Below are positions 1 through 64,000 of a stretch of DNA of 64,000 nucleotides, in pieces. This DNA comes from Ancylobacter aquaticus (GTDB taxonomy: Bacteria; Pseudomonadota; Alphaproteobacteria; Rhizobiales; Xanthobacteraceae), in assembly GCF_004339465.1 (NCBI RefSeq), contig NZ_SMFY01000003.1:62001-126000 (forward strand). Direction: 5' to 3'. A program made the position numbers and the translations under genes. Positions within the stretch are counted from its first letter, which is position 1. Every line of letters starts with the position of its first letter. The notes below the pieces were generated by a model that worked only from the letters and a program-made list of their open reading frames with translations, searched no databases and was not told the DNA's origin.

Positions 1-808
1 CGGCACGCTGGATCAGTTCGATGACGTGCTCGACCATTCCCTGGCACCGGAGTTCGCACGCGAAGCGGTGTCCCCACGCCCCGCGCGGCGCCTTGAAGGG
101 GCGGTCAACCTGAGCAAGGTCGAGTTCGGATACAGCCTGCTGGACCCGCCGCTCCTCACGAGCTTCGATCTGGCGCTTGTACCGGGCAGTCGGGTGGGGC
201 TGGTAGGCGCATCCGGCAGCGGCAAGTCCACGGTAGGGCGGCTCGTCGCCGGCCTCTATGAGCCCTGGACGGGCACGATCCACTTCGACGGCCGCGCGCT
301 CGGCGACCTCGCCCGCGCCGAGCTGCGTGACGGCCTGTGTACCGTGGACCAGGACATCGTGCTGTTCGGCGGCACCGTGCGCGACAACATCACCATGTGG
401 GACCAGACCATGCCGGAGGCGCGGGTGATCGCCGCCGCCCGCGACGCCATGGTCCATGACGACATCACCCGCCGGCCGGGCGGCTATGACAGCCTGGTGG
501 CGGAGGGTGGCCGCAACTTTTCCGGCGGCCAGCGCCAGCGCATCGAGATCGCCCGGGCGCTGGTGAACGACCCGGCCATCCTGATCCTGGACGAAGCCAC
601 GAGCGCGCTCGACCCGGTGCTGGAAAAGGCCATCATGGACAATATCCGGCGGCGCGGCTGCACGTGCCTCATCATCGCCCACCGCCTCAGCACCATCCGC
701 GATTGCGATGAGATCGTGGTGATGGATCAAGGCCAAATCATCGAGCGCGGAACGCATGAGCAACTGATGGCCTGCGCGGGAGCCTACCGCCGGCTGGTGG
801 AGACCTGA
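1..808 (+). CDS. NHLP-type bacteriocin export ABC transporter, peptidase/permease/ATPase subunit (3' part only)
   Basis: The gene enters from the left edge; its reading frame starts at base 2, so only the C-terminal ABC ATPase domain is visible. The Walker A motif GASGSGKST, signature FSGGQRQR and Walker B ILILDEATSALD are intact, followed by the H-loop region IIAHRLSTI. Proteins of this family normally carry an N-terminal C39-type peptidase that cuts Nif11/NHLP leader peptides after a Gly-Gly, then a membrane domain; neither is in the window. The next gene starts 4 bases after the stop and encodes the partner ABC protein, the usual order in these loci. The ATPase alone would fit many ABC exporters; the family assignment rests on the neighbour and on the nearby Nif11 leader peptide. 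Confidence 0.8.
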   Translation, partial: GTLDQFDDVLDHSLAPEFAREAVSPRPARRLEGAVNLSKVEFGYSLLDPPLLTSFDLALVPGSRVGLVGASGSGKSTVGRLVAGLYEPWTGTIHFDGRALGDLARAELRDGLCTVDQDIVLFGGTVRDNITMWDQTMPEARVIAAARDAMVHDDITRRPGGYDSLVAEGGRNFSGGQRQRIEIARALVNDPAILILDEATSALDPVLEKAIMDNIRRRGCTCLIIAHRLSTIRDCDEIVVMDQGQIIERGTHEQLMACAGAYRRLVET

Positions 809-811
809 GCC

Positions 812-3781
812 GTGAACGCTCTCTCCTCTCCCGTGCCCTCAACAAGCCCGAAACTCGCCGCCGGCCTGCGCGCCGCCGGGGCGGTGGAGCAGGGTGTTTC
901 CGGCCATACCCCACTGCTCCTGTCCGCTTCACGTCGCTGCCTGCTGGTGCTCGAAGGCGCCATGGACCTGTTTCTGGTGGCCCTCGATGACGAGGGAAAC
1001 GCGACGGGTCTGCGTCGTCACCTGTTCACGCTGGAAGCTGGGGACCTGGCCTTGCCGTTCGACGGCGACTCGGCGATTCCGCCCATCGGCCTGCTGGCGG
1101 TGGGGACTGCGGGCACCCGGCTGCTAGCCGCCGACAGTCCGGTGCTGGAGCATCTGGCCCGTCACGGCGATCGTGATCTGCAAGCCGAGATCGCCCGCGC
1201 GCTGGACAGCTGGATAGCCGGCCTGTCCCGCGCCATGGCACGGCTCGTCGTGCCCGCACCGCACATTGGCGCACGCCTCCGCGCCGCCGAGACAATCGAA
1301 CTGGCTGCAGATACCCGCCTCTCCGCACAGGAGGGAGTCCTGTGGGTGGCGTGCGGCGATCACGACCCGCTTTATCTCGACAGCGACCATATCGCACGGT
1401 CCGCGGAAACACTCCTGCCTCTGCACGATAGCTGCTGGCTGGTCTTGCCGGAGGCGCGGGCGATCCGGGGTATCGACACCCTTCAGGCCCTGGGCGAAGG
1501 CCACTGCTGGGCCGGGATCACGGCGCTCCATGCGGCGGTGGCAACGATCCTGCCGCTTAATCTGCGCCTCGCGCGCGTGGATGAGCTCAATCGGCGGCGC
1601 GCACGCAACGAGGCCAATCTTGCATCGGAACAGGACGCCCTGGACCGCCTTGCCGCGCCGCTGACGCCACCGGAGCGCCGCCTCGTACCCGAGACAGGGG
1701 AATATCCCCTCGCCCAAGCCTGCGCCGCCGTTGCCCAGGCGCTCGGCCATCCCTTCACCTATCACGGCCGGGCGCACGATGCGGAGGGCGTGGCCCCTCC
1801 GGGCATCGACCAACTCGCGCGCGCAAACCATTTGCGGGTTCGCCGCGTGCTGCTGGAGGAGGATTGGTGGCGGGCGGACGTCGGGCCGTTCGTGCTCATG
1901 ACCGGCGACGGCACGCAGCCCATAGCCGTGGTCCCCGGCGGAACCGGGGGTGGCGACCATCTCGTGATCGATCCGTCCATCCCCGGTCCCCCACGCCGGC
2001 TCGCGGCGAAAGAGGCGGCGCTGCTGACGGGAGAGGCGATCAGCTTCTACGCGCCCTTCCCGGATCGCGCGTTGAAAGGGCTGGACGTGGGCGGCGGCGC
2101 ATTTCGCTGGAGCCGGACCGACGCCGTCATGGTGATCCTGCTCGGGTTTATCGGCGGCATCCTCTCGCTCGGGGTGCCCATCGCCACGGGCTTCCTCGTG
2201 GATACGGTCATTCCCGGTCATGACAGCGCCAAGCTGATGGAGATGGGGCTGGTGCTGGTCGCCGCCGCGACCGTAACTCTCGGCCTTCGCTACGCCATCC
2301 AGATCGCAGCGCTGCGCATAGAAGGGCGTTCCGGTTCGCGGATACAGGCGGCGGTAATGGACCGCCTGCTGCGCCTGCCCATGGCCTTCTTCAAGGACTA
2401 TGCCGCCGGCGACCTCGCCCAGCGGGCCTTGATAATTCAGACCATCGAGCAAGCGATCAGCGGCACCATCATCGCCTCCCTCATCAATGGGCTTTTCGCG
2501 ATGATCTCGCTGGGCCTGATGTTCTGGTACGCACCCAAGCTGGCGTTCGTCGCCCTCGGGCTGATCGCGCTCCTAGCGGCGACGACCGTGGTACTGGGCC
2601 TGCTGCGGGTTCGACGGGAGCGGGCCGTGCTCGCCGCCACCGGGGCCGCGTCCGCGTTTCTGCTACAATTGTCCATCGGCATTTCCCGGCTGCGGCTGGC
2701 GGCAGCCGAGGACCGCGCCTTCCTGCGTTGGACCCAGCCCTATGGCGATTTTCTTAACCAACGGTTCGGCGCGGACCAGATAACCAACGTGACCGCGTTG
2801 ATCGGACAGGCGTTCACGCCGCTGGCCACGGCGTGCCTGTTCGCGGTGATCTACCTCGCCGACACGGCCCAGAGCGGTATTGCCCTCGGCGTCGTGCTGG
2901 CCTTCCTCTCGGCGTTCGGCCAAGCGCTCGAAGGCATGGTGGGGCTAGCGGGCGCCGCCGTGCAGATCGCGGCCCTGAAGCCGGCCTATGCCTATGCGGC
3001 GCCCATCCTGATGACCCCGCCGGAGGCTGACGCCCACAAGATCGACCCCGGCACGCTGTCCGGCGCGATCGAACTCAGCCACCTCAGTTTCCGCTATGGC
3101 CCCGATGGGCCGACGGTGCTGGACGATCTTTCGCTCACCATCGCGCCGGGCGAGTTCGTCGCGCTGGTGGGCCCTTCGGGGGGCGGCAAGTCCACCCTTC
3201 TGCGGCTGCTGCTGGGATTTGAGGCCCAGGATGCCGGCGCCATCCTGCTCGATGGCCATGACCTTCGCAGCCTCGACATCCAGGCCGTGCGGCGCCAGTT
3301 CGGCGTTGTGCTTCAGAACGGGCGCCTGATGCCCGGCAATCTGCTGGACAACATCCTCGGTGCCAACCGGCACCTGAGCGAGGAGGCGGCATGGGAGGCG
3401 GCCCGCCAGGTCGGGCTGGCCGAGGATATCGCCGCCATGCCGATGGGCCTGCGTACCCTCATCACCGACAGCAGCGGCGCCCTCTCTGGCGGGCAGGTGC
3501 AACGCCTGCTTCTGGCCCGTGCCATCGCCAACAGGCCGCGCATCCTGCTGCTGGACGAAGCCACCAGCGCACTCGACAACCGCACCCAGGCGCTGGTCAC
3601 CGCAAGCTTGAACGCCCTCAGCGCAACCCGGCTCGTGGTGGCTCACCGGCTCTCAACCGTGATGGAGGCGGACCGCATTGTGGTGCTTCAAGACGGTCGT
3701 TGTCGCGAGCAGGGAAGCTACGCCGAGCTGATGGCACAAGATGGCCTGTTCAGGCGGCTTTCGGAACGGCAACTGGTGTGA
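812..3781 (+). CDS. NHLP-type bacteriocin export ABC transporter, permease/ATPase subunit
   Basis: A 989-residue inner-membrane exporter subunit, the usual length for the second ABC protein of NHLP/NHLM bacteriocin loci. It starts at GTG, 4 bases after the upstream exporter gene, so the two are probably translated together. The first 400 or so residues are soluble and lack a C39 cysteine-peptidase signature. The membrane domain begins around residue 440 with hydrophobic segments such as MVILLGFIGGILSLGVPIA. The ATPase domain has Walker A GPSGGGKST (K793), signature LSGGQVQR near residue 893 and Walker B RILLLDEATSALD (D915, E916). The pair would cleave and export a leader-bearing peptide, for which the Nif11-like gene at 4149-4460 is the obvious candidate. 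Confidence 0.85.
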   Translation: MNALSSPVPSTSPKLAAGLRAAGAVEQGVSGHTPLLLSASRRCLLVLEGAMDLFLVALDDEGNATGLRRHLFTLEAGDLALPFDGDSAIPPIGLLAVGTAGTRLLAADSPVLEHLARHGDRDLQAEIARALDSWIAGLSRAMARLVVPAPHIGARLRAAETIELAADTRLSAQEGVLWVACGDHDPLYLDSDHIARSAETLLPLHDSCWLVLPEARAIRGIDTLQALGEGHCWAGITALHAAVATILPLNLRLARVDELNRRRARNEANLASEQDALDRLAAPLTPPERRLVPETGEYPLAQACAAVAQALGHPFTYHGRAHDAEGVAPPGIDQLARANHLRVRRVLLEEDWWRADVGPFVLMTGDGTQPIAVVPGGTGGGDHLVIDPSIPGPPRRLAAKEAALLTGEAISFYAPFPDRALKGLDVGGGAFRWSRTDAVMVILLGFIGGILSLGVPIATGFLVDTVIPGHDSAKLMEMGLVLVAAATVTLGLRYAIQIAALRIEGRSGSRIQAAVMDRLLRLPMAFFKDYAAGDLAQRALIIQTIEQAISGTIIASLINGLFAMISLGLMFWYAPKLAFVALGLIALLAATTVVLGLLRVRRERAVLAATGAASAFLLQLSIGISRLRLAAAEDRAFLRWTQPYGDFLNQRFGADQITNVTALIGQAFTPLATACLFAVIYLADTAQSGIALGVVLAFLSAFGQALEGMVGLAGAAVQIAALKPAYAYAAPILMTPPEADAHKIDPGTLSGAIELSHLSFRYGPDGPTVLDDLSLTIAPGEFVALVGPSGGGKSTLLRLLLGFEAQDAGAILLDGHDLRSLDIQAVRRQFGVVLQNGRLMPGNLLDNILGANRHLSEEAAWEAARQVGLAEDIAAMPMGLRTLITDSSGALSGGQVQRLLLARAIANRPRILLLDEATSALDNRTQALVTASLNALSATRLVVAHRLSTVMEADRIVVLQDGRCREQGSYAELMAQDGLFRRLSERQLV

Positions 3782-4148
3782 AGCGAGCCGAGAACCTGCT
3801 TTAAAAAGCCGGACGACCCTCAGCCGCTGATTGTCCAGACAGGCCGTTCAGCGGGGCTCGAAAAGGATTCCCAAGCTGGGTTTGCGCGGATTCATGGGCG
3901 TTGCACCCGGGGGCGGATTCCGCGGGGCTCGGTCAGATCATAGACCTTGCGCCTCTCGACGTTCGTATGGCGCGTATCCGCGTCGAGCGTTGCCTGCGGC
4001 CGTGCGGCCCGCACTCCACGCATGTCGAGTGCGGCGCCAGCTCCATTGTCCGTTTCACGCATATCCGGCGTTCAATACGTCCGCCAGGGCGAGGTGCTCT
4101 AAATGGAGCTGGCCGGCACGACAAGACTGCGGGCAACGCGGCCTTGGG
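3782..4148. other. intergenic, no gene recognised
   Basis: This space lies between the convergent exporter gene and the precursor peptide gene. I see no ORF with a family signature, no tRNA and no clear terminator; short open frames here look like chance in GC-rich DNA. Confidence 0.5.
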
Positions 4149-4460
4149 CTACTTTGGGTAGAGAGCGGGATCTTTCGGTATGAAAGCCCACAACAACATG
4201 GCGGCGGCAAAGGACACCAGGTAGCCGTTGCCGTCTGCTCCTCCCGAGATGCCGTCGAGTTCGGCATCCGAGAGCTTGCTCCGGGCCTCGGAGGCCACTT
4301 CGGCCAATTCGTCGGCGGTGAAGTCATAGCCCCTGGCTGCGGCGAAGGCGGTCACGTCGTCTGGCGACGTGGCCTGCGTCCCGACGGTCTCGGCCTCCGC
4401 GCGCAGGGCGGCGTCGGACTGCAAGTCAGCGCCAAAGCGCTGGATCTCGGACATGCTCAT
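4149..4460 (-). CDS. Nif11-like leader peptide, probable RiPP precursor
   Basis: A 103-residue protein of typical Nif11-leader design. The N-terminus MSMSEIQRFGADLQSD starts the Nif11 helical domain, followed by the segment around FAAARGYDFTADEL and the closing motif LSDAELDGISGG. The Gly-Gly at residues 73-74 is the expected cut site of the C39 peptidase of the exporter. This leaves a 29-residue core (75-103) with a hydrophobic middle (SFAAAMLLWAFIP) and a Lys at the end. The core has no Cys and only one Ser, so a lanthipeptide or thiazole product is unlikely. The ATG is preceded by GAGAGGA at good spacing. It lies on the strand opposite the exporter and is convergent with it. No modification enzyme is in view. 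Assignment as exporter substrate is inference. Confidence 0.8.
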   Translation of the reverse strand: MSMSEIQRFGADLQSDAALRAEAETVGTQATSPDDVTAFAAARGYDFTADELAEVASEARSKLSDAELDGISGGADGNGYLVSFAAAMLLWAFIPKDPALYPK

Positions 4461-4651
4461 CTATTTGTCCTCTCGTATTGTGATCGAATGCGAGGTGCTT
4501 GTCGGAGGCTTGCTTGAGGGCAGACCGCCAGGGCGTTGCGCGACGCTAGCCTACGTCGCCATAGAAGCAAACAAAAAGGGCGCCAACCTGTGCGCGACAG
4601 ACCGCTGCCCCCCCGGGCACGTCCGCGCGTCTTGTTTTTGATTGTAGTCGT

Positions 4652-4765
4652 TTAATCTAATCCGACCTTGTTTTCGAACTCCACCGGGCTGAGATGGCCG
4701 ATGGCACAGTGGCGGCGGCCCGTTTTGTAGACCGCTCAATATAGTCGGGCCCATCGGCCTTGGCC
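4652..4765 (-). mobile_element. IS3-family transposase C-terminal remnant
   Basis: Read on the minus strand, one frame ends with RRHCAIGHLSPVEFE followed by a short tail and a stop, which is the conserved C-terminus of IS3 OrfB transposases. Just upstream the residues DYIER occur in a different frame, so a base has been lost. Only about 35 codons remain. The remnant abuts the broken amidohydrolase to its right, so an old IS insertion probably removed the 5' half of that gene. Confidence 0.7.
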
Positions 4766-4769
4766 GCGC

Positions 4770-5333
4770 CAGCCCAACGGGCATTACCTCGACGAGGACC
4801 GCTATCTGCCGTTCTGGGAGCGTGTCGAGGAACTGGATGTCCCGATCTATCTGCATCCCGGCAGCATGGCCGACCAGCCCGCCATGTTCGCGCATCGCCC
4901 CGAAATCGGCGGCCCGATCTGGGCTTGGACGGCGGAAACCGCAGCCCCATTCGCTGCGACTTGTCTTCGGCGGCCCGCTCACGCGCTTTCCCAAGGTGAA
5001 GATCGTCCTCGGCCATATGGGCGAGACGCTGCCGTTTTTGCTCTGGCGCCTCGACAGCCGGCGGGAGTTCGACCTCGGCGAGAAACTCGCGGCCGACGCC
5101 CTTCCTTCCGCAATCATCAAGCGGAACATCGCCGTCACCACTCGGGGGTATGCGACCCGGGAGCGCTCATCGCGACCCTCCAGGCGCTGGGCGAGGACAA
5201 CGTAATGCTCTCGGTCGACTATCCGTATGAGGACTCGCAGGTCGCCTCCGACTTCATCGAATCCGCGTCCATCAGCTAAGACGTGCGCGCCAAGGTCTGC
5301 CACGGCAACGCCGAACGATTGCTGCGCTTGTAG
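4770..5333 (+). pseudogene. amidohydrolase-2 family protein, 5'-truncated and frameshifted
   Basis: Three consecutive reading frames together spell the C-terminal half of a metal-dependent hydrolase/decarboxylase of the amidohydrolase-2 (resorcylate decarboxylase-like) family. These are GHYLDEDRYLPFWERVEELD with PIYLHPG, then KVKIVLGHMGETLPFLLWRL, then LGEDNVMLSVDYPYEDSQ. Frameshifts lie near 4950 and 5150, and an in-frame TAA at 5277-5279 precedes a still recognisable ending (VCHGNAERLLRL) that stops at 5333. The N-terminal half is missing, replaced by the IS3 remnant. It cannot make a working enzyme. Confidence 0.8.
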
Positions 5334-5642
5334 GCTCACGCGGACAAAACTCAATCGGCATACGGGGCACTCAGGAGCAGGTCATTCTCTCTCGTTTGAT
5401 TGCTCGCCGAACGTCCGGAAGATGGAACAAGTCAAATCGTATCCTGGCGCAGAAGTGCCGACGTGCCCCACCTCGCTGATGTCCGCTTTTGGGTCGTGAC
5501 CGGTACAAGATCAAAGGCCGATATGGCGGCGCAAAGCGGGCGGTCGCAGCGGCGTGTCGGGAGGGCGGCTTTGGGGGTAACCATGGGTCATCGGGCCGAG
5601 GCGAACGCATAGCCCACTCTCCGGCTCGCCTCGTACCGCAAC
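5334..5642. other. intergenic, no gene recognised
   Basis: No recognisable coding signal in either strand; it separates two gene remnants and is probably decayed accessory DNA. Confidence 0.45.
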
Positions 5643-5880
5643 TCATGTGGCGGAGAGCAGAACGACACCGGCGATGAGCAGGCCGCATCCCCCCAGCCGC
5701 CACGGCCCTATCGCCTCCTTGAGGATCAGCATGCCCATCAGCGCGCCCACCATCATCGAAATCTCGCGCATCGGCGCGACGAGGGTAAGCGGGGCGCCGG
5801 TTTGGAGAGCGGCCAAGATGAGGATGTAGGACAGGGGCGAGAGCAGGCCCACACCGACGGATGAGCCGATAGACCTGACT
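5643..5880 (-). pseudogene. EamA/DMT-family transporter, C-terminal remnant
   Basis: The last 80 or so residues read like the final membrane helices of a drug/metabolite transporter: LSPLSYILILAALQTGAP, then APMREISMMVGALMGMLILK, EAIGPWRLGG and GLLIAGVVLLS. A whole EamA transporter is about 290 residues with two five-helix repeats; here only the end of the second repeat remains. The open frame continues upstream to about 6029, but that part has no membrane character and looks unrelated. Treated as a truncated, non-functional gene. Confidence 0.65.
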
Positions 5881-6172
5881 GACTTTGAATGGCGTATAAT
5901 GAAACCGCTTCTCTGCGATCCGGTGCGACATGGCGCGATCCGCCGGAGCGATACGGCCCGCGTACCACCTGCTGCACTCCCTTCATGTATGGCCAAAAGC
6001 GACCGTCCGGGAGCGGCTAATGGACACAATTAATAAAGCCGCGTCATCGGGTCGGATTGGATGTTTGGGTCTGCGGCTTCCGGACCTTTGGAGGATCGTC
6101 ATTCGTGCTAATGTGGATTAGCGGCCTTTATGAACGAGTTGTCTGGAATATCTATATCCGACAGTCATCAGG

Positions 6173-6550
6173 TTGACACGACGTTCTATTAAGTCTCATT
6201 GGGATATATTAGTCGTGATTAGATATTTTCCGATTATTGCAATAGACATTATTCTATTTATTTTTGTATTTTATAATAAATTCATTGCGATCGAAATCAT
6301 ATATTATGCAACATTGGTAATACTAATTTTTATGTATTCCCTAAGGCGATTAGGGATGCCGCCATATGCGGCTAAGAGCATAATATCATCACCATTTTTA
6401 TATATTTTGACAGCAATTTTTATTATCGCGATAATAAACGGTTTGTTTCAATCAAATATGGTATTATTTTGGTATCCGAACAATGGGCCTGTTTGGTTTA
6501 TTTTTCCAATGATTCCATTTCTGTATCTTTACAACGGAAAATGGAAATGA
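6173..6550 (+). CDS. small AT-rich integral membrane protein, unknown function
   Basis: I do not recognise this protein. It has 125 residues with about four hydrophobic segments (YFPIIAIDIILFIFVFY, IIYYATLVILIFMY, FLYILTAIFIIAIINGLF, VWFIFPMIPFLYLY) and a basic N-terminus, so it should sit in the inner membrane. The gene is strikingly AT-rich (long runs of ATATTATT-type sequence) compared with the chromosome, a strong sign of recent transfer. The open frame begins at a TTG; GTG codons near 6218 are alternatives and no strong ribosome site decides. A second AT-rich membrane-protein gene lies 0.9 kb downstream, beyond a broken ATPase gene. Confidence 0.5.
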   Translation: MTRRSIKSHWDILVVIRYFPIIAIDIILFIFVFYNKFIAIEIIYYATLVILIFMYSLRRLGMPPYAAKSIISSPFLYILTAIFIIAIINGLFQSNMVLFWYPNNGPVWFIFPMIPFLYLYNGKWK

Positions 6551-6956
6551 CCCCTTTCAGCCCCGATCTATAGGCAGCGTTGTACAACGTTGTTGGAGAC
6601 GGGTGCACCAAGGTGCCCGTGTCATTGAGCCCTTCATGTTGCCGGACCGCGCGATGTCGGCAACAGGTGTTTTGCGACAGGCGAAGTCACTCCGCACGTG
6701 GCCGGCGCCGACACCCTGCCGAATTGGCCATATGGCCAACAACGGCAAGCGATGGTTTGTCGGTGGCTTGGCTCCATGGGGGGTGAGCCGAGCTAGCACG
6801 TCGGCAAAGACGCACAGCGAGCAAGCAGCGAAGCGCCCCTGCGGGCGAAGGGCTCAACGGCTCCGCTGCTGCACAAGTCGAAATGCTCCCCTCGGAACTG
6901 CACCTCACCCATTGCCACGTAAAACACGCTATCGTGGCAGCCCAGAGGGCGAGCAG
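6551..6956. other. intergenic; one 16-bp palindrome
   Basis: No gene recognised. The perfect palindrome TTGGCCATATGGCCAA lies at 6724-6739 and could be a protein-binding site or a recombination scar. Base composition returns abruptly to GC-rich after the AT-rich gene to the left. Confidence 0.4.
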
Positions 6957-7450
6957 ATGGAACTTAAATCATTTCGCATTCGGAATTTTCGTTCGATCAG
7001 CGATAGCGGCGAGATCGACGTATCACGCACTACAGCGCTGCTGGGGCGAAACGAAAGTGGCGAGTCGAACATTCTGCGCGCGCTGCACAGCCTGAACCCG
7101 GCCACTGGCTTTACGAAACTGAAGCCGATCAAAGATTTTCCTCGGCACCGAAAGCTAGTGTCGTATTTGTGAGCGAAGCGTTTGAAGCCGCTCCCGCCGA
7201 AGCCGACATCGAAGACCTGCTTGATCCGGCGATTTACGAAAATTTGGTTCGGGAAGCGTATGCGAAGGAACCGAAGGGCAGAAAGCTGGAATTGAACGCC
7301 CGCATTCCTCGCATTGCGCGCCGGATTTAGGCTACCTTCGACGGGTTGTCTATTCCGTTCCACAAGACGCGACCGACACGGCTATTCTTGCAGAAAATGG
7401 CTATTGCCCTTCCTCGGTCTTACCGGCGGAACGCTTCGCTAGAAAAGCAT
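6957..7450 (+). pseudogene. OLD-like AAA ATPase/nuclease, internally deleted
   Basis: The ATG at 6957 begins a typical OLD-family N-terminus: MELKSFRIRNFRSI, then a P-loop LLGRNESGESNILRAL in which the essential Walker lysine is replaced by Glu. The frame stops at 7172. In the next frame the sequence resumes with residues near the C-terminal end of such proteins (ADIEDLLDPAIYENLVREAY, then RKLELNARIPRIARR), and after a TAG a further piece (GLSIPFHKTRPTRLFLQKMA) follows. Several hundred codons, including the rest of the ATPase and the Toprim nuclease, are missing. A full protein would be about 550-650 residues. Non-functional relic of a probable defence gene. Confidence 0.7.
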
Positions 7451-7493
7451 CTGTCACGGCCTTCGTCATAAGCGCACGTTTAGGTCTGGTGAT

Positions 7494-7949
7494 ATGGCAA
7501 TAAAAAACGTATATCCGCGCAATGTGGCGTTGATGCTTTTAATATTAGTTTTGACAGGCGGACTTTATGCGTGGGTTTATATAATATTAATATTCAATGA
7601 TATTAACAAAATGTCAGAGCGAAATGTATTTCCTGTTCGTATCGTGTCAACATTATTTATTTTATTGGGTGCTTCCTATATATCATTGATATTCGTACCT
7701 CCAGGTCTTCGAGGCTATGCTGCGTCGCCACCATCTATGGGATTTTATGCAATATTATCTATTTCATTAATATTGGTTATTTCTTTATTTATATCGATAG
7801 TGGTGGCTAATTCGCATATAAGAAGAATGTCTGGCGGAACATCAGGTTGGATTGATGGGATAGTTATTATTGTTCTCATGGCATTTTGGATGGCGTCTAT
7901 TCCTCTTGTTCAACATCGTTTGAACCGGCTGCTTAAGAAGCGTCACTAG
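7494..7949 (+). CDS. AT-rich integral membrane protein, unknown function
   Basis: A 151-residue protein with four predicted membrane segments: ALMLLILVLTGGLYAWVYI, STLFILLGASYISLIFV, FYAILSISLILVISLFISIV and GIVIIVLMAFWMASIPLV. A short soluble N-terminus and a basic C-terminus (RLNRLLKKRH) flank them. The opening pattern (a short head, then TGGLYAWVY and an FNDIN motif) is reminiscent of DUF4234-type proteins, but this is a weak impression. Codon use and base composition are much richer in A+T than the surrounding DNA, matching the gene at 6173-6550, so both probably came from the same foreign source. No partner gene is intact nearby. Confidence 0.55.
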   Translation: MAIKNVYPRNVALMLLILVLTGGLYAWVYIILIFNDINKMSERNVFPVRIVSTLFILLGASYISLIFVPPGLRGYAASPPSMGFYAILSISLILVISLFISIVVANSHIRRMSGGTSGWIDGIVIIVLMAFWMASIPLVQHRLNRLLKKRH

Positions 7950-8257
7950 TCGACGAATTCGATTTTGGAGTATCGAGTGCGTCGAGATCAGCGCCGTCCC
8001 GGGGGCACCTTCATAGGTTGGGCGTGCGAGCGCAGTCTGCGACCCTGAATGGAGGATCGTCTTGTGTCCGGTCTTGACCATAGGCAGACCTCCGGCGAGA
8101 GCCTCGGGCCACGGATTTTGGCGAATGCGACTTTTCCGATGGCGCGGCGTCGGGCGAGCTCTGCGATGCAGACGCGGAAGAGCGCAAGCGTCGTCTGGGT
8201 CCAACCTTTCGCGGGATGTTGTGATCGTTGATGTTATGAGCCGGAGGGCTTGGACAC
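7950..8257. other. intergenic, no gene recognised
   Basis: GC-rich again; short open frames only, none with a family signature. It precedes the IS66 remnant and may contain further eroded IS DNA. Confidence 0.4.
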
Positions 8258-8440
8258 ATGACGATTTCAGAGTTTGCGCATAAATCCAGCGTCGACGAGC
8301 CGGTCCGGCGGTATGAGGTGTTCACGGGCGCGGGTCGCCGACGGGATCGGGCTGCCGAAGCTAAGGCGCGGATCGTGTCAAAAAGTCTCGAACCGGACGT
8401 GACGGTGGGTGCCGTCGCTCGGTGTCTCATGCATGCTTCG
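8258..8440 (+). mobile_element. IS66-family TnpA (OrfA) N-terminal remnant
   Basis: The start of the frame reads MTISEFAHKSSVDEP, followed by RRYEVFTGAGRRRDR, KARIVSKSLEP and VTVGAVAR. This is the usual N-terminus and first helix-turn-helix of the small IS66 TnpA protein. Homology ends abruptly at about 8430, where the 3' end of the integrase gene begins, so the element is cut by a deletion or by the island junction. Confidence 0.65.
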
Positions 8441-9634
8441 CCGGGGCCGTCCTCAGTGCGTCGAGGTAGTCCGCCCACACCTGCATCATGCGCAAGCGCT
8501 CGTCCCAGTACTCAGCGGCATGGGTGTAGGCGCGGCGGATGGCCTTGGCGTCCTGATGCGCCAATTGACGCTCAATAGCGTCCACACTCCAATGGCCCAT
8601 CTCGTTGAGCCGCGTCGCCGCCATCGCGCGGAAGCCGTGGGATGTCATCGCGCCCTTGTCGAAGCCCATTCGCCTGAGAGCTGCGTTCAGCGTATTCTCG
8701 CTCATGCCACGGTCGTCCGAGCGCAGGCTGGGGAAAACAAAGCGGCCCTTTCCGGTGAGGGGGCGAATCTCGTCGAGGACTGCGAGTGCCTGCCGCGCCA
8801 AGGGCACCTTGTGCGGGCGACGCTTCTTCATCCGCTCGGCGGGGATCGACCAGACCGCGCCCTCCTGGTCGATCTCGCGCCACTCCATCAGGCGTAATTC
8901 TCCCGGCCGCACGAAGGTGAATGCCGCCAGCTTCAAGCCGGCGGCCGTCAGCACGTTGCCTTGATAGTCGTAGATCGCCCGCAGCAGCGCGCCGATCGCC
9001 GTGGGCTCGACGATCGCGGAATGGTGTCGGGTCTTCGGCGCGATGAGGGCCCCGCGCAGAGGATGTGTCGGGTCGATCTCGGCCTTCTGCGTGCTGACCG
9101 CATAGCGAAACACACGGCTGCAGATCCCCCGCAGCCGCCGCGCGGTTTCGAAGGTGCCACGCCCTTCCACCTTCTTGAGGAGTTCGAGCGCCTCGGTGGG
9201 CTTGATCTGGGCAATGGGCCGGTCGCCGAGCGCCGGGTAGGCGAAGTCCTCAAGCAGCCATTTGGTGCTGCTCACCGTCGAATCAGCCCGGCCCTCAGCT
9301 TCCAGCTTGGCGAGGTACTCGGTGCCCAACACCCGGAAAGTGTGTTTTGAGAGGGCGTCAGACTCGACCCGGTCCTGCCTTCGCCGCTCGGCTGGATCGA
9401 AGCCTGCAGCGAGGAGTACTTTTGCCTCATCCCGGCGCGCGCGTGCGTCCCTGAGGGAGACCGCAGGGTAGGCGCCAAACGAAAGTTGCTTCTGCTTGCC
9501 GTCAAACCGACGGCCATTCGCCACAGCCGGCCGCCAGAGGGGCTGACGAACAGATGAAGGCCGCCGCTATCGGACAGTTTTTGGGGTTTGTCCGTCGCCC
9601 TGGCGTTTCTGCAGGCCGTGTCCGTCAGTGCCAT
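8427..9634 (-). pseudogene. P4-type tyrosine integrase, frameshifted
   Basis: Two frames together make a complete P4-like integrase. The N-terminus MALTDTACRNARATDKPQ with the DUF4102-type segment LSDSGGLHLFVSPSGG is followed by a one-base loss near 9516. The rest runs from RRFDGKQKQLSFGAYPAVSL through the catalytic domain: Arg in FVRPGELRLMEW, the HGFR box in TSHGFRAMAATRLNEMG, and a late His and Tyr in LAHQDAKAIRRAYTHA. All catalytic residues are present, so the gene was functional or the shift is a sequencing error. It lies immediately beside the 3' end of tRNA-Arg(CCT), the normal place for an island integrase. The island would extend leftwards. Confidence 0.8.
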
Positions 9635-9792
9635 GAATGTTGGCATTCAGTTGGTGTTGGCATCGCCGATGCCAACAAATATGCCAACAAAACCGTTGGA
9701 TGCCAACGGATTACGCGAGCCTGTACCGAACTGCTGACGCCTCACAAAGTGTTGCGCTTCATAGATTTTCCGGACAGCCTCGGCGGAGGTGG

Positions 9793-9869
9793 TGGCCTCC
9801 CGGAAGGGAATCGAACCCCTGACCCCAGGTTTAGGAAACCTGTGCTCTATCCTGCTGAGCTACCGGGAG
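9793..9869 (-). tRNA. tRNA-Arg (anticodon CCT)
   Basis: On the minus strand a full cloverleaf can be drawn. The acceptor stem CTCCCGG pairs with CCGGGAG, the D arm contains TAGCTCAG, the anticodon loop TTCCTAA sits on the stem CAGGT/ACCTG, and the T arm contains GGTTCGATTCC. A discriminator G and an encoded CCA follow (CCA at 9793-9795). The 3' end faces the integrase gene at 8427-9634, marking it as the attachment target. Confidence 0.95.
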
Positions 9870-10092
9870 TGACCGCGCGTACATGAACCCAATTGGGTAC
9901 GTCGATCAAGGGGGCGGCGGCGCTCATGGTGAAAGCGGGCCGTGGCGCGTGGCAGCGGGAGACGTGGCCGGTATGGGCGAAGGCGCCGGCTTGCGCTACG
10001 CTGCAGCGAGGTGCTGCGCGATCCGCGCCCCGGCCGCGGACGGGCGCCGATGTTGCGGCGGGCTGCGGCGTGGCGGCGTTCGCGACGTGACG

Positions 10093-11034
10093 ATGGGGAG
10101 TGTCATGCAGCATCGCCTGACCGCATCGCCTCCGTTTTCGCCGTGGCGCCGCCGCGTCCGCGGGCCTCTGGCAGCCCTGGCCGTTGCTGCCGCGCTCGGC
10201 CTGGTTCCAGTCCCCGGCGTTTCGGCGCAAATTGCTTCGGAGCCGGTCGTATCGCAGCCCGTTGCTTCGGGGCCGGTCGCGTCCGCCACCTGCCCGGAGC
10301 TCTTCCAGGCACGGGCGCAGGTGGCGAGCGTCAGCCCGGCGGGGGACCTCGTTCTGGCCGATGGCACGGTGCTGCGGCTGGCCGGGCTGGCGGGCGGCGG
10401 CGCCGGGACGGCGGTCGGCTGGCAACCTGAACTGGCGGCGCGCGTGGCCGGACGCGACATCGCCTTCGCTGCCGATCCGGCGCGCGACCGCTATGGCCGC
10501 CGCGCCGCCCTGGTGCGCCTTGAGGGGGAGGCCGGCACACTCCAGCACGCGCTGCTGCGCGCGGGACTGGCGCTGGCGCGGCCGGAACTATTGTTCCTCG
10601 GCTGCCTGCCTTCGTGGCTGGAATCGGAGGGCGAGGCCCGTCGCGCGAATCGCGGCCTGTGGCGCTCGCTGCCGCTCGATGCCTGGGATATAGAGGCCAT
10701 TCGTGCCCAGCAGGGGCGCTTCACAATCGTGGCAGGCCGCATTCTTGACGTTGGAAAGACAAACCGCGTGGATTACCTCAATTTCGGCCGGGTTTGGCGT
10801 CAGGATATGACCGGCAGGGTTGAGAGCGAGGGTCGGGCGGCACTTGAGGCGCACGGCCACGACGTGGCAGGGCTTGCCGGGCGATGGGTGCGGCTGCGCG
10901 GCACGGTGTTCGAGGCCGGCGGGCCGGCGATCACCCTGCGCCGGGCGGAGCAGATCGATCTCGTGGTCGATCCGCCTGGGATGCGGGCTGGACGCGGGGC
11001 AAAAGGCCGGGATCGGCCGACGGGGGACGAGTGA
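10093..11034 (+). CDS. SNase-like thermonuclease family protein, exported
   Basis: A protein of about 313 residues with an N-terminal signal peptide (arginines, then LAALAVAAALGLVPVPGVSAQ). The middle shows a staphylococcal-nuclease-like fold: DGTVLRLAGLAG, the segment DRYGRRAALVRLEG and the helix LQHALLRAGLALARPE. The region after residue 200 (VAGRILDVGKTNRVDYLNFG) is often seen in alphaproteobacterial SNase-like proteins. The catalytic Arg pattern of true thermonucleases is only partly recognisable, so nuclease activity is uncertain. The start was chosen at ATG 10093; ATG 10105 is an alternative. The stop overlaps a GTG of the next frame, and the downstream M48 protease lipoprotein is probably co-transcribed. 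Confidence 0.75.
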   Translation: MGSVMQHRLTASPPFSPWRRRVRGPLAALAVAAALGLVPVPGVSAQIASEPVVSQPVASGPVASATCPELFQARAQVASVSPAGDLVLADGTVLRLAGLAGGGAGTAVGWQPELAARVAGRDIAFAADPARDRYGRRAALVRLEGEAGTLQHALLRAGLALARPELLFLGCLPSWLESEGEARRANRGLWRSLPLDAWDIEAIRAQQGRFTIVAGRILDVGKTNRVDYLNFGRVWRQDMTGRVESEGRAALEAHGHDVAGLAGRWVRLRGTVFEAGGPAITLRRAEQIDLVVDPPGMRAGRGAKGRDRPTGDE

Positions 11035-11057
11035 AGGCAGCGACGGGCAGGAGAGGG

Positions 11058-12566
11058 ATGGAGCCGGCAGCGCCTTTCTGGCGCGCGTGGCAACGCGCCC
11101 CCGCGCGCGCGTTCCGGCAGGTGCTGGCGCGCGCTCTGCTGCTGGGCGGCGTTCTTGTCCTGGGTGCCTGTGCCGCCGCCGTCGACGACAGGCAGGCCAC
11201 AGCTCCGGCCGGGCAGTCCGGCATGGAGGAGGCGCTCACGCCGGCGCAGCGCAAGGAGCACGATCGGCTGGTTGCCTCCTATGGCGGTGCCTACAAGGAT
11301 CCGAAACTGCAGAAGCAGATCGAGGGCGTGGTGGCGCGCCTCGTCGCGGCGTCCGAGCGGCCGGACCTGCATTACCGCGTCACTATTCTCAATTCGCCGG
11401 CGGTGAATGCCTTCGCGCTGCCGAACGGCTCGCTCTATGTGACGCGCGGCCTGCTCTCGCTGGCCTCCGACAATGCCGAATTGGCCTCGGTGCTGGCGCA
11501 CGAAATGGCTCATGTCATCGCCAATCACGCCGCCACGCGCGAAGACCAGATGAAGCAGGCGGTTCTGGTCAGCCGCGTCATCTCGGATGTGGTGAATGAT
11601 TCCGATCTCGGCGCGCTCGCACTGGCCCGCAGCCGTGTGTCGCTTGCCAGCTTCTCGCGCGGGCAGGAACTGGAGGCGGATGCCATTGGCGTGGGCATCA
11701 GCGCCCGCGCCGGGTTCGATCCCTATGGGGCGGAGCGCTTCCTCACCACCATGAGCCGGCAGGCCGGCATGCGCTCCACCTCGGTTAACCAGAGCGCCGG
11801 CGCGGATTCGCCCGATTTCCTGTCGAGCCATCCGGCGACGCCGGAGCGTATCTCCATCGTCATGGCCAATGCGCGCGAATATGCCTCGCCCGACAAGCCC
11901 GGCGAGCGTGACCGCAAGCCGTATCTGACGGCGATCGACGGGCTGGTCTATGGCGACGACCCGAAGGAAGGCTTCGTGCGCGGAAGCCGGTTCTTCCACC
12001 CCAAGCTTGGCTTCACCTTCACCGCGCCGCAGGGCTTCACGCTGGAAAACACCTCGCAGGCGGTGCTCGGCGCCAGCGCCTCCGGGCGCGAGGCGCTGCG
12101 GCTCGACGCGGTGCGGGTCGCCGGGGACCAGAGCCTGTCGCAATATCTGTCCTCCGGCTGGATCGAGGGGGTGGAAATATCCACCGTCGAAAGCCTCGTG
12201 CTGAATGGCTTTCCCGCTGCCACCGCCGTGGCGCGCGGCGACCAGTGGTCGTTCCGCATGTTCGCCATCCGCTTCGGCAGCGATGTCTACCGGCTGATCT
12301 TCGCCGCCCGCGAGCTGACCCCGGACCTCGACCGCGCCTTCCGCGACGCGGCCGAAACCTTCCGCCGGGTGTCGATCGAGGAGGCGGAAAACGTCAAGCC
12401 GCTGCGCCTGCGCATCGTTACCGCCGGCCTCACCGACACGCCCGAGCGCATGGCCGCGAAGATGGACGTTCAGGACATGGCGCTGGAGCGCTTCCTTATC
12501 CTCAACGGGCTCAGCCGCAGCGACAAGCTCAGCTATGGCGCCCCCTACAAGATCATCGCGGAATAG
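11058..12566 (+). CDS. M48-family metalloprotease, lipoprotein
   Basis: A 502-residue secreted zinc protease. The N-terminus has a lipoprotein signal (RALLLGGVLVLGAC, lipobox LGAC), so it should be anchored on the periplasmic side. The active-site motif HEMAHVIANH gives H148, E149 and H152; the third zinc ligand is the Glu of GQELEADAIGVG. Residues 60-140 (YGGAYKDPKLQKQIEGVV, VNAFALPNGSLYVTRGLL) are typical of BepA/YfgC-like M48 proteins. The last 60 residues (RLRIVTAGLTDT to YKIIAE) resemble the C-terminal domain usual in the alphaproteobacterial versions. The ATG at 11058 has a good AGGAGAGGG site; a GTG at 11031 overlapping the upstream stop is possible. Likely role is envelope protein quality control. 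Confidence 0.85.
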   Translation: MEPAAPFWRAWQRAPARAFRQVLARALLLGGVLVLGACAAAVDDRQATAPAGQSGMEEALTPAQRKEHDRLVASYGGAYKDPKLQKQIEGVVARLVAASERPDLHYRVTILNSPAVNAFALPNGSLYVTRGLLSLASDNAELASVLAHEMAHVIANHAATREDQMKQAVLVSRVISDVVNDSDLGALALARSRVSLASFSRGQELEADAIGVGISARAGFDPYGAERFLTTMSRQAGMRSTSVNQSAGADSPDFLSSHPATPERISIVMANAREYASPDKPGERDRKPYLTAIDGLVYGDDPKEGFVRGSRFFHPKLGFTFTAPQGFTLENTSQAVLGASASGREALRLDAVRVAGDQSLSQYLSSGWIEGVEISTVESLVLNGFPAATAVARGDQWSFRMFAIRFGSDVYRLIFAARELTPDLDRAFRDAAETFRRVSIEEAENVKPLRLRIVTAGLTDTPERMAAKMDVQDMALERFLILNGLSRSDKLSYGAPYKIIAE

Positions 12567-12671
12567 AGGCGATCAGCCGCCGCCGGCGTCGCGCATGTCG
12601 GCGTGGGTGTCATCGTGGCCGAGGGCCGGGATTGGCAGGCGGCGCGGCTCACGGGTGAGCCGGCGTCATGG

Positions 12672-12686
12672 CCGGGCTTCGCCCGG
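12672..12686. terminator. possible hairpin between convergent genes
   Basis: CCGGGC-TTC-GCCCGG forms a six-pair stem between the convergent M48 protease and sigma-factor genes. There is no T-tract on either side, so a terminator role is only tentative. Confidence 0.3.
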
Positions 12687-12739
12687 TCCTCGACGACGTG
12701 GCGTCGGGACGACCGTCACCGCCTCTCGCCCGCAAGAAT

Positions 12740-13624
12740 TCACGCCGTAAACGCCCCGCGCGGCACATCGGGGCCATTGGTCAGCGCAAAGCGCAACTTC
12801 TCGATGGCACGGCTTTCTATCTGCCGCACCCGCTCCTTGGAAATGCCGAGCCGGGCGCCCAGCACTTCCAGCGTCTCGCTCTCATCGGCCAGGCGACGGG
12901 CCTTGATGATGCGGAACTCGCGCTCGTTCAGGCCGCGCAACGCGCCGATCAGCCAGCGCCGGCGGCGCTCGCCGTCGATTTCGCGGCTGGCTTCCTCGTC
13001 GGGCAACGGGTCGGACGCCACCAACTGGTCCATCCGCTCCGCGCCGTCCTCCTCGCCGGCCGCCACGGGAGCGTTGAGCGAGAGGTCGGGAATGTTCAGC
13101 CGCGCATCCATGCGGGCGACTTCCTTGGCGCTGACCCCGAGCTTGGTCGCGATGGAGCGGTGCAGTTCCTCGCGGGTCGGCGCCAGTTTTGCGCTGCCAT
13201 TGGCGAGTTCGAGCCGGGCGCGCACCCGCCGCAGGTTGAAGAAAAGCGCCTTCTGGCCGGAGGACGTGCCGCCGCGCACGATCGACCAGTTGCGCAGCAC
13301 ATAGTCCTGGATGGCGGCGCGTATCCACCAGGTGGCGTAGGTGGAAAAGCGCACCTCGCGGGTGGTCTCGAAGCGGGCGGCGGCTTCCATCAGGCCGATA
13401 TGGCCTTCCTGCACCAGATCCGACATCGCCAGCCCGTAATTGCGGAAGCGGCGGGCGATGGACAGGGCGAGGCGCATATGGGCGTGGATGAGGGCGTGCA
13501 GCGCCGTCTCGTCGCGCTCCTCGCTCCAGCGGCGGGCGAGCTCATATTCCTGGTCTCGCTCCAGCAGCGGCGTCGCCATTGCTTTGCGCGCCATCTGGCT
13601 GCTGCGGCGGGCGTCCTCGCTCAT
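12740..13624 (-). CDS. rpoH: RNA polymerase sigma factor, sigma-32 (RpoH) family
   Basis: A sigma-70-family factor of 294 residues from the chosen ATG. Region 2 contains HALIHAHMRLALSIARRFRN, the core-binding DLVQEGHIGLMEAAARFE and the -10 recognition stretch FSTYATWWIRAAIQDYVLRN. Region 4 ends with LGARLGISKERVRQIESRAI, the -35 helix-turn-helix. The RpoH-type box (QKALFFNLRR) after region 2 marks the heat-shock branch. Alphaproteobacteria often have two or three RpoH copies, so this may be the second (rpoH2-like) paralogue. A longer frame begins at 13690, but ATG 13624 has a GGGAG site 8 bases upstream. It should direct transcription of chaperone and oxidative-stress genes. Confidence 0.85.
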   Translation of the reverse strand: MSEDARRSSQMARKAMATPLLERDQEYELARRWSEERDETALHALIHAHMRLALSIARRFRNYGLAMSDLVQEGHIGLMEAAARFETTREVRFSTYATWWIRAAIQDYVLRNWSIVRGGTSSGQKALFFNLRRVRARLELANGSAKLAPTREELHRSIATKLGVSAKEVARMDARLNIPDLSLNAPVAAGEEDGAERMDQLVASDPLPDEEASREIDGERRRRWLIGALRGLNEREFRIIKARRLADESETLEVLGARLGISKERVRQIESRAIEKLRFALTNGPDVPRGAFTA

Positions 13625-13780
13625 GCGCATCTCCCCGAACCAGCCGGGCCGGCGAAGATTTGCCCCGGCATTGCCGCGCTTTGGCGGCACGCAGGCGCGC
13701 CAAGCCCGAACGGGGCGACAACGCGACAGCCGGAGGGAAGTTCCCGCGAACGCGCCGTCGGGCTGTCCTGGATGTACGCA

Positions 13781-13812
13781 AACAAAAAGGCCCGGCGCGA
13801 GCCGGGCCTTGA
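13781..13812 (-). terminator. rho-independent terminator of carD
   Basis: A ten-pair GC-rich stem (AAGGCCCGGC and GCCGGGCCTT, loop GCGA) at 13787-13810 is followed, on the minus strand, by TTTTGTTT. It lies 40 bases after the carD stop and before the sigma-factor gene, so the two genes are separate transcription units. Confidence 0.85.
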
Positions 13813-13850
13813 ATGTCGAAGTTTGCGCGCGACAAGCGCGCGGGCGCGCC

Positions 13851-14468
13851 TCAGGCGGCGGCTTCTTCCGTATCGGCCTCGTCGTCGGGTTCCACCGCGT
13901 CGGCCTCGACCTCGGCTTCGGTCTCGCCCTTGCCGAGGCGGCGCGGGCCCTTGAGCAGGTTCTGCTCGATCAGCTTGATCGCCTCGGTCTCGGTCAGGTT
14001 GTCGACGGCGGCGAGTTCGCGCGCCATGCGGTCGAGGGCGGCCTCATAGAGCTGGCGCTCGGAATAGGACTGCTCGGGCTGGGCCTCGGAACGGTAGAGG
14101 TCGCGCACCACTTCGGAAATCGCGACGAGATCGCCGGAATTGATCTTCGCCTCATATTCCTGGGCGCGGCGGCTCCACATGGTGCGCTTCACCCGGGCGC
14201 GGCCCTTGAGGGTTTCCAGCGCCTTCTTCATCACCACCGGCTCGGAGAGCTTGCGCATGCCGACCGAGACGATCTTCGGGACAGGGACGCGCAGCGTCAT
14301 CTTGTCCTTCTCGAAGTGGATGACGAAAAGTTCGAGCTTGAAGCCCGCAACTTCCTGATCCTCGATCGCCACAATGCGCCCGACGCCGTGGGAGGGATAG
14401 ACGATGTGCTCGCCCGTCTTGAAACCCTGGCGGACATTGCTGCTGGGCGGCTTCTTCGTCGACGTCAT
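13851..14468 (-). CDS. carD: CarD/CdnL-family transcription regulator
   Basis: A 205-residue RNA-polymerase-binding protein. The N-terminal Tudor-like domain is clear: FKTGEHIVYPSHGVGRIVAI, followed by FVIHFEKDKMTLRVPV. The C-terminal helical DNA-binding part includes KGRARVKRTMWSRRAQEYEA and DLYRSEAQPEQSYSERQLYE. An acidic tail rich in Glu and Ala ends the protein, as in other Hyphomicrobiales. CarD stabilises open promoter complexes, especially at rRNA and growth genes, and is usually essential. It is monocistronic here: a strong terminator follows, and the gap upstream holds a candidate promoter. Confidence 0.9.
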   Translation of the reverse strand: MTSTKKPPSSNVRQGFKTGEHIVYPSHGVGRIVAIEDQEVAGFKLELFVIHFEKDKMTLRVPVPKIVSVGMRKLSEPVVMKKALETLKGRARVKRTMWSRRAQEYEAKINSGDLVAISEVVRDLYRSEAQPEQSYSERQLYEAALDRMARELAAVDNLTETEAIKLIEQNLLKGPRRLGKGETEAEVEADAVEPDDEADTEEAAA

Positions 14469-14731
14469 TCTGTGCCTGCTCCTGGGTCTCGGTTCATCCG
14501 GCGCCGCGTCGCCCTCGGCGCGCTACCGCCTGCGGCCTGGCCGCAGGGAAAAGAACACCCCGGCGCCCCGCGGATGCGGGAGCCGTACTTCAGCCGTCGA
14601 CGGAAAAATAAGGGAAGCCCTTCCCGCGGCGGTGGCCGCACGAGGAGCGAAGGCCCAACATCAATTCCGGGAGGGGCGCTCCGGTCCGGGAGCGCTGCGC
14701 CATGGCAAACCCAATCGACTGCACGAAGGGC

Positions 14732-14759
14732 AATATAGCACAAATCTGGGGAGAATCAA
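14732..14759 (-). promoter_or_regulatory. candidate sigma-70 promoter upstream of carD
   Basis: Read on the minus strand, TTGATT (14754-14759) and TATATT (14732-14737) are separated by 16 bases. It would give a leader of about 260 bases before carD, which is long; a nearer promoter may exist. Confidence 0.35.
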
Positions 14760-14834
14760 AATACTGCCGCAATGCAACGCGCGCGCCCGCCCGGATGCGG
14801 CAGGGGCGCGCGGCCGGGGCGGGCGAGAAAGCGG

Positions 14835-14853
14835 GGCTGCCGCGAGGGCAGCC
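14835..14853 (-). terminator. hairpin after fdxA
   Basis: A seven-pair stem GGCTGCC/GGCAGCC with a five-base loop begins 4 bases after the fdxA stop. Only a weak T-run (CTTTCTC) follows, so termination strength is uncertain. Confidence 0.5.
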
Positions 14854-14856
14854 GGG

Positions 14857-15192
14857 TCAGTCCTGATTACCCGGTTCGGGGGAGAGATACTGTAGCTTGT
14901 CGGGCACACCGTCCCATTCCTTCGCGTCGGGCAAAGGGTCCTTGCGATCGGTGATGTTCGGCCAGATTTTGGCGTACTCGGCATTGAGCGTGAGCCATTT
15001 GTCGAGGCCCGGCTCGGTGTCCGGCTTGATCGCCTCGGCCGGGCATTCGGGCTCGCAGACGCCGCAATCAATGCACTCGTCCGGATGAATGACCAGGAAG
15101 TTCTCGCCCTGATAGAAGCAGTCCACCGGGCACACGGAGACGCAGTCGGTGTATTTGCACTTGATGCAATTATCCGTGACTACGTAGGTCAT
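14857..15192 (-). CDS. fdxA: ferredoxin FdxA (7Fe type)
   Basis: A 111-residue ferredoxin of the usual alphaproteobacterial FdxA length. The start [20 protein letters not shown] carries the first cluster ligands, followed by CPVDCFY. The second set is [12 protein letters not shown], a [4Fe-4S] motif. The arrangement with a central extra Cys fits one [3Fe-4S] and one [4Fe-4S] cluster. The C-terminal half ([16 protein letters not shown] and a YLSPE ending) is typical of the family. The start was set at 15192, the conserved MTYVV, rather than the longer open frame to 15285. It carries electrons in the cytoplasm; the partner is not evident here. Confidence 0.92.
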
Positions 15193-15294
15193 TGGTCCAG
15201 TCTCCGTGCGGGGCATGTGAATTAGGCGCGCAAGACGGCCCCGCAACGGCTCCCCTAGCGCACCTCCGGTAATGGCGCAACACACATCCCCGGC

Positions 15295-15663
15295 TCAGGA
15301 CGCATGGCTGCCCGGCGCCGGCTCCGGCGCCACCTCCACATAGGTGGCGCGTGCCGCCGGCGCATCCCCCCTGCGGGCGACAAATCCGGCCACCCGCCAC
15401 AGCCGCACCCGCGAATCGAGCGCGAGGGTCAGCACGTCGCCGAGCCGGACCGGGTGGCTTGGAGCGGTGATGCGCGCGCCGTTCAGCCGCACCCGCCCCG
15501 CCTTCACCAGCTGGGCCGCGGCGCTACGCGTTCGCACGCAGCGGGCATGGAACAGCCAGACATCAAGGCGCTGCCGGACCGGGCCGGCCTCCGCACCCCT
15601 ATCCGCCGCCTCGACTCCCCCGCCGGCTCCGGGCGGGACAGGAGCCTCGCCGGCGCGGCGCAC
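15295..15663 (-). CDS. S4-domain RNA-binding protein (HslR/Hsp15-like)
   Basis: A 122-residue protein whose core is an S4 RNA-binding domain: RQRLDVWLFHARCVRTRSAA, then LVKAGRVRLNGARI and HPVRLGDVLTLALD. Proteins of this small type (HslR/Hsp15) bind stalled large ribosomal subunits; the length and layout fit. It begins at GTG only 3 bases after the stop of the helicase gene upstream, so the two form an operon, a gene order common in Hyphomicrobiales. The link suggests both act on rRNA or ribosome-bound RNA. Confidence 0.82.
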   Translation of the reverse strand: MRRAGEAPVPPGAGGGVEAADRGAEAGPVRQRLDVWLFHARCVRTRSAAAQLVKAGRVRLNGARITAPSHPVRLGDVLTLALDSRVRLWRVAGFVARRGDAPAARATYVEVAPEPAPGSHAS

Positions 15664-15666
15664 GGC

Positions 15667-18600
15667 TCAGCCGCCCTTCTTCTCCGCCTCCATGCGCGCC
15701 TTGAGGGCGAGCAGGGCGGCAAAGGGCGAATCCGGATCGACCGGCTTGTCGCGGCGGGGCTCGTTGCGCGATTCGTGGCGCGGTTCATGACGCGCGTCGG
15801 GCCGGGCGTGGCCGGCGCTGCGGTCCTGCCGCTCGGGACGCGGCGGGCGCGGACCCGAATGGCCCCGGTTCTCGTCGCGGCGCGGCTCGCGCTCGCCTTC
15901 CGCACGCTCGGGACGGCGCTCGCGCCGGTCCTCGCGAGGCGGACGACGGCCGCGCTCGCCCTCGGGCCGTTCGCGGCGGGCATCGGGTGCGGCGCCTTCA
16001 GCCGGCGCGGGCGTCTGCGGGGCCGAACGGTCCTGCGGCGCGCCGTCGCGCGGCTCGCGCGCGCCCTGGCCACCCCGGCGCGGCTGGTGCGCCGGGCGGT
16101 TCTGCCCGGGCGGCCGGCCCGGACGCCAGATCTCGATCATCGCCGGCTCGGCGGGCATCGCGGCAGGAGCATCGGCCGCCGCCTCGGCGCCCTCGGTCGG
16201 TGCATCGCCGGCGGGCGCGGCCTCGGCGTCCGTCGCAGCTTCCAGCGCCGGCTCGACGGTCTGGTCGAAGACCGGGTCGGTGAACACCTCGCCGCTGACG
16301 GCGGCGGCGTCCACGGCCAGAACCTCGCGCGGGGCCTCGATCTCGACGGGCGCCTCTTCCAGCGCCGGCTCGACCGTCTGGTCGAAGGCGACATCGGTGC
16401 CGACCGGAAGGTCCGCAGCGGCGGTTTCGGTTCCGGCGCTTTCGGCAACCGGCGTTTCGGCCATAACTGGTTCAGCCGACACGCTGTCGCCCGCAGGCGC
16501 CTGCGCCGTGCTGTCCTCGGTGGTGGTCGCCTCGGTGGTGGTCGCTTCAGCGGTCGTCGCTTCCGGCACGGAGGCCGCTACAGCGGGCGTCGCCGGGGCT
16601 TCGGGCACGGCCTCCACCGGCGCCGGGCGGCGTTCCATGCGGTAGCCGAGCGAGCGCAGGATCGAGGCGAAATCCTCGCCCGCGCAGCCGGCCAGCGAGG
16701 TCATGGCGACGGTGGCGATGAAGCCATTGCCGTCGAACGCCCCCGCCGGCTTCTCGCCGGGCGCATTGGGCCGCCACGCAAGCGCCGGGCGGATGAGGTC
16801 GGCGAGGCGCTCCAGAATGTCGACGCGCACCGCCCGCTCGCCCGCCACGCGGAACCCGACGGCGCGGTAGAGCCCCTTCTGGATTTCCGGGTCGACCGGG
16901 ATCGAGGTGCGGCCGGAGGCGGCAAGGTGCGGGAGTTCGTCCAGCCCCTTCTGCTGCAGTCCGCCATGCTTGAGCGCCCAGAGCTGGGCGGCAAGGGCGC
17001 GCGGCGCCGGCTTGAGCAAGGTGGGAATGTAGATGTGGTGGGCACCGAAGCGCACGCCATGGCCGCGCAGCACCGCGCGGGCCTCCTGCGGCAGCGCCTT
17101 CATCTCCTCGGCCACGCGGTGGCGTTCCAGCACGCCGAGCGATTCGACCAGCTGGAAGGCGATGCCACGGGCGATGCCGGCCACGTCCTCGGCCTTGCCG
17201 AGGGCGATCAGCGCGCCGAGCAGCTTCTCGATATGAGCCTTGAGCCACAGCTCGATGCGGGCCTGCACGGCATCGCGCGCGGGTCCGGTCAGGTGCTCGT
17301 CGGCAATGACCTTGAGGCGGGGGGTGAGCACCTCCTCGCCGGGGATGAGCTTGGCCACCGGATCGCCGATCCAGCGCAGCGTGCCGTCGGTCGACAGCAC
17401 GAAGGCATCGTCGGGCGCCTCCGAGAGGCGATTGGCCCGCGTCTCGATTTCGCCGGCCAGCGCCTTCTGCGCGGCGGCGCGCAACGCCTTGGCCTCCGGC
17501 CCGCCGGCGGAGGCATCCGCCGCGAACTGGAAACCGAGCAGATGCCCGATGACATGGCCTTCAACGACGACGTCGCCGGTCTTGGTGATTTCTGTTTCGA
17601 GCATCGCGTTCTCTCGCAGGCGTCTCATCAGCACGCTGGTCCGGCGATCAACGAAGCGGTGGGCGAGCCGCTCGTGAAGCGCATCGGAAAGCCGGTCCTC
17701 CACACGCCGCGTGACACCCTGCCAGTGTTCCGGGTCGTCGAGCCAATCCGGCCGGTTCGCTGCGAAGGTCAAGGTACGGACCTGCGCTATACGTCCCGAC
17801 AGGGTGTCTATGTCACCTTCCGCTCGGTCCGCCAAGGCCACTTGTTTGCCAAACCACTCGGCGGAGAGCCTTCCGCGCCGCATCAGGTCGTCATAGACCG
17901 TCGCCACGAGGTCCGAATGCGAGGCCGGCGAGACCTTGCGGTAGTCCGGCAGCTGGCAGGCTTCCCACAGCCGCTCGATGGCCCCGGCGCTGGTGGCGAG
18001 GCGCCGGATCGCCGGATCGCCGGCCAGTCGTTCCAGCACCAGCACGTCGTCGGCGGTGGGCGCACGGGTCAGTCCCTCCTCGCGCGGCGGGATGGCGAGA
18101 GAGCGGTTGAGCGCTTCGATGGACGAGAAATCGAGCACGCTGTTGCGCCATTGCGCCATGCGGTGCGGCTCGAAGGCGTGGGCCTCCAGCCGCTCCACCA
18201 TCTCGGCGTCGAAGGGGGTGCAGCGCCCGGTGGTGCCGAAGGTGCCGTCGCGCTGGGCGCGGCCGGCACGGCCGGCGATCTGCGCCATCTCGCCCGGGTT
18301 GAGCCGGCGGAACTGCCAGCCGTCGAATTTCGTGTCGCCGGCGAAGGCGACATGGTCGACATCGAGGTTCAGCCCCATGCCGATCGCGTCGGTGGCGACG
18401 AGATAATCCACGTCGCCATTCTGGTACATCGCCACCTGGGCGTTGCGGGTGCGCGGGGAGAGAGCGCCCAGCACCACCGCCGCCCCGCCCTGCTGGCGGC
18501 GGATCAGCTCGGCGATGGCGTAGACCTCGTCGGCGGAGAAGGCGACGATGGCCGAGCGGCGCGGCAGCCGGGTGATCTTCTTCTCGCCGGCAAAGGTGAG

Positions 18601-19107
18601 GTTCGACAGGCGCGGGCGCACCAGGATGTTGACGCCCGGCAGCAGCTTTTCCACCAGCGGGCGCATGGTGGCGGCGCCCAGCAGCAGCGTCTCCTCCCGT
18701 CCGCGCCGGTTCAGCAGCCGTTCGGTGAACACATGGCCCCGGTCGAGATCGGCCGAGATCTGGATTTCGTCCAGCGCCACGAAGGCGACATCGAGATCGC
18801 GCGGCATCGCTTCCACCGTGGCGACCCAGTAGCGCGGATTGTCCGGCTTGATCCGCTCCTCGCCGGTGATCAGCGCGACATTGTGCTCGCCGGCGCGCTC
18901 CACCAGCTTGCCATAGACCTCGCGGGCGAGCAGGCGCAGCGGCAGGCCGATCAGCCCCGAGGAATGGCCGAGCATGCGGTCGATGGCGAGGCTGGTCTTG
19001 CCGGTGTTGGTGGGGCCGAGCACAGCGGTGACGCCGCGCGCCCGCAGCGACGGCGGCAGGGGCTTGGCGGCAGGGCGCAGGGCGGCCGGCGGGGCGGCGA
19101 TGTTCAT
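15667..19107 (-). CDS. SUV3-like DExH RNA helicase with long disordered basic tail
   Basis: A 1146-residue protein. Residues 25-390 form a superfamily-2 helicase core: Walker A GPTNTGKTSLA, the DEIQ motif II (FVALDEIQISADLDRGHVF), motif III region LLGAATMRPL, and the C-terminal lobe ending with QIAGRAGRAQRDG (motif VI). This matches mitochondrial SUV3-type helicases, which unwind RNA for degradation. Residues 800 to the end are low-complexity: an acidic Ala/Thr/Glu/Val stretch with two copies of FDQTVEPALE, then an Arg/Pro/Glu-rich tail, and finally SPFAALLALKARMEAEKKGG. Such tails often bind RNA or degradosome partners. Upstream of, and almost touching, the S4-domain gene. The long opposite-strand open frame is a shadow of this gene. 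Confidence 0.85.
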   Translation of the reverse strand: MNIAAPPAALRPAAKPLPPSLRARGVTAVLGPTNTGKTSLAIDRMLGHSSGLIGLPLRLLAREVYGKLVERAGEHNVALITGEERIKPDNPRYWVATVEAMPRDLDVAFVALDEIQISADLDRGHVFTERLLNRRGREETLLLGAATMRPLVEKLLPGVNILVRPRLSNLTFAGEKKITRLPRRSAIVAFSADEVYAIAELIRRQQGGAAVVLGALSPRTRNAQVAMYQNGDVDYLVATDAIGMGLNLDVDHVAFAGDTKFDGWQFRRLNPGEMAQIAGRAGRAQRDGTFGTTGRCTPFDAEMVERLEAHAFEPHRMAQWRNSVLDFSSIEALNRSLAIPPREEGLTRAPTADDVLVLERLAGDPAIRRLATSAGAIERLWEACQLPDYRKVSPASHSDLVATVYDDLMRRGRLSAEWFGKQVALADRAEGDIDTLSGRIAQVRTLTFAANRPDWLDDPEHWQGVTRRVEDRLSDALHERLAHRFVDRRTSVLMRRLRENAMLETEITKTGDVVVEGHVIGHLLGFQFAADASAGGPEAKALRAAAQKALAGEIETRANRLSEAPDDAFVLSTDGTLRWIGDPVAKLIPGEEVLTPRLKVIADEHLTGPARDAVQARIELWLKAHIEKLLGALIALGKAEDVAGIARGIAFQLVESLGVLERHRVAEEMKALPQEARAVLRGHGVRFGAHHIYIPTLLKPAPRALAAQLWALKHGGLQQKGLDELPHLAASGRTSIPVDPEIQKGLYRAVGFRVAGERAVRVDILERLADLIRPALAWRPNAPGEKPAGAFDGNGFIATVAMTSLAGCAGEDFASILRSLGYRMERRPAPVEAVPEAPATPAVAASVPEATTAEATTTEATTTEDSTAQAPAGDSVSAEPVMAETPVAESAGTETAAADLPVGTDVAFDQTVEPALEEAPVEIEAPREVLAVDAAAVSGEVFTDPVFDQTVEPALEAATDAEAAPAGDAPTEGAEAAADAPAAMPAEPAMIEIWRPGRPPGQNRPAHQPRRGGQGAREPRDGAPQDRSAPQTPAPAEGAAPDARRERPEGERGRRPPREDRRERRPERAEGEREPRRDENRGHSGPRPPRPERQDRSAGHARPDARHEPRHESRNEPRRDKPVDPDSPFAALLALKARMEAEKKGG
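16239..16387. repeat. two 32-bp in-frame repeats within the helicase gene
   Basis: Near-identical 32-base segments (one mismatch) at 16239-16270 and 16356-16387, 117 bases apart (39 codons), encode the duplicated FDQTVEPALE motif in the disordered tail. Confidence 0.75.
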
Positions 19108-19246
19108 GGAGGCGTTCAGCTGGAGCCGTTCGTGTGGGCGGGCCGGCGGGCGGTTCTTCTAGCACGCTGGGCCCGAAGGGGCACGCCGGATATGGGGCGC
19201 CTCGCCGCAATTGCCCGTCAGCCGGCGAAACTCACGCCGGGTCGCC

Positions 19247-20089
19247 TCAGGGCAACCCCGCCTTGGCCGGGGTGGAGCGGGTGCCGACCAGCGCCTTCGT
19301 CTCGAAGGCTTCCGCTTCCATTTGGGCGATGCCGATGGCCGTCGCCACCGAGGCGCGGAACGGCACCAGCACGCGGGTGCCCGCCACCGGCGCCAGCCAC
19401 ACGAACATGTCTTTGTTCTTCATCATGTATTTCACACCCGTCCGGCTCGGCTTGTGGCCGGAGACCGGGCGGTAGGCGATGCGGCAGACCACGGCCGGGC
19501 CGGCATAGCCCTTGTCGGCCTTCACCTGGTCGATGCGCTCGAAGCTCAGCGTGAGGTCGTAGCGCTGGCGGCCGTCGAAGATTTCGAGGGTGCGGTCGCA
19601 CGCCTTGGCCGAGACCGGCTCCTCGGTGCCCGGCACCATCACCAGCGCCGCCGTCATCGGGTCGAAGATGCCCTTCTTGTCCTTGTCCGCCACCGGCACC
19701 CGGTCGGCGGAAGGAAATACCGGCGGCTCAACCCGCATGTCGGTGACGCCGGCGCCGTTCATCGCCAGCCGGATGGACTCGGTCTTCTTGTCGGATACCG
19801 CTTCCATGGCGAAGCTGCGCGGGGCGAGCGCGCCCCGGCCGACGAGGCCGCGCGCACCGGCCGTGCCCTTGCCGGAGGACACCGCCTGCACCACGCCGGT
19901 GAGCCGGCCACTGCCGGACGCGATATAGGAGCTATCGTCGACCTCGATCAGCAGCGCCGCGCGGCCGAGTTCCAGCCCGCCCAGCGACATGCGGTAGCGC
20001 GCCTCCAGCCGCCCGTCGGCAAAAGCGTCCGGGACCGTCGCGCCCGCGCCGGCAAGCGCCATTAAAGCCGTGAGGCACACCCGCATCAT
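19247..20089 (-). CDS. DUF3108-domain periplasmic protein
   Basis: About 280 residues with a signal peptide (MMRVCLTALMALAGAG, ending near FADG). The mature part is the DUF3108 fold seen in many alphaproteobacteria: LEARYRMSLGGLELGRAALL, a middle with GIFDPMTAALVMVPG, and IFDGRQRYDLTLSFERIDQV followed by YAGPAVVCRIAYRPVSGH. The exact function is unknown; the family is thought to act in the cell envelope. The start was placed at the double ATG (20086/20089) at the head of the signal peptide rather than the longer open frame. It lies 139 bases from the helicase gene on the same strand. Confidence 0.8.
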   Translation of the reverse strand: MMRVCLTALMALAGAGATVPDAFADGRLEARYRMSLGGLELGRAALLIEVDDSSYIASGSGRLTGVVQAVSSGKGTAGARGLVGRGALAPRSFAMEAVSDKKTESIRLAMNGAGVTDMRVEPPVFPSADRVPVADKDKKGIFDPMTAALVMVPGTEEPVSAKACDRTLEIFDGRQRYDLTLSFERIDQVKADKGYAGPAVVCRIAYRPVSGHKPSRTGVKYMMKNKDMFVWLAPVAGTRVLVPFRASVATAIGIAQMEAEAFETKALVGTRSTPAKAGLP

Positions 20090-20328
20090 CAAGGCACATT
20101 CCCGAATCGTGCGACCCGCGGGCCGAAGCGTGAATCTATCCCTGTTTCGGATGTGTGGGGAAGGCGGCGGAACTGTGACTCGCGCCCTCACGAAGTCGCC
20201 ATCGCCCCGACCTTACAGCGAAGAAGCGTCTTCGCGGTCGGGGGGCGGCATCCAGCGGATCACCCCCTAGCTGACTTGCCCCTACCAAAAAGACCCGTTT
20301 AGTCTTGCCGACAAACGGGGAGGCGGCC

Positions 20329-20556
20329 TTGTCTAGGAATCCCAAGCGTCCGGGCGACGCCCAACTAGGACGCGATGGTGCTGTTAAGCTCGAAGGCGCT
20401 GTCGTCGGCAAGTGGTGGAAGGACGACTATCGTTGGTATCATTTCGAGGAGAACCGAACGGGAGGCCTGCGCGTTTCTAGGTTCTTCCGGCATGAACTGA
20501 TGTCGGCGATAGGGGAGGCTTTGAGCAACAAGAGATCGGGTGCGGACTCCAATTAA
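20329..20556 (+). CDS. small hypothetical protein with GKWWKDDYRWYHF motif
   Basis: An unrecognised 75-residue frame starting at TTG with a well-placed GGGGAGG ribosome site. The most striking feature is an aromatic-rich stretch (VVGKWWKDDYRWYHFEENRT), followed by a basic amphipathic segment (RVSRFFRHELMSAIGEAL). No signal peptide or membrane helix. Whether it is expressed is uncertain; the ribosome site and aromatic clustering argue mildly for a real gene. It stands alone between the DUF3108 gene (divergent) and rpmB. Confidence 0.4.
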   Translation: MSRNPKRPGDAQLGRDGAVKLEGAVVGKWWKDDYRWYHFEENRTGGLRVSRFFRHELMSAIGEALSNKRSGADSN

Positions 20557-20658
20557 TCTCCGGGAAACGTGGTCCAGCGCGAGGCAACTGCGGGACTAGA
20601 GATCATTCTCTTGCCCTCGACGCCGTTGAGACTCCGGTCATGATGGAGGGCGCCGGCC

Positions 20659-20687
20659 TTGACGGCACGGGGACCGGCCCTTATAGG
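20659..20687 (+). promoter_or_regulatory. sigma-70 promoter for rpmB
   Basis: TTGACG (20659-20664), a 17-base spacer and TATAGG (20682-20687). The start would be near 20694, giving a leader of about 86 bases before the rpmB ATG. Confidence 0.55.
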
Positions 20688-20779
20688 AGCGCTCTCAATT
20701 TCCACGGATACCGGATGCGGGATCGTCGGGCGGACTATACGGCCTGCGACGCAACGGTTTTGATACAAGGAACTCCACG

Positions 20780-21088
20780 ATGTCGCGTCGGTGCGAACTT
20801 ACCGGGAAGGCGGTTCTGTCCGGCAATCGCGTGAGCCATTCCAACCGCAAGACCCGTCGGCGCTTTCTGCCGAACCTGGTGAACGTCACGCTCACCAGCG
20901 ACTTGCTGAAGCGGTCGGTGAAGCTGCGCGTGAGCGCCAATGCCCTGAAGACGGTCGACCATCGCGGGGGCCTCGATGCCTTCCTGATGAAGGCCCGCAG
21001 CGAAGAGCTGTCGCCGAAGGCTGCCGAGCTCAAGCGCGCCGTCGCCAAGGCGACCGTTGCCGTGACGAGCGACGCCGTCGCCGCCTGA
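20780..21088 (+). CDS. rpmB: 50S ribosomal protein L28
   Basis: A 102-residue ribosomal protein. The N-terminus [20 protein letters not shown] and the following [13 protein letters not shown] are diagnostic for L28, and the C-terminal extension is the alphaproteobacterial form of about 100 residues. The ATG is preceded by CAAGGAAC. It lies 7 bases ahead of a VUT-family transporter gene, an unusual partner but close enough for co-transcription. L28 sits near the tRNA exit region of the large subunit. Confidence 0.96.
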
Positions 21089-21095
21089 GCGAGCG

Positions 21096-21722
21096 ATGAG
21101 CGCCGCCGGCACCCGCATCCCGTTCACGCGGCTCGCCATTCCCGTCATCGCCATGATGGCGGTGGTGGCGGCCTCGAACGTGCTTGTCCAGCATCCGGTC
21201 GAGCAGCTTGGCCTCCAGGATTTCCTCACCTGGGGCGCTTTCACCTATCCGCTGGCCTTTCTGGTCAATGACCTGACCAACCGACGCTTCGGCCCTGCTG
21301 GCGCGCGGCGCGTGGTCTATGCCGGCTTCGCGCTGGCGGTACTGCTGTCGATCTGGCTGGCGACGCCGCGCATCGCGCTGGCCTCCGGCACGGCGTTCCT
21401 GTTCGGCCAGCTCCTCGATATCGGCGTGTTCAATCGCCTGCGCCGGCTGAGCTGGTGGCATGCGCCGCTCGCCGGCAGCGTGATAGGCTCGGCCGTCGAC
21501 ACGGCGCTGTTCTTCTCCCTCGCCTTTGCCGGCGATGCGGACATGTCCTTCCCCGTCACCTATGCCTCCACCGGCATCACCGTGCCGCTGTGGATGGGGC
21601 TGGCCTATTTCGATTTCCTGGTGAAGCTCGGCTTCGCGCTCCTCGCGCTCATCCCCTATGGCGCGCTGATGGGCTGGCTAAAGCCCTGGTCCGGCGCCCC
21701 GGCCGACGGCGCCGCGCGCTAG
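21096..21722 (+). CDS. VUT-family (YhhQ-like) queuosine precursor transporter
   Basis: A 208-residue inner-membrane protein with about six helices. Family landmarks are FTYPLAFLVNDLTNRRFGP (the conserved D-N-R region), ASGTAFLFGQLLDIGVFNRL and a membrane-embedded SVIGSAVDTALFFSLAFAG. YhhQ/QPTR proteins take up 7-cyano-7-deazaguanine or a related precursor for tRNA queuosine. The assignment to the family is strong; the exact substrate is by analogy. No queuosine synthesis gene is in the window. Starts 7 bases after rpmB. Confidence 0.82.
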   Translation: MSAAGTRIPFTRLAIPVIAMMAVVAASNVLVQHPVEQLGLQDFLTWGAFTYPLAFLVNDLTNRRFGPAGARRVVYAGFALAVLLSIWLATPRIALASGTAFLFGQLLDIGVFNRLRRLSWWHAPLAGSVIGSAVDTALFFSLAFAGDADMSFPVTYASTGITVPLWMGLAYFDFLVKLGFALLALIPYGALMGWLKPWSGAPADGAAR

Positions 21723-21845
21723 AGTGCGATCCGATCAGATTGAACCAATCTGATCGGTAAATCGCCCTCTAACTCTAGGATAGAGAACGCGTAATCCGAT
21801 CGGCTTGCGATGCAAGCTGATCGGCGCGTGCTCTAGAGAACGCGC
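21721..21845. repeat. intergenic element with two palindromes
   Basis: Two hairpins lie in tandem: CCGATCAGATTG-AAC-CAATCTGATCGG (perfect 12-bp arms) and a second with 13-base arms starting CCGATCGGCTTGC (one mismatch). Both share the outer CCGATC/GATCGG ends, and the block is framed by CTCTAGA-like sequence. The design resembles the mosaic intergenic palindromes dispersed in Rhizobiales genomes. It may also end transcription of the transporter gene. Confidence 0.7.
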
Positions 21846-21894
21846 TGTCCGATCCATTCGACCCGGATCGCACCCAGAGCCCTCTTCCTCTCCC

Positions 21895-22896
21895 TCACTC
21901 GATCAGCGCGAAGCGCAGCAGCAGCGTGCGCTGGAGCGGGGAGAAATTGTCGTCGGAAATGAGGGTCAGGATCAGCTCGCCCGCGCCGTTGCGGTGCAGC
22001 GCCAGCCCTTCCATGTTGTCGATGGCGGCCAGCCGGTTGACGGTGAGCAGCATGTCGCCCTCGATCACCGCCCCGGGGGTGATCGCGCTAAGCGGAAAGC
22101 GCCTCAGGCGCAGCGCCACCCCGCGTAAAAAATCGAACCGGCGCTCCAGTAAATACACCATGCCGTCATCGGCCAGCACCGCATCGGTGGCGGAAAACTC
22201 GTCCATCCGCCGCACGGTGAAGCGTCCCACGGGCTTGGGCGCGCCGAGCGGGGCGAACAGGAAGCCGGGCAGGGCGGCCGGATCGTCCGGGCTTTCCTCG
22301 GCGATGACGATTACCGCCGCCGGCGCGCCGCCGGGCGGGGCCAGCATCGCCTCGGGACCCTGATTGCCGCCAAGCCGCGACAAAGCGGGGTCGGAAACCA
22401 GCTTGGTACCAAAGGCGTTTAGCGGGTCGGGCCCCGGAAACAGCCAGATCTCCTGCGCCCCTTCGATGCCGACAAGGACGCCCGAGGGCACGCGGACCAG
22501 CGATTCGACGTCGCCGCGCCCCTGCCCCGCCAGAGCCTTGCCATTGCTGGCCATCATCGGCGCCATGCGGGCATCGGTGATGCCGACCGGACGGTCGCCC
22601 TCGCTGGCGATGCGGCCGGTGAGCCACCACCCTTTGTCGGTGACGGCCAGAAACTCCTCGCCCTTCGCATCCAGCACGAGGCCGGACAGGCCGCCGAAGG
22701 TCGAAGAGGGCGAGGACAGCACCAGTCCGCCACGAAATTCCAGCGGGCCGAAGCGCCGCGCCCCGCCGGCATCGAACCGCTCGATCGGCGTCGCCTGTAT
22801 CGTGACGGGCTGAGCCTGTGCTGGCGAAAGCGGCAGGAGGAAAGCAAGGGCGAGAAACGGCAGCACGCGGCGGATGGCGGACCCGGGCATCGACAC
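21895..22896 (-). CDS. esterase-like activity of phytase family protein, secreted
   Basis: A 333-residue protein with a signal peptide (VLPFLALAFLLPLSPAQAQ). The mature part has the beta-propeller pattern of the phytase-like/esterase-like family: FGGLSGLVLDAKGEEFLAVT, DKGWWLTGRI, GNQGPEAMLAPPGG, YLLERRFDFLRGVALRLRRF and AIDNMEGLALHRNGAGELIL. The natural substrate is not known for this family in alphaproteobacteria. Its ATG is 5 bases after the cytochrome b561 stop, so they form a two-gene operon. Whether the pair works together in redox or phosphate metabolism is unknown. Confidence 0.8.
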   Translation of the reverse strand: MSMPGSAIRRVLPFLALAFLLPLSPAQAQPVTIQATPIERFDAGGARRFGPLEFRGGLVLSSPSSTFGGLSGLVLDAKGEEFLAVTDKGWWLTGRIASEGDRPVGITDARMAPMMASNGKALAGQGRGDVESLVRVPSGVLVGIEGAQEIWLFPGPDPLNAFGTKLVSDPALSRLGGNQGPEAMLAPPGGAPAAVIVIAEESPDDPAALPGFLFAPLGAPKPVGRFTVRRMDEFSATDAVLADDGMVYLLERRFDFLRGVALRLRRFPLSAITPGAVIEGDMLLTVNRLAAIDNMEGLALHRNGAGELILTLISDDNFSPLQRTLLLRFALIE

Positions 22897-22900
22897 GCCC

Positions 22901-23377
22901 TCAGCGCCGGGCCGGCAGCATGCGCAGGATCAACCCGTCCCGCCGCACGAAATGGTGCCACAGCGCCGCCGCCACATGCAGCGCGACGATGGCGGCGATC
23001 ACATAGGCCAGCGCCACATGGACCCGGCCGGTCCAGCCCAGCGCCTTGCCGAAGGCGGTGATCGTCACCGCGCCGAGGATCGGCTGCACCAGGATGAGCA
23101 CATAGAGCAGGCCGTGCGTCGCCCGCGCCGCGATCTCGGTCGGGCGGCCCATGCCGGGGGGCAGGGGGGGCGCCGGGTGGCGCAGCCGCCAGCCGATGCG
23201 CGCGCTCGCCAGCGCCAGAATGAGGTAGCCGGCATAGATATGCACATTGAACAGGTAGAAGCGCGGCCCCGATCCCCGCTCGAAATAGCCCCAGCTCCAG
23301 CCCGTGGTGAACTGCACCAGCACCAGCGCCGCCACCAGCCAGTGCAGCAGGCGGGAGGTCCGGTCATATGTCGCCAT
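22901..23377 (-). CDS. cytochrome b561-family membrane protein
   Basis: A four-helix inner-membrane b-type cytochrome of 158 residues. It begins MATYDRTSRLLHWLVAAL with the first haem-ligand His (LLHW), then YLFNVHIYAGYLILALA, ATHGLLYVLILVQPILG, and the last helix with VALHVAAALWHHFVRRD. The conserved His residues on helices 1, 2, 3 and 4 support two haems. Such proteins oxidise quinol or pass electrons to periplasmic acceptors such as superoxide. The start was taken at 23377, because the longer frame upstream runs through a 12-bp tandem repeat. Confidence 0.85.
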   Translation of the reverse strand: MATYDRTSRLLHWLVAALVLVQFTTGWSWGYFERGSGPRFYLFNVHIYAGYLILALASARIGWRLRHPAPPLPPGMGRPTEIAARATHGLLYVLILVQPILGAVTITAFGKALGWTGRVHVALAYVIAAIVALHVAAALWHHFVRRDGLILRMLPARR

Positions 23378-23384
23378 CGTCGAT

Positions 23385-23432
23385 GTCTCTCGCAGGGTCT
23401 CGTGCACGGTCTCTCGCAACGTCTCTTGCAGG
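23385..23432. repeat. 4 x 12-bp tandem repeat between divergent genes
   Basis: Four consecutive 12-base units (GTCTCTCGCAGG, GTCTCGTGCACG, GTCTCTCGCAAC, GTCTCTTGCAGG) lie between the cytochrome b561 start and the TetR-family gene. The position, directly upstream of both genes, suits an operator array, but this is inference. Confidence 0.7.
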
Positions 23433-23541
23433 TGCTTGCCGGGGCGCGCCACCGGCCGAATCGACGCGGCGGCGCGCTGCATATTGCGGCGGCTTTCCTT
23501 TCCGTGCCATGTCAGGTCACGGGTCAAGGCGGGAGCTTTTG

Positions 23542-24294
23542 TTGACAGCCGCGCGTTCCACCATTCCTCCGCTCCGCCGCACGGCCCGGCCGGCGGCCGC
23601 GCGCGCCGCGGACCCGGCCGGTTCGCGCCCCGGACCCTCCGGCGCTGAAACCACGCGCACCGAAACCACGCGCACCAAAACGCCCCATCGCCTGCGCCGC
23701 ATCGCCGAGAAGCGCAACGCCATCCTCGACGCGGCGCTGTCGCTGTTCTCGCGCCACGGGCTGCACGGCACCACGGTGGAGCAGATCGCCCGCACGGCCG
23801 CCGTGTCGAAGACCAATCTGTTCTATTATTTCGCCTCCAAGGAAGAGGTTTATGTCGGGGTGCTGAGCCGGCTTCTCGATCAATGGCTGGACCCGCTGCG
23901 CGCGCTGGAGGTGGAGACCGACCCGATCGAGGGCATCCGCGCCTATATCAGCCGCAAGATCCGCTTCTCGCGCACCCATCCGGAAGCCTCGCGCCTGTTC
24001 TGCCTGGAGGTGGTGCAGGGCGCGCCGCTGCTGCGCCATGAGCTGGAAACCGCACTGAAGCAGCTGGTCGACGCCAAGACCGAGGTGATCGGCGGCTGGA
24101 TCGCGGCGGGCAAGCTGGCGCCCATCGATCCGCATCACCTTATCTTCGCCCTCTGGGCGACGACGCAGCATTATGCCGACTTCGCGCCGCAGATCGACGC
24201 CCTGCTCGGCAGGGGACTGGACGAGGACGCATTTGTCGAAGAGGCTACGCGCAACGTGCAGCGCCTCATCCTCGATGGGCTGCGCCCGCGATGA
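23542..24294 (+). CDS. TetR-family regulator, RutR-like
   Basis: About 250 residues. The DNA-binding helix-turn-helix is clear: KRNAILDAALSLFSRHGLHG, then TTVEQIARTAAVSKTNLFYY, FASKEEVYVGVL. The C-terminal ligand domain (RKIRFSRTHPEASRLFCLEV, HHLIFALWATTQHYADFAPQ) matches the RutR branch, which senses uracil or thymine in E. coli. The TTG start has a GGGAG site 6 bases upstream; ATG 23509 is an alternative. The N-terminal 45 residues are Ala/Pro/Arg-rich and probably disordered. No rut genes are in view; the nearest candidate targets are the divergent cytochrome operon and the DsbA-like gene downstream. Confidence 0.75.
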   Translation: MTAARSTIPPLRRTARPAAARAADPAGSRPGPSGAETTRTETTRTKTPHRLRRIAEKRNAILDAALSLFSRHGLHGTTVEQIARTAAVSKTNLFYYFASKEEVYVGVLSRLLDQWLDPLRALEVETDPIEGIRAYISRKIRFSRTHPEASRLFCLEVVQGAPLLRHELETALKQLVDAKTEVIGGWIAAGKLAPIDPHHLIFALWATTQHYADFAPQIDALLGRGLDEDAFVEEATRNVQRLILDGLRPR

Positions 24295-24346
24295 AGCCTC
24301 CCGGACGCGCCTCCGTCGGGCGCGGCACAGGCAAAAGGACGTTCCG

Positions 24347-24994
24347 ATGAAGCGCCGCGCGCTGCTCCTCACCGCCGCCGGCGCCATGCTCGGCGCCTCG
24401 CTTCCGGCAATTGCCGCGACGCCGGACGTGTCCCCGCCGGCCGGCGCGGCCAAGCCGCTCGATGTCGACGCCCTGCTGCACGACCCGCAAACCCCGACCT
24501 TCGGCAACGCCAAGGGCGATGTCACCATCGTCGCCTTCTTCGACTATAATTGCGGGTATTGCCGCAAATCCCTGCCGGAGCTGGAGCGTCTGGTGAACGA
24601 GGATGGCAAGATCCGCCTCGTCTACAAGGACTGGCCGATCCTGGCGGAATCCTCCGTGGTCGCCGCCCAGCTCGCCTTGGCCGCGAACTACCAGGACAAA
24701 TACGTCCTCGCCCACAAGACCCTGATGAACCTGCCCGGCAAATCCTCCACCGAGCGCATGAGCGAAGCGCTGGCCGATGCCGGCATCGACCGGGCGAAGC
24801 TGGCCAAGGACCTCAAGGCCCATGCCGGCGACATCGGCGCGCTTCTCAAGCGCAATAACGAGCAGGCCGAGGCCCTCGGCCTGCCGGGCACGCCGGTCTA
24901 TCTGGTCGGCCCGTTCAAGGTCGCCGCCGCGCTCGACTATCAGGGCTTCAAGGACGTGGTCGACGACGCCCGCGCCCGCGCGGCGGAAAAGTAG
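24347..24994 (+). CDS. DsbA-family thiol oxidoreductase, periplasmic
   Basis: A 215-residue protein with a signal peptide (MKRRALLLTAAGAMLGASLP). The thioredoxin-fold active site is NCGYCRKS with C69 and C72, following the strand VTIVAFFDY; the cis-proline loop is GLPGTPVYLVG. The helical insert between them is of the usual DsbA/DsbG-like size. It probably introduces or shuffles disulphides in exported proteins, resembling the ScsC/BdbD-like group in alphaproteobacteria. It follows the TetR gene by 52 bases on the same strand. Confidence 0.85.
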   Translation: MKRRALLLTAAGAMLGASLPAIAATPDVSPPAGAAKPLDVDALLHDPQTPTFGNAKGDVTIVAFFDYNCGYCRKSLPELERLVNEDGKIRLVYKDWPILAESSVVAAQLALAANYQDKYVLAHKTLMNLPGKSSTERMSEALADAGIDRAKLAKDLKAHAGDIGALLKRNNEQAEALGLPGTPVYLVGPFKVAAALDYQGFKDVVDDARARAAEK

Positions 24995-25010
24995 CGCTCG
25001 GAAACAGCCC

Positions 25011-26572
25011 TCACCCCTCCAGCAGCGCGCTCGCCCGCGCCAGCACCTCGGCTGGTGATGGTGACGTGTCCAGCCGCACCCAGTCGAGCGGGCCGGCCTC
25101 GCGCCCGGCCTGCCAGCGCACCACTTCCGCCGTGGCGTCGGAGGCGTCGCCCCGCCGCGCCGCCCCCGCCCGGTGAGCGACTCGACCGGCGCCTCCAGCC
25201 ACAGGCCGAGGAAATCCACCCCGCCTTCATGGGCGAGCGCGGCGATGTCGGCACGCTCGTCCGGCCGCTGGTGCACGCCGTCGACGATGACGCCATGGCC
25301 GGCGGCAAGGATCGCCTCCGCCCGCGCCCGCAGCGTGGCATAGACCGCCTGCGTCGCCTCCATCGAATAGGCCTCCTGCGGCAGGCGCTCCAGCTCCGGC
25401 GTGCCGTTGAGGCGCTTGCGCTCGATATCCGAGCGCAGATGCACCGCGCCGGGCAGCGGGCCGACGCGCGGCGCCAGCGCGGCCGCCAGCGTGCTCTTGC
25501 CGGAGCCGGACAGCCCGCCCACCGCCACCAGCTTAACCGGGCGCGGGACCAGCGCCCCCTGCGCGAAGGCGAGATAGGCGCACGCCTCCTCGGCCATCGC
25601 CGCGCGCGCCGCGCCGGTGCGCTGGGCTGCCGCCGCAGCGCTCACCTGCGCCCGTATCGCCGCCCGCAAGGCGAGGAACAGCGGCAGCGCCGCCAGCCCG
25701 TCATAGGGCGGGGCGTCGCCACAGGCGATAAGGTAGCGGTTGAGCAGCAGATTGGCCTCGAAGGCGCGCCCGCGCAGCGCGAGGTCCATGATGAGGAAGG
25801 CGAGATCGTAGAGCCGGTCGATGCTGGCCAGTGCCTCGTCGAATTCCAGCGCGTCGAACAGCACCGGCGCCCCGTCTATGAGCGCGATGTTTCGCAGATG
25901 CAGGTCGCCATGGCAGCGCCGCACCTCGCCGGCCGCCGCCCGGCGCGCCAGCAGCGGCTCCAGCCGGTCGAAGGCCTCAAGGAAGGCCGCCTCCAGCGCC
26001 GACACCGCCGCGGGGGAGAGCATCTCCGGCGCCTCGCGCAGCCCGGCGACGACATTGCGCGCCACCGCCCGCAATTCCCGGCCGGAGGTGCCCGCAACAA
26101 CTGGCGCGTGGCGGTGAGCGCGCTCCACGGCTTCCGCCAGCGCCGTGACCAGCGGCGGCGTGAGCCCGTTGCCTTCCGCGCCCGCGCGCGCCATCACTTG
26201 GTCGAGCGTGGCGTTTTCGTCGAAGCGGCGCATATGCACCGCCCATTCCACCACGTCGCCCTCACCCCCCAGATGCAGCTGCCCCTGCCACCGGACGATG
26301 GGTGTGAGGCCGAGATAAAGCTCGGGCGCGGTGGCGCGGTTCAGCTCCACTTCGCGGGCGCAGGCCCGCCGGCGCTTTTCCAGCGTGGAGAAATCCATGA
26401 AGGAGAAGCGCACCGCGCGCTTGACCTTGTAGACATCGGCGCCGGCGAGAAACACCACCGCGCCATGGGTATCGATGCGGCTTATGTCGTCGCGTACACC
26501 GTAGGTGGCGGGGTCGGCGAGCAGGGCGAACACCGCTTCCTGGTCGGCGACAACATGGTCACTGGCACTCAT
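25011..26572 (-). pseudogene. phosphotransferase-AAA kinase fusion, frameshifted near the 3' end
   Basis: The main frame starts MSASDHVVADQEAVFALL and encodes an aminoglycoside-phosphotransferase-like domain (RRCHGDLHLRNIALIDGAPV with the catalytic loop H-D-x-x-x-x-N). A C-terminal P-loop kinase domain (LVAVGGLSGSGKSTLAAALA, HLRSDIERKRLNG, GHGVIVDGVHQRPDER) follows. Near 25170, in a run of G's, the frame breaks; the expected ending (RRGDASDATAEVVRWQ to ARASALLEG) continues in another frame to 25011. Only the last 55 or so residues are affected, so a sequencing error in the homopolymer is as likely as a real mutation. Substrate unknown. Confidence 0.75.
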
Positions 26573-26708
26573 GTCCGCATCTAAGCCCGCCGCGCCGGCC
26601 CGCGCCATCCGGCAAGTGACGCAGGGAACGCCTCCCGCGCGCACTTGACAATGGGGGGTGCGCCGGTGTCGCCCTTGGGGTCTGCGCCGCGCATCATCAG
26701 GACCCGCC

Positions 26709-27764
26709 GTGACCGACACCGCCCCCTCCGCCCGCCCGCCCGGTTTCGGCAGCGACAATGTCGCCGGAATTTCCCCCGCCATCCTCAAAGCGCTCGCCGC
26801 CACCAATGAGGGCGCCATGCCCTCCTATGGCGCCGACGAGGTGTCCACCCGCGTAGAGGCCCGTCTCAGCGCCCTGTTCGAGCGCGAGGTGTCGGTGCTA
26901 CTGGTCTCCACCGGCACCGCCGCCAATGCGCTGGCGCTCAGCGTGCTCACCCCGCCCTGGGGCGCGGTGCTGTGCCATGCAGACAGCCATATCGAGAATG
27001 ACGAATGCGGCGCGCCGGAATTCTTCACCGGCGGCGCCAAGCTGGTGCATGTGCCCGGCGCGGGCGCAAAGATCGACCCTGCCGCGCTTGGGGAAGCCGC
27101 CCGCCGCAACCGGGGCGACGTGCATTGCGTGCAGCCTTCCTGCGTTTCCATCACCCAGGCGAGCGAGCTCGGCACGCTCTATTCGCTGGAGGAGACCGCC
27201 GCCATCGGCACGGTCTGCCGCGATGCCGGCCTGCCCTTGCACATGGACGGCTCGCGCTTCGCCAATGCGGTGGCGGCGCTCGGCGCGAGCCCGGCGGAGA
27301 TGACGTGGAAGGCCGGGGTCGACATCCTCTCCTTTGGCGCCACCAAGAACGGCGCCATGGGGGTGGAGGCCATCGTGCTGTTCGATCCCGCGCGGGCCGG
27401 CGAACTCGCCTTCCGCCGCAAGCGCGGCGGGCACCTTTCCTCCAAGATGCGGTTCCTGGCCGCGCAGATGGACGCCTATCTCGCCGATGACCTCTGGCTG
27501 ACCAATGCCCGCCACGCCAACGCGATGGCGGCGCGGCTGCGTGATGGGCTGGACGGCATGGCCGGGGTGGAGATTCAGGGCGTGATCGAGGCCAACATGC
27601 TGTTCGCCCGGCTGCCCGCCCCCATGTGCGAGGGCCTGCTGGCGCAGGGCTTCCGCTTCTACACCGAGCGCTGGGGCGAGGGCGTGGTGCGCCTCGTCAC
27701 CTCCTTCGCCACGGCGGAGGCCGATGTCGACCGGCTCATCGGCGCGGCGCGGGCGCTGGCGTGA
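26709..27764 (+). CDS. low-specificity L-threonine aldolase
   Basis: A 351-residue PLP enzyme of the beta-eliminating lyase family, close to known threonine aldolases. The GTG start is followed by the FGSDNVAGISP motif near the N-terminus. PLP-site landmarks are VSTGTAANALALSV, the DSHIENDECGAPEFF segment, LHMDGSRFANAV and the Schiff-base lysine in FGATKNGAMG (K213). It cleaves threonine/allo-threonine to glycine and acetaldehyde. It is convergent with the MocR regulator gene and stands alone. Confidence 0.88.
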   Translation: MTDTAPSARPPGFGSDNVAGISPAILKALAATNEGAMPSYGADEVSTRVEARLSALFEREVSVLLVSTGTAANALALSVLTPPWGAVLCHADSHIENDECGAPEFFTGGAKLVHVPGAGAKIDPAALGEAARRNRGDVHCVQPSCVSITQASELGTLYSLEETAAIGTVCRDAGLPLHMDGSRFANAVAALGASPAEMTWKAGVDILSFGATKNGAMGVEAIVLFDPARAGELAFRRKRGGHLSSKMRFLAAQMDAYLADDLWLTNARHANAMAARLRDGLDGMAGVEIQGVIEANMLFARLPAPMCEGLLAQGFRFYTERWGEGVVRLVTSFATAEADVDRLIGAARALA

Positions 27765-27838
27765 GGGGCGCGTACTTCGAGGCCAGCTTTGCTCTTGCCT
27801 CATGACGGCAACGAAAAAGAGCCGAAGGGTTTTTGCGT

Positions 27839-27942
27839 TGGGTCCCGGATCGGCGCCGCGGTTTGCGCAGCTTGTGCGGGAAATAGAGACACTTGTGTCC
27901 CGGACCAGCGGAGGCGAAGCCGGAGTGCCGATCCGGGACCCA
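27839..27942. repeat. long inverted repeat in the intergenic space
   Basis: The 16-base arms TGGGTCCCGGATCGGC (27839-27854) and its exact complement (27927-27942) enclose about 72 bases. This palindrome type is dispersed in many alphaproteobacterial genomes. It lies between two convergent genes and could also act as a bidirectional terminator. Confidence 0.75.
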
Positions 27943-27995
27943 GCGCGAGAGAGTTCGGCCAACTCCTCTTCGGCGAACCCTTCTGCGCCACTCGC

Positions 27996-29381
27996 TCACA
28001 TCACCGAGGACACCACTTCCGGCGACTCCTCCAGCGCATGGGCCATGAAGTCCAGCGCCGAGCGGATCTGGGCGCGGGTGGCGGGGCCGCCGAGGCACAC
28101 CCGCACCGCCTCGATCGCCGGCCCTGTCGCGGTGAAGGCGTCGCTCGCCACCACGCCGATGCCGGTGGAGCGCATATGGCCGACAAAGGCCGAGCGGGTC
28201 CACGGCGCGGGCAACTCGATCCAGAGATTGAAGCTGAGCGGGTCGGCGCGGAAGCTACCCGCAGGCAGGATCTCGCTCGCCAGCGCCTGTCGCGCGGCGG
28301 ATTCGGTGCGGATAAAGCGCAGCAGCGTGTCGGCGGTGCCGTCCTCGATCCAGCGCGTCGCCAGCGCCGTGGTGAGCGGCGAGGCCATCACATTGGCGGT
28401 GCGCAGCGCGCTGGCGAAAGGATAGCCCGCGCGGGCTTCGGGAGCGACGACATAGGCGGCGCGCAGCCCGGCGCCGATGCATTTGGCCAGCCCCGCTATG
28501 TGCCAGGTCAGGTCCGGCGCGATGGCCGCCAGGGGCGGCGGTCCATGCGGGGGCACGAAGCCATAGGCGTCATCCTCGACGATCGGCACGCCGAAGCGTC
28601 GCGCCACCTTGGCGATCGCCTCGCGCCGCTCCTCGGGAATGGTCAGCGTGGTCGGGTTCTGCAGCGTCGGGTTGAGGTACAGCGCCTTCGGTGCCATGTC
28701 GCGACAGGCAGCCGCGAAGGCGTCGGGGTCGATGCCGTCAAGGTCCATCGGCAGGCCATGCAACTTGATGCCGAGCTGGGCGGCGATGGCGCGCACCCCG
28801 GGATAGGTGATGGCCTCGCAGAGTATCGTGTCGCCGGGGCGCGCCAACAGGCCGAAAATGCCGAGCAGTGCGGGATGTGCGCCCGGCGTCACGAAGATGC
28901 GTTCCTGCGCCGGCACCAGCGCCCGCCGGCCGAGCCAAGACGACGCCGCGTCCTTGTCCGCCGATGTACCGCCGAAACCCTGGTAGCGCAGCAGCGCCAC
29001 CAGATCGCGCGCCACTTCGGCCAGCCCGTCCTGCATGCGCTCGATCAGCGCCGGGTCGTCCGGCTCGGGCGGCAGGTTCATCGAGAGATCGACCGTTCCC
29101 GGGCGGGTGGCGCTGGCGGCCCGTGTCTTCGGGCGCGGCGCGCCGGTGACGAAGGTGCCTTGCCCGACGCGCGATTCGACCAGGCCGCGCTTCTGCGCCT
29201 CGACATAGCCGCGCGCCACGGTGGTGAAGTCGATGTCGAGCCGGGCCGCGAGCTTCCTCTGCGGCGGCAATCGGTCGCCCACCGCCAGCCGGCCGGCGCG
29301 GATGTCCTCGCCGATCAGGTCGGCAATGGCGAGATAACGCGGTTTGTCGGAGCGGGTGAGGTCGGGAATCCAGTCGGCCAT
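27996..29381 (-). CDS. MocR-type transcription regulator (GntR HTH + aminotransferase domain)
   Basis: A 461-residue fusion regulator. The N-terminal GntR winged helix (YLAIADLIGEDIRAGRLAVG, DRLPPQRKLAARLDIDFTTV) is followed by a fold-type-I aminotransferase domain with the PLP lysine in HIAGLAKCIGAG and the upstream LYLNPTLQNPTT. MocR proteins sense PLP-linked amino compounds. The chosen start is MADWIPDLTRSDKPRY; the open frame extends 120 bases further. It is divergent from the Nit1C operon across an AT-rich gap of 436 bases, so it could influence that operon, but MocR genes more often control neighbouring vitamin B6 or amino-acid genes, none of which is here. Confidence 0.85.
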   Translation of the reverse strand: MADWIPDLTRSDKPRYLAIADLIGEDIRAGRLAVGDRLPPQRKLAARLDIDFTTVARGYVEAQKRGLVESRVGQGTFVTGAPRPKTRAASATRPGTVDLSMNLPPEPDDPALIERMQDGLAEVARDLVALLRYQGFGGTSADKDAASSWLGRRALVPAQERIFVTPGAHPALLGIFGLLARPGDTILCEAITYPGVRAIAAQLGIKLHGLPMDLDGIDPDAFAAACRDMAPKALYLNPTLQNPTTLTIPEERREAIAKVARRFGVPIVEDDAYGFVPPHGPPPLAAIAPDLTWHIAGLAKCIGAGLRAAYVVAPEARAGYPFASALRTANVMASPLTTALATRWIEDGTADTLLRFIRTESAARQALASEILPAGSFRADPLSFNLWIELPAPWTRSAFVGHMRSTGIGVVASDAFTATGPAIEAVRVCLGGPATRAQIRSALDFMAHALEESPEVVSSVM

Positions 29382-29817
29382 CGGTTCGTCACTTTGCTTG
29401 TCGTCATCCCGGGCGTGCGTCGACCGATCCAGGATCGTCTGTCGGAGCTTATCGCGATCCCGGCTCTCGCGGCGCGTGGCCCGGATGACGGCGCCCACCA
29501 TAGCCCATCGTAATTGACTGTATAATGTTGCAGAGGTGGCGTGTCACCACTGGTCCACAACTTGCTGCGTAAGTCGTGTACCGGATCGACCTTTGCTGCA
29601 TGCGCAGGAAGCGGGCACTTTCCCGCCGTTTCTCTAAGCGTCCGCCCGTTAACTCGCCAAACCGGATCGCTCTGAATTTGTCTAATTGAATGTATTATTG
29701 TATGTAATTTGATTGTTTTGATGATTCTTTTTGCATTCTGTCAATTGGCACATTGATTGCAATCCTATCTGGCGTACCCGGCGCAGAGCCGGTCCCTCAT
29801 CAGCCAAGGAGAGCGAC
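29382..29817. other. divergent promoter region, AT-rich on the Nit1C side
   Basis: This gap between the MocR gene and the Nit1C operon turns AT-rich from about 29640 to 29760, unlike its surroundings. The part next to the operon contains the sigma-54 promoter. Such AT-rich DNA often bends or binds IHF, but I found no perfect IHF site. An imperfect palindrome GTGGCGTGTCACCAC lies at 29536-29550. Confidence 0.5.
29745..29761 (+). promoter_or_regulatory. sigma-54 (RpoN) promoter of the Nit1C operon
   Basis: TTGGCACATTGATTGCA matches the -24/-12 consensus (TGGCAC, five bases, TTGCA): the GG (29747-29748) and GC (29759-29760) are exactly 12 bases apart. The transcript should start near 29772, giving a leader of 46 bases to the first ATG. 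Sigma-54 control requires an enhancer-binding activator such as NtrC or a dedicated regulator; none is encoded in the window. Confidence 0.8.
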
Positions 29818-30300
29818 ATGGCCACCCTCACCGTGCCGGCCCACCAGAAGGGCGACGTGCTCGTCGACTATGAAGACAAGAAGTTCGAGGACGTAAAGGC
29901 CGCCCCGGGCGAGAAGGCGCTCGTCACCTTCCACACCGTCGCCTTCGAGGGCTCGATTGGCCTCGTGAACCTTCTCCAGGCCTCCCGCCTGATCCAGAAG
30001 GGGTTCGAGACCTCGGTGCTGCTCTATGGCCCCGGCGTCACGCTCGGCGTGCAGCGGGGCTTTCCCAAGCTCGGCGACGAGGCCTTTCCCGGCCATCTCA
30101 ACTTCAACAACCGCATCGAGAAGATCCTGAACGATGGCGGCAAGGTCTATGCCTGCCGTTTCGCCCTGCAGGCGCTGTACGGCCATGGCGAGGGCGCGCT
30201 GATCCCCGGCATCGTCCCGGTCAGCCCGCTGGACGTGCTCGACATCATCCTGCTCCACCGCCGCGACAACGCCTTCATCCTCGACACCTGGACGCTGTGA
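29818..30300 (+). CDS. Nit1C small protein, MSMEG_0572/Sll0783 family
   Basis: A 160-residue protein opening the Nit1C operon. Characteristic stretches are [59 protein letters not shown] and a C-terminal [19 protein letters not shown]. The fold resembles DsrE/DsrF-like proteins, but its biochemical role is not known; family members are induced on nitrogen starvation. The ATG has an AAGGAGA site. It comes first after the sigma-54 promoter and is 71 bases ahead of the nitrilase gene. Confidence 0.88.
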
Positions 30301-30371
30301 CGCGTCTGCGCCCTCCCGGATCGGCGGCGGTGCCGTCGTCCGGGAGGGCGGATGAACGGAGGAAGGCCGCG

Positions 30372-31448
30372 ATGGCCAACGACAAGACTTCAGACAAGCG
30401 CGTCGTCCGCGCCGCCGCGGTGCAGATCGCCCCTTCCCTCGACAGCCTGGAGGGCACGCTCACCCGCGTGCTCGCCGCGCTGGAGGAGGCGGCGGGCAAG
30501 GGCGCGCAGCTCGTGGTGTTCCCCGAGACGTTTTTGCCCTGGTACCCCTATTTCTCCTTCGTGCTGCCCCCCGTGCTCACCGGGGCGGAGCATCTGCGGC
30601 TCTATGACAACGCGGTCGTCGTGCCCGGCCCGGTGACGGAGGCGGTCAGCGCGAGCGCCCGCCGGCTCGGCGTCGTGGTGGTGCTGGGGGTGAACGAGCG
30701 CGACCACGGCTCGCTCTACAATGCCCAGCTCATTTTTGATGCCGACGGCACGCTCACGCTCAAGCGTCGCAAAATCACCCCCACCTTCCACGAGCGGATG
30801 ATCTGGGGGCAGGGCGACGGCGCCGGGCTGAAGGTGGTGGACACGGCGGTCGGCCGCGTCGGCGCGCTCGCCTGCTGGGAGCACTACAACCCGCTCGCCC
30901 GCTATGCGCTGATGGCGCAGCACGAGGAAATCCACGTCGCCCAGTTCCCCGGCTCGTTGGTGGGGCCAATCTTCGCCGAGCAGATCGAGGTGACGATCCG
31001 CCACCACGCGCTCGAATCGGGCTGCTTCGTGGTCAACGCCACCGGCTGGCTCACCGAGGAGCAGATCGCCCGCATCTGCCCTGAGGAGAAGCTGCGCCGC
31101 ACGCTCACCGGCGGGTGCATGAGCGCGATCATCTCGCCCGAGGGCAGCCATGTCGTGCCCCCGCTCACGACAGGCGAGGGCATCCTGATCGCCGATCTCG
31201 ACTTGGCGCTCATCACCAAGCGCAAGCGGATGATGGATTCGGTCGGCCACTACGCCCGGCCGGAACTGCTCAGCCTTCACCACGACACCCGCCCGGCCGT
31301 GCCCGTCCACACCCATGCCGGGGCCACCTTCCCCGTCCAGACAGGGAGCGTTTGCGATGAAGCCGATGGATCTGGCGACCGAATTGCGGCCGCTGCCGAC
31401 GGAACAGCTGATCAACGAATTGCAGTCCTACGGGGTGCGGCTGGTTGA
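30372..31448 (+). CDS. Nit1C nitrilase (Nit6803 family)
   Basis: A nitrilase of 358 residues. The Glu-Lys-Cys triad is present: E52 in [14 protein letters not shown]134 in [12 protein letters not shown] and C168 in [15 protein letters not shown]. The typical nitrilase segment [10 protein letters not shown] is also there. Close relatives from Synechocystis hydrolyse nitriles to acids and ammonia, and Nit1C loci have been tied experimentally to cyanide or nitrile use as a nitrogen source. The last 31 codons overlap the next gene by 92 bases; relatives usually stop a little earlier. It acts in the cytoplasm, probably as an oligomer. Confidence 0.9.
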
Positions 31449-32508
31449 TCCCCGCGCCGGCGCCGATTCGCGCCGGGGCGGGGCCGGGCCTTCCGACCAC
31501 AAGGCGATGACGCTGGACGGCATGACGGTGATGGTCCCCGTCCACACCGCGCCGGCCTTCGAGAGCCCCTATCTCGTCGAGAAGCCGGACGCCTTCGGCC
31601 GCAGCCGCATCAGCCGCGACGGGCTGGTGCTCGGCGAAGTCTCGTTTCCGCTGCAGCCGAAATTCTACGGGCTGAGCACAGCGGACGGCATTCCCTATTC
31701 CAAGATCGCCGTGCTGCACGGACGCGACGTGCTGGCGACCACGGTGCTGCAAAGCTGCATCCGCTACCAGAGCCGCACCAAGACCTGCCAGTTCTGCGCC
31801 ATCGGCCAGTCGCTGGCGGCGGGCCGCACCATCGAGCGCAAGACCCCGGCGCAACTCGCGGAAGTCGCCAAGGCCGCCGTCGAACTCGACGGGGTGAAGC
31901 ACATGGTGATGACGACAGGCACCCCGCCCGGCAAGGACCGTGGCGCGGCCCTCCTCACCGAGAGCGCGCGGGCGGTGAAGGGCGCGGTCAACCTTCCCAT
32001 TCAGGTGCAGTGCGAGCCGCCGGACGACGACGCCTGGTTCGCCCGCATGTTTGAGGCCGGCGCCGACGCGCTCGGCATGCATCTGGAAGCCTGCACCGAG
32101 GCGGTGCGCCATTCCATCATGCCCGGCAAGGCGCAGGTGTCGGTGGAACGCTACTTCTCAGCGTTCGCCGCCGCCGTGCCGGTGTTCGGGCGCGGGCAGG
32201 TCTCCACCTACATCCTCGCCGGGCTCGGCGACACCCGCGAGGACATCCTGTCCGTCTGCGATCGGCTCACACGGATGGGCGTCTATCCCTTCGTCGTGCC
32301 CTTCGTTCCGATTTCCGGCACGCCGCTGGAAAGCCACCCCACCCCGTCTCCCGCCTTCATGAACTCCATTCTCGGCCCGCTCTCGGGCATGCTGCTGGCC
32401 ACCGGGTTGAAGTCCATCGACGTCAAGGCCGGCTGCGCCAGATGCGGCGCCTGCTCGGCGCTGTCCACCTATGAGCGGCGCCAGGGTGCGGCGGGAGGTT
32501 GCGCATGA
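31357..32508 (+). CDS. Nit1C radical SAM protein, MSMEG_0568 family
   Basis: A 383-residue radical SAM-like protein. The cluster-binding cysteines appear as C134, C144 and C147 in [18 protein letters not shown], so the first spacing is nine residues rather than the usual three. A C-terminal cluster-like motif CARCGAC carries C360, C363 and C366. Between them are barrel features such as [31 protein letters not shown] and [12 protein letters not shown]. The reaction is unknown. The start at 31357 has an AGGGAG site and lies inside the 3' end of the nitrilase gene. The stop overlaps the next start as ATGA. Confidence 0.88.
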
Positions 32509-33062
32509 TGTACGGCACCTTCCGCCCCTTCCTCGCCGCCGACTTCCAGGTGAAGTTCGCCACCGCCACATGGGAGAAGCGCGGCGCCGCGCGGCTGCGC
32601 CACGAGGTGTTCTGCGACGAGCAGGGCCTGTTCGCCGGGGACGACCGCGACGCGATCGACGAGGCCGCCATTCCCCTTGTCGCCGTCTCGCTGCTCGGCG
32701 TGCTGGCCGACGATGTCGTTGGCACGGTCCGCATCCACGAGGAGGAGCCTGGCCTGTGGTGGGGCTCGCGCCTCGCCGTGGCGCCGGATTATCGCAAGGT
32801 CGGGGCGCTCGGGGCGGCGCTCATCCGCCTCGCCGTCTCCTCCGCCCATGCGCGCGGCTGCACCCGCTTCCTCGCCCATGTGCAGGCCCAGAACGCCCTG
32901 CTGTTCCGCCGTCTGCACTGGAACATTGTCGAGGAGAAGCAACTGCACAGCCGCCCCCATTTACTCATGCAGGCGGACCTCGCCTTCTACCCGCCGCTGC
33001 TCGACGCCGAGACCGGCTTCCGCGCGCCTTCCCGCGGTTCGACACTGCGAAAGGCCGCGTGA
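32505..33062 (+). CDS. Nit1C GNAT acetyltransferase, MSMEG_0567 family
   Basis: A 185-residue GNAT-fold protein. Family features are RLRHEVFCDEQGLFAGDDRD near the N-terminus, strand VVGTVRIHEEEPGLWWGSRL and the acetyl-CoA loop segment VAPDYRKVGALGAALIRLAV, followed by FRRLHWNIVEEKQLH. In Synechocystis the equivalent is fused to the AIR-synthase-like protein (Sll0786/0787 region); here it is separate but adjacent with one intervening base. Its acyl donor and substrate are unknown. The ATG overlaps the radical SAM stop. Confidence 0.87.
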   Translation: MMYGTFRPFLAADFQVKFATATWEKRGAARLRHEVFCDEQGLFAGDDRDAIDEAAIPLVAVSLLGVLADDVVGTVRIHEEEPGLWWGSRLAVAPDYRKVGALGAALIRLAVSSAHARGCTRFLAHVQAQNALLFRRLHWNIVEEKQLHSRPHLLMQADLAFYPPLLDAETGFRAPSRGSTLRKAA

Positions 33063-33063
33063 C

Positions 33064-34110
33064 ATGGGCTCCCTCGCGCTCTCCTCCACCGCTTTCGAGG
33101 CTGTCGCCGCAAAGCTTCGCGCGTCGCGGGGCATGGCGGCAAAGGCCGATATCGCCGTGGCGGCTGCCCGGCTGGGCCTCGGCGGACAAGGTCTGGGAAC
33201 GCAAGGCGCGGTGCCGGTGGGCGACGATTGCGCGGCGATTCCCGATGGCGACGGCTATCTGCTGCTGGCCATCGAAGGCTTCATGAACGCGTTCGTCGCC
33301 GGCGACCCGTGGTTCGCCGGCTGGTGCGGGGTGATGGTCAACCTGTCCGACATCGCCGCCATGGGCGGGCGCCCGCTCGCCGTGGTCGACGCCGTGTGGG
33401 CGAGCGGCGAGGACGGCGCCGCCCCGGTGCTGGAGGGGCTGCGTGCCGCCTCCGCCCGCTTCGGCGTGCCGATCGTCGGCGGCCATACGAATCTCGCCAC
33501 GGATCGCAGCCAGCTTTCCGTTGCCGTGCTCGGCCGGGCATCAAGGCTCCTCACCTCCTTCGACGCCCGCCCCGGCGAGACGCTGATCGCCGCCATCGAT
33601 CTGCGCGGGCGCTACCGCGAGCCCTTCTCCAACTGGGAGGCGGCGACCGACGCCCCGGCACAGCGCCTGCGCGGCGATCTCGAACTTCTGCCCTTCATCG
33701 CCGAGGCCGGGCTGTCGCGCGCCGCCAAGGACATCAGCCAGGGCGGGCTGGTCGGCACCGCCGCCATGCTGGCCGAGTGCTCCGGCGTGGGGGTCGAGAT
33801 CGATCTGGCGAAGGTGCCCGCGCCCGACGGCGTCGACCCCGCCCGCTGGCTGATGAGCTTCCCCAGCTACGGCTATCTCCTCACCGCGACGCCGGCGCAT
33901 GTGCCGGCGGTTCTCGCCGCCTTCCACGGGCGCGACATCGCGGCGGCGTCCGTCGGCGTGGTGACGGCCGGGCGACGGGTCGAGCTGGTGCAAGGCGCGG
34001 CGCGGGAGACGATCTGGGACTTTGCAAGGCGCAGCCTGCTCGGCTGCGGACCGGCCGTTCTGCAGCTTGATGAGGCAGCAGCGCCTGCAGTCGCGGAGGA
34101 CGCCGCATGA
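33064..34110 (+). CDS. Nit1C AIR-synthase-like protein, sll0787 family
   Basis: A 348-residue protein with the PurM/AIR-synthase fold, related to thiamine-phosphate kinase and HypE. The ATP-site region is VPVGDDCAAIPDGDGYLLLA, followed by VMVNLSDIAAMGGRPLAVVD and the loop FGVPIVGGHTNLATD. The C-terminal domain has KDISQGGLVGTAAMLAECSG. Proteins of this fold phosphorylate or activate carbonyl/amide groups with ATP, so a role in activating an intermediate made by the other Nit1C enzymes is reasonable but unproven. Its stop overlaps the start of the glycosyltransferase gene. Confidence 0.88.
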   Translation: MGSLALSSTAFEAVAAKLRASRGMAAKADIAVAAARLGLGGQGLGTQGAVPVGDDCAAIPDGDGYLLLAIEGFMNAFVAGDPWFAGWCGVMVNLSDIAAMGGRPLAVVDAVWASGEDGAAPVLEGLRAASARFGVPIVGGHTNLATDRSQLSVAVLGRASRLLTSFDARPGETLIAAIDLRGRYREPFSNWEAATDAPAQRLRGDLELLPFIAEAGLSRAAKDISQGGLVGTAAMLAECSGVGVEIDLAKVPAPDGVDPARWLMSFPSYGYLLTATPAHVPAVLAAFHGRDIAAASVGVVTAGRRVELVQGAARETIWDFARRSLLGCGPAVLQLDEAAAPAVAEDAA

Positions 34111-35264
34111 CGCGCCTTCTGCGCATCGCGCTCCTCGCCCATTCCACCAATCCGCGCGGCGGCGTGGTCCATGCGCTGGAGCTCGGCGACGCGTTGGTAC
34201 GGCTGGGTTTCGAGGCGGTGGTCCATGCGCCGGATGCCCGGGGCGCCGGCTTCTTCCGCCCCACCCTGTGCTCCACGGTGAGCGTGCCGGCCGCGCCCGC
34301 AGGCGCCGACATGGTCGCCATGGTGCGCCAGCGCGCGGACGAATATGTAAGCTATTTCAACGCTGTGGAACATCGCCGCTTCGACGTCTTCCACGCCCAG
34401 GACGGCCTGTCCGGCAATGCTCTGGCGACGCTGAAGGAGCGCGGCCTGATCCCCGGCTTCGCCCGCACCGTCCACCATCTCGACGCCTTCCGCGACCCCG
34501 CGCTGATGGAGTTGCAACGCCGCTCCGTCACCGCCGCCGACCGGCATTTCGTCGTCAGCCGGCTGTGGCAGAAACGGCTCGACGAGACGTTTGGGCTGGA
34601 AGCCGTCCTCGTCGGCAATGGCGTCGACACGCGGCAATTCTCGCCGGTGCCGGACGGAAGGGAAGCCGGACTGGCGGCCCGGCTCGGCCTCGGTTCAGGC
34701 CCCATCGTGCTCAGTGTCGGGGGGGTGGAACCGCGCAAGAACACGAGGCGCCTTTTGGAGGCCTTCCTTCAGCTGCGGGCCATGCACCCCCGCGCCCAGC
34801 TCATCATCGCCGGCGGCGCTACGGTACTGGATCATCACGCCTATTTCGCCGAATTCGAGGCTTCGCGCGCCGCCTCCGGCCTGCCGGACGGCGTCGTCCT
34901 GCGCCCTGGACCGCTGGCGCAGGACGACATGCCCGCGCTCTACCGGCTGGCCGATGTGCTGGCCTTTCCCTCGGTGACGGAAGGCTTTGGCCTAGCGGCG
35001 CTGGAGGCGATGGCGTCGGGCATTCCCACCGTGGTCTCGCGCATCGCGCCCTTCACCGAGCATATCGGCGAGGGCGAAACCGTGTGGTGCGACCCGCTTC
35101 ATGCCGGCTCCATCGCCGACGCACTGATGCTGGCGCTCCAGCCGGACACCCGCGCCCACCTTGCGCGAACCGGGCCGAACGTTGCCGCCCGGCATGACTG
35201 GACGAGCACCGCACGGGCGCACCTGCCCCTCTATGAAAATCTCGCGGAGGCCATTCATGCGTGA
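34107..35264 (+). CDS. Nit1C glycosyltransferase, MSMEG_0565 family (GT4 type)
   Basis: A 385-residue GT-B glycosyltransferase. The N-terminal acceptor domain opens with RIALLAHSTNPRGGVVHALE, the usual GGV loop. The donor-binding domain has VLSVGGVEPRKNTRRLLEAF and the E-x7-E motif FPSVTEGFGLAALEAMASGI, the signature of GT4 retaining enzymes. It would transfer a sugar from a nucleotide donor to a Nit1C product or intermediate. Starts within the stop of the AIR-synthase-like gene (ATGA). Confidence 0.88.
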   Translation: MTRLLRIALLAHSTNPRGGVVHALELGDALVRLGFEAVVHAPDARGAGFFRPTLCSTVSVPAAPAGADMVAMVRQRADEYVSYFNAVEHRRFDVFHAQDGLSGNALATLKERGLIPGFARTVHHLDAFRDPALMELQRRSVTAADRHFVVSRLWQKRLDETFGLEAVLVGNGVDTRQFSPVPDGREAGLAARLGLGSGPIVLSVGGVEPRKNTRRLLEAFLQLRAMHPRAQLIIAGGATVLDHHAYFAEFEASRAASGLPDGVVLRPGPLAQDDMPALYRLADVLAFPSVTEGFGLAALEAMASGIPTVVSRIAPFTEHIGEGETVWCDPLHAGSIADALMLALQPDTRAHLARTGPNVAARHDWTSTARAHLPLYENLAEAIHA

Positions 35265-35272
35265 GGATGTCC

Positions 35273-35560
35273 ATGCCTGAAATGCACTTCACCATCCGCT
35301 GGCCGGACGGCACGGTCGAGGGCTGCTACTCGCCCTCGCTGGTCATCAAGGACTATTTTGTCCCCGGCGAAAGTTACAAGCTATTGGAGTTCTTGGCGAA
35401 AAGCCGCGAGGCGCTGAACATCGCCAGCGCTCGCGTCGAGGCCCGCTATGGCTTTCCCTGCTCGCGCGCGCTGGGCCAGCTCGCCCGCATCGAGGCCACA
35501 GGACGCACCTTCGCAACCCTTCCCGACGCCCGCGTCGCTGTCGAAAGCTTCGACGCATGA
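35273..35560 (+). CDS. Nit1C small protein, MSMEG_0570 family
   Basis: A 95-residue protein. Diagnostic features are MPEMHFTIRWPDGTVEGCYS, PSLVIKDYFVPGESYKLLEF and ASARVEARYGFPCSRALGQL. Function unknown; the family occurs only in Nit1C loci. The start at 35273 is the conserved MPEM with GAGG 6 bases upstream; GTG 35261 and ATG 35267 are alternatives, the first overlapping the glycosyltransferase stop. Confidence 0.85.
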   Translation: MPEMHFTIRWPDGTVEGCYSPSLVIKDYFVPGESYKLLEFLAKSREALNIASARVEARYGFPCSRALGQLARIEATGRTFATLPDARVAVESFDA

Positions 35561-35576
35561 GCCCCGGAGACACCCC

Positions 35577-36842
35577 ATGAACGAGAACCGCGTCGCGCAT
35601 CACCCCGTGGTCGTGGTCGGCGGCGGGCAGGCCGGCCTGTCGGCCAGCTACCATCTCCGGGCGCTGGGCATCGAGCATCTCGTGATCGAGAAACACCGGG
35701 CCATGCACGCCTGGGAAACCCAGCGCTGGGACAATTTCTGCCTGGTGACGCCGAACTGGCAGTGCGACCTGCCCGGCCATTCCTATGCCGGCCCGGACCC
35801 GGACGGCTTCATGAAAAAAGATGAAATCCTCAGCTATCTCAAAGAATTCCGAGCCAAGGTCGACCCGCCCATTCGCGAGGGAGTGAGCGTGCGTCGCGTC
35901 ACCCCCCGCCCGGAGGGCGGTTTCCTCATTGCCACCAGCGCGGGCGATTTCAGCGCCGACAATGTCGTGGTCGCCTCGGGCGGCTATCATGAGCCGATCG
36001 TGCCGCGCATGGCTGAACGCCTGCCAAGCTCGATCCAGCAGATCCATTCGGCGCAATACCGCAATGCGGGCCAGCTGCCGGAAGGGCCGGTGCTGGTGGT
36101 CGGCTCCGGCCAGTCGGGTGCGCAGATCGCCGAGGATGTGCACCTTGCCGGCCGCAAGGTGTTTCTCGCCGTCGGCAATGCCCCGCGCTGCGCCCGCTTC
36201 TATCGCGGCCGGGACGTGGTCACATGGCTTGCCGACATGGGCTATTACGACATGCCCGTGGAAGAGCACCCGCTGCGTGAAGGGGTGCGCGACAACACCA
36301 ACCATTACGTCACCGGCCGCGACGGCGGGCGCGACATCGACCTGCGCAAATTCGCCTTTGAAGGCATGGAGCTCTATGGCGCGCTGCGTGATTTCGACGG
36401 GGAGAGCCTGCTCTTCGAGCCGAACCTCACGCAGGCACTCGACGAGGCCGACCGGACCTATAACGGCATCAACGCCGCCATCGACAAGCATATCGCCGCC
36501 AACGGTATCGAGGCGCCGCCGGCCTCGGTCTACGAGGCCGTCTGGCAGCCCCAAAGCGAGCGCCCGAGGCTCGACCTCGCCGCCTCCGGCATCGCCTCCA
36601 TCGTCTGGTGCATCGGGTTCCGGCCCAATTTCCGCTGGCTCGACGCGCCGGTGTTCAACGGCGCCGGCCATCCCCAGCACAGGCGCGGCATCACCGCACT
36701 CCAGGGCGTGTATTTCATCGGCCTGCCCTGGCTGCACACATGGGGCTCCGGCCGCTTCGGCAGCGTCGGGCGTGATGCCGCCCATATCGTCGCGCATATC
36801 GATGCGCGCGCGCAGCAGGCCCGGCAGGGAAGCGCCGCATGA
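35577..36842 (+). CDS. Nit1C flavin-dependent oxidoreductase, MSMEG_0569 family
   Basis: A 421-residue FAD/NAD(P)H enzyme resembling flavin monooxygenases. The FAD motif is VVVVGGGQAGLSASYHL near residue 11, followed by WDNFCLVTPNWQCDLPG. A second dinucleotide motif VLVVGSGQSGAQIAEDV occurs around residue 175, and the C-terminal VYFIGLPWLHTWGSGRFGSV helps bind FAD. It probably oxygenates or oxidises the pathway intermediate. It follows MSMEG_0570 by 16 bases and overlaps the LnmK-like gene by 4 bases. Confidence 0.9.
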   Translation: MNENRVAHHPVVVVGGGQAGLSASYHLRALGIEHLVIEKHRAMHAWETQRWDNFCLVTPNWQCDLPGHSYAGPDPDGFMKKDEILSYLKEFRAKVDPPIREGVSVRRVTPRPEGGFLIATSAGDFSADNVVVASGGYHEPIVPRMAERLPSSIQQIHSAQYRNAGQLPEGPVLVVGSGQSGAQIAEDVHLAGRKVFLAVGNAPRCARFYRGRDVVTWLADMGYYDMPVEEHPLREGVRDNTNHYVTGRDGGRDIDLRKFAFEGMELYGALRDFDGESLLFEPNLTQALDEADRTYNGINAAIDKHIAANGIEAPPASVYEAVWQPQSERPRLDLAASGIASIVWCIGFRPNFRWLDAPVFNGAGHPQHRRGITALQGVYFIGLPWLHTWGSGRFGSVGRDAAHIVAHIDARAQQARQGSAA

Positions 36843-37714
36843 ACCTCGCGCTCCCTCCAGGGACCTTCCTCGCGCCGGCGGTACCCGTCGCGGAGGACAG
36901 GGTGCAGCTCGGCATGCCGCAGCTCTGCCTCGGCGGGCTTTCGGAAACGTGGCTGCTCAAGGAACTGGGCCATCGCCACTGGATGGCGCTGGCGGCGATG
37001 GCCGGCCGCGCGGTGCCCGATTTCCACGATGCCGACGGCGCGCCGGTCTATGCCGCCTTCAGTGCGCTGTCAGTGGAGGACGCGGATTTCGCCTCTCTCG
37101 GCGCGAATGATTGGCTGACGATCCGCAGCGATATCCGCCGCATCTCCCGCACCCAATGCGCCAGCCGGCATGACCTCACCTGCGGGGGGCGCACCGTTGG
37201 CACGGTTCATCTGGTCTCCGCCTTTGTGCGGCGAGCGCTCGGAGGCGGCAATCATACCGTGGCGCGGGTGGCGCTGGAGGGTTTTCCCGCCCCGGCCCGC
37301 GCGGGTGGAGGCCGGCGCGAACCGGAACTTGCCGCCCGCGCCGCCGCCTTCCGCGCGGGACGCGCGACAGGGGACGCGCGGCTCGGATTCGGCCTGTCCC
37401 GCGGCCAGGAGGCGACGCTGGAGATCGATCCCTGCCCGGCGCAGGATTTCAACGGCGCCGGCTTTCTCTATTTCACCAGTTTCCTCGCCTTTATCGATCG
37501 CGCCGAATGGCATTTCGACGGTCGGCGCGCGCCGCGGGCGACGACGCGCTCGCGTGAGGTGTATTTCCACGGCAACATCGACCCGGGAGAGCGCGTGGTG
37601 GTCCGCCGCCTGAAGAGCGGGCGGGAGGCGGGTCAGCTCGTTCATCATTGCCGGCTTGAGCGCGCCGGCGACGGCACCCGCCTCGCCGATGCCTTCACCC
37701 GCCGCGTGCTTTGA
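36839..37714 (+). CDS. LnmK N-terminal-like protein, Pnap_2097 family
   Basis: A 291-residue protein of the hot-dog-like LnmK family. It begins VQLGMPQLCLGGLSETWLLK and later has DWLTIRSDIRRISRTQCASR (a segment conserved in LnmK-like proteins), QDFNGAGFLYFTSFLAFIDR and VYFHGNIDPGERVVVRRL. LnmK in leinamycin synthesis is an acyltransferase/decarboxylase; the Pnap_2097 branch has no assigned reaction. Its ATG overlaps the stop of the flavin oxidoreductase, so it belongs to the Nit1C operon although it is not a standard Nit1C gene. It may supply an acyl group to the Nit1C product. Confidence 0.75.
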   Translation: MNLALPPGTFLAPAVPVAEDRVQLGMPQLCLGGLSETWLLKELGHRHWMALAAMAGRAVPDFHDADGAPVYAAFSALSVEDADFASLGANDWLTIRSDIRRISRTQCASRHDLTCGGRTVGTVHLVSAFVRRALGGGNHTVARVALEGFPAPARAGGGRREPELAARAAAFRAGRATGDARLGFGLSRGQEATLEIDPCPAQDFNGAGFLYFTSFLAFIDRAEWHFDGRRAPRATTRSREVYFHGNIDPGERVVVRRLKSGREAGQLVHHCRLERAGDGTRLADAFTRRVL

Positions 37715-37864
37715 GGTTGGAAAGCCTGTTATGGCAGGGCGGAAGAGACACTGTCATCACCCTGTGAGAAAACCCACCGACCCCCGTTGCATTCTCCGCG
37801 AGGCTGAGGCATAGAGACGGCCCGTTCGGGGCCGCAGACAAGGCGGCGCGGGACGGCGGAGCGG

Positions 37865-37939
37865 GCGGGTGTAGCTCAGGGGTAGAGCACAACCTTGCCA
37901 AGGTTGGGGTCGTGGGTTCGAATCCCATCGCCCGCTCCA
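37865..37939 (+). tRNA. tRNA-Gly (anticodon GCC)
   Basis: A complete cloverleaf: acceptor stem GCGGGTG/CGCCCGC with one G-T pair, D arm TAGCTCAGGGGTAGAGC, anticodon loop TTGCCAA on stem AACCT-type pairs, T arm GGGTTCGAATCCC, discriminator T and encoded CCA (37937-37939). Its 3' part is repeated at 56755-56805, so it is the left attachment site of an integrated island. Confidence 0.96.
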
Positions 37940-37944
37940 AATTT
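37894..37944 (+). repeat. left attachment repeat (attL) within tRNA-Gly
   Basis: 51 bases from CTTGCCAAGG through the tRNA 3' end to CCAAATTT are identical to 56755-56805. This copy lies in the intact tRNA, so the gene stays functional after integration. Confidence 0.9.
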
Positions 37945-37956
37945 CTCATTAGACAC

Positions 37957-37984
37957 AAAGCCTCGCGGTAGCGGGGCTTTTGTC
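37957..37984 (+). terminator. terminator after tRNA-Gly
   Basis: A ten-pair stem AAAGCCTCGC/GCGGGGCTTT (one T-G pair) with loop GGTA, followed by TGTCGTTTT. Confidence 0.8.
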
Positions 37985-38349
37985 GTTTTGGGGCTCGCGA
38001 TTTCAGGTGTGATGCTGCGACCAGGCGAGGCCGCGGTTACAGCTCGGTTACATGGTCAGCGCGAACAGGTGATTTGAAGTCGTGGTGTCACGGGAGTGCG
38101 GCAGCGCCGGATTGCGGAAAACCGCAGATGAATGGTGCATCCCGGGCTCCTAGTGGCTTGATATCCAGTTGCTGGCCTCCGTATCCGATCCAAAGCTGTC
38201 CTCTCGGCACGCCGTTGCGAACGGCCCGTTCGCGCCTCGAGTTCGGACGTTCAAACGTTTTTCGCTGGTACCGGATAGCGGACAAAGTGCTAAAATGACA
38301 TTTTTGTCGCAGATGCTAACGGAAGCTCACCCCAAATACGCGAGATCTA
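37985..38349. other. intergenic, left end of island
   Basis: No gene recognised. The motif CGGACGTTC lies near 38245; related sequence occurs in two other gaps of this island. Confidence 0.4.
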
Positions 38350-39879
38350 TTGGCCAAGTCCACATTCCAGAAATCGCTCGCTAAGGCGGGTAAGTACATT
38401 GATGAAGGATTTGACAGGAGCGATCCGCAGCTCACTGACCGGGCGTTCGCGGTTCTAGACCAGCTCGCCTTATGCAAGACCATCCGCGACGAAGATGAAG
38501 TTCTTCTGCACTACTTTCGCGCCAATGCATTCAACAACCGCCAGCACCACGAGGGACTGGCACAATCCTGGCAATGGGAGATGGAACATCTCCAAAGCGA
38601 GTTGCTCGAACTTCGTAGGGCTGTCAGGCATAAGGGGTTCGAAAAACTCCATCCGATCCGGCGCTGCCAAATTTTGACCAATCTCGGCGGCAAGCTCAAT
38701 TCAGTCGGTCGCCCTGTGGAAGCACTTCGTTATTGGGACAAAGCCCTGGCGATTGAGGGGCGCTTTGCCAAGGCGCTCTTTAGTAAAGGCGAGGGGCTGC
38801 TGAACTATGCTGATTCAGTCAGCGATCCGGGATATTCCCAACTCATTACGGGACAAGCTCACGATAACTTCGTAGCAGGAACAGCTCGCGATGCTGTGCA
38901 CGAAAATATAGAGGACACAAAGCTTGTTCCATATTTTGCTGAGCGAGCGAAAAAGATTTCAACGTGGCTCAATGTCAAATCCGCCAATGAGAATTTGGAA
39001 GAGGAGCACAGTCTGGGCCGATCAAGGGCAGAGAAGGCTTATCGTCGCTGGTGCTTGGAGAAGCGGTTGTTTCTCAATCCCATGAATGACCTCGGCACAT
39101 ACTCGATAGCCGCAATCGACAGCCTGGTTCTGCCGTCGATCACACTTGCTTTCGATAAGGGCGGAGCGATGCCCCCGGCAGTCTTCGGACTTTTCAATCA
39201 GCTCAAGCAGGAATTTGCTACGGCAAGGTTCTTCCTTTTTGAGGGAATGACGGCTGACACAGTGCACTTTGCCGACAAGTACGTGAAGCTCACAAACACG
39301 CTCGACTATCCGAGCTATGGGGTGAACGTCGAGAAGGCGCGACAGGCCTATCGAATGACGTATTCCTTGTTCGACAAGATTGCGTTCTTCCTGAACCATT
39401 ATCTCGAACTCGGCATTCCCGAGACAAAAGTGTACTTCAGCTCGATCTGGTATGAGACGAAAGGAAATCCAAGACCGCTCCGGCCGTTCTTCCAGGATAG
39501 GGCGAATTGGCCGCTTCGGGGCTTATTTTGGCTATCCAAAGACCTTTATGATCCTGAGCTACAGAAAGCCACAGAACCGGACGCGGAGGACCTGGCGGTT
39601 CTGCGTCATCATCTTGAGCACAAATACTGCCAGATTCACGAACAATGGGGCGTGACATTTGCCAATTTCAACGATGCAGAAACCGAAAAGATCGGCCTGC
39701 ATGTCGGAAGGCATGATTTCGAGGCGAAGGCACTCAGGCTAGTCGGACTTGCACGGGCCGCCATAATTTACCTGTGTTTGGCCGTTCACCGGGAGGAGAG
39801 ACTTAGGAAAGATGGAAACCCAGATGCAATTTCGATTCCTATGCTTGCCAACACATGGGACGACAAATGGAAAGTCTAG
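38350..39879 (+). CDS. LA2681-family HEPN-domain protein, predicted RNase
   Basis: A 509-residue protein. The N-terminal part is helical, with a TPR-like middle (GRPVEALRYWDKALAIEGRF, AKALFSKGEGLLNYADS). The C-terminal HEPN domain carries the R-x4-H motif in LRHHLEHKY (Arg, HHLE, His), the signature of HEPN ribonucleases. The protein ends NTWDDKWKV; the overall design matches the LA2681 HEPN family, found mainly in defence and mobile islands. Known HEPN toxins cut tRNA or mRNA, so a cell-suicide role in phage defence is likely but untested for this family. The start is a TTG; no upstream ATG in frame. Less GC-rich than the chromosome. Confidence 0.75.
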   Translation: MAKSTFQKSLAKAGKYIDEGFDRSDPQLTDRAFAVLDQLALCKTIRDEDEVLLHYFRANAFNNRQHHEGLAQSWQWEMEHLQSELLELRRAVRHKGFEKLHPIRRCQILTNLGGKLNSVGRPVEALRYWDKALAIEGRFAKALFSKGEGLLNYADSVSDPGYSQLITGQAHDNFVAGTARDAVHENIEDTKLVPYFAERAKKISTWLNVKSANENLEEEHSLGRSRAEKAYRRWCLEKRLFLNPMNDLGTYSIAAIDSLVLPSITLAFDKGGAMPPAVFGLFNQLKQEFATARFFLFEGMTADTVHFADKYVKLTNTLDYPSYGVNVEKARQAYRMTYSLFDKIAFFLNHYLELGIPETKVYFSSIWYETKGNPRPLRPFFQDRANWPLRGLFWLSKDLYDPELQKATEPDAEDLAVLRHHLEHKYCQIHEQWGVTFANFNDAETEKIGLHVGRHDFEAKALRLVGLARAAIIYLCLAVHREERLRKDGNPDAISIPMLANTWDDKWKV

Positions 39880-40195
39880 GTGCAGGTGAACCCGTGGTTG
39901 GTCAATGCGGCCATTAAGGTGGCGATGGCAAAACACTCAGCATCGCGTCCGCTTGCTCTGGTTGCCCACCGAGAGCGGACAGTCCGCTATCGGCTCCATT
40001 TGGGGAAGTGATTCCCGCTGTGCGCCCTCATTTCGGACGTTCCACGGTGGAAACCCTGATCCCAAAAGCTGCCATTCGTTCAGCCTGCCCCTGACGAAGG
40101 GATATCGGGTGGAAACCGGTCTTGCCACTATCGAGTGGCGAAGGCGTGCGTCTCGCTAGAAGAGGAACGGGCGGAGGGTCGCAAGTGCATACACT
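39880..40195. other. intergenic between convergent HEPN and HerA genes
   Basis: No gene recognised. It holds the small palindrome GCGGACAGTCCGC near 39990 and CGGACGTTC near 40045. Confidence 0.4.
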
Positions 40196-42199
40196 TTAGG
40201 CGCCCCAAGCCTCTATGACTTTGCTGAGCGGGAAGGCCGACGCCTCTTTGCGCCACTCATGATATGGCGCGGCAGTTTGGCTGTATGGTCCCGGATCTGG
40301 CCGATCAAATTGCACCCGCGTAGGGATGTGAAAGGCGCTACCGAACACGATTGCCTCGCCTGAAGCGAGGATCGTCACCTGGTCGAGCAGCCGCCGCGCC
40401 TGCATCGGGATGATGCGGCGGAAATGGTCGATGTCGTCGGGGTTCTGCAGCCGGTGGCTGATGAAATTGGCGCATTGGCTGATGATGGTTTGGCTTATCT
40501 CGCTCGGCCGCTGGCTGGCGATGATCAACGACAGCCCGAACTTGCGGCCTTCCTTGGCGATCCGCTCATAGGTGAGCCGCGCCAGGCGATGACCACGATC
40601 CTCGTCCGACCGCGCCGGGCGGGCATAATTGTGCGCCTCTTCGAGAACCAGGACCCACGGATGCTTGTAGCGCGAGGCCGCAGGCAATCGCTCACGCGCC
40701 TCAAGCAGGATTCGGCCAATGACTGCGCAGGCATAGGGCAATACCTCATTGCTCAGCATCGACAGGTCAAGCACCGAGACCTTGGGCCCGGCGTTGGCGC
40801 CAAGGCCAAGCCGGGAAAACCAGGACGATAGCGTTTCGACCTTGGTGGCAGCGTCCTCATAATTGAGGAAGGCGCGCCAACGCTTGTCATCGAGCCGCGT
40901 CTTCAGGCGCAGCTTTAAGGTCGTCAGATGCGCATCGACCCGGAATGTATCCTCTTTGGAAACCGCGCGGTTTATTAGCGATGGATCGGTCAGCGTCGCT
41001 CGCGCGATCGGCAGCGGGGAATCGGCGGTGCGTGCACCAGCCTCGGCCTCGCCACTGCCGCCGACGATCTTCGCACGGATCGCGTCCCTAAGCGCCTCGG
41101 CTGCCGCTGCGATCGCTGCCTGATTGTTCATCACCTCGGTGTTGTAGTCGTTAGCCGGGCGATGTCCGGTGAACAGAGCGGTGAAGGCCGTGGTGTCGAT
41201 CCCTGACCCGGCGAGATGGCCGGTGACCGCGTCACAATAGGAGCCGGCGGCCTTCTTTTTGATCTTGGTCAGTTCAGTCAGCAGCTGATCGAGCGCGCTC
41301 ATGGCGTTCTGGAACGCGCCCATGCTCGCGGCCGCGGTCGCATTGCCGCCCTTAGCGATCGCCCACCAATCCTTGAGCACCGGCTCTTGGGTCTGTTCTG
41401 ACGCGCTGAGCCAGGCACAGATCTCCTCGGCGTTGAGAAACCACAGCGGCAGGGCAAATTCTTTGCCGTTGAGGTAGATGCGATCGGGCAGCCGCTGTTC
41501 GGGTTCGGCGGCCGGGAAGGCCTTAGCGTATTCGCCATTGATATCCAGGATGAAGACGTGCGGCTCCTCGCGCGCGCCGTTGAGCGCCTTCATCGCCTTC
41601 TGGATGAGGCTGGAGACCGAGAAGGATTTGCCCGAACCGGTATTGCCGACGATAGCGAGCGGCCGCGAGAAGAGATCGTTATAGGAGGCGCGCACGACAT
41701 TGCGCGACTGCCCAGTCGGGAAACCAATCTTGAGATCGCAGTCGAAGTCTTTCTCTTCATAACCCTCGGGTTTGTTGCGCCGCGGCGGAATCTCGAAGAC
41801 GGCGCGCAGAATGTCGGGCGAGCCGATCTCCGCCGGCGTGTCGAGCGTCGGCAAAATCGAGATGCCCGGGCTGAAGGAGGGCTCGTCGTCATTATGCTCG
41901 ATCGTGCCGAGCAGCTGGACGCTCGCAACCCGGCGTGGCCTCATTAGTTCGAGACTGAGATCGTCGCCGCTGCCAGGATCAAAAGTCTCACGCGCTTCGA
42001 GATCGGTGATGATGCCCATCACCGTTTCGCCGGCGCCCAGCGCAAAGGTCAAATAAGCATTGATCGCGATTGCGGCCTGAACGCCGTCGACCGTCGCACG
42101 TAGCGCCGAGCGGGTTTCCGGTAGCAGCTCGACCTTCACCCGAAAGCCCTGGACCGAGACAATGTGGCCGATGAGGCGCGGATTATCCATCCGCGTCAT
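40196..42199 (-). CDS. HerA-type ATPase/helicase of a SIR2-HerA defence pair
   Basis: A 667-residue HerA/FtsK-like ATPase. The N-terminal beta-barrel (IGHIVSVQGFRVKVELLPET, TFALGAGETVMGIITDLEA) is the HAS-barrel. Walker A is IVGNTGSGKSFSVSSL (K191), and Walker B is HPWVLVLEEAHNYA; the region EGRKFGLSLIIASQRPSEIS carries the sensor/arginine part. HerA ring helicases pair with nucleases or SIR2 proteins; here the SIR2 gene directly upstream overlaps the start by 17 bases, so they are translated together. In known SIR2-HerA systems the two form a large complex that depletes NAD+ on phage infection. HerA supplies ATPase and DNA-sensing activity. Confidence 0.88.
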   Translation of the reverse strand: MTRMDNPRLIGHIVSVQGFRVKVELLPETRSALRATVDGVQAAIAINAYLTFALGAGETVMGIITDLEARETFDPGSGDDLSLELMRPRRVASVQLLGTIEHNDDEPSFSPGISILPTLDTPAEIGSPDILRAVFEIPPRRNKPEGYEEKDFDCDLKIGFPTGQSRNVVRASYNDLFSRPLAIVGNTGSGKSFSVSSLIQKAMKALNGAREEPHVFILDINGEYAKAFPAAEPEQRLPDRIYLNGKEFALPLWFLNAEEICAWLSASEQTQEPVLKDWWAIAKGGNATAAASMGAFQNAMSALDQLLTELTKIKKKAAGSYCDAVTGHLAGSGIDTTAFTALFTGHRPANDYNTEVMNNQAAIAAAAEALRDAIRAKIVGGSGEAEAGARTADSPLPIARATLTDPSLINRAVSKEDTFRVDAHLTTLKLRLKTRLDDKRWRAFLNYEDAATKVETLSSWFSRLGLGANAGPKVSVLDLSMLSNEVLPYACAVIGRILLEARERLPAASRYKHPWVLVLEEAHNYARPARSDEDRGHRLARLTYERIAKEGRKFGLSLIIASQRPSEISQTIISQCANFISHRLQNPDDIDHFRRIIPMQARRLLDQVTILASGEAIVFGSAFHIPTRVQFDRPDPGPYSQTAAPYHEWRKEASAFPLSKVIEAWGA

Positions 42200-43574
42200 T
42201 CGGCGTGGCTGCAGGCGTGGCGGACAAAGCGATCTGCTTTTCGAAGCGGCGAAGGCGCAGGAAATCGTCGAGCCACTGAACGTCCGGCATCACCGTGCGG
42301 GCGAAATCGTCGAATGTCGCCCGAGCAAAGGGCTCGAGGGCGAAGCCAGCCTCGGTCGGGCACAGCACGAAGGCGCGCTTACCGAGATCCTTGTAGCGGA
42401 GGATGCGCGCAATCACCGGGCTATTGGGATTAGGTTCGACCACCAGCATGATGAGCGATGGGTTCATAAGCGCGTTCTCTATGATCCGCGACACATGATC
42501 GTCGCCGAACCCGTAGCCAAGGACGAGCAGGAAGGTCTGGGGGATGCCGAGCCGTACCTGAAACGATCGGAAGAGGTGCGCATAGGGCATGGCCAGAGTT
42601 TGCGCGAATTTGTTGGCAGTGGGCAGAATTCCGACCGATCGAGCGTTCTGGGCTAGCGGGACAAGCGCTGCGGCCTTCTGCCCTGCGGTCATGCTGGCAT
42701 ATGCGCGATACGGCGCAAGGTCGGGATGGCGGGCGCGCATCTCGAGGCCTTGCTCGAACCAGTGGATGGAGCCGTGCAACTTGTAGAAATGAAGGAACTT
42801 GTCGAAGCGGCGTACGCGTCCTTCGGCAACTTCGCCGGGATAGTAAATGTCGAGGCCGTAGACTGATGGGTCGAAGCGCGCGGCGGCGCGGCCAGTGAAG
42901 CCATCGAAATATTGCACACCTAGAAGTTCGAGTGCCTGTTCGAACAGTGTGTCATAGTTAAGCGTGAAGAGGTGCGTGCGCCCGAGATTGCTGTCACGCG
43001 CGACCAGCTTGGAGAGGAAGGCCAGCTGGGGGGCGATCTTGTCCGCGGTGGTCGCCAGCGCGCTATCGGGCAGTGACAGCGCGCATTCGGCGAAGATCGC
43101 GATGCGCAGGCGGTCGACGAACCATTTGAGGTCATCCTTGGTCGGGGCCGGCGTGCTTGGCCAGGCGACGGCGCCGAACGGGCCGATAGCATTTTCGGCG
43201 ATCGCTAAGGCATTTGCCACGAAGGACAGCCAGACCTCAAACCCGATCGGCTCGCCTAGGAGATCGGCAAGTTGGACGTTGAGCCGGCGAGCTTTGAGGA
43301 TCGGCGCGATCGAGGCAGGCAGATCGGCCATCGCCTCGATGGTGTCGAAGACTGCCGTCTCGAGATTGGCCATGGTCTTGCCGCCTGCCGAGACCGATGT
43401 GCCTGAGCCGGTCAGGACGACCAGATTCTCCATGCGCAGCCATTCGGAGATCAGCGCCTGCAGGCGAACCCGTCCCTGCTTTTGATCGAGTCCGGCGAGC
43501 AGGTCGCCGATTCCGCCATCTTCGGCTAGGCCGATGAGCTTATAATCGATCGGATCCGGCGGCGTTGGCGTCAT
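42183..43574 (-). CDS. SIR2-family NADase of a SIR2-HerA defence pair
   Basis: A 463-residue SIR2-domain protein from the ATG at 43574 (AGGAAAGG site); a longer frame starts at 43613. The NAD-binding Rossmann part shows LVVLTGSGTSVSAGGKT, then TLNYDTLFEQALELLG with the conserved N-Y-D, and the catalytic His in FYKLHGSIHWFEQG. The C-terminal FLLVLGYGFGDDHVSRIIEN is a common feature of defence SIR2s. Such proteins hydrolyse NAD+ when activated by infection, killing or arresting the host cell. It is immediately upstream of herA on the same strand. Confidence 0.88.
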   Translation of the reverse strand: MTPTPPDPIDYKLIGLAEDGGIGDLLAGLDQKQGRVRLQALISEWLRMENLVVLTGSGTSVSAGGKTMANLETAVFDTIEAMADLPASIAPILKARRLNVQLADLLGEPIGFEVWLSFVANALAIAENAIGPFGAVAWPSTPAPTKDDLKWFVDRLRIAIFAECALSLPDSALATTADKIAPQLAFLSKLVARDSNLGRTHLFTLNYDTLFEQALELLGVQYFDGFTGRAAARFDPSVYGLDIYYPGEVAEGRVRRFDKFLHFYKLHGSIHWFEQGLEMRARHPDLAPYRAYASMTAGQKAAALVPLAQNARSVGILPTANKFAQTLAMPYAHLFRSFQVRLGIPQTFLLVLGYGFGDDHVSRIIENALMNPSLIMLVVEPNPNSPVIARILRYKDLGKRAFVLCPTEAGFALEPFARATFDDFARTVMPDVQWLDDFLRLRRFEKQIALSATPAATPNDADG

Positions 43575-43806
43575 GAGCCTTTCCTGTCGTTCCGCATCGG
43601 TGACGACGGTCAAGCGACCCGGCGCCGGTTGTTACCCTTCCCAAGGCGACGACGTCGAGTATGATGATCGCACGAAGCAAGTCAATTATCGTAGGGCCGG
43701 CGTTACCCTCAACTTCGACCTGAAGCAGCAACGGCTTGAGATCGCTTTTGTTTCTTGCTTTCTTAAGGAACAAACCTTCTACATCATTTCCCGAAAGTGA
43801 GGGGCT

Positions 43807-45165
43807 ATGACCAATTGGGACGATAGAAAAAGCGGCTGGAGGCAACACCCCGAAGACGCACGAACCCCGTTCGATGTTGATTATGCTCGCATTGTGCACT
43901 CGGGTTCATTTCGGAGACTGCAAGGCAAGACACAAACATTAAATCTGGGCGACAGTGACTTCTACCGAACACGTTTAACCCATTCGCTAGAAGTCGCCCA
44001 AATCGCCAATAGCATTGTAAGACAACTCGGGATATTCAAGGATCATCCTGCACATCCACATCTACCATCCGTCAGCCTGATTCAGTCAATTGGGTTTGCG
44101 CACGACCTTGGCCATCCGCCATTTGGCCACGGTGGAGAAGTTGCTCTTAACTACTGCATGCGAGATCATGGAGGGTTTGAAGGGAATGGCCATACACTTC
44201 GTATACTGTCGCGTCTGGAAAATTTCTCCGAAGATCACGGTGCCGATCTGACGAGGCGGACGCTGCTTGGCGTCCTAAAATATCCTGTCAGCTACAAGGA
44301 AGGAGCCAACCGCGAACGTGTCCCGAAGATGGACCAAGTGCCGCAATCAATACGCGTGATCGATAGGGAAAGCTGTAAGCCGCCCAAATGCTACTTGGAA
44401 TGCGAGCGGGATGTTGTCGACTGGATTCTGCAACCGCTTAGTCAGTTGGACCGTGATAAATTCACGGCTTTCGAACCACCTATGAAGGATGAGGACGGAA
44501 AGATAAAGCACGCAACGCCGCGGCACAAATCGTTCGACTGCAGTATTATGGATGTGGCCGATGACATCGCGTATGGCGTACACGACTTGGAGGACGCGAT
44601 CGCAATGGGCTTGGTGACTGAGCGTGATTTCCGTACGGCCGTCACCGAAGCAAAGAGCGGGATCTTTTTAAACGCCCTGAAGCAAAAGTACCCGAGCGAA
44701 AGTCAAAATAACGTCTACGAAACATTTTTTTGTAGCCTTTTTGGCGAAGGTAAGAGGCGTAAACACTATATCAGCAGATTGGTCCACCACTTCATAACAA
44801 ATATCGAGATAATTGAGCTCAAACAATTTGATGATCCGCTCCTAAGATTCCGCGCGGCCCTTTCCGCTCCCCAGCGGGACTTCCTGAACGCACTTCAGGC
44901 GCTGATCGTGGACAAAGTCATTAAGAGCGCGGAAGTTCAGCACCTAGAATTCAAGGGACAGAAGATGGTGATATCCGTCTTTGAAGCCTTAGTATCAGAT
45001 CCAAAAGCTCTATTGCCTGCCGACGCATATGCTGAGTTTGAGCGTTCGAATAGTGATGTGCGTGTGATCTGCGATCATGTAGCAGGCATGACCGATAGTT
45101 TCCTGCTTAAGACTTACGATCGCCTCTTCAGTCCGCGCATGGGGTCTGTGTTCGACAAGCTGTAG
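43807..45165 (+). CDS. dGTPase-like deoxynucleotide triphosphohydrolase (HD)
   Basis: A 452-residue HD-domain enzyme of the dGTPase family. It opens with RIVHSGSFRRLQGKTQTLNL and the first His in RTRLTHSLEVAQIAN; the HD pair is SIGFAHDLGHPPFGHGGE, and the last ligand is in IMDVADDIAYGVHDLED. These bind the metal that cuts dNTPs to nucleosides and triphosphate. dGTPases act as phage-defence proteins by draining dNTPs; this gene sits divergent from SIR2-HerA inside the island, which supports that role. The ATG has GAGGGG 3 bases upstream. It is distinct from housekeeping alphaproteobacterial dGTPases of about 400 residues, and its codon use is less GC-rich. Confidence 0.85.
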   Translation: MTNWDDRKSGWRQHPEDARTPFDVDYARIVHSGSFRRLQGKTQTLNLGDSDFYRTRLTHSLEVAQIANSIVRQLGIFKDHPAHPHLPSVSLIQSIGFAHDLGHPPFGHGGEVALNYCMRDHGGFEGNGHTLRILSRLENFSEDHGADLTRRTLLGVLKYPVSYKEGANRERVPKMDQVPQSIRVIDRESCKPPKCYLECERDVVDWILQPLSQLDRDKFTAFEPPMKDEDGKIKHATPRHKSFDCSIMDVADDIAYGVHDLEDAIAMGLVTERDFRTAVTEAKSGIFLNALKQKYPSESQNNVYETFFCSLFGEGKRRKHYISRLVHHFITNIEIIELKQFDDPLLRFRAALSAPQRDFLNALQALIVDKVIKSAEVQHLEFKGQKMVISVFEALVSDPKALLPADAYAEFERSNSDVRVICDHVAGMTDSFLLKTYDRLFSPRMGSVFDKL

Positions 45166-45458
45166 TCAGCACGCGCGAAGTTGGACACGCTCATTGTTCG
45201 CTTTCCAGAACATAAAACTTGGCGAGTGGGTGAACTCGCCTCGATTGCGGACAGCGGCTCCACGGCCCGTGGGGCCGTAAGCATTTCAAATGTTAACAAG
45301 GGGGTGGGAAGCGGACCAGACAATCTTTGCCCCCTTCGGCAAATCTAAGACAGCAACTTACTGCCTTCAGCTCACCAGAAGCGGACCGTCCGGAGACGGC
45401 CCCATGCCGGACGTTCAGACCCGCACTTGGCAAGGTCCACTTCTGGCGCTTGTGGCTA
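45166..45458. other. intergenic between dGTPase and XRE genes
   Basis: No gene recognised; contains another copy of the CGGACGTTC motif near 45411 and runs resembling GCGGACCGTCCGG. Confidence 0.4.
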
Positions 45459-45680
45459 TTAGCTTGTCAGCAGTTGCGCCGGCTCCACGCCAATCGCTTT
45501 GCAGATTTCGATGAACTCTGCCACGTCGAGCCGGCGCTCACCCAGCTCGTACTTTGAGACGAACGTCTGCCGTTGGCCGAGACGCTCAGCTAGTTCGACC
45601 TGCGTAAGGCCGGCATCCTTCCGGGCCTGGACCAGCCGCGCAATGATCGCCTGATATTGTTCGAGATATATCGAAGCCAC
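45459..45680 (-). CDS. XRE-family helix-turn-helix regulator
   Basis: A small regulator of about 73 residues from GTG 45680. The helix-turn-helix is LVQARKDAGLTQVELAERLG followed by QRQTFVSKYELGERRLDV and EFIEICKAIGVEPAQLL. A longer open frame begins at TTG 45737, but that would place the start inside the palindromic operator. It is divergent from the gene at 45791 and most likely represses its own gene and that neighbour. Confidence 0.8.
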   Translation of the reverse strand: MASIYLEQYQAIIARLVQARKDAGLTQVELAERLGQRQTFVSKYELGERRLDVAEFIEICKAIGVEPAQLLTS

Positions 45681-45728
45681 GGGTTCGCCAGCGTGTGAGC
45701 CAGCACGCCAAAGAAACCCGAATTTCGG

Positions 45729-45747
45729 ATACCCCAAATCGGGGTAT
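45729..45747. promoter_or_regulatory. palindromic operator between the XRE regulator and the divergent gene
   Basis: ATACCCC-AAATC-GGGGTAT has perfect seven-base arms and lies in the 110-base gap between the two divergent genes, where an XRE dimer would bind. Confidence 0.6.
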
Positions 45748-45790
45748 TTCGATATGCCTGTCGCTCGGTTCGGTTCCGGAGCGGCGATGC

Positions 45791-46567
45791 ATGAAAGAAC
45801 AGTACGTCGGCGACATCAGCGACTATCGGAAATACGCGCTGCTGCGCGCCCTAGCAGCGAGCGGTACGAACCGGATGGGCGTGTGCTGGATGCTAACCGC
45901 CCCGGATGGGCGCGCCGATGGCGGCAAGCTTGCCTATTTGCAGCAACCCGAGCGCTATCGGGCTTTCGATCCGGATCTATTCGACATGCTGGCCCATGTG
46001 GCCGCCGAGCCGGACCGGCGCCGGCTGGGGTCTATCGAGGCGAGCGAGGCTGTCCCCGGCGCGACCTATTTCAACGCAGCGATGAGCGACGACCTACTCG
46101 GCCGTTCGGCCTATATGGCTGCGTGCCAGTCAGCGCTGGCTACCGCCGAGCTAATCTTCTTCGATCCGGACAACGGCCTCGAAGTGGCATTGCGCAAAGG
46201 CCGTAAGGGCTCGTCCAAATTCCTCTACCTCGACGAAGTTGCCACCTTCTACGCTGCGGGAAAGTCGCTCCTGGTCTATCAGCACTTTCCGCGCGTCGAG
46301 CGAGAGGCCTTCATCCAAGATTGTGCCGCGCGGCTCCGCGGTGTCGCACCCGATGCCGACCTATGGGCGTTCAGAACCGCTCACGTCGTGTTTCTCCTGC
46401 TGCTTCACCCGTCGAGCCCTCCATCACTCGTGAAGGCGGGCCGCGCAGCATGCAACCGTTGGCCCAGCGACTTCGTACGCGGCTACCCCGTCAGTTCCCC
46501 ACCCTCCGACCCGCTGGCGCAACTACTTGTCGAGCTGGAAGGCGATGCCGCCAGTGGACGCGGATAA
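45791..46567 (+). CDS. conserved protein of unknown function opening KEQYVGDISDYRKYALLR
   Basis: A 258-residue protein I cannot assign to a named enzyme family. The opening MKEQYVGDISDYRKYALLRA is a strongly conserved-looking head seen in other hypothetical proteins of mobile DNA. A central ELIFFDPDNGLEVALRKGRK carries an FFDPDNGLE motif that looks like an active site or ligand loop. A later FLYLDEVATFYAAGKSLLVY and QHFPRVEREAFIQDCAARLR follow in a pattern suggesting alternating strands and helices. No signal peptide or membrane helix. Divergent from an XRE gene with a shared operator, and placed beside defence genes, so it may be an effector or nucleic-acid-modifying protein. Confidence 0.6.
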   Translation: MKEQYVGDISDYRKYALLRALAASGTNRMGVCWMLTAPDGRADGGKLAYLQQPERYRAFDPDLFDMLAHVAAEPDRRRLGSIEASEAVPGATYFNAAMSDDLLGRSAYMAACQSALATAELIFFDPDNGLEVALRKGRKGSSKFLYLDEVATFYAAGKSLLVYQHFPRVEREAFIQDCAARLRGVAPDADLWAFRTAHVVFLLLLHPSSPPSLVKAGRAACNRWPSDFVRGYPVSSPPSDPLAQLLVELEGDAASGRG

Positions 46568-46623
46568 TTGTCGGTGCCGATACCGCGTGATTTATTGCAT
46601 CATTTCAATCCGATAGGTGAAAA

Positions 46624-47172
46624 ATGCGCTCGATGGCAATGGTTTCAATTCTGGCAGTGACGGTCGGGGCGTGCTCGCCGATCGACAAGAAGGTCGAGCT
46701 GAGCGGAATAAGCGCCGGTGCCGCCCGAATGGCCGGGCCCGGCGACACAGTGATGGATTTCCGCATTACCAAGCCACTGCCAAATGCATTCGGGCAGGCC
46801 GACATATTCGGCCGCACCACCAACGCCGGAAAAGTCAGCGTCCGCTACCTGGGCAACCAGGACGGGCGGGCGGTCTTCGAGCGCTCCGACATCACTGTCG
46901 AGAGCAACGCCACGACGATGAACCAGACCCCGATGATGATCCCGCAGACCTCGGAGACGCGGGTATCTGGCATGGTCGGCGGCACGCCGGTATCGGGCAA
47001 CGCGACGTCGACGTCCTACACCTATGTCGGGCCGCGCCCGACAACGAGCTATGCGACGGCGGCACGACCTCTCGAATTCGCGCTGCGGCCCGGTGAGAGT
47101 GTGAGCATTGAGGGCCGCAGCCTGACTGTCATCGGGATCGCTGGAACCTCGGTCGAGTATCGGGTCGATTGA
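46624..47172 (+). CDS. putative lipoprotein, unknown function
   Basis: A 182-residue protein with a short lipoprotein signal (MRSMAMVSILAVTVGACSP, lipobox VGAC). The mature part is beta-rich, Ser/Thr/Gly-rich, with a Met/Thr-rich centre (NATTMNQTPMMIPQTSETRV) and an ending that looks like a small beta-sandwich (FALRPGESVSIEGRSLTVIG). No family recognised. AGGTGA precedes the ATG. It could be a surface-exclusion or phage-adsorption-blocking protein given its place on a mobile island, but this is speculation. Confidence 0.65.
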   Translation: MRSMAMVSILAVTVGACSPIDKKVELSGISAGAARMAGPGDTVMDFRITKPLPNAFGQADIFGRTTNAGKVSVRYLGNQDGRAVFERSDITVESNATTMNQTPMMIPQTSETRVSGMVGGTPVSGNATSTSYTYVGPRPTTSYATAARPLEFALRPGESVSIEGRSLTVIGIAGTSVEYRVD

Positions 47173-47513
47173 CGCTAGACAATCTCACGCGCAGTGGATG
47201 CCGTCCCAGTGTCCTAAGGTTGCATGAAAGGTATCACAGCCCTTGACCGTCCGTTCGGCGCCGAGTGGGGCAGATACTCCCGAAATATGTCGGAGGGCCG
47301 GAATTCCCCGACAGGCATGGGCAGGGGACCCGTCGAAGGGGGTATGAGCCATTCCGCGCCGCCGGGGGGCCTATGCCCAGCAGCAGGGCGCACCGTAGCC
47401 ATGGGACCGTACGCCCGCCGCTGTCAGTGGGTGCGCAGCTACACACATAGCTTCGGGCCACGGTGGGCGCCGGTGGCGCCCTCCCGCAGCTCGCAGCCAC
47501 GAAGGCAGACGGA
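47173..47513. other. intergenic; one strong hairpin
   Basis: No gene recognised. GGGCGCC-GGT-GGCGCCC at 47465-47481 is a perfect seven-pair hairpin without a T-tract. Confidence 0.45.
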
Positions 47514-47705
47514 TCACCCGACCGCGAGGATTTCTTGTTCCGAGCGGGTGTCGAGGATCGTGTGATCGAGGGAGTTACACACGCCGCACTCTTCTATTGC
47601 CCAGGCTATCTCATCGGCGTCGATGGCGGTAAGTGCCTCGACCTCCTCAGGTGTCATGAGGACGGTGGCGCCGGTAGCGTTGTCGGTGACGGCGAGGTAG
47701 CGCAT
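47514..47705 (-). CDS. small hypothetical protein
   Basis: A 63-residue acidic protein beginning MRYLAVTDNATGATVLMTPE, with a Cys pair near its C-terminal third (ECGVCNSL). No family recognised. It lies downstream of the integrase gene on the same strand; small acidic proteins at this position in islands are sometimes excision or regulatory factors. The start 47705 was preferred to the longer frame because its N-terminus looks natural. Confidence 0.4.
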   Translation of the reverse strand: MRYLAVTDNATGATVLMTPEEVEALTAIDADEIAWAIEECGVCNSLDHTILDTRSEQEILAVG

Positions 47706-47800
47706 GAGATTCTCCCACTTCGAACAGAAAATCACAGCACGCCTGCACGCCCCACACAATTATTTGCAATAGTATCAATGCGATAACAGGTGCCAACAAC

Positions 47801-49030
47801 TTAACCATAGACCTGCTCCAGCGCGGCAATGGCGGCCGATCCGCCGCGAACGGCCTGGGTGTAATGGCCGAGCGTCACGTTGGGATTTGCATGGCCGGCA
47901 ATCTGCGCCACCAAACCAACCTCGATGCCTTGGGCCTGCAAGGTGGAGATGAAGGAGTGCCGTGCCGAATGCGGCGTGACGTAGGGCAGGCCGAGCGCCT
48001 CGAAGGCCGGCACCCAATAGCGCTTACGGAAGTTTTGGTAGAGCAGGGCGCCACCGCCACCGAGGCGGGGCAGCGGCCAAGGCTGCAGTCGGCCAGGGCC
48101 GGGAAACACCCGATAGAGCTCTTTCCCGTTCCGAGGGCAGCGAAGGCGCCAGGCCAGCAGCATTTCGCGCAGCGTGGCACCCATGGGGATTTCCCGCGTT
48201 CCCGCCTCCGTCTTTGTCATGTCAGTCAGGGAGCCGTCGCGCTCCTGCACGCGGCGGATATGGACGATGCCGTTCTCGAAATCGACATCGCTCCACAGCA
48301 GGCCCAACTGTTCGCTGGGACGCGTACCTGCCAAGAAGGGGAAGGCGTAGTAGACGCCGTGCTCCAAGTCGTCACGCGCGGCCTTGATCAGAGTGCGGAT
48401 GTCCTGCGACGTAAGAATGGTCTTCTTGGGCTTGTGGCGCTGACGGGTAAGGCCGGTCGGCATCGACGGCGCACGCACCCCAAAATCCTCCTCCGTAAGC
48501 GCGAGAACCGATTGGAGATGCGACTTCGCCCGGTTGGCGCTGTAGTTTCCGCACTGTTCGACGATAGTGCGGTGCCAGGCACGTATCTCCGCCGTCGTCA
48601 GCTCGTTGGTCTTCACGTCGCCCAGGAGCCGGAGGAACTTGGCGCCCTTGGGCTTGACGCCCGTCTCGGTGAAGTCATGCCGTTCGCGTCGGCTGCCCTC
48701 GAGCAGAGGCCCGCAGATGAGATGTGCGACGACCTTATACCCGGCGAGCGTGGACGGCTTCACCTTCCCGGCTTTGTCGGCGAGCCAGTGATCTAGCGCG
48801 GCCGCGACCGTCGGAACGGTGCGCTCATCGACGTGGGTTCCGTCGGCGACCTTGGCCAGCAGCTCCCGCTGCTTTGCCTCGGCGTCCTTCTTCCGCTCGA
48901 AGAACATCTGGCGACGCTGCCCTGTTTTGGGCTCCCGGTAGTTCAGCACGTAGCGGTCTTGAAGTGCGACGGCTCCCGAGATGAGCTTCCGCTTGCGCGT
49001 TCGTTTTGTCAGGGTAACTGAGAAGTCCAT
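47801..49030 (-). CDS. tyrosine-type site-specific integrase
   Basis: A 409-residue phage-type integrase. The N-terminal arm-binding part contains RYVLNYREPKTGQRRQMFFE; a SAM-like core-binding domain spans VAAALDHWLADKAGKVKPST onwards. Catalytic residues are visible: Arg in FLAGTRPSEQLGLLWSDVDF, the HSAR box in PHSARHSFISTLQAQGIEV, then a late His in AGHANPNVTLGHY with the nucleophilic Tyr in GHYTQA. The family commonly targets tRNA 3' ends. It is the best candidate for the enzyme that made the tRNA-Gly repeats, although it lies in the middle of the island. Confidence 0.88.
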   Translation of the reverse strand: MDFSVTLTKRTRKRKLISGAVALQDRYVLNYREPKTGQRRQMFFERKKDAEAKQRELLAKVADGTHVDERTVPTVAAALDHWLADKAGKVKPSTLAGYKVVAHLICGPLLEGSRRERHDFTETGVKPKGAKFLRLLGDVKTNELTTAEIRAWHRTIVEQCGNYSANRAKSHLQSVLALTEEDFGVRAPSMPTGLTRQRHKPKKTILTSQDIRTLIKAARDDLEHGVYYAFPFLAGTRPSEQLGLLWSDVDFENGIVHIRRVQERDGSLTDMTKTEAGTREIPMGATLREMLLAWRLRCPRNGKELYRVFPGPGRLQPWPLPRLGGGGALLYQNFRKRYWVPAFEALGLPYVTPHSARHSFISTLQAQGIEVGLVAQIAGHANPNVTLGHYTQAVRGGSAAIAALEQVYG

Positions 49031-49364
49031 AGCGATCACCGAGCACAATGAAAAAGCAAAACCAAAACACGCCGACGTAACCGGCACAATTAATCGCTAA
49101 GGTATCGCCGGCGAGCGGGAGAGCGTTCCCGACGTAACCTGTTGCGTAACCGCGAGATGCTTAGGTGTGTCGAGCCCCGCGGTGGCGGGGTTCGTGGCTA
49201 TTCAGATTCCCGCGTCGACCGGGTTGAAATCGCAGCGGTGGCACGGTGGCACGGGTGGCCCACCGCAGTGGCAGCGCCCGCCGCCCTACGCCGCCCAGGA
49301 TGACATTGGGCCGGCGCGGCGGGCCTCACCGTGGCCGCGCCACCCATGCCACCATGCCACCGGG
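49031..49364. other. intergenic between integrase and primase-helicase genes
   Basis: No gene recognised. The right half is filled by a large inverted repeat (49237-49361). Confidence 0.5.
49237..49361. repeat. inverted repeat of GGTGGCA units, candidate replication origin
   Basis: The 22-base arms 49237-49258 and 49340-49361 are complementary except at two positions, and each contains two GGTGGCA-type units plus GGGTGG. The block abuts the 3' end of the primase-helicase gene, where element-encoded replicases often have their origin iterons. Confidence 0.65.
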
Positions 49365-51539
49365 TTAAATTGCCAAGCGCTTGTCGTCGGCGTGGTCGGT
49401 TCTTTTCGGGCGAGAAAAGCCTCGCACTGTTCGCCCGCCAACTTTGAACTTGTCCCGCTTCCAGCCCAAGTTTTGGAGCAGCAGCGAAAGCCGTTTGGTG
49501 TGTGCTTGGGTCTGGCGGTCTCTCTGAATTCCGAGGTTCGTGGAGAGCAGATCATCGGTATAGAGACGCGCTTCCTCACCAGCGGCCACCCCGTTAAGTC
49601 CTTCCAACATCGGCAGCCAGGGATCCTCTTCCAGCCGAGCCTCTTGCTCAACCGCGGCGGCCTCCCACAGATCGGACGGCAACTCGATGGATTCGCCCTG
49701 CCGCTCGCGATAAGCGGCCTCGGCCAACAGCTGGTCCCGGTCCTCATGCAGAGCGACGAGGTCAATTTCGCCGGTTTTTACGGGCCAGAATCGACGGTTT
49801 CCCGTCTGGTCGCGGAGATATTTGTCTTCATTGGTCGTGCCAATAAAGACGGCCTGTCGAGGTCGGATTACAGCAAAATATCCGTAGGCCATTCGCGCCT
49901 TGTCGATCTGGCGAGACGCGAAGGCTTTGATCTTGTTGACCTCAGCCTTGTTCATCCCCTCGACTTCGCCAAGTTCATAGAACCAGACGCCGTCAAGCAG
50001 CTCGATTTGCGCCTTGGCATCGAGCGAAAGGATTTCCTGATCGGAGTGGTTGCCCTCGCCCGCAAGGATGCGGATCGATGTCGACTTCCCCGAGCCCTGC
50101 CGCCCTTCAAGAACGATGATCTGATCGAACTTGACCCCGGGCTGCCGAATGCGGCGCACGGCTGCGACAAGGAGGATGCGTCCCACAGCCGTATTCAGCG
50201 GCGTGTCCGGGGCGCCGAGGTACCTGTTCATCCAGGTATCGAGGCGATCTTTTCCATCCCAGGAGAGCGCATCTAGCATCTCCCGAATTGGGTGAAATGT
50301 GTTCTCCAGGCATAGGCCTGTGATCGCATCCCGTACATGGTCTGCTCTAGGATCGAAATCGAAGCGGTCAATCACCAGATTGCGAATTACCGAAACGGCG
50401 TCATCGCTTATCTCACCTTGATGCTCTTCGAGCACGTGCCCCATCAATGTTTTGCGCTGCCTAAATGCGTCGAACTGACATTGCAGGTCTAGGCGGCGTA
50501 TCGCGACCATAGCATTGCGCATCGTTGCGCGCGGGCGTCCGGCCTTATCTGCGTCGGGCCAGCCGTCATTTACCGCCGCCAATCCCGCGAGGGCTTGCTT
50601 TAACGCGTATGTCTGAGGGCTTCGCTTTTCGAGGATCGACTGCGAAATACCGTAGCCCGGGTTTGACAGAATGCCTGCTATAGTTTCAGCAGAGTATCCT
50701 GCCCGCGCCATTCCGCACGAAACATAGAATACTGCCTCGCTGCGCGACGGATACCGTGCTTTTGCGCTGCCGCGCGGTCGCTCTGCATCATCCCCGGTCA
50801 GGATTAACGTACGAAGATGTTCTGTAAGATCCGCATGAAGATCGGCGAGGCTCATAGGAACAATATGTCCTATGGTTGCGGCTTGGTGGATTACGGTGAG
50901 CGGTGCCGCGGCTATATTGAGCAATGCGGCTAAATCCTCCAGCCCGTATCTTAGCTCCCATTCAGTTGCGACAATTTTGGCCATCACGGGCACTCGGCCC
51001 ATCCCTCGTTTCTTCGCATTTGGAACGTTAATCGTCCAAGGTACGCGCATAATTCTATCGATGTTGTGGCAATGATCGCCGCCTAACTGCTCAGCGATAA
51101 GTCGATTGATATCTTCCACCGCTGCTAGATCGGACACCGGTTCCCGAAGCAGCCAGAATGCTTGGAACCCGCCACCCGAATGCACAATGACGGTCGGCTT
51201 GATCGGAAAGTTGAGGATGCGCCCCAAAGCGTTCGTGTCATCGACGTCGACATGCAGCGCGCGCGCCGCTTCGATGTCGGACTTTTTGGCCTTCCGATTC
51301 CTGATGCCCTGCTTTAGTCTATTGACCTGAAAGTAAATATTGCAGCGATTTTGGTGGCTGTTGATCCATTCAACCAAATGATCATGTTGATCTTGGTTGA
51401 ATGTCTTCGGATTAATGTCCCAATCGGGGCCGATTGCGACACAGTGGATATCGTTACCAGCGCAAAAATGGCGGAGGAAGTCAGCGGCTTTCACGCTTGC
51501 CGCGTGCAGCGCGGCTTTGTCAAAGAGCTTATCCATCAT
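49365..51539 (-). CDS. primase-like / VapE-type helicase replication protein
   Basis: A 724-residue protein from the double ATG at 51536/51539. The N-terminal 300 residues resemble a RepB-like primase (HVDVDDTNALGRILNFPIKP, TVIVHSGGGFQAFWLLREP, RIMRVPWTINVPNAKKRG). The C-terminal VapE/superfamily-3 helicase domain has SWDGKDRLDTWMNRYL, Walker A IVLEGRQGSGKSTSIRIL, GVWFYELGEVEGMNKAEVNK (Walker B region) and FIGTTNEDKYLRDQTGNRRF. Such proteins initiate replication of integrative elements and phage satellites. Its start overlaps the stop of the AlpA-like gene (ATGATG). Confidence 0.85.
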   Translation of the reverse strand: MMDKLFDKAALHAASVKAADFLRHFCAGNDIHCVAIGPDWDINPKTFNQDQHDHLVEWINSHQNRCNIYFQVNRLKQGIRNRKAKKSDIEAARALHVDVDDTNALGRILNFPIKPTVIVHSGGGFQAFWLLREPVSDLAAVEDINRLIAEQLGGDHCHNIDRIMRVPWTINVPNAKKRGMGRVPVMAKIVATEWELRYGLEDLAALLNIAAAPLTVIHQAATIGHIVPMSLADLHADLTEHLRTLILTGDDAERPRGSAKARYPSRSEAVFYVSCGMARAGYSAETIAGILSNPGYGISQSILEKRSPQTYALKQALAGLAAVNDGWPDADKAGRPRATMRNAMVAIRRLDLQCQFDAFRQRKTLMGHVLEEHQGEISDDAVSVIRNLVIDRFDFDPRADHVRDAITGLCLENTFHPIREMLDALSWDGKDRLDTWMNRYLGAPDTPLNTAVGRILLVAAVRRIRQPGVKFDQIIVLEGRQGSGKSTSIRILAGEGNHSDQEILSLDAKAQIELLDGVWFYELGEVEGMNKAEVNKIKAFASRQIDKARMAYGYFAVIRPRQAVFIGTTNEDKYLRDQTGNRRFWPVKTGEIDLVALHEDRDQLLAEAAYRERQGESIELPSDLWEAAAVEQEARLEEDPWLPMLEGLNGVAAGEEARLYTDDLLSTNLGIQRDRQTQAHTKRLSLLLQNLGWKRDKFKVGGRTVRGFSRPKRTDHADDKRLAI

Positions 51540-51736
51540 GCGCCCTCCACTTTGGAGGCGTCGATGAATGACAGGACCTCGGATAGACGTACCAACCGGC
51601 GACTGTTGAACGGGGTGTAGCTCGGTATGGAGCCGCGCTTCACGGCCCGGCGAATGGCCCACAGATGAACGCCAAGCGCCTCTGCTGCCTGGGCGAGGGT
51701 CAGTAAACCTTCGGGGGAAGTGGATGTGTTCGGCAT
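51536..51736 (-). CDS. AlpA-like excisionase/regulator (MerR-type HTH)
   Basis: A 66-residue DNA-binding protein starting MPNTSTSPEGLLTLAQAAEA. The winged-helix motif LGVHLWAIRRAVKRGSIPSY with TPFNSRRLVRLSEVLSFID is typical of AlpA/excisionase proteins. GGAGG lies 6 bases before the ATG. Translationally coupled to the primase-helicase gene. Expected to aid excision or switch on the integrase. Confidence 0.8.
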   Translation of the reverse strand: MPNTSTSPEGLLTLAQAAEALGVHLWAIRRAVKRGSIPSYTPFNSRRLVRLSEVLSFIDASKVEGA

Positions 51737-51817
51737 AGAAGCCTCCAATTTTGCGGAGACCCCTGAGTAAACATGCTTGAGCGCGGTTCCAGAGGCGCAA
51801 ATCGCCCATATGCGCCC

Positions 51818-52462
51818 CTATGCAACAGCGACGCCTAGCTCACTCAAAACATTTAGGATTTTGGCTTTCCCGTTTTGGCGGACAATGTGCTCGGCTTCGA
51901 AACTCAAGGCGGCTTCAATGAGCAACCGCTCCATGTTGCGTTCGAACCGGCGCCGAAGCGTTTTGATGCGATCCGCAACTTGATCTTCGGCCAAGTCCTG
52001 AAGGGCATTCGCTTGTTGAAGTGCTTGGCGGCAAAGCGTTCCGTACGCGAGTTTGGTGCCATTGAAGCCAAAAATATTCAGGAAGTATGTTCGCGCGAGT
52101 TCGCGTTCAATATGTGATAATTGGTCCTTATACTTGCGGCCTCGACTAAGTGGAACCCCGATAAGCGCATTCAAACCGCGATCGAGTCGCACGCGGCGAT
52201 CCACGTTGCTGGGGTTACCGTCAATTATTGCCAGAAGAATAGGCGATAGAGCGATAATCGCCTCAGCTCGCGACTTCTGCTCTTGGGTAAGAAATGGCTC
52301 AACCCCAACCCATGTGTAATCGGACGGGTCTCCATCAGTCAGGAAGCGCGTTGTGCGGCTGAGCCCCTTAAGCCGGGCAGGCAGTGGTTCGTTGGCTTTA
52401 ATCCGCTTTCCGGCTTTGGCCGCGCCAGACTCTTTTTGGATTGGCATCAGATTGAAATCCAT
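51818..52462 (-). CDS. hypothetical protein of the mobility module
   Basis: A 214-residue protein, largely charged and helical, beginning MDFNLMPIQKESGAAKAGKR. Segments such as FLTQEQKSRAEAIIALSPIL, VRLDRGLNALIGVPLSRGRK and LKTLRRRFERN-like helices suggest a soluble, possibly nucleic-acid-associated protein. I do not recognise the family. It lies 80 bases upstream of the AlpA-like gene on the same strand. The longer open frame to 52669 was not used because its N-terminus is Cys/His/Arg-rich and unnatural. Confidence 0.5.
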   Translation of the reverse strand: MDFNLMPIQKESGAAKAGKRIKANEPLPARLKGLSRTTRFLTDGDPSDYTWVGVEPFLTQEQKSRAEAIIALSPILLAIIDGNPSNVDRRVRLDRGLNALIGVPLSRGRKYKDQLSHIERELARTYFLNIFGFNGTKLAYGTLCRQALQQANALQDLAEDQVADRIKTLRRRFERNMERLLIEAALSFEAEHIVRQNGKAKILNVLSELGVAVA

Positions 52463-52753
52463 AACCGTGTGGTGAAGCCAGCTAGATCTGGTCGGCAATC
52501 TTAGCCCATATCGCCCGCATGATTGGCGATGACGCCGGTGCCGGCACTGACTGTGTGCCGCCGCCCTAATGATGTGCCAGGAACCGGGAGGGGTCCCGCA
52601 CGCGCCCACGCACGCGTAGCCGCCCCGCCCCATGAAAAACTTGGATACTGGGTAGCGCAGGGAATCCAAGCGTACTGAGGTACGTAGGGTGCCGAGGATT
52701 AGACCCGACTTCCGTCTTTTAGTCTCGCCGAACGCTGGCGGCGCTGCCCTAAG
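52463..52753. other. intergenic, no gene recognised
   Basis: GC-rich spacer between the two halves of the mobility module; no clear promoter or hairpin beyond short palindromes. Confidence 0.4.
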
Positions 52754-53143
52754 TCACATTCGGCGATGTCCCCTGCCTGATGTGGACCTTTGGCGTTTGA
52801 GATTCTCAAAGGCTCCCATCGCCCTCGCTATTGCCACTTCCGCAGCATGTAAATCGACGCCTAGCTTAGCATCTGGGTGGCTGGTGAGATCGACAATAAC
52901 CTCAAAGACAGCGTCGCACTCGCGAGCGAGGCGGAGGAGATGGTAGCCGCTTGGGCTCCCTGTCCCGTTCATCCACGTTCGTGCGCTCCTCTCACTTGCG
53001 CCTGTCCAGCGCATGATGGTCTTTACGGCAACTCCAGTTCCTCCGAGATCGTGCCGAAGCGCGCTGCTAATCTGCGCTATATATTCGGCCTCTGAGGGGA
53101 CCCGGTTTGCATTCGGAAGTTTTCTACCGCTCTTGGGAAGCAT
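52754..53143 (-). CDS. HTH-type regulator divergent from the serine recombinase
   Basis: A 129-residue protein from the ATG with an AAGGAGCAGGAGA site. The centre (GVAVKTIMRWTGASERSART, WMNGTGSPSGYHLLRLAREC) reads as a helix-turn-helix that recognises DNA. A C-terminal part (ISSALRHDL upstream, then DAKLGVDLHAAEVAIARAMG) is helical. Divergent from the recombinase gene with a short gap, so it probably controls that gene. Confidence 0.65.
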   Translation of the reverse strand: MLPKSGRKLPNANRVPSEAEYIAQISSALRHDLGGTGVAVKTIMRWTGASERSARTWMNGTGSPSGYHLLRLARECDAVFEVIVDLTSHPDAKLGVDLHAAEVAIARAMGAFENLKRQRSTSGRGHRRM

Positions 53144-53207
53144 TCTCCTGCTCCTTCCGGGGTAATGCTGAAATGCGGCTTGTGCCGCCGAGCCAACGAG
53201 GCCGGCG

Positions 53208-54779
53208 ATGGTCATCAACTGGAACAACGGCAACGATCAAATCCCATCGGCCGAGCCGCTGGGGATACCCGCTGCTGAATATGTCCGCATGTCGACCGAA
53301 CACCAGCAATATTCCACAGATAATCAGACTTTAGCAGTTCGTCTATATGCTGAACAACGCGGCTTCCGCATCGTGCGAACCTACGCAGACGAGGGAAGAA
53401 GTGGTCTCACGGTTGGAGGGCGCCCTGCTTTAAAGCAGTTGCTGTATGACATAGAGCACGGTCAGGCCGACTTTCGAGCTTTGCTCGTCTATGACGTAAG
53501 CCGGCTAGGGCGGTGGCAAGATACAGACGAAGCCGCCAGCCACGAGCTTCGGTGTCGACGGGCCGGCATCGCGGTCCATTATTGCGCGGAGCAGTTCGAG
53601 AATGATGGCAGCATCGGCTCCTCGATCATCAAAACCGTCAAACGCGCGATGGCCGGGGAATACAGCCGTGAATTATCGGTCAAGGGGTTCGCAGGGCAGG
53701 CAAACTTAATCAGGCTCGGCTACCGCCAAGGCGGAGCGGCCGGTTTCGGTCTGCGCCGCCTTCTTGTCGATCAGCATGGTGAGGCTAAGACGGAGCTTAA
53801 GCACGGACAGCAGAAAAGCATCGCAACCGATCGCGTGATCCTTGTGCTAGGGCCACCGGCGGAAGTGAAATTTGTTCAGCAGGTTTATCGGCTATTCGTC
53901 GATGGCCAAAGCGAGCAGCAGATCGCGGACTTTCTGAATGGTCAGGGGGTGCTCTCAGATCTTGGTCGACCCTGGACGCGAGGGACAGTTCATCAGCTTC
54001 TGACCAACGAAAAATACATTGGGAACAACGTCTGGGCACGTACCTCCTTCAAGCTGAAGGACCGGCACGTATCCAATAAGCCTGAAGATTGGATCCGTGC
54101 TGACAATGCGTTCCCACGGGTTGTCGACCCGGAAACGTTCGACAAGGCTCAGGCGATCATCGCATCGCGGGCACAGCACCTCAGCGATGAGGCAATGCTA
54201 GAGATTCTGCGATCGATCCTTGAGCGCAACGGCATGCTATCCGGGCTCATCATTGATGAGATGGAAGGCGCGCCGTCGAGTAGTTCCTATAGGTGCCGAT
54301 TCGGTGGGTTAATCCGAGCCTACGCCCTAGCTGGGTTTTCGCCCGCCCGGGACTACCGTTACCTCGAGATCAATCGGAAGCTGCGCTCGCTGCACCCGGC
54401 CCTTGTGGATGAGGTGCTCGCTGGCTTGCGATTGGCTGGCGGGATCGTCATTCGGAATCCACTCACGGACATACTCACGATCAATGAGGAGTTCACGGCC
54501 TCCATCATTATCGTGCGGTGTTTACGGACGTCGGCCGGATCGCTGCGATGGAAGCTGCGGCTCGACACCGCTCTGAAGCCTGACCTGACCGTTGCAGTCC
54601 GAATGGACGAGAACAACATGGTTCCCCGCGACTACTATCTCTTGCCGAGGCTCGATATGCGAACGGCCGTACTTAGGCTAAGCGAGCATAACGGCTTGTC
54701 GCTCGATGCGTATCGCTTCGATACCCCCGATACCTTTTACGGAATGGCTGCCCGGCAACCGTTCCCGAGGGCCGCGTGA
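53208..54779 (+). CDS. large serine recombinase
   Basis: A 523-residue recombinase. The N-terminal resolvase domain begins AAEYVRMSTEHQQYSTDNQT with the catalytic Ser in RMSTEHQ, followed by TYADEGRSGLTVGGRPALKQ and the Arg-rich LLVYDVSRLGRWQDTDEAAS. The middle recombinase domain has QQIADFLNGQGVLSDLGRPW and LLTNEKYIGNNVWARTSF. The zinc-ribbon cysteines common in large serine recombinases are not evident in the C-terminal part, so this is a smaller, ribbon-less branch. Its stop overlaps the next gene's ATG (TGATG), coupling it to two ParB/RepB-like genes. Close to the right end of the island. Confidence 0.85.
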   Translation: MVINWNNGNDQIPSAEPLGIPAAEYVRMSTEHQQYSTDNQTLAVRLYAEQRGFRIVRTYADEGRSGLTVGGRPALKQLLYDIEHGQADFRALLVYDVSRLGRWQDTDEAASHELRCRRAGIAVHYCAEQFENDGSIGSSIIKTVKRAMAGEYSRELSVKGFAGQANLIRLGYRQGGAAGFGLRRLLVDQHGEAKTELKHGQQKSIATDRVILVLGPPAEVKFVQQVYRLFVDGQSEQQIADFLNGQGVLSDLGRPWTRGTVHQLLTNEKYIGNNVWARTSFKLKDRHVSNKPEDWIRADNAFPRVVDPETFDKAQAIIASRAQHLSDEAMLEILRSILERNGMLSGLIIDEMEGAPSSSSYRCRFGGLIRAYALAGFSPARDYRYLEINRKLRSLHPALVDEVLAGLRLAGGIVIRNPLTDILTINEEFTASIIIVRCLRTSAGSLRWKLRLDTALKPDLTVAVRMDENNMVPRDYYLLPRLDMRTAVLRLSEHNGLSLDAYRFDTPDTFYGMAARQPFPRAA

Positions 54780-55672
54780 TGAATCCGCGGCCCGCACAAA
54801 GGGTCGAATGGGTCCCCATTGAACGGATCAACGTCCTCAATCCCCGCCTCCGCAATAAGCGGGTGTTTCGGGAGATAGTCGAGAACATTGCGAAGATCGG
54901 GTTGAAACGGCCTATCACCGTTACAAGGCGGGTCGAGGCTGGTGGGCCATTCTACGATCTCGTGTGTGGGCAGGGCCGGCTCGAGGCGTATCAAGCACTC
55001 GGCCAGCAGGAAGTTCCGGCACTTGTCGTTAGCGCTGACACAGAGGACTGTTTGATCGCGAGTTTGGTCGAGAACTGTGCTCGCCGTCAGCACCGCGCCA
55101 TCGACCTCCTGCAGGACATCGGCCTGATGCGCGAGCGCGGCCATTCGGTAACGGACATCGCTCGGAAAACCGGCCTGTCATACGACTATGTGTACGGTGT
55201 GGCCCGCCTATTGGAACAAGGTGAGCAACGCCTTTTACGTTCAGTCGAATCCCGCACCATCCCCCTCAGCGTCGCCTTGGAGATCGCGGAAGCTGACGAC
55301 CACAGCGTGCAGCGAGCGTTGCAGGACGCCTACGATAAGGGCCTTCTCCGCGGCAAACGCCTGCTCGCCGCTAAGAAGCTGGTCGAGACCCGTCGTCGCC
55401 GAGGCAAGGAACTCGACGCGCAGAAATCGTCCGCAACGAAGCGTTTATCTACTGCAGAATTGTTGAGGACGTATGAGGAGGACGCCGAGCGCAAACGCGA
55501 CATGATCCGGCGAGCAAATGGTTCAAAGGACCGTTTGGTGTTGATTGTCGAAGCCTTTCGGCGGCTTTCTCGCGACGACACCTTCATGGGGATACTAGAA
55601 GACGAGGCGCTGATGAGCATGCCGGAACGGATCGCGACGCGCCTAACTCAGTCCCAGGAGAGAAGGGGATGA
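54779..55672 (+). CDS. ParB-like partition protein
   Basis: A 297-residue ParB-domain protein. The N-terminal ParB box has EWVPIERINVLNPRLRNKRV, FREIVENIAKIGLKRPITVT, YDLVCGQGRLEAYQALGQQE and the LVENCARRQHRAIDLL helix. The central helix-turn-helix is ARKTGLSYDYVYGVARLLEQ. No ParA partner is nearby. Together with the next gene and the recombinase it forms a three-gene unit with coupled starts, so it probably assists recombination, element stability or regulation rather than plasmid partition. Confidence 0.8.
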   Translation: MNPRPAQRVEWVPIERINVLNPRLRNKRVFREIVENIAKIGLKRPITVTRRVEAGGPFYDLVCGQGRLEAYQALGQQEVPALVVSADTEDCLIASLVENCARRQHRAIDLLQDIGLMRERGHSVTDIARKTGLSYDYVYGVARLLEQGEQRLLRSVESRTIPLSVALEIAEADDHSVQRALQDAYDKGLLRGKRLLAAKKLVETRRRRGKELDAQKSSATKRLSTAELLRTYEEDAERKRDMIRRANGSKDRLVLIVEAFRRLSRDDTFMGILEDEALMSMPERIATRLTQSQERRG

Positions 55673-56562
55673 CGACAAAGCGTCCCGTGACGTCGGTAAA
55701 GCTTGGTTTTGAGGAAGCCAGTCTGCGAATCCCCATCAACGTCATCATGCCGCTGCGCAATGTTTCGGAGACGGTTCGCAGGTCCGTTAAATATGCCCAA
55801 ATCGCCGCCTCAATTGCAGAGGTCGGGATCATCGAGCCGCCGGTAGTCGTTCGCGACAGCGCCGACAAGGAGCAGTTTCATCTCCTCGATGGCCACCTAC
55901 GTCTAGACATCCTCAGGGCCCGGGGCGAAACGGAGGTCGTCTGCCTGATCGCGCTCGACGATGAGGCATTTACATATAACAAGCGCGTCAGCCGGATTGC
56001 GATCATTCAGGAGCATAAGATGATCCTGAATGCCATCCGCAAGGGCGTACCCGAGGAACGGCTAGCTCGCGCCCTCAATGTTAATATCGCGAATATCAGG
56101 ATGAAGCGGAACCTGCTCGTCGGCATCTGCCCGGAGACTGCCGAGTTGCTACGGGACAAGCATGTACCGCTCAGCGTTTTCACCGAGCTCCGTTTCCTGA
56201 AGCCGATGCGCCAGATCGAAGCGGCGCAGTCCATGATCACTATGAACCGCTATTCCACCGGTTATGCCCGGTCGCTTGTCGCGTCAACGCCGGAGGACCA
56301 GCTTGCCGAAGGCCGGCAGCGGCGTAGGCGCGGACTGACCGATGAACAGATCTCGGTGATGCAGCGCGAGTCGGAAAATCTCGATCGGCAATTCAAACTC
56401 GTCGAGCAAGCGTATGGGGCCGACCAACTCGATCTGGTCCAGGCTATCGGCTACGTGAATCGCTTACTGGGTAACGCTCGTATCGTCCGGCACCTTGCTC
56501 AGCATCACGCAGGGATTCTCGCCGAACTACAGAAGGTGATGAGTCTGCAGGAGGCCGCTTGA
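55669..56562 (+). CDS. RepB-like partition protein (ParB superfamily)
   Basis: A 297-residue protein related to RepB of alphaproteobacterial plasmids. The ParB-like N-domain is RRSVKYAQIAASIAEVGIIE, PPVVVRDSADKEQFHLLDGH, LRLDILRARGETEVVCLIA. The C-terminal RepB-type helical domain contains IRKGVPEERLARALNVNIA and QIEAAQSMITMNRYSTGYAR. Its ATG overlaps the preceding stop. With no RepA, origin or ParA nearby, it appears to be a chromosome-borne adaptation of plasmid machinery. Confidence 0.8.
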   Translation: MTTKRPVTSVKLGFEEASLRIPINVIMPLRNVSETVRRSVKYAQIAASIAEVGIIEPPVVVRDSADKEQFHLLDGHLRLDILRARGETEVVCLIALDDEAFTYNKRVSRIAIIQEHKMILNAIRKGVPEERLARALNVNIANIRMKRNLLVGICPETAELLRDKHVPLSVFTELRFLKPMRQIEAAQSMITMNRYSTGYARSLVASTPEDQLAEGRQRRRRGLTDEQISVMQRESENLDRQFKLVEQAYGADQLDLVQAIGYVNRLLGNARIVRHLAQHHAGILAELQKVMSLQEAA

Positions 56563-56754
56563 TAGGCGGTCGCTGCGCTGCCTATTTTCTCGGGTTGCTG
56601 ACCGGTTACCGTCCCTGCTTTCTCAGGAAATTATCGGCAATTCGACCGGGTTTCGCCAAGTCCAATTTTCGTGCCCGACCCAGATTCGGACACGAGCGGA
56701 CTCTGTTGTACTAGAGAGGAATAAAGCGTATCTAGGCTGCGTCGTAGTTTATTG

Positions 56755-56805
56755 CTTGCCAAGGTTGGGGTCGTGGGTTCGAATCCCATCGCCCGCTCCA
56801 AATTT
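56755..56805 (+). repeat. right attachment repeat (attR), partial tRNA-Gly copy
   Basis: Identical over 51 bases to 37894-37944. It carries only the 3' part of tRNA-Gly (from CTTGCCAAGG), without the D arm or 5' acceptor strand, so it is not a tRNA gene. Confidence 0.9.
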
Positions 56806-56828
56806 TCCCATTAAAATCAGATGCTAGC

Positions 56829-56848
56829 AGACGCCCTTCGGGGCGCTT
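56829..56848 (+). terminator. hairpin after attR
   Basis: CGCCC-TTCG-GGGCG followed by CTTTTGTTTG. This is probably the original chromosomal terminator of tRNA-Gly, displaced by the island. Confidence 0.65.
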
Positions 56849-56956
56849 TTGTTTGCCCACGGCGGTTTGGCCTGCCTTGGCGAGCTCTGGAGTAGCTGAT
56901 GGACTGCTCAAGGTCGTGCCGAGAGACCGGGCGGGGCGGGCGCGATGGCTGGGCCG

Positions 56957-57119
56957 ACGAAGTCACCTGCGTTAAGGCGTTTGGTCGACCGCCCTGTGGC
57001 CGGCGTGAATGCCATCCGCGTTTGGCGCGGCGTCCCGGCCTGTCCGCCAAGTCGCTCGCTGAGAAAGCCGGCATCGCGCATGCCTTCGTGTCGCAGATCG
57101 AAACCGGCAAGCGCGGGAA
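56957..57119 (+). pseudogene. XRE-type antitoxin/regulator remnant
   Basis: One frame gives KSPALRRLVDRPVAGVNAIR and VWRG; the next gives GLSAKSLAEKAGIAHAFVSQ, IETGKRG, a clear helix-turn-helix. A frameshift near 57033 separates them and the rest of the protein is absent. Confidence 0.6.
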
Positions 57120-57122
57120 CAG

Positions 57123-57233
57123 GCGCGCGGCGAACGGATCGACCGTTGGGAGCGCGCCCAGCAGGCCGTGCCTGACCGCAGCCGCATTATCCTCACCCAC
57201 ACCAATGACGAGGTGCGCGCCCTTAACCAGGCG
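57123..57233 (+). pseudogene. TraA conjugative relaxase fragment
   Basis: The frame reads GERIDRWERAQQAVPD, then SRIILTHTNDEVRALNQ, which matches the helicase part of Ti-type TraA relaxases. Only about 37 codons remain, fused to the XRE remnant, pointing to a past conjugative element at this site. Confidence 0.6.
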
Positions 57234-57848
57234 CCCCCGAACGCATGCGCCTTGGGGTGCTCGCTTCTTCGGTATCGTCCTATGTTCCGCCGCGGTGTCG
57301 AGGTCGCGAAAGCACAACGCAATCCTGAGGCTCGGATCGCTCGGAGCGCATGAATTATAATCATAGTATGCATGTTTCATAATCGCTTGGACTAAATTGT
57401 ATTCACGACGCAAAAAATGCTTGCGCCGCGCAAAATCAGCGCTTTTACTCGCCTGATCGAAATATTGCTGACGCTCTCCGCCGTGCCCATGGGTAACCAA
57501 GCCGCAGTGATTTGCGGGATGCTATGTGCAAGGATAGAAATAGAGGGCGCCTATTAGAATGTTAAGATTCACCATTAAATTACGATATTTCGACGACTAG
57601 TCTGTCCATCGTGAACTGTTTAAATACGTTGTAGTGTATTTAGAAGTTGTAACTCGGTTGTTTTGCCGTGGCATGAAGGATAGCGCAGGGCGAAGATGCT
57701 CTCCCGGGTTGGCGTGCCCATCATCGTGATCCCATTCGCGGATCTCGCTGGTGTCGGCATACGTGCTGTATCGGCATGATCCGCCAGATCGACACTGATC
57801 GAGCTGAGCAGATGGGGTCACATCGCTTCTCAAGATCCGGAGGGGATC

Positions 57849-58907
57849 ATGTGCGATCGTGACGGGACCTTCTTTCGCAATTTCTCGCGCCGCAACTTCC
57901 TGAAATCGACCGTCGCCGGTGCCGCAGCGACCATCGCCCTGCCACCGGCCCTTGCGGCGTTGCTGTCGCCCAGCAGGGCGCATGCCGCGGGCACCACCAT
58001 CAAGGCGACGCACGGCTCCGGCTTCTGCAACATGGGCATGTTTCTCGCCAAGGAGCGGGAACTCACCAAGGCCGACGGTGTCGATCTCGAATTCGTGGTG
58101 ACGCCGTCGAACACCGAAATCACCACCATGTTCGGTGCGGGCCTCGTCGACATGTCGATGATTCCCTATTCCAACTTCATGACGCTGTACGACGCTGGCG
58201 CACCGGTGAAGATCATCGCGGGCGGCGGCGTCGAAGGCTGCATCATTGTCGCCAAGGAAGGCATCAAATCCGCCGCCGATCTCAAGGGTAAGACCTTCGG
58301 CACCTTCCAGGCCGATACGCTCGAAGTCCTGCCTTACGACTACCTGAAGAAGGCCGGACTTTCCTTCAACGATGTGCAGATCAAATATCTCGACACCTCT
58401 CCGGAGCTTGCACAGGCGTTCATGGCCGGCGCCATCGATGCGATCTGCCACATCGAGCCCTACGCTTCCCAGTGCGTCATAGGTCGCGAAGGCGCCACCG
58501 TGCTCTCCGACGGCACCGACGTCTACGGCAAGGGCTACTCGGATTGCGTGCTTGCCGTCCGCACCCCGCTGCTTGAGAGCAACCCGGCCGCCGTGAAAGC
58601 GGTGATAAAGGCACTGTTCGTCGCCCAGTCTCAAGCCGAAGCCGACAAGACGGCAGCGCTCAAGGACACCGTCGGAAAATACTACAAGACGACCATGGAA
58701 GCAGCGATCGACGCCTCCTCCAAGCAGCCGATCGTGGTCGACCAGCGCAACCAAACGCAGTTCATCATCGATCGCGGCCAGTCCATGAAGGATCTCGGCT
58801 ACGTCAAGAAACTGCCGGACAAGGGGGCCTTCAACTGGAGCCTGCTCGAAGCCGTGATCGCCGAGAACAAGCCGCTTTATGACGGCCTGAAGCTGAAGTC
58901 GGCCTGA
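57849..58907 (+). CDS. NitT/TauT-family ABC transporter substrate-binding protein
   Basis: A 352-residue periplasmic binding protein with a Tat signal: SRRNFLKSTV, then a hydrophobic stretch ending around RAHAAG. The mature part has the SsuA/NMT1-like layout (ATHGSGFCNMGMFLAKEREL, VDLEFVVTPSNTEITTMFGA, KGKTFGTFQADTLEVLPYDY, AGAIDAICHIEPYASQCVIG). It binds a small nitrogen- or sulphur-containing compound; identity unknown. GGAGGGG lies before the ATG. First gene of a five-gene operon ending in two hydrolases, so the ligand is likely their substrate. Confidence 0.85.
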   Translation: MCDRDGTFFRNFSRRNFLKSTVAGAAATIALPPALAALLSPSRAHAAGTTIKATHGSGFCNMGMFLAKERELTKADGVDLEFVVTPSNTEITTMFGAGLVDMSMIPYSNFMTLYDAGAPVKIIAGGGVEGCIIVAKEGIKSAADLKGKTFGTFQADTLEVLPYDYLKKAGLSFNDVQIKYLDTSPELAQAFMAGAIDAICHIEPYASQCVIGREGATVLSDGTDVYGKGYSDCVLAVRTPLLESNPAAVKAVIKALFVAQSQAEADKTAALKDTVGKYYKTTMEAAIDASSKQPIVVDQRNQTQFIIDRGQSMKDLGYVKKLPDKGAFNWSLLEAVIAENKPLYDGLKLKSA

Positions 58908-58978
58908 CGAGCCATCCCATCGGCCGGGCGTCCGCGCCTGGCCGATCGCAGCGTCGCGCGAGATGTCGGAAGGACGCC

Positions 58979-59887
58979 ATGACCATGAGCGCTGATGTCG
59001 ACCCCGCATCCCTCAGCCCCGCTGAGCCGGAGCGGAAGGTAGGTCTGGTGCTGTCACCCGCCTGGCGGCGACGCTTCGCGACATTAGGTTGGGGCTTCGT
59101 CTCCATCGGGTTGTTCGCCGGGATATGGGAACTGCTCTGGGCGCTGGGCTATGCGAACCCGCTGCTATTGCCGCCGCCGCATCTTTTTCTCTCTGACATC
59201 CCCGGCACGCTGCAATATTTCGATCGGTCGAACCGCATCGGCAGCGTGGCGAGCGGCGGCGGCGTGCTTGCGCTGCTGTTGACCATGGGCTCGACAACGT
59301 TGCGCGTTGTCATCGGGCTGACGCTGGGCTTCATCTGCGGCGTCGCCGTCGGTGCGACGATCCACTACATTAAGCCGGCTCGCAATCTGCTGCTGCCAAC
59401 GATCCTGCTGCTGGCACCGATCTCGCCGGTCGCGTGGTTGCCGGTCGCCATCTTCGTGTTCGGTATCGGCGACGTGCCGGCGGTGTTCCTGGTGTTCATC
59501 ACGGTGTTCTTCGCCATCGTGCTGTCCACAGGCGCGCAGATCGAGAGCGTGCCGAAGAACTACATCCACGTCGCCCGTATCATGGGCGCGACGCGCCGCC
59601 AGACGTTCTGGCGCGTCATTCTACCGTCGATACTGCCCAGCCTGTTCATGACTCTGCGGCTCAATCTCTTCGCCGCGTGGATGGTGGTGCTGATCGCAGA
59701 GACCGTGGGCGTCGGCACCGGCCTCGGGCAGATCACCTCGATGGCCCGCTCCACCTTCAATGCCCGGCTGGTCTTTTTCACCATGGGTATCATCGGCGTG
59801 CTCGGTTTTCTCTCCGACTGGGGATTGCGACAGGTGCAGCGCAAGATGCTGTGGTGGGTCGCCCCGAACCAGGGAGCATCGCGATGA
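58979..59887 (+). CDS. ABC transporter permease (NitT/TauT family)
   Basis: A 302-residue permease with about six helices. The start MTMSADVDPASLSPAEPERK is soluble; helices begin at GWGFVSIGLFAGIWELLWAL. The BPD-transport motif is VARIMGATRRQTFWRVILPS (EAA-like loop), followed by FAAWMVVLIAETVGVGTGLG. It pairs with the binding protein upstream and the ATPase that overlaps its stop (ATGA). Confidence 0.88.
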   Translation: MTMSADVDPASLSPAEPERKVGLVLSPAWRRRFATLGWGFVSIGLFAGIWELLWALGYANPLLLPPPHLFLSDIPGTLQYFDRSNRIGSVASGGGVLALLLTMGSTTLRVVIGLTLGFICGVAVGATIHYIKPARNLLLPTILLLAPISPVAWLPVAIFVFGIGDVPAVFLVFITVFFAIVLSTGAQIESVPKNYIHVARIMGATRRQTFWRVILPSILPSLFMTLRLNLFAAWMVVLIAETVGVGTGLGQITSMARSTFNARLVFFTMGIIGVLGFLSDWGLRQVQRKMLWWVAPNQGASR

Positions 59888-60675
59888 GTTCGCGTCCCGC
59901 CATTTCCATCCGCTCGGTGTCGAAGAGATGGACACCCGAGGGCCGCGCCCCGGTGCAAGCTCTGAGCAACCTTACCTTCGATGTCGCGCCCGGCGAATTC
60001 ATCGTGCTGCTCGGCCCGTCCGGTTGCGGCAAGTCCACTCTGCTCTACATGATCGCGGGCCTGGAGGATGTGTCGGGGGGCGCCATCTTCTGCGATGGCG
60101 AGCCGGTCACGGAACCCTCCGCCGAGCGTGGCCTGATCTTCCAGGAAGCCTCGCTTTTTCCCTGGCTGACCATCGCCGACAATGTGGCCTTCGGCCTTGC
60201 CATTCAGCATGAGCAGCCGGTCCGGCGGCGCGAGATCGCGATCGAGATGCTCAAGCGCGTCGGCCTTGGCGACATGCTGGACAAGAAGCCGGACGAACTC
60301 TCGGGCGGCATGCGCCAGCGCGCTGCCTGCGCCCGGGCGCTCGCCATGCGGCCCAAGGTACTGATGATGGACGAGCCGTTTGCAGCGCTCGACGTGCAGA
60401 CCCGCTCGCGCATGCAAGACTTTCTGCTGCAGATCTGGCGTGACAGCGGCGCTTGCGTGCTGCTCGTCACCCACTCGATCGACGAGGCCATCTCGCTGGC
60501 CGACCGTGTGGTGGTCTTCACCGCCCGTCCAGGACAGGTGAAGACCATCGTGCCGATCGATCTGCCGCGTCCGCGCCAGAGCCGGGATCCGCGCTACCAC
60601 GCCTATCGCGACATGTTCACCGAACTGCTGGCCGACGAAGTCGAACGTGCCTTCGCCGAGCAGGAAGCCGGATAG
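59884..60675 (+). CDS. ABC transporter ATP-binding protein (NitT/TauT family)
   Basis: A 263-residue ATPase. Walker A is LGPSGCGKSTLLYMIAG, the Q-loop region LIFQEASLFPWLTIADNVAF, signature LSGGMRQRAACARALAM, Walker B VLMMDEPFAALDVQTR and H-loop VLLVTHSIDEAISLADRVV. Of the SsuB/TauB type. Its stop is 6 bases before the amidase gene. Confidence 0.9.
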   Translation: MSSRPAISIRSVSKRWTPEGRAPVQALSNLTFDVAPGEFIVLLGPSGCGKSTLLYMIAGLEDVSGGAIFCDGEPVTEPSAERGLIFQEASLFPWLTIADNVAFGLAIQHEQPVRRREIAIEMLKRVGLGDMLDKKPDELSGGMRQRAACARALAMRPKVLMMDEPFAALDVQTRSRMQDFLLQIWRDSGACVLLVTHSIDEAISLADRVVVFTARPGQVKTIVPIDLPRPRQSRDPRYHAYRDMFTELLADEVERAFAEQEAG

Positions 60676-60681
60676 CCCGCC

Positions 60682-61518
60682 ATGATGGCCTTGCCCAAAG
60701 TTGCCGCGGTCTCCATCGGGCCTGCGGACGAGGACCCCTTGCCTTTGTGGATGGAGGCCGAAGCCGGCATAAAGGCGGCTGCCCAAGCCGGGGCCACGCT
60801 GGTCGTGCTGCCGGAACTGTTCGCGCAGGCCTATGTGGCCGGCGAAGATCCGGGGCGCTGGTCTCACCGCGCCGAAACGATCGAAGGCCGCACGGCCACC
60901 CGCATGGCGACCGCCGCGCGCAGCAACGGCGTTGCCGTGCTGTTCGGCATGGCATTGACGGGACCGAACGGCCTGCCGCTGAATGCTGCCGCGCTGGCGC
61001 GCGCCGATGGTTCGGTAGAGCGGGTTGCGGGAAAGATACATCTTCCGCCGGCCAATCCGGCCGACGCGTTCGGCGAAGCCGACCATTTCGCCCCCGGCCC
61101 CGCCATTATAGGCGCGGTCGAGGTCGGCCCGATTCGGGTGGCGACACTGATCTGCTACGACCGCCGCTTCCCCGAATGCTGGCGCGCCGCGGCAAAGGCC
61201 GGCGCGGACCTCATAGCGGTCATGGTCGGCGGCCCGGCTCCCTCCGACCCGGAGGGACTTTTTGCCAGTGAATTGCGCACCCACGCCCGCGCCAACGCGG
61301 TCTATGCGCTGACGGCTGCACGCTACGGCACCGAGACCGTGCTGGGCCACCCGGTCCGCCACGATGGCGAGAGCCTCGCCATCGACCCCAACGGCGCGAT
61401 CCTCGCGATTGCGCCGCAGGCAGCGCCGCGTCTCGTCGTGGCTACCGTCGATTTCGCCCGCCTCGCCGAGGCCCGCGCGCAAAACGCCACCGCGCGATGC
61501 CTGCGCCTGTCCGCTTGA
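60682..61518 (+). CDS. nitrilase-superfamily carbon-nitrogen hydrolase (amidase)
   Basis: A 278-residue cytoplasmic hydrolase with the Glu-Lys-Cys triad: E45 in VVLPELFAQAY, K118 in VAGKIHLPPANP and C158 in TLICYDRRFPECWRAA. Substrate-side segments TAARYGTETVLGHPVRHDGE follow. The family includes amidases, carbamoylases and nitrilases; the GKIHLP and CYDRRFPE forms fit amidases or N-carbamoyl hydrolases better than true nitrilases. It follows the ABC genes by 6 bases and precedes an amidohydrolase, so it probably removes ammonia or an amide from the imported compound. Confidence 0.82.
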   Translation: MMALPKVAAVSIGPADEDPLPLWMEAEAGIKAAAQAGATLVVLPELFAQAYVAGEDPGRWSHRAETIEGRTATRMATAARSNGVAVLFGMALTGPNGLPLNAAALARADGSVERVAGKIHLPPANPADAFGEADHFAPGPAIIGAVEVGPIRVATLICYDRRFPECWRAAAKAGADLIAVMVGGPAPSDPEGLFASELRTHARANAVYALTAARYGTETVLGHPVRHDGESLAIDPNGAILAIAPQAAPRLVVATVDFARLAEARAQNATARCLRLSA

Positions 61519-61537
61519 GTTGAGAGGAAACCACGTC

Positions 61538-63079
61538 ATGGCTGAACTGATCGTCCAGGCTCGCTGGGTCGTCACCGGCATCAAGGATCGCCACACTCCC
61601 GTCGTTATCGAGGACGGCGCCGTATTGTCCCGAGACGGCGTGATCGTGGCCGTCGGCGCGTCCGACGCCATGCAGAAGCTGGCGCCCGCGGCAGAGGTGA
61701 AGAGCTACCCCAACCACGCAATGCTTCCGGGTTTCGTCAACAGCCACCACCATGTTGGGCTAACTCCGCTGCAACTCGGCTCGCCGGACTACGCGCTCGA
61801 ACTCTGGTTCGCCGGCCGCATGCCCGCGCGCAAGGTCGATCTCTATCTCGACACGCTGTATTCCGCCTTCGAGATGATCGCCTCCGGGGTCACTACAGTG
61901 CAGCACATCCATGGCTGGATGTCGGGCGGCTACGAGGCGGTCCACGGTGCGTCAACGAAGGTTCTGAACGCCTACCGCACGCTCGGCATGCGCGCTTCCT
62001 ATTGCTACGCCGTGCGCGAGCAGAACCGCCTCGTCTATGAGGCCGATCAGGACTTCTGCGCCAGACTTCCCGCTCCGCTGGGGACAAAGCTCGCGGCGCA
62101 CCTCACGTCGCAGGCCCTGCCATTCGACGATTTCATGCGGCTTTTCGACCAGCTCAGCGATGAGAATGTCGGGCAAACCCTAACCCGCATCCAGCTCGCC
62201 CCTGCCAATCTGCACTGGTGCACCGATGACGGCCTGCTGGCTCTGAACGAGAAGGCAACAGCGCGTGGCGTGCCGATGCACATGCATCTGCTGGAAACGG
62301 CGTATCAGAAGGAATATGCCCGTCGTCGCACCGGCAAGACCGCGTTGCGCCATCTGTACGACCTCGGCATCCTCGGCCCCCATATGACGCTCGGCCATGG
62401 CGTGTGGCTGAACGGCGAGGACATCGACATCGTCGCCGACACAGGCACCTGCATCTGCCATAATTGCTCGTCGAACTTCCGGCTGCGCTCAGGCCTCGCC
62501 CCGCTGAATGTGTGGGAGGCCAAGGGCATCACCGTCGGCCTGGGGCTCGACGAGGCCGGCATTAACGATGACCGCGACATGCTCTCCGAGCTGCGACTGG
62601 CGCTGCGTGTCCATCGCACGCCGGGCATGGACGATGACGACGTGCCAACCTGTGCGCAGGTGGTGAAGATGGCGACGGAAGCCGGCGGCATGACGACCGC
62701 TTTTGGCGCCGAGATCGGTCGGCTCGACCCCGGCCGCTTTTTTGATGCGGCGTTGATCAACTGGACGACGGCGACCTACCCGTTCCAGGATCCGGACATT
62801 CCGATGCTCGACGCACTGGTGCAGCGCGCCAAGACCGGCGCGGTCGATGCCGTCTTCATCAATGGCGAAATCGTCTATCAGGACGGGCGTTTCACCACTA
62901 TCGACCGCGATGCGGTGCTCGCCGAAATCGCCGATATACTCGGCAAGCCGCGCAGCCCGGAAGAGGTCGAGCGCCGCGAACTCGGCCTCGCCGTATTCCC
63001 CCATGTGAAGAAGTTCTACGAGGGTTATATCCCCGACGAACCGCGCGAACCCTTCTACGCCGCCTCGGCGAGGGTGTAG
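61538..63079 (+). CDS. amidohydrolase (8-oxoguanine deaminase/TrzN-like)
   Basis: A 513-residue metal hydrolase of the amidohydrolase superfamily. Ligands are visible: the HxH pair (H70, H72) in GFVNSHHHVGLTPLQLG, a His in GVPMHMHLLETAYQKEYA, the next His in MTLGHGVWLNGEDIDIVADT, and the late Asp in VGLGLDEAGINDDRDMLSEL. This pattern fits cytosine/8-oxoguanine deaminases, s-triazine hydrolases such as TrzN/AtzA, and related enzymes, with one catalytic metal. It likely deaminates or dechlorinates/hydrolyses a ring compound. Last gene of the operon; GAGAGGAAA precedes the ATG. Confidence 0.82.
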   Translation: MAELIVQARWVVTGIKDRHTPVVIEDGAVLSRDGVIVAVGASDAMQKLAPAAEVKSYPNHAMLPGFVNSHHHVGLTPLQLGSPDYALELWFAGRMPARKVDLYLDTLYSAFEMIASGVTTVQHIHGWMSGGYEAVHGASTKVLNAYRTLGMRASYCYAVREQNRLVYEADQDFCARLPAPLGTKLAAHLTSQALPFDDFMRLFDQLSDENVGQTLTRIQLAPANLHWCTDDGLLALNEKATARGVPMHMHLLETAYQKEYARRRTGKTALRHLYDLGILGPHMTLGHGVWLNGEDIDIVADTGTCICHNCSSNFRLRSGLAPLNVWEAKGITVGLGLDEAGINDDRDMLSELRLALRVHRTPGMDDDDVPTCAQVVKMATEAGGMTTAFGAEIGRLDPGRFFDAALINWTTATYPFQDPDIPMLDALVQRAKTGAVDAVFINGEIVYQDGRFTTIDRDAVLAEIADILGKPRSPEEVERRELGLAVFPHVKKFYEGYIPDEPREPFYAASARV

Positions 63080-63139
63080 CGTGGCTGTCAATTCGCCCGA
63101 CATCACCCGCCAGCCGTGCAACTCATGAATAGGGATTTG

Positions 63140-63168
63140 TTATCCTCCGCGCTCGGTGCGGAGAATAA
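63140..63168. terminator. bidirectional hairpin after the transport operon
   Basis: Eleven-base arms (TTATCCTCCGC and GCGGAGAATAA, one wobble) with a seven-base loop lie between the operon end and the convergent cas3 remnant. Confidence 0.5.
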
Positions 63169-63248
63169 CACGTGCAATCTCGGCATCGGACACGCGGGCG
63201 GGAGGTCGACGCCGAGGGGCAGCGGCGCTGGAGCTTTGAGCCGACACG

Positions 63249-63986
63249 TCAGGCGACTGCGCGCAGGCCCTTCGCCCTCGCAGGGTTGAGCAGCTTAAGC
63301 GACGGCCCGTCCGTTGCGTCTCGTCGCGGCCCCCTTTGCTGACGGCATCGTTGCGGACATGCAGGTATGGCGCAAAGACGCGCGCGCAGCACCGCGAGAT
63401 CGGTGTGGTTGCCTCGCTCGATCGTCTCACCCGTCGCGGCCGCATAGAAGCGCTCCGTCGCGATGAAGTCGGCATCGATGAGGCAGGAAAACAGCATTCG
63501 CAGGAGGAAGCTCAGGGCGAAACCCTTCGGCCCTCCCGCCGGCGGCGGCACGCGCGGCCTCAGCTCCGCCGCTTCCGGCAGAGGCCCGGCATGGTGTTGC
63601 CACTCTGCCGGGACCAGCCGATGCGCTGAGTCCATACGGCGGTTCAGATCACAGCCATCCGCGAGGCCCGCATGATGGGCGGCGATGATGGCGGCGAGGA
63701 TCGTGCCGAGCGCCCTGCCGGGACCCTTGCCATAATGGTCGAGCGCGAGGCGCGCCCCGGCGGACGTGGTCGCCGCCCGAGAGGCGCTGCCCGGCGATGT
63801 ACCCCTGAAACTCCGGCGACACCTTGCCGATGTCATGCAGGCTTCCGGCGAGGTGCAGGACTTCCGCCCATCCCAGAGGCTCCGCGAATTCCCGCGCCAA
63901 CGCGCCGACAGCCGCCGCGTGGTCGGCGAGTGTCTCCAGTTATCAAGGGGGCGACCCGGCAGCGAGTGTGCGTAGACGGTGGCCAT
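63249..63986 (-). pseudogene. cas3: cas3 (HD domain) remnant, two frameshifts
   Basis: The start MATVYAHSLPGRPLDNWRH at 63986 is a typical Cas3 N-terminus. After a one-base shift near 63942 the HD nuclease part continues as LADHAAAVGALAREF, HLAGSLHDIGKVSPEFQGYI; a second shift near 63763 leads to AGARLALDHYGKGPGR and IAAHHAGLADGCDLNRRMD, with a later SFLLRMLFSCLIDADFIATE. This resembles type I-C Cas3. Homology fades after about residue 220, and the helicase domain and the cas5-8-7 genes expected downstream (leftwards) are absent. No CRISPR repeats are in the window. Confidence 0.7.
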
Positions 63987-64000
63987 GGGCGCGATCCGCT

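Follow-up and report, generated by a model that had tools for sequence, protein, structure and literature searches.

The part of PMC11559045 consulted describes a Vibrio cholerae island containing Gabija and Nezha (SIR2-HerA), and the part of PMC8136825 consulted gives NTP and dNTP as inhibitors of GajA. Our search for literature naming both LA2681 and HEPN led to one survey (PMC3710099), whose Table 1 gives a TPR fusion for the LA2681 family and whose passages on that family report no test of it; for tRNA-Gly defence hotspots, the portions of the literature consulted yielded work on Pf phages.

Here we analysed the window, a stretch of 64,000 nucleotides of Ancylobacter aquaticus (contig NZ_SMFY01000003.1, positions 62,001 to 126,000), in which a first-pass annotation had described genes for a HEPN RNase, a SIR2-HerA pair and a dGTPase standing side by side in a mobile island. 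All four genes were open, with the order and orientation claimed (Table 1), and their products, defence-type cargo, are predicted from sequence to be effectors acting on NAD+, dGTP and RNA. We conclude that the locus is very probably a slot for exchangeable defence cargo within an element that integrates at tRNA-Gly, and that three independent modules were captured there separately.

Table 1. Features of the element and of its cargo, in window coordinates
Feature	Coordinates	Strand	Basis
tRNA-Gly (GCC), integration target	37865..37939	+	ARAGORN; Rfam RF00005 68.6 bits
Left attachment repeat, 51 bp, overlapping tRNA-Gly 3' end	37894..37944	+	100% direct repeat
LA2681-type HEPN protein, 509 aa, listed with a TTG start	38350..39879	+	Pfam PF18733 251 bits
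SIR2-HerA module by DNA homology to other genomes	40017..43636		L038, L039
HerA ATPase/helicase, SIR2 partner	40196..42199	-	PADLOC PDLC04106 1278 bits; Pfam PF01935
SIR2-domain protein, predicted NADase	42183..43574	-	PADLOC PDLC04085 854 bits; Pfam PF13289
dGTPase module by DNA homology to Rhizobium/Agrobacterium plasmids	43793..45167		L167, L168
Antiphage-type dGTPase (dGTP triphosphohydrolase)	43807..45165	+	NCBIfam NF041026
HTH (Cro/C1 type) regulator, element backbone	45459..45737	-	Pfam PF01381
orf260, conserved backbone gene	45785..46567	+	85% in G673, 62% in G662
orf182, backbone gene	46624..47172	+	93% in G673, 56% in G833
Tyrosine integrase	47801..49087	-	Pfam PF00589; PHROG integrase
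VapE-domain replication protein, start assumed	49365..51539	-	Pfam PF05272 230 bits
Serine recombinase	53208..54779	+	Pfam PF00239, PF07508
RepB/ParB-like protein 1	54776..55672	+	Pfam PF07506
RepB/ParB-like protein 2	55669..56562	+	Pfam PF07506
Right attachment repeat, 51 bp	56755..56805	+	100% direct repeat

The tRNA-Gly element and its cargo slot

The four genes ride in an 18.9 kb element bracketed by perfect 51-bp direct repeats at tRNA-Gly. Within the repeats lie the mobility genes, namely the tyrosine integrase, the serine recombinase and the VapE-domain protein, the last of which also scored 23.8 bits against RepB-primase PF16793, just below the cut-off of 24.3. The locus thus has both hallmarks of a tRNA-attached mobile island, attachment repeats and an integrase, and the earlier description of it as mobile was borne out by the repeats, the tRNA-Gly target and the internal integrase. 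In the backbone, the HTH regulator was 93% identical to its counterpart in G673, a genome of the same genus, over the best 74-aa segment, while orf260 matched no family in Pfam, PADLOC, NCBIfam or PHROGs, had no solved relative that we could find and had no match among the viral contigs searched.

Besides G673 and G662, the integrase was found in eight further genomes of the order, one of which (G187) was left out of the comparison, and the slot was compared across six tRNA-Gly elements including that of the window; the repeats were checked for the window, G673 and G662, and the other three elements were placed only by a tRNA-Gly in the right position. The element of G673 occupies the same tRNA-Gly site, has its own copies of the repeats and conserves the HTH gene, orf260, orf182 and the integrase, and its slot holds a type I restriction system. 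(The G673 integrase gene contains one in-frame stop.) At tRNA-Gly in G833 the slot holds multi-ubiquitin/E2 and ThiF-JAB genes together with a UvrD-PD(D/E)XK protein, in G917 the cargo is an AAA ATPase plus a protein that matches STAND below the threshold, and in G662 and G938 it is empty. Two more distant relatives of the integrase lie at tRNA-Thr, with a CBASS cyclase and a phospholipase between integrase and tRNA in one (G143) and a PD-Lambda-2_B match in the same interval in the other (G822). No tRNA was present in the stretch taken in G819 or G766; the type III restriction genes of G819 lie at least 11 kb away from its integrase, and G766 showed only a 25-bit PtuA match.

The three modules

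The HerA and SIR2 genes are adjacent on the same strand and overlap by 17 bases. A SIR2 start at TTG 43613 was considered and set aside in favour of ATG 43574, the likely start, because the six-sequence alignment begins at that methionine and DNA homology fades just upstream of it. Both proteins matched their PADLOC profiles, in agreement with the earlier identification of a defence pair. Because the scores against the NCBIfam antiphage equivalogs lay far under the cut-offs (143 bits against 500 for SIR2; 224 against 850 and 208 against 800 for HerA), the pair is, as judged from these profiles, a divergent clade of SIR2-HerA and not the named equivalogs. N207 and H268 of SIR2, which we take to be the catalytic residues, were invariant in all six aligned sequences. 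At the DNA level the module was 90% identical to L038 over 40017-43633 and 82% identical to L039 over 40182-43636. SIR2 relatives at about 75% identity or more presumably belong mainly to genera of the Alphaproteobacteria, as judged by record titles, and none was present among the viral contigs searched. In the scan of the best 80 of 143 SIR2 relatives, a HerA match lay on the strand of SIR2 in 82 of 84 loci and followed SIR2 in 81; at L110 the HerA match precedes SIR2.

The dGTPase scored 548 bits against the NCBIfam model NF041026 ('antiphage_dGTPase'; cut-off 400), and H59, H99, D100 and D252, which we assume to be the metal ligands of the HD domain, were invariant in 10 of 10 sequences. 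Its module was 73% identical in DNA to L167 and L168, with homology running to window position 45167 for L167 and 45166 for L168. Relatives were sought in plasmids, phages, viral contigs and 289 genomes of the class, and among the loci examined the window alone had SIR2-HerA as the neighbour of a dGTPase.

The HEPN protein combines a TPR-like N-terminal half with a C-terminal HEPN domain (PF18733 cut-off, 27 bits) that keeps the RNase motif, here R419-x4-H424, in agreement with the Rx4-6H pattern of the family. The motif was invariant in the alignments and present in 15 of the 16 viral HEPN loci checked (of 21), the exception being L235, whose open piece lacks it. GC3 of the gene was 0.60. A structure model reached a mean pLDDT of 80.8, and a fold search with it gave no PDB match at E <= 0.001; among the matches listed, most were TPR or TPR-containing proteins, and the fold comparison was therefore uninformative for the HEPN half. 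Among the four genes, this was the only one whose product matched no PADLOC 2.0 model. PADLOC matches occurred in 4 of 6 HEPN plasmid loci, based on 11 neighbours hand-chosen as defence-looking and without a control; the sample took 6 of 10 plasmid loci and left out the other four and the genome loci L164-L166. Because the sample was chosen and had no control, the result is only a hint that HEPN relatives may sit among defence genes.

Linkage between the modules

The first-pass annotation had suggested that the dGTPase may be a third part of SIR2-HerA, a link that should recur elsewhere. In this reading the two divergent genes would share a 232-base promoter region and give one response, and the arrangement in the window is compatible with it: dGTPase and SIR2 are adjacent with 232 bases between their start codons, and this interval contains three weak matches to promoters, with both strands represented (the full 7.9 kb region has seven; shuffled sequence gave 3.7, sd 1.9). 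The survey, however, revealed no recurrent linkage. No dGTPase was present in any of 84 SIR2 loci (best 80 of 143 relatives, exact peptide patterns required), 73 of which extended 1.7 kb or more upstream of SIR2 and 11 less, and no SIR2 was present in any of 51 dGTPase loci, 47 of which extended as far upstream. The 84 SIR2 loci represent 82 distinct ones, as contigs were doubled as L035/L087 and L037/L093, with further near-identical copies remaining; 63 stood at 44% identity or above and the remainder were distant SIR2 relatives. Likewise, 28 of the 51 dGTPase loci matched at 42% identity or above over at least 300 columns, and the other 23 were shorter or more remote matches that may lie outside the antiphage type. 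Among these 23, L271 has a stretch of 143 residues that resembles HerA at 27%. By DNA, the nearest SIR2 relative among the best 80 of 143 is L038, which cannot show whether a dGTPase stands upstream because its contig ends 254 bases above SIR2; in L038, homology with the window runs out at base 196.

DNA homology pointed the same way, since that of the SIR2-HerA module ends at 43633-43636 and that of the dGTPase begins at 43793, a break from which we infer separate modules. Base composition also sets SIR2 and HerA (GC3 of 0.75 and 0.76) apart from the dGTPase (0.55). Judged from these sequence comparisons, the third-part idea is largely refuted by the linkage survey and we consider it improbable in the extreme. 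The HEPN protein as a part of SIR2-HerA was also rejected, as it was present in none of the 84 SIR2 loci in the same scan of the best 80 of 143 relatives (in 22 of them the downstream side, on which HEPN would be expected, was shorter than 4 kb).

A partnership with Gabija was weighed as well. On two plasmids, Gabija is followed after about 155 bases, on its own strand, by the closest relatives of the dGTPase that were found (81%), and this adjacency, together with the GajA inhibition by NTP and dNTP given in the consulted part of PMC8136825, would suit a portable helper that removes dGTP and thereby lifts nucleotide inhibition from nucleases of the GajA type and perhaps also from the HerA ATPase. 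The two plasmids are, however, one lineage with GajA 91% identical, a GajA match was missing from the remaining 49 of 51 dGTPase loci, and no dGTPase lay within 5 kb in three of three further GajA relatives examined (among 53 records listed); for dNTP gating of SIR2-HerA, nothing in the present data pointed to it. The helper reading is therefore very improbable, and a dGTPase-Gabija unit, resting on two plasmids of one lineage, is kept as a low-probability rival.

The earlier annotation had also envisaged layered abortive infection, which in its strong form would be one coordinated unit triggering attack on RNA, NAD+ and dNTPs together. The clustering of three effector types within 7 kb favours such a unit, but by their orientations the genes form three or more transcription units spread over the two strands, in the surveyed loci relatives of SIR2-HerA and of the dGTPase stood without the remaining modules, and the cargo of related elements is of very different kinds; we regard the coordinated unit as highly improbable. 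The layered proposal stands only in a weak form, as the co-location of defences that are independent of each other, while membership of the dGTPase in SIR2-HerA fell with the counts of 0/84 and 0/51.

Reading of the slot and comparison with known systems

Under the preferred reading of separately captured cargo, three defences would act independently of one another, with enzyme actions predicted by transfer from characterised relatives. HerA would license the SIR2 NADase in the two-gene operon so that NAD+ is destroyed upon infection, the stand-alone dGTPase would strip dGTP from the pool needed by phage, and in the stand-alone TPR-HEPN protein the TPR half may sense infection and the HEPN half is predicted to cut RNA; the modules may in this way protect against phage. 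Removal of the proposed three-part system illustrates that genes standing next to each other in such a slot can have nothing to do with one another, and the interval from the tRNA to the backbone end with the HTH gene, orf260 and the integrase offers a concrete place to seek new defence genes in this bacterial order. More tentatively, and at somewhat below even confidence, a family of tRNA-integrating elements in this order that share the integrase may carry a dedicated slot for exchangeable defence genes, and the LA2681 TPR-HEPN protein may be an unrecognised stand-alone, TPR-triggered antiphage RNase.

In comparison with known systems, the HEPN protein agrees with the LA2681 family of the HEPN superfamily in its PF18733 match, Rx4H motif and TPR fusion, and it is singled out here as the one part that differs in lacking a PADLOC 2.0 match. 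The window pair shares with SIR2-HerA (Nezha) the adjacent same-strand arrangement and the PADLOC profiles, but its nearest solved chain, 8j4u_A, the SIR2 of a structure entry that also contains a HerA-like chain, scored just 99 bits over residues 186-382. The dGTPase, above the cut-off of its family and with the metal-site residues kept, shows no notable difference from the NF041026 antiphage dGTPases. As in described tRNA defence islands with exchangeable slots, variable defence cargo sits beside a conserved backbone in a tRNA-attached element; what differs is the particular element family, defined here by a tyrosine integrase with the HTH gene, orf260 and orf182.

The tRNA-Gly element and its cargo

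In the window, an 18.9 kb element has integrated into a tRNA-Gly gene at its 3' end; GC content is ~0.68 immediately left of the element and 0.53-0.64 within it. The element encodes a tyrosine integrase, a VapE-domain protein, a serine recombinase and two RepB/ParB-like genes, and the interval from the left repeat to an HTH gene (45459) is occupied by HEPN, HerA, SIR2 and dGTPase. The defence-type gene cluster in a mobile island described by the first-pass annotation was borne out; all four genes lie inside the repeat-bounded element.

Coordinates of the element's features and of cargo in its relatives
Feature	Position (strand)	Remark
tRNA-Gly	37865-37939	
51-bp attachment repeats	37894-37944 and 56755-56805	identical copies
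LA2681 HEPN	38350-39879 (+)	
HerA	40196-42199 (-)	
SIR2	42183-43574 (-)	
dGTPase	43807-45165 (+)	
orf260	45785-46567	backbone gene, between defence slot and integrase
Tyrosine integrase	47801-49087 (-)	
tRNA-Thr cargo of more distant integrase relatives	L206 12705-16094 and L205 4457-5659	in G143 and G822

The SIR2-HerA block aligned with Neoroseomonas lacus DNA (L038) at 90% identity over 40017-43633 and with Sphingomonas hylomeconis DNA (L039) at 82% over 40182-43636, while dGTPase DNA homology with Rhizobium and Agrobacterium plasmids ran from 43793 to 45166-45167; the ~156 bases between these blocks were common to neither set. GC and GC3 were 0.62 and 0.76 for HerA, 0.62 and 0.75 for SIR2, 0.50 and 0.55 for dGTPase, and 0.52 and 0.60 for HEPN.

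Another low-GC stretch (~5000-9869, GC down to 0.47) adjoins tRNA-Arg (9793-9869) and is possibly a decayed second island. By impression, it holds an ORF at 8427-9524 that looks like an integrase and, at 6603-7172, a short one resembling the start of an AAA/OLD-type ATPase; no direct repeats of at least 18 bp were found in 3000-10500.

Linkage between SIR2-HerA and dGTPase

The first-pass annotation had also proposed that the dGTPase may be a third part of SIR2-HerA. A pattern scan with a six-member SIR2 alignment of one genome per species (84,980 species) yielded 143 relatives, the best 80 of which (79 loci) were retained; 4 loci from further genomes and 1 from a plasmid brought the set to 84 (82 distinct; 63 at ≥44% identity). 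HerA matched on the same strand in 82 of the 84 loci; among the 63 at ≥44% identity, 61 had HerA matches. No dGTPase was found in any of the 84, of which 73 extended at least 1.7 kb 5' of SIR2, the dGTPase's place in the window, nor was HEPN, with at least 4 kb downstream covered in 62. Reciprocally, SIR2 was absent from all 51 dGTPase loci (3 genomes, 13 plasmid stretches and 35 viral contigs; 28 at ≥42% identity over ≥300 columns), 47 of which had at least 1.7 kb upstream. Neither set showed the recurrent linkage that the three-part reading calls for. No co-mention of 'SIR2-HerA' and 'dGTPase' was found in published literature, and LA2681 was found together with HEPN in a single paper (PMC3710099), with subscription papers mostly outside both searches.

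Slot cargo in related elements

The tyrosine integrase was present in 3 of 30 genus genomes and, at the chosen threshold, in 9 of 297 order genomes, the window's genome included in both counts; stretches were examined from seven of the eight other order genomes, G187 being left out. In a genome of the same genus (G673), the tRNA-Gly element retains integrase (75%, one in-frame stop), orf182 (93%), orf260 (85%) and HTH (93% over the best 74-aa segment), with repeat copies at both ends, and its slot, the space between the tRNA and the HTH side, holds a type I restriction-modification system. The G662 element (integrase 72%, orf260 62%, repeats present) and the one by tRNA-Gly in G938 have slots without cargo. 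Also by tRNA-Gly, G833 carries multi-ubiquitin/E2 genes, ThiF-JAB genes and a UvrD-PD(D/E)XK protein, and G917 an AAA ATPase plus a protein with a STAND match below threshold. Thus, of the six tRNA-Gly elements seen, four were filled, all with different cargo, and two were empty.

Between integrase and tRNA-Thr, G143 carries genes matching a CBASS cyclase at 361 bits and a phospholipase at 317 bits, and G822 a PD-Lambda-2_B match (140 bits). The stretches from G819 and G766 contained no tRNA; G819 had type III restriction genes farther off and G766 a single 25-bit match.

Matches to orf260 occurred in five of the six tRNA-Gly elements, the window's included (other loci L185, L187, L201 and L203; G917 is the exception). 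Pfam, PADLOC, NCBIfam and PHROG searches returned no match to orf260, which gives the impression of a possible enzyme.

The defence interpretation is sound, but SIR2-HerA, dGTPase and HEPN appear to be independent cargo modules, interchangeable with others. What novelty is left is modest, consisting of a defence slot belonging to a particular element family and the LA2681 HEPN protein, a defence candidate to which PADLOC has no match.

Cargo proteins and known systems

The dGTPase matches NF041026 (548 bits), and a second, distinct dGTPase is encoded elsewhere in the genome. Of 289 class genomes, 4 (the window's counted) contain an antiphage dGTPase scoring above the cut-off. The closest relatives found, 81% identical and encoded on Rhizobium and Agrobacterium plasmids (L167, L168), follow GajA and GajB (PADLOC Gabija matches of 819 and 803 bits, and 746 and 749 bits, respectively). 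GajA is described as nucleotide-inhibited in PMC8136825, so a dGTP-depleting neighbour could sensitise it; the adjacency was seen in one lineage only, and none of three other GajA relatives inspected, out of 53 listed records, had the dGTPase within 5 kb. On the phage-like E. coli plasmid NZ_CP122941 (L212), an antiphage-type dGTPase (42% identical) is surrounded by phage genes (head processing, lysozyme, single-strand binding), a setting that suggests use in phage-phage competition.

The 509-aa HEPN protein has TPR-like helices N-terminal to a PF18733 match (251 bits, residues 273-482). The Rx4H residues R419 and H424 did not vary among 11 aligned sequences, the window's counted (lowest identity 24%), nor among the 15 of another alignment, which takes in 14 viral-contig relatives; 15 of the 16 viral-contig loci checked, from 21 found, had the motif. 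LA2681 HEPN occurred in 4 of 398 phylum and 3 of 289 class genomes, the window's counted each time. On a Gemmobacter plasmid (L172) its gene (9959-11542) lies directly 3' of a gene (4971-9836) for a 1621-aa protein matching the PADLOC candidate PDC-M54A (1202 bits), with a Hachiman HamA match close by; these neighbours are a possible clue to HEPN partners.

PADLOC profiles matched HerA at 1278 bits and SIR2 at 854 bits, but neither protein reached its NCBIfam antiphage equivalog cut-off. SIR2 is taken to begin at ATG 43574, which gives it a 17-base overlap with HerA. SIR2 of this clade (≥484 bits) occurred in 5 of 398 phylum genomes, the window's counted.

From published relatives we infer the activities that HEPN, SIR2-HerA and dGTPase may have in A. 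aquaticus. LA2681 HEPN is listed with its RNase motif kept and a TPR fusion (PMC3710099), infection-triggered depletion of dCTP or dGTP by defence enzymes is credited to Tal et al. (in PMC11676413), and SIR2-HerA assembles from 12 SIR2 and 6 HerA into a complex that hydrolyses NAD+, both parts being required (PMC11559045).
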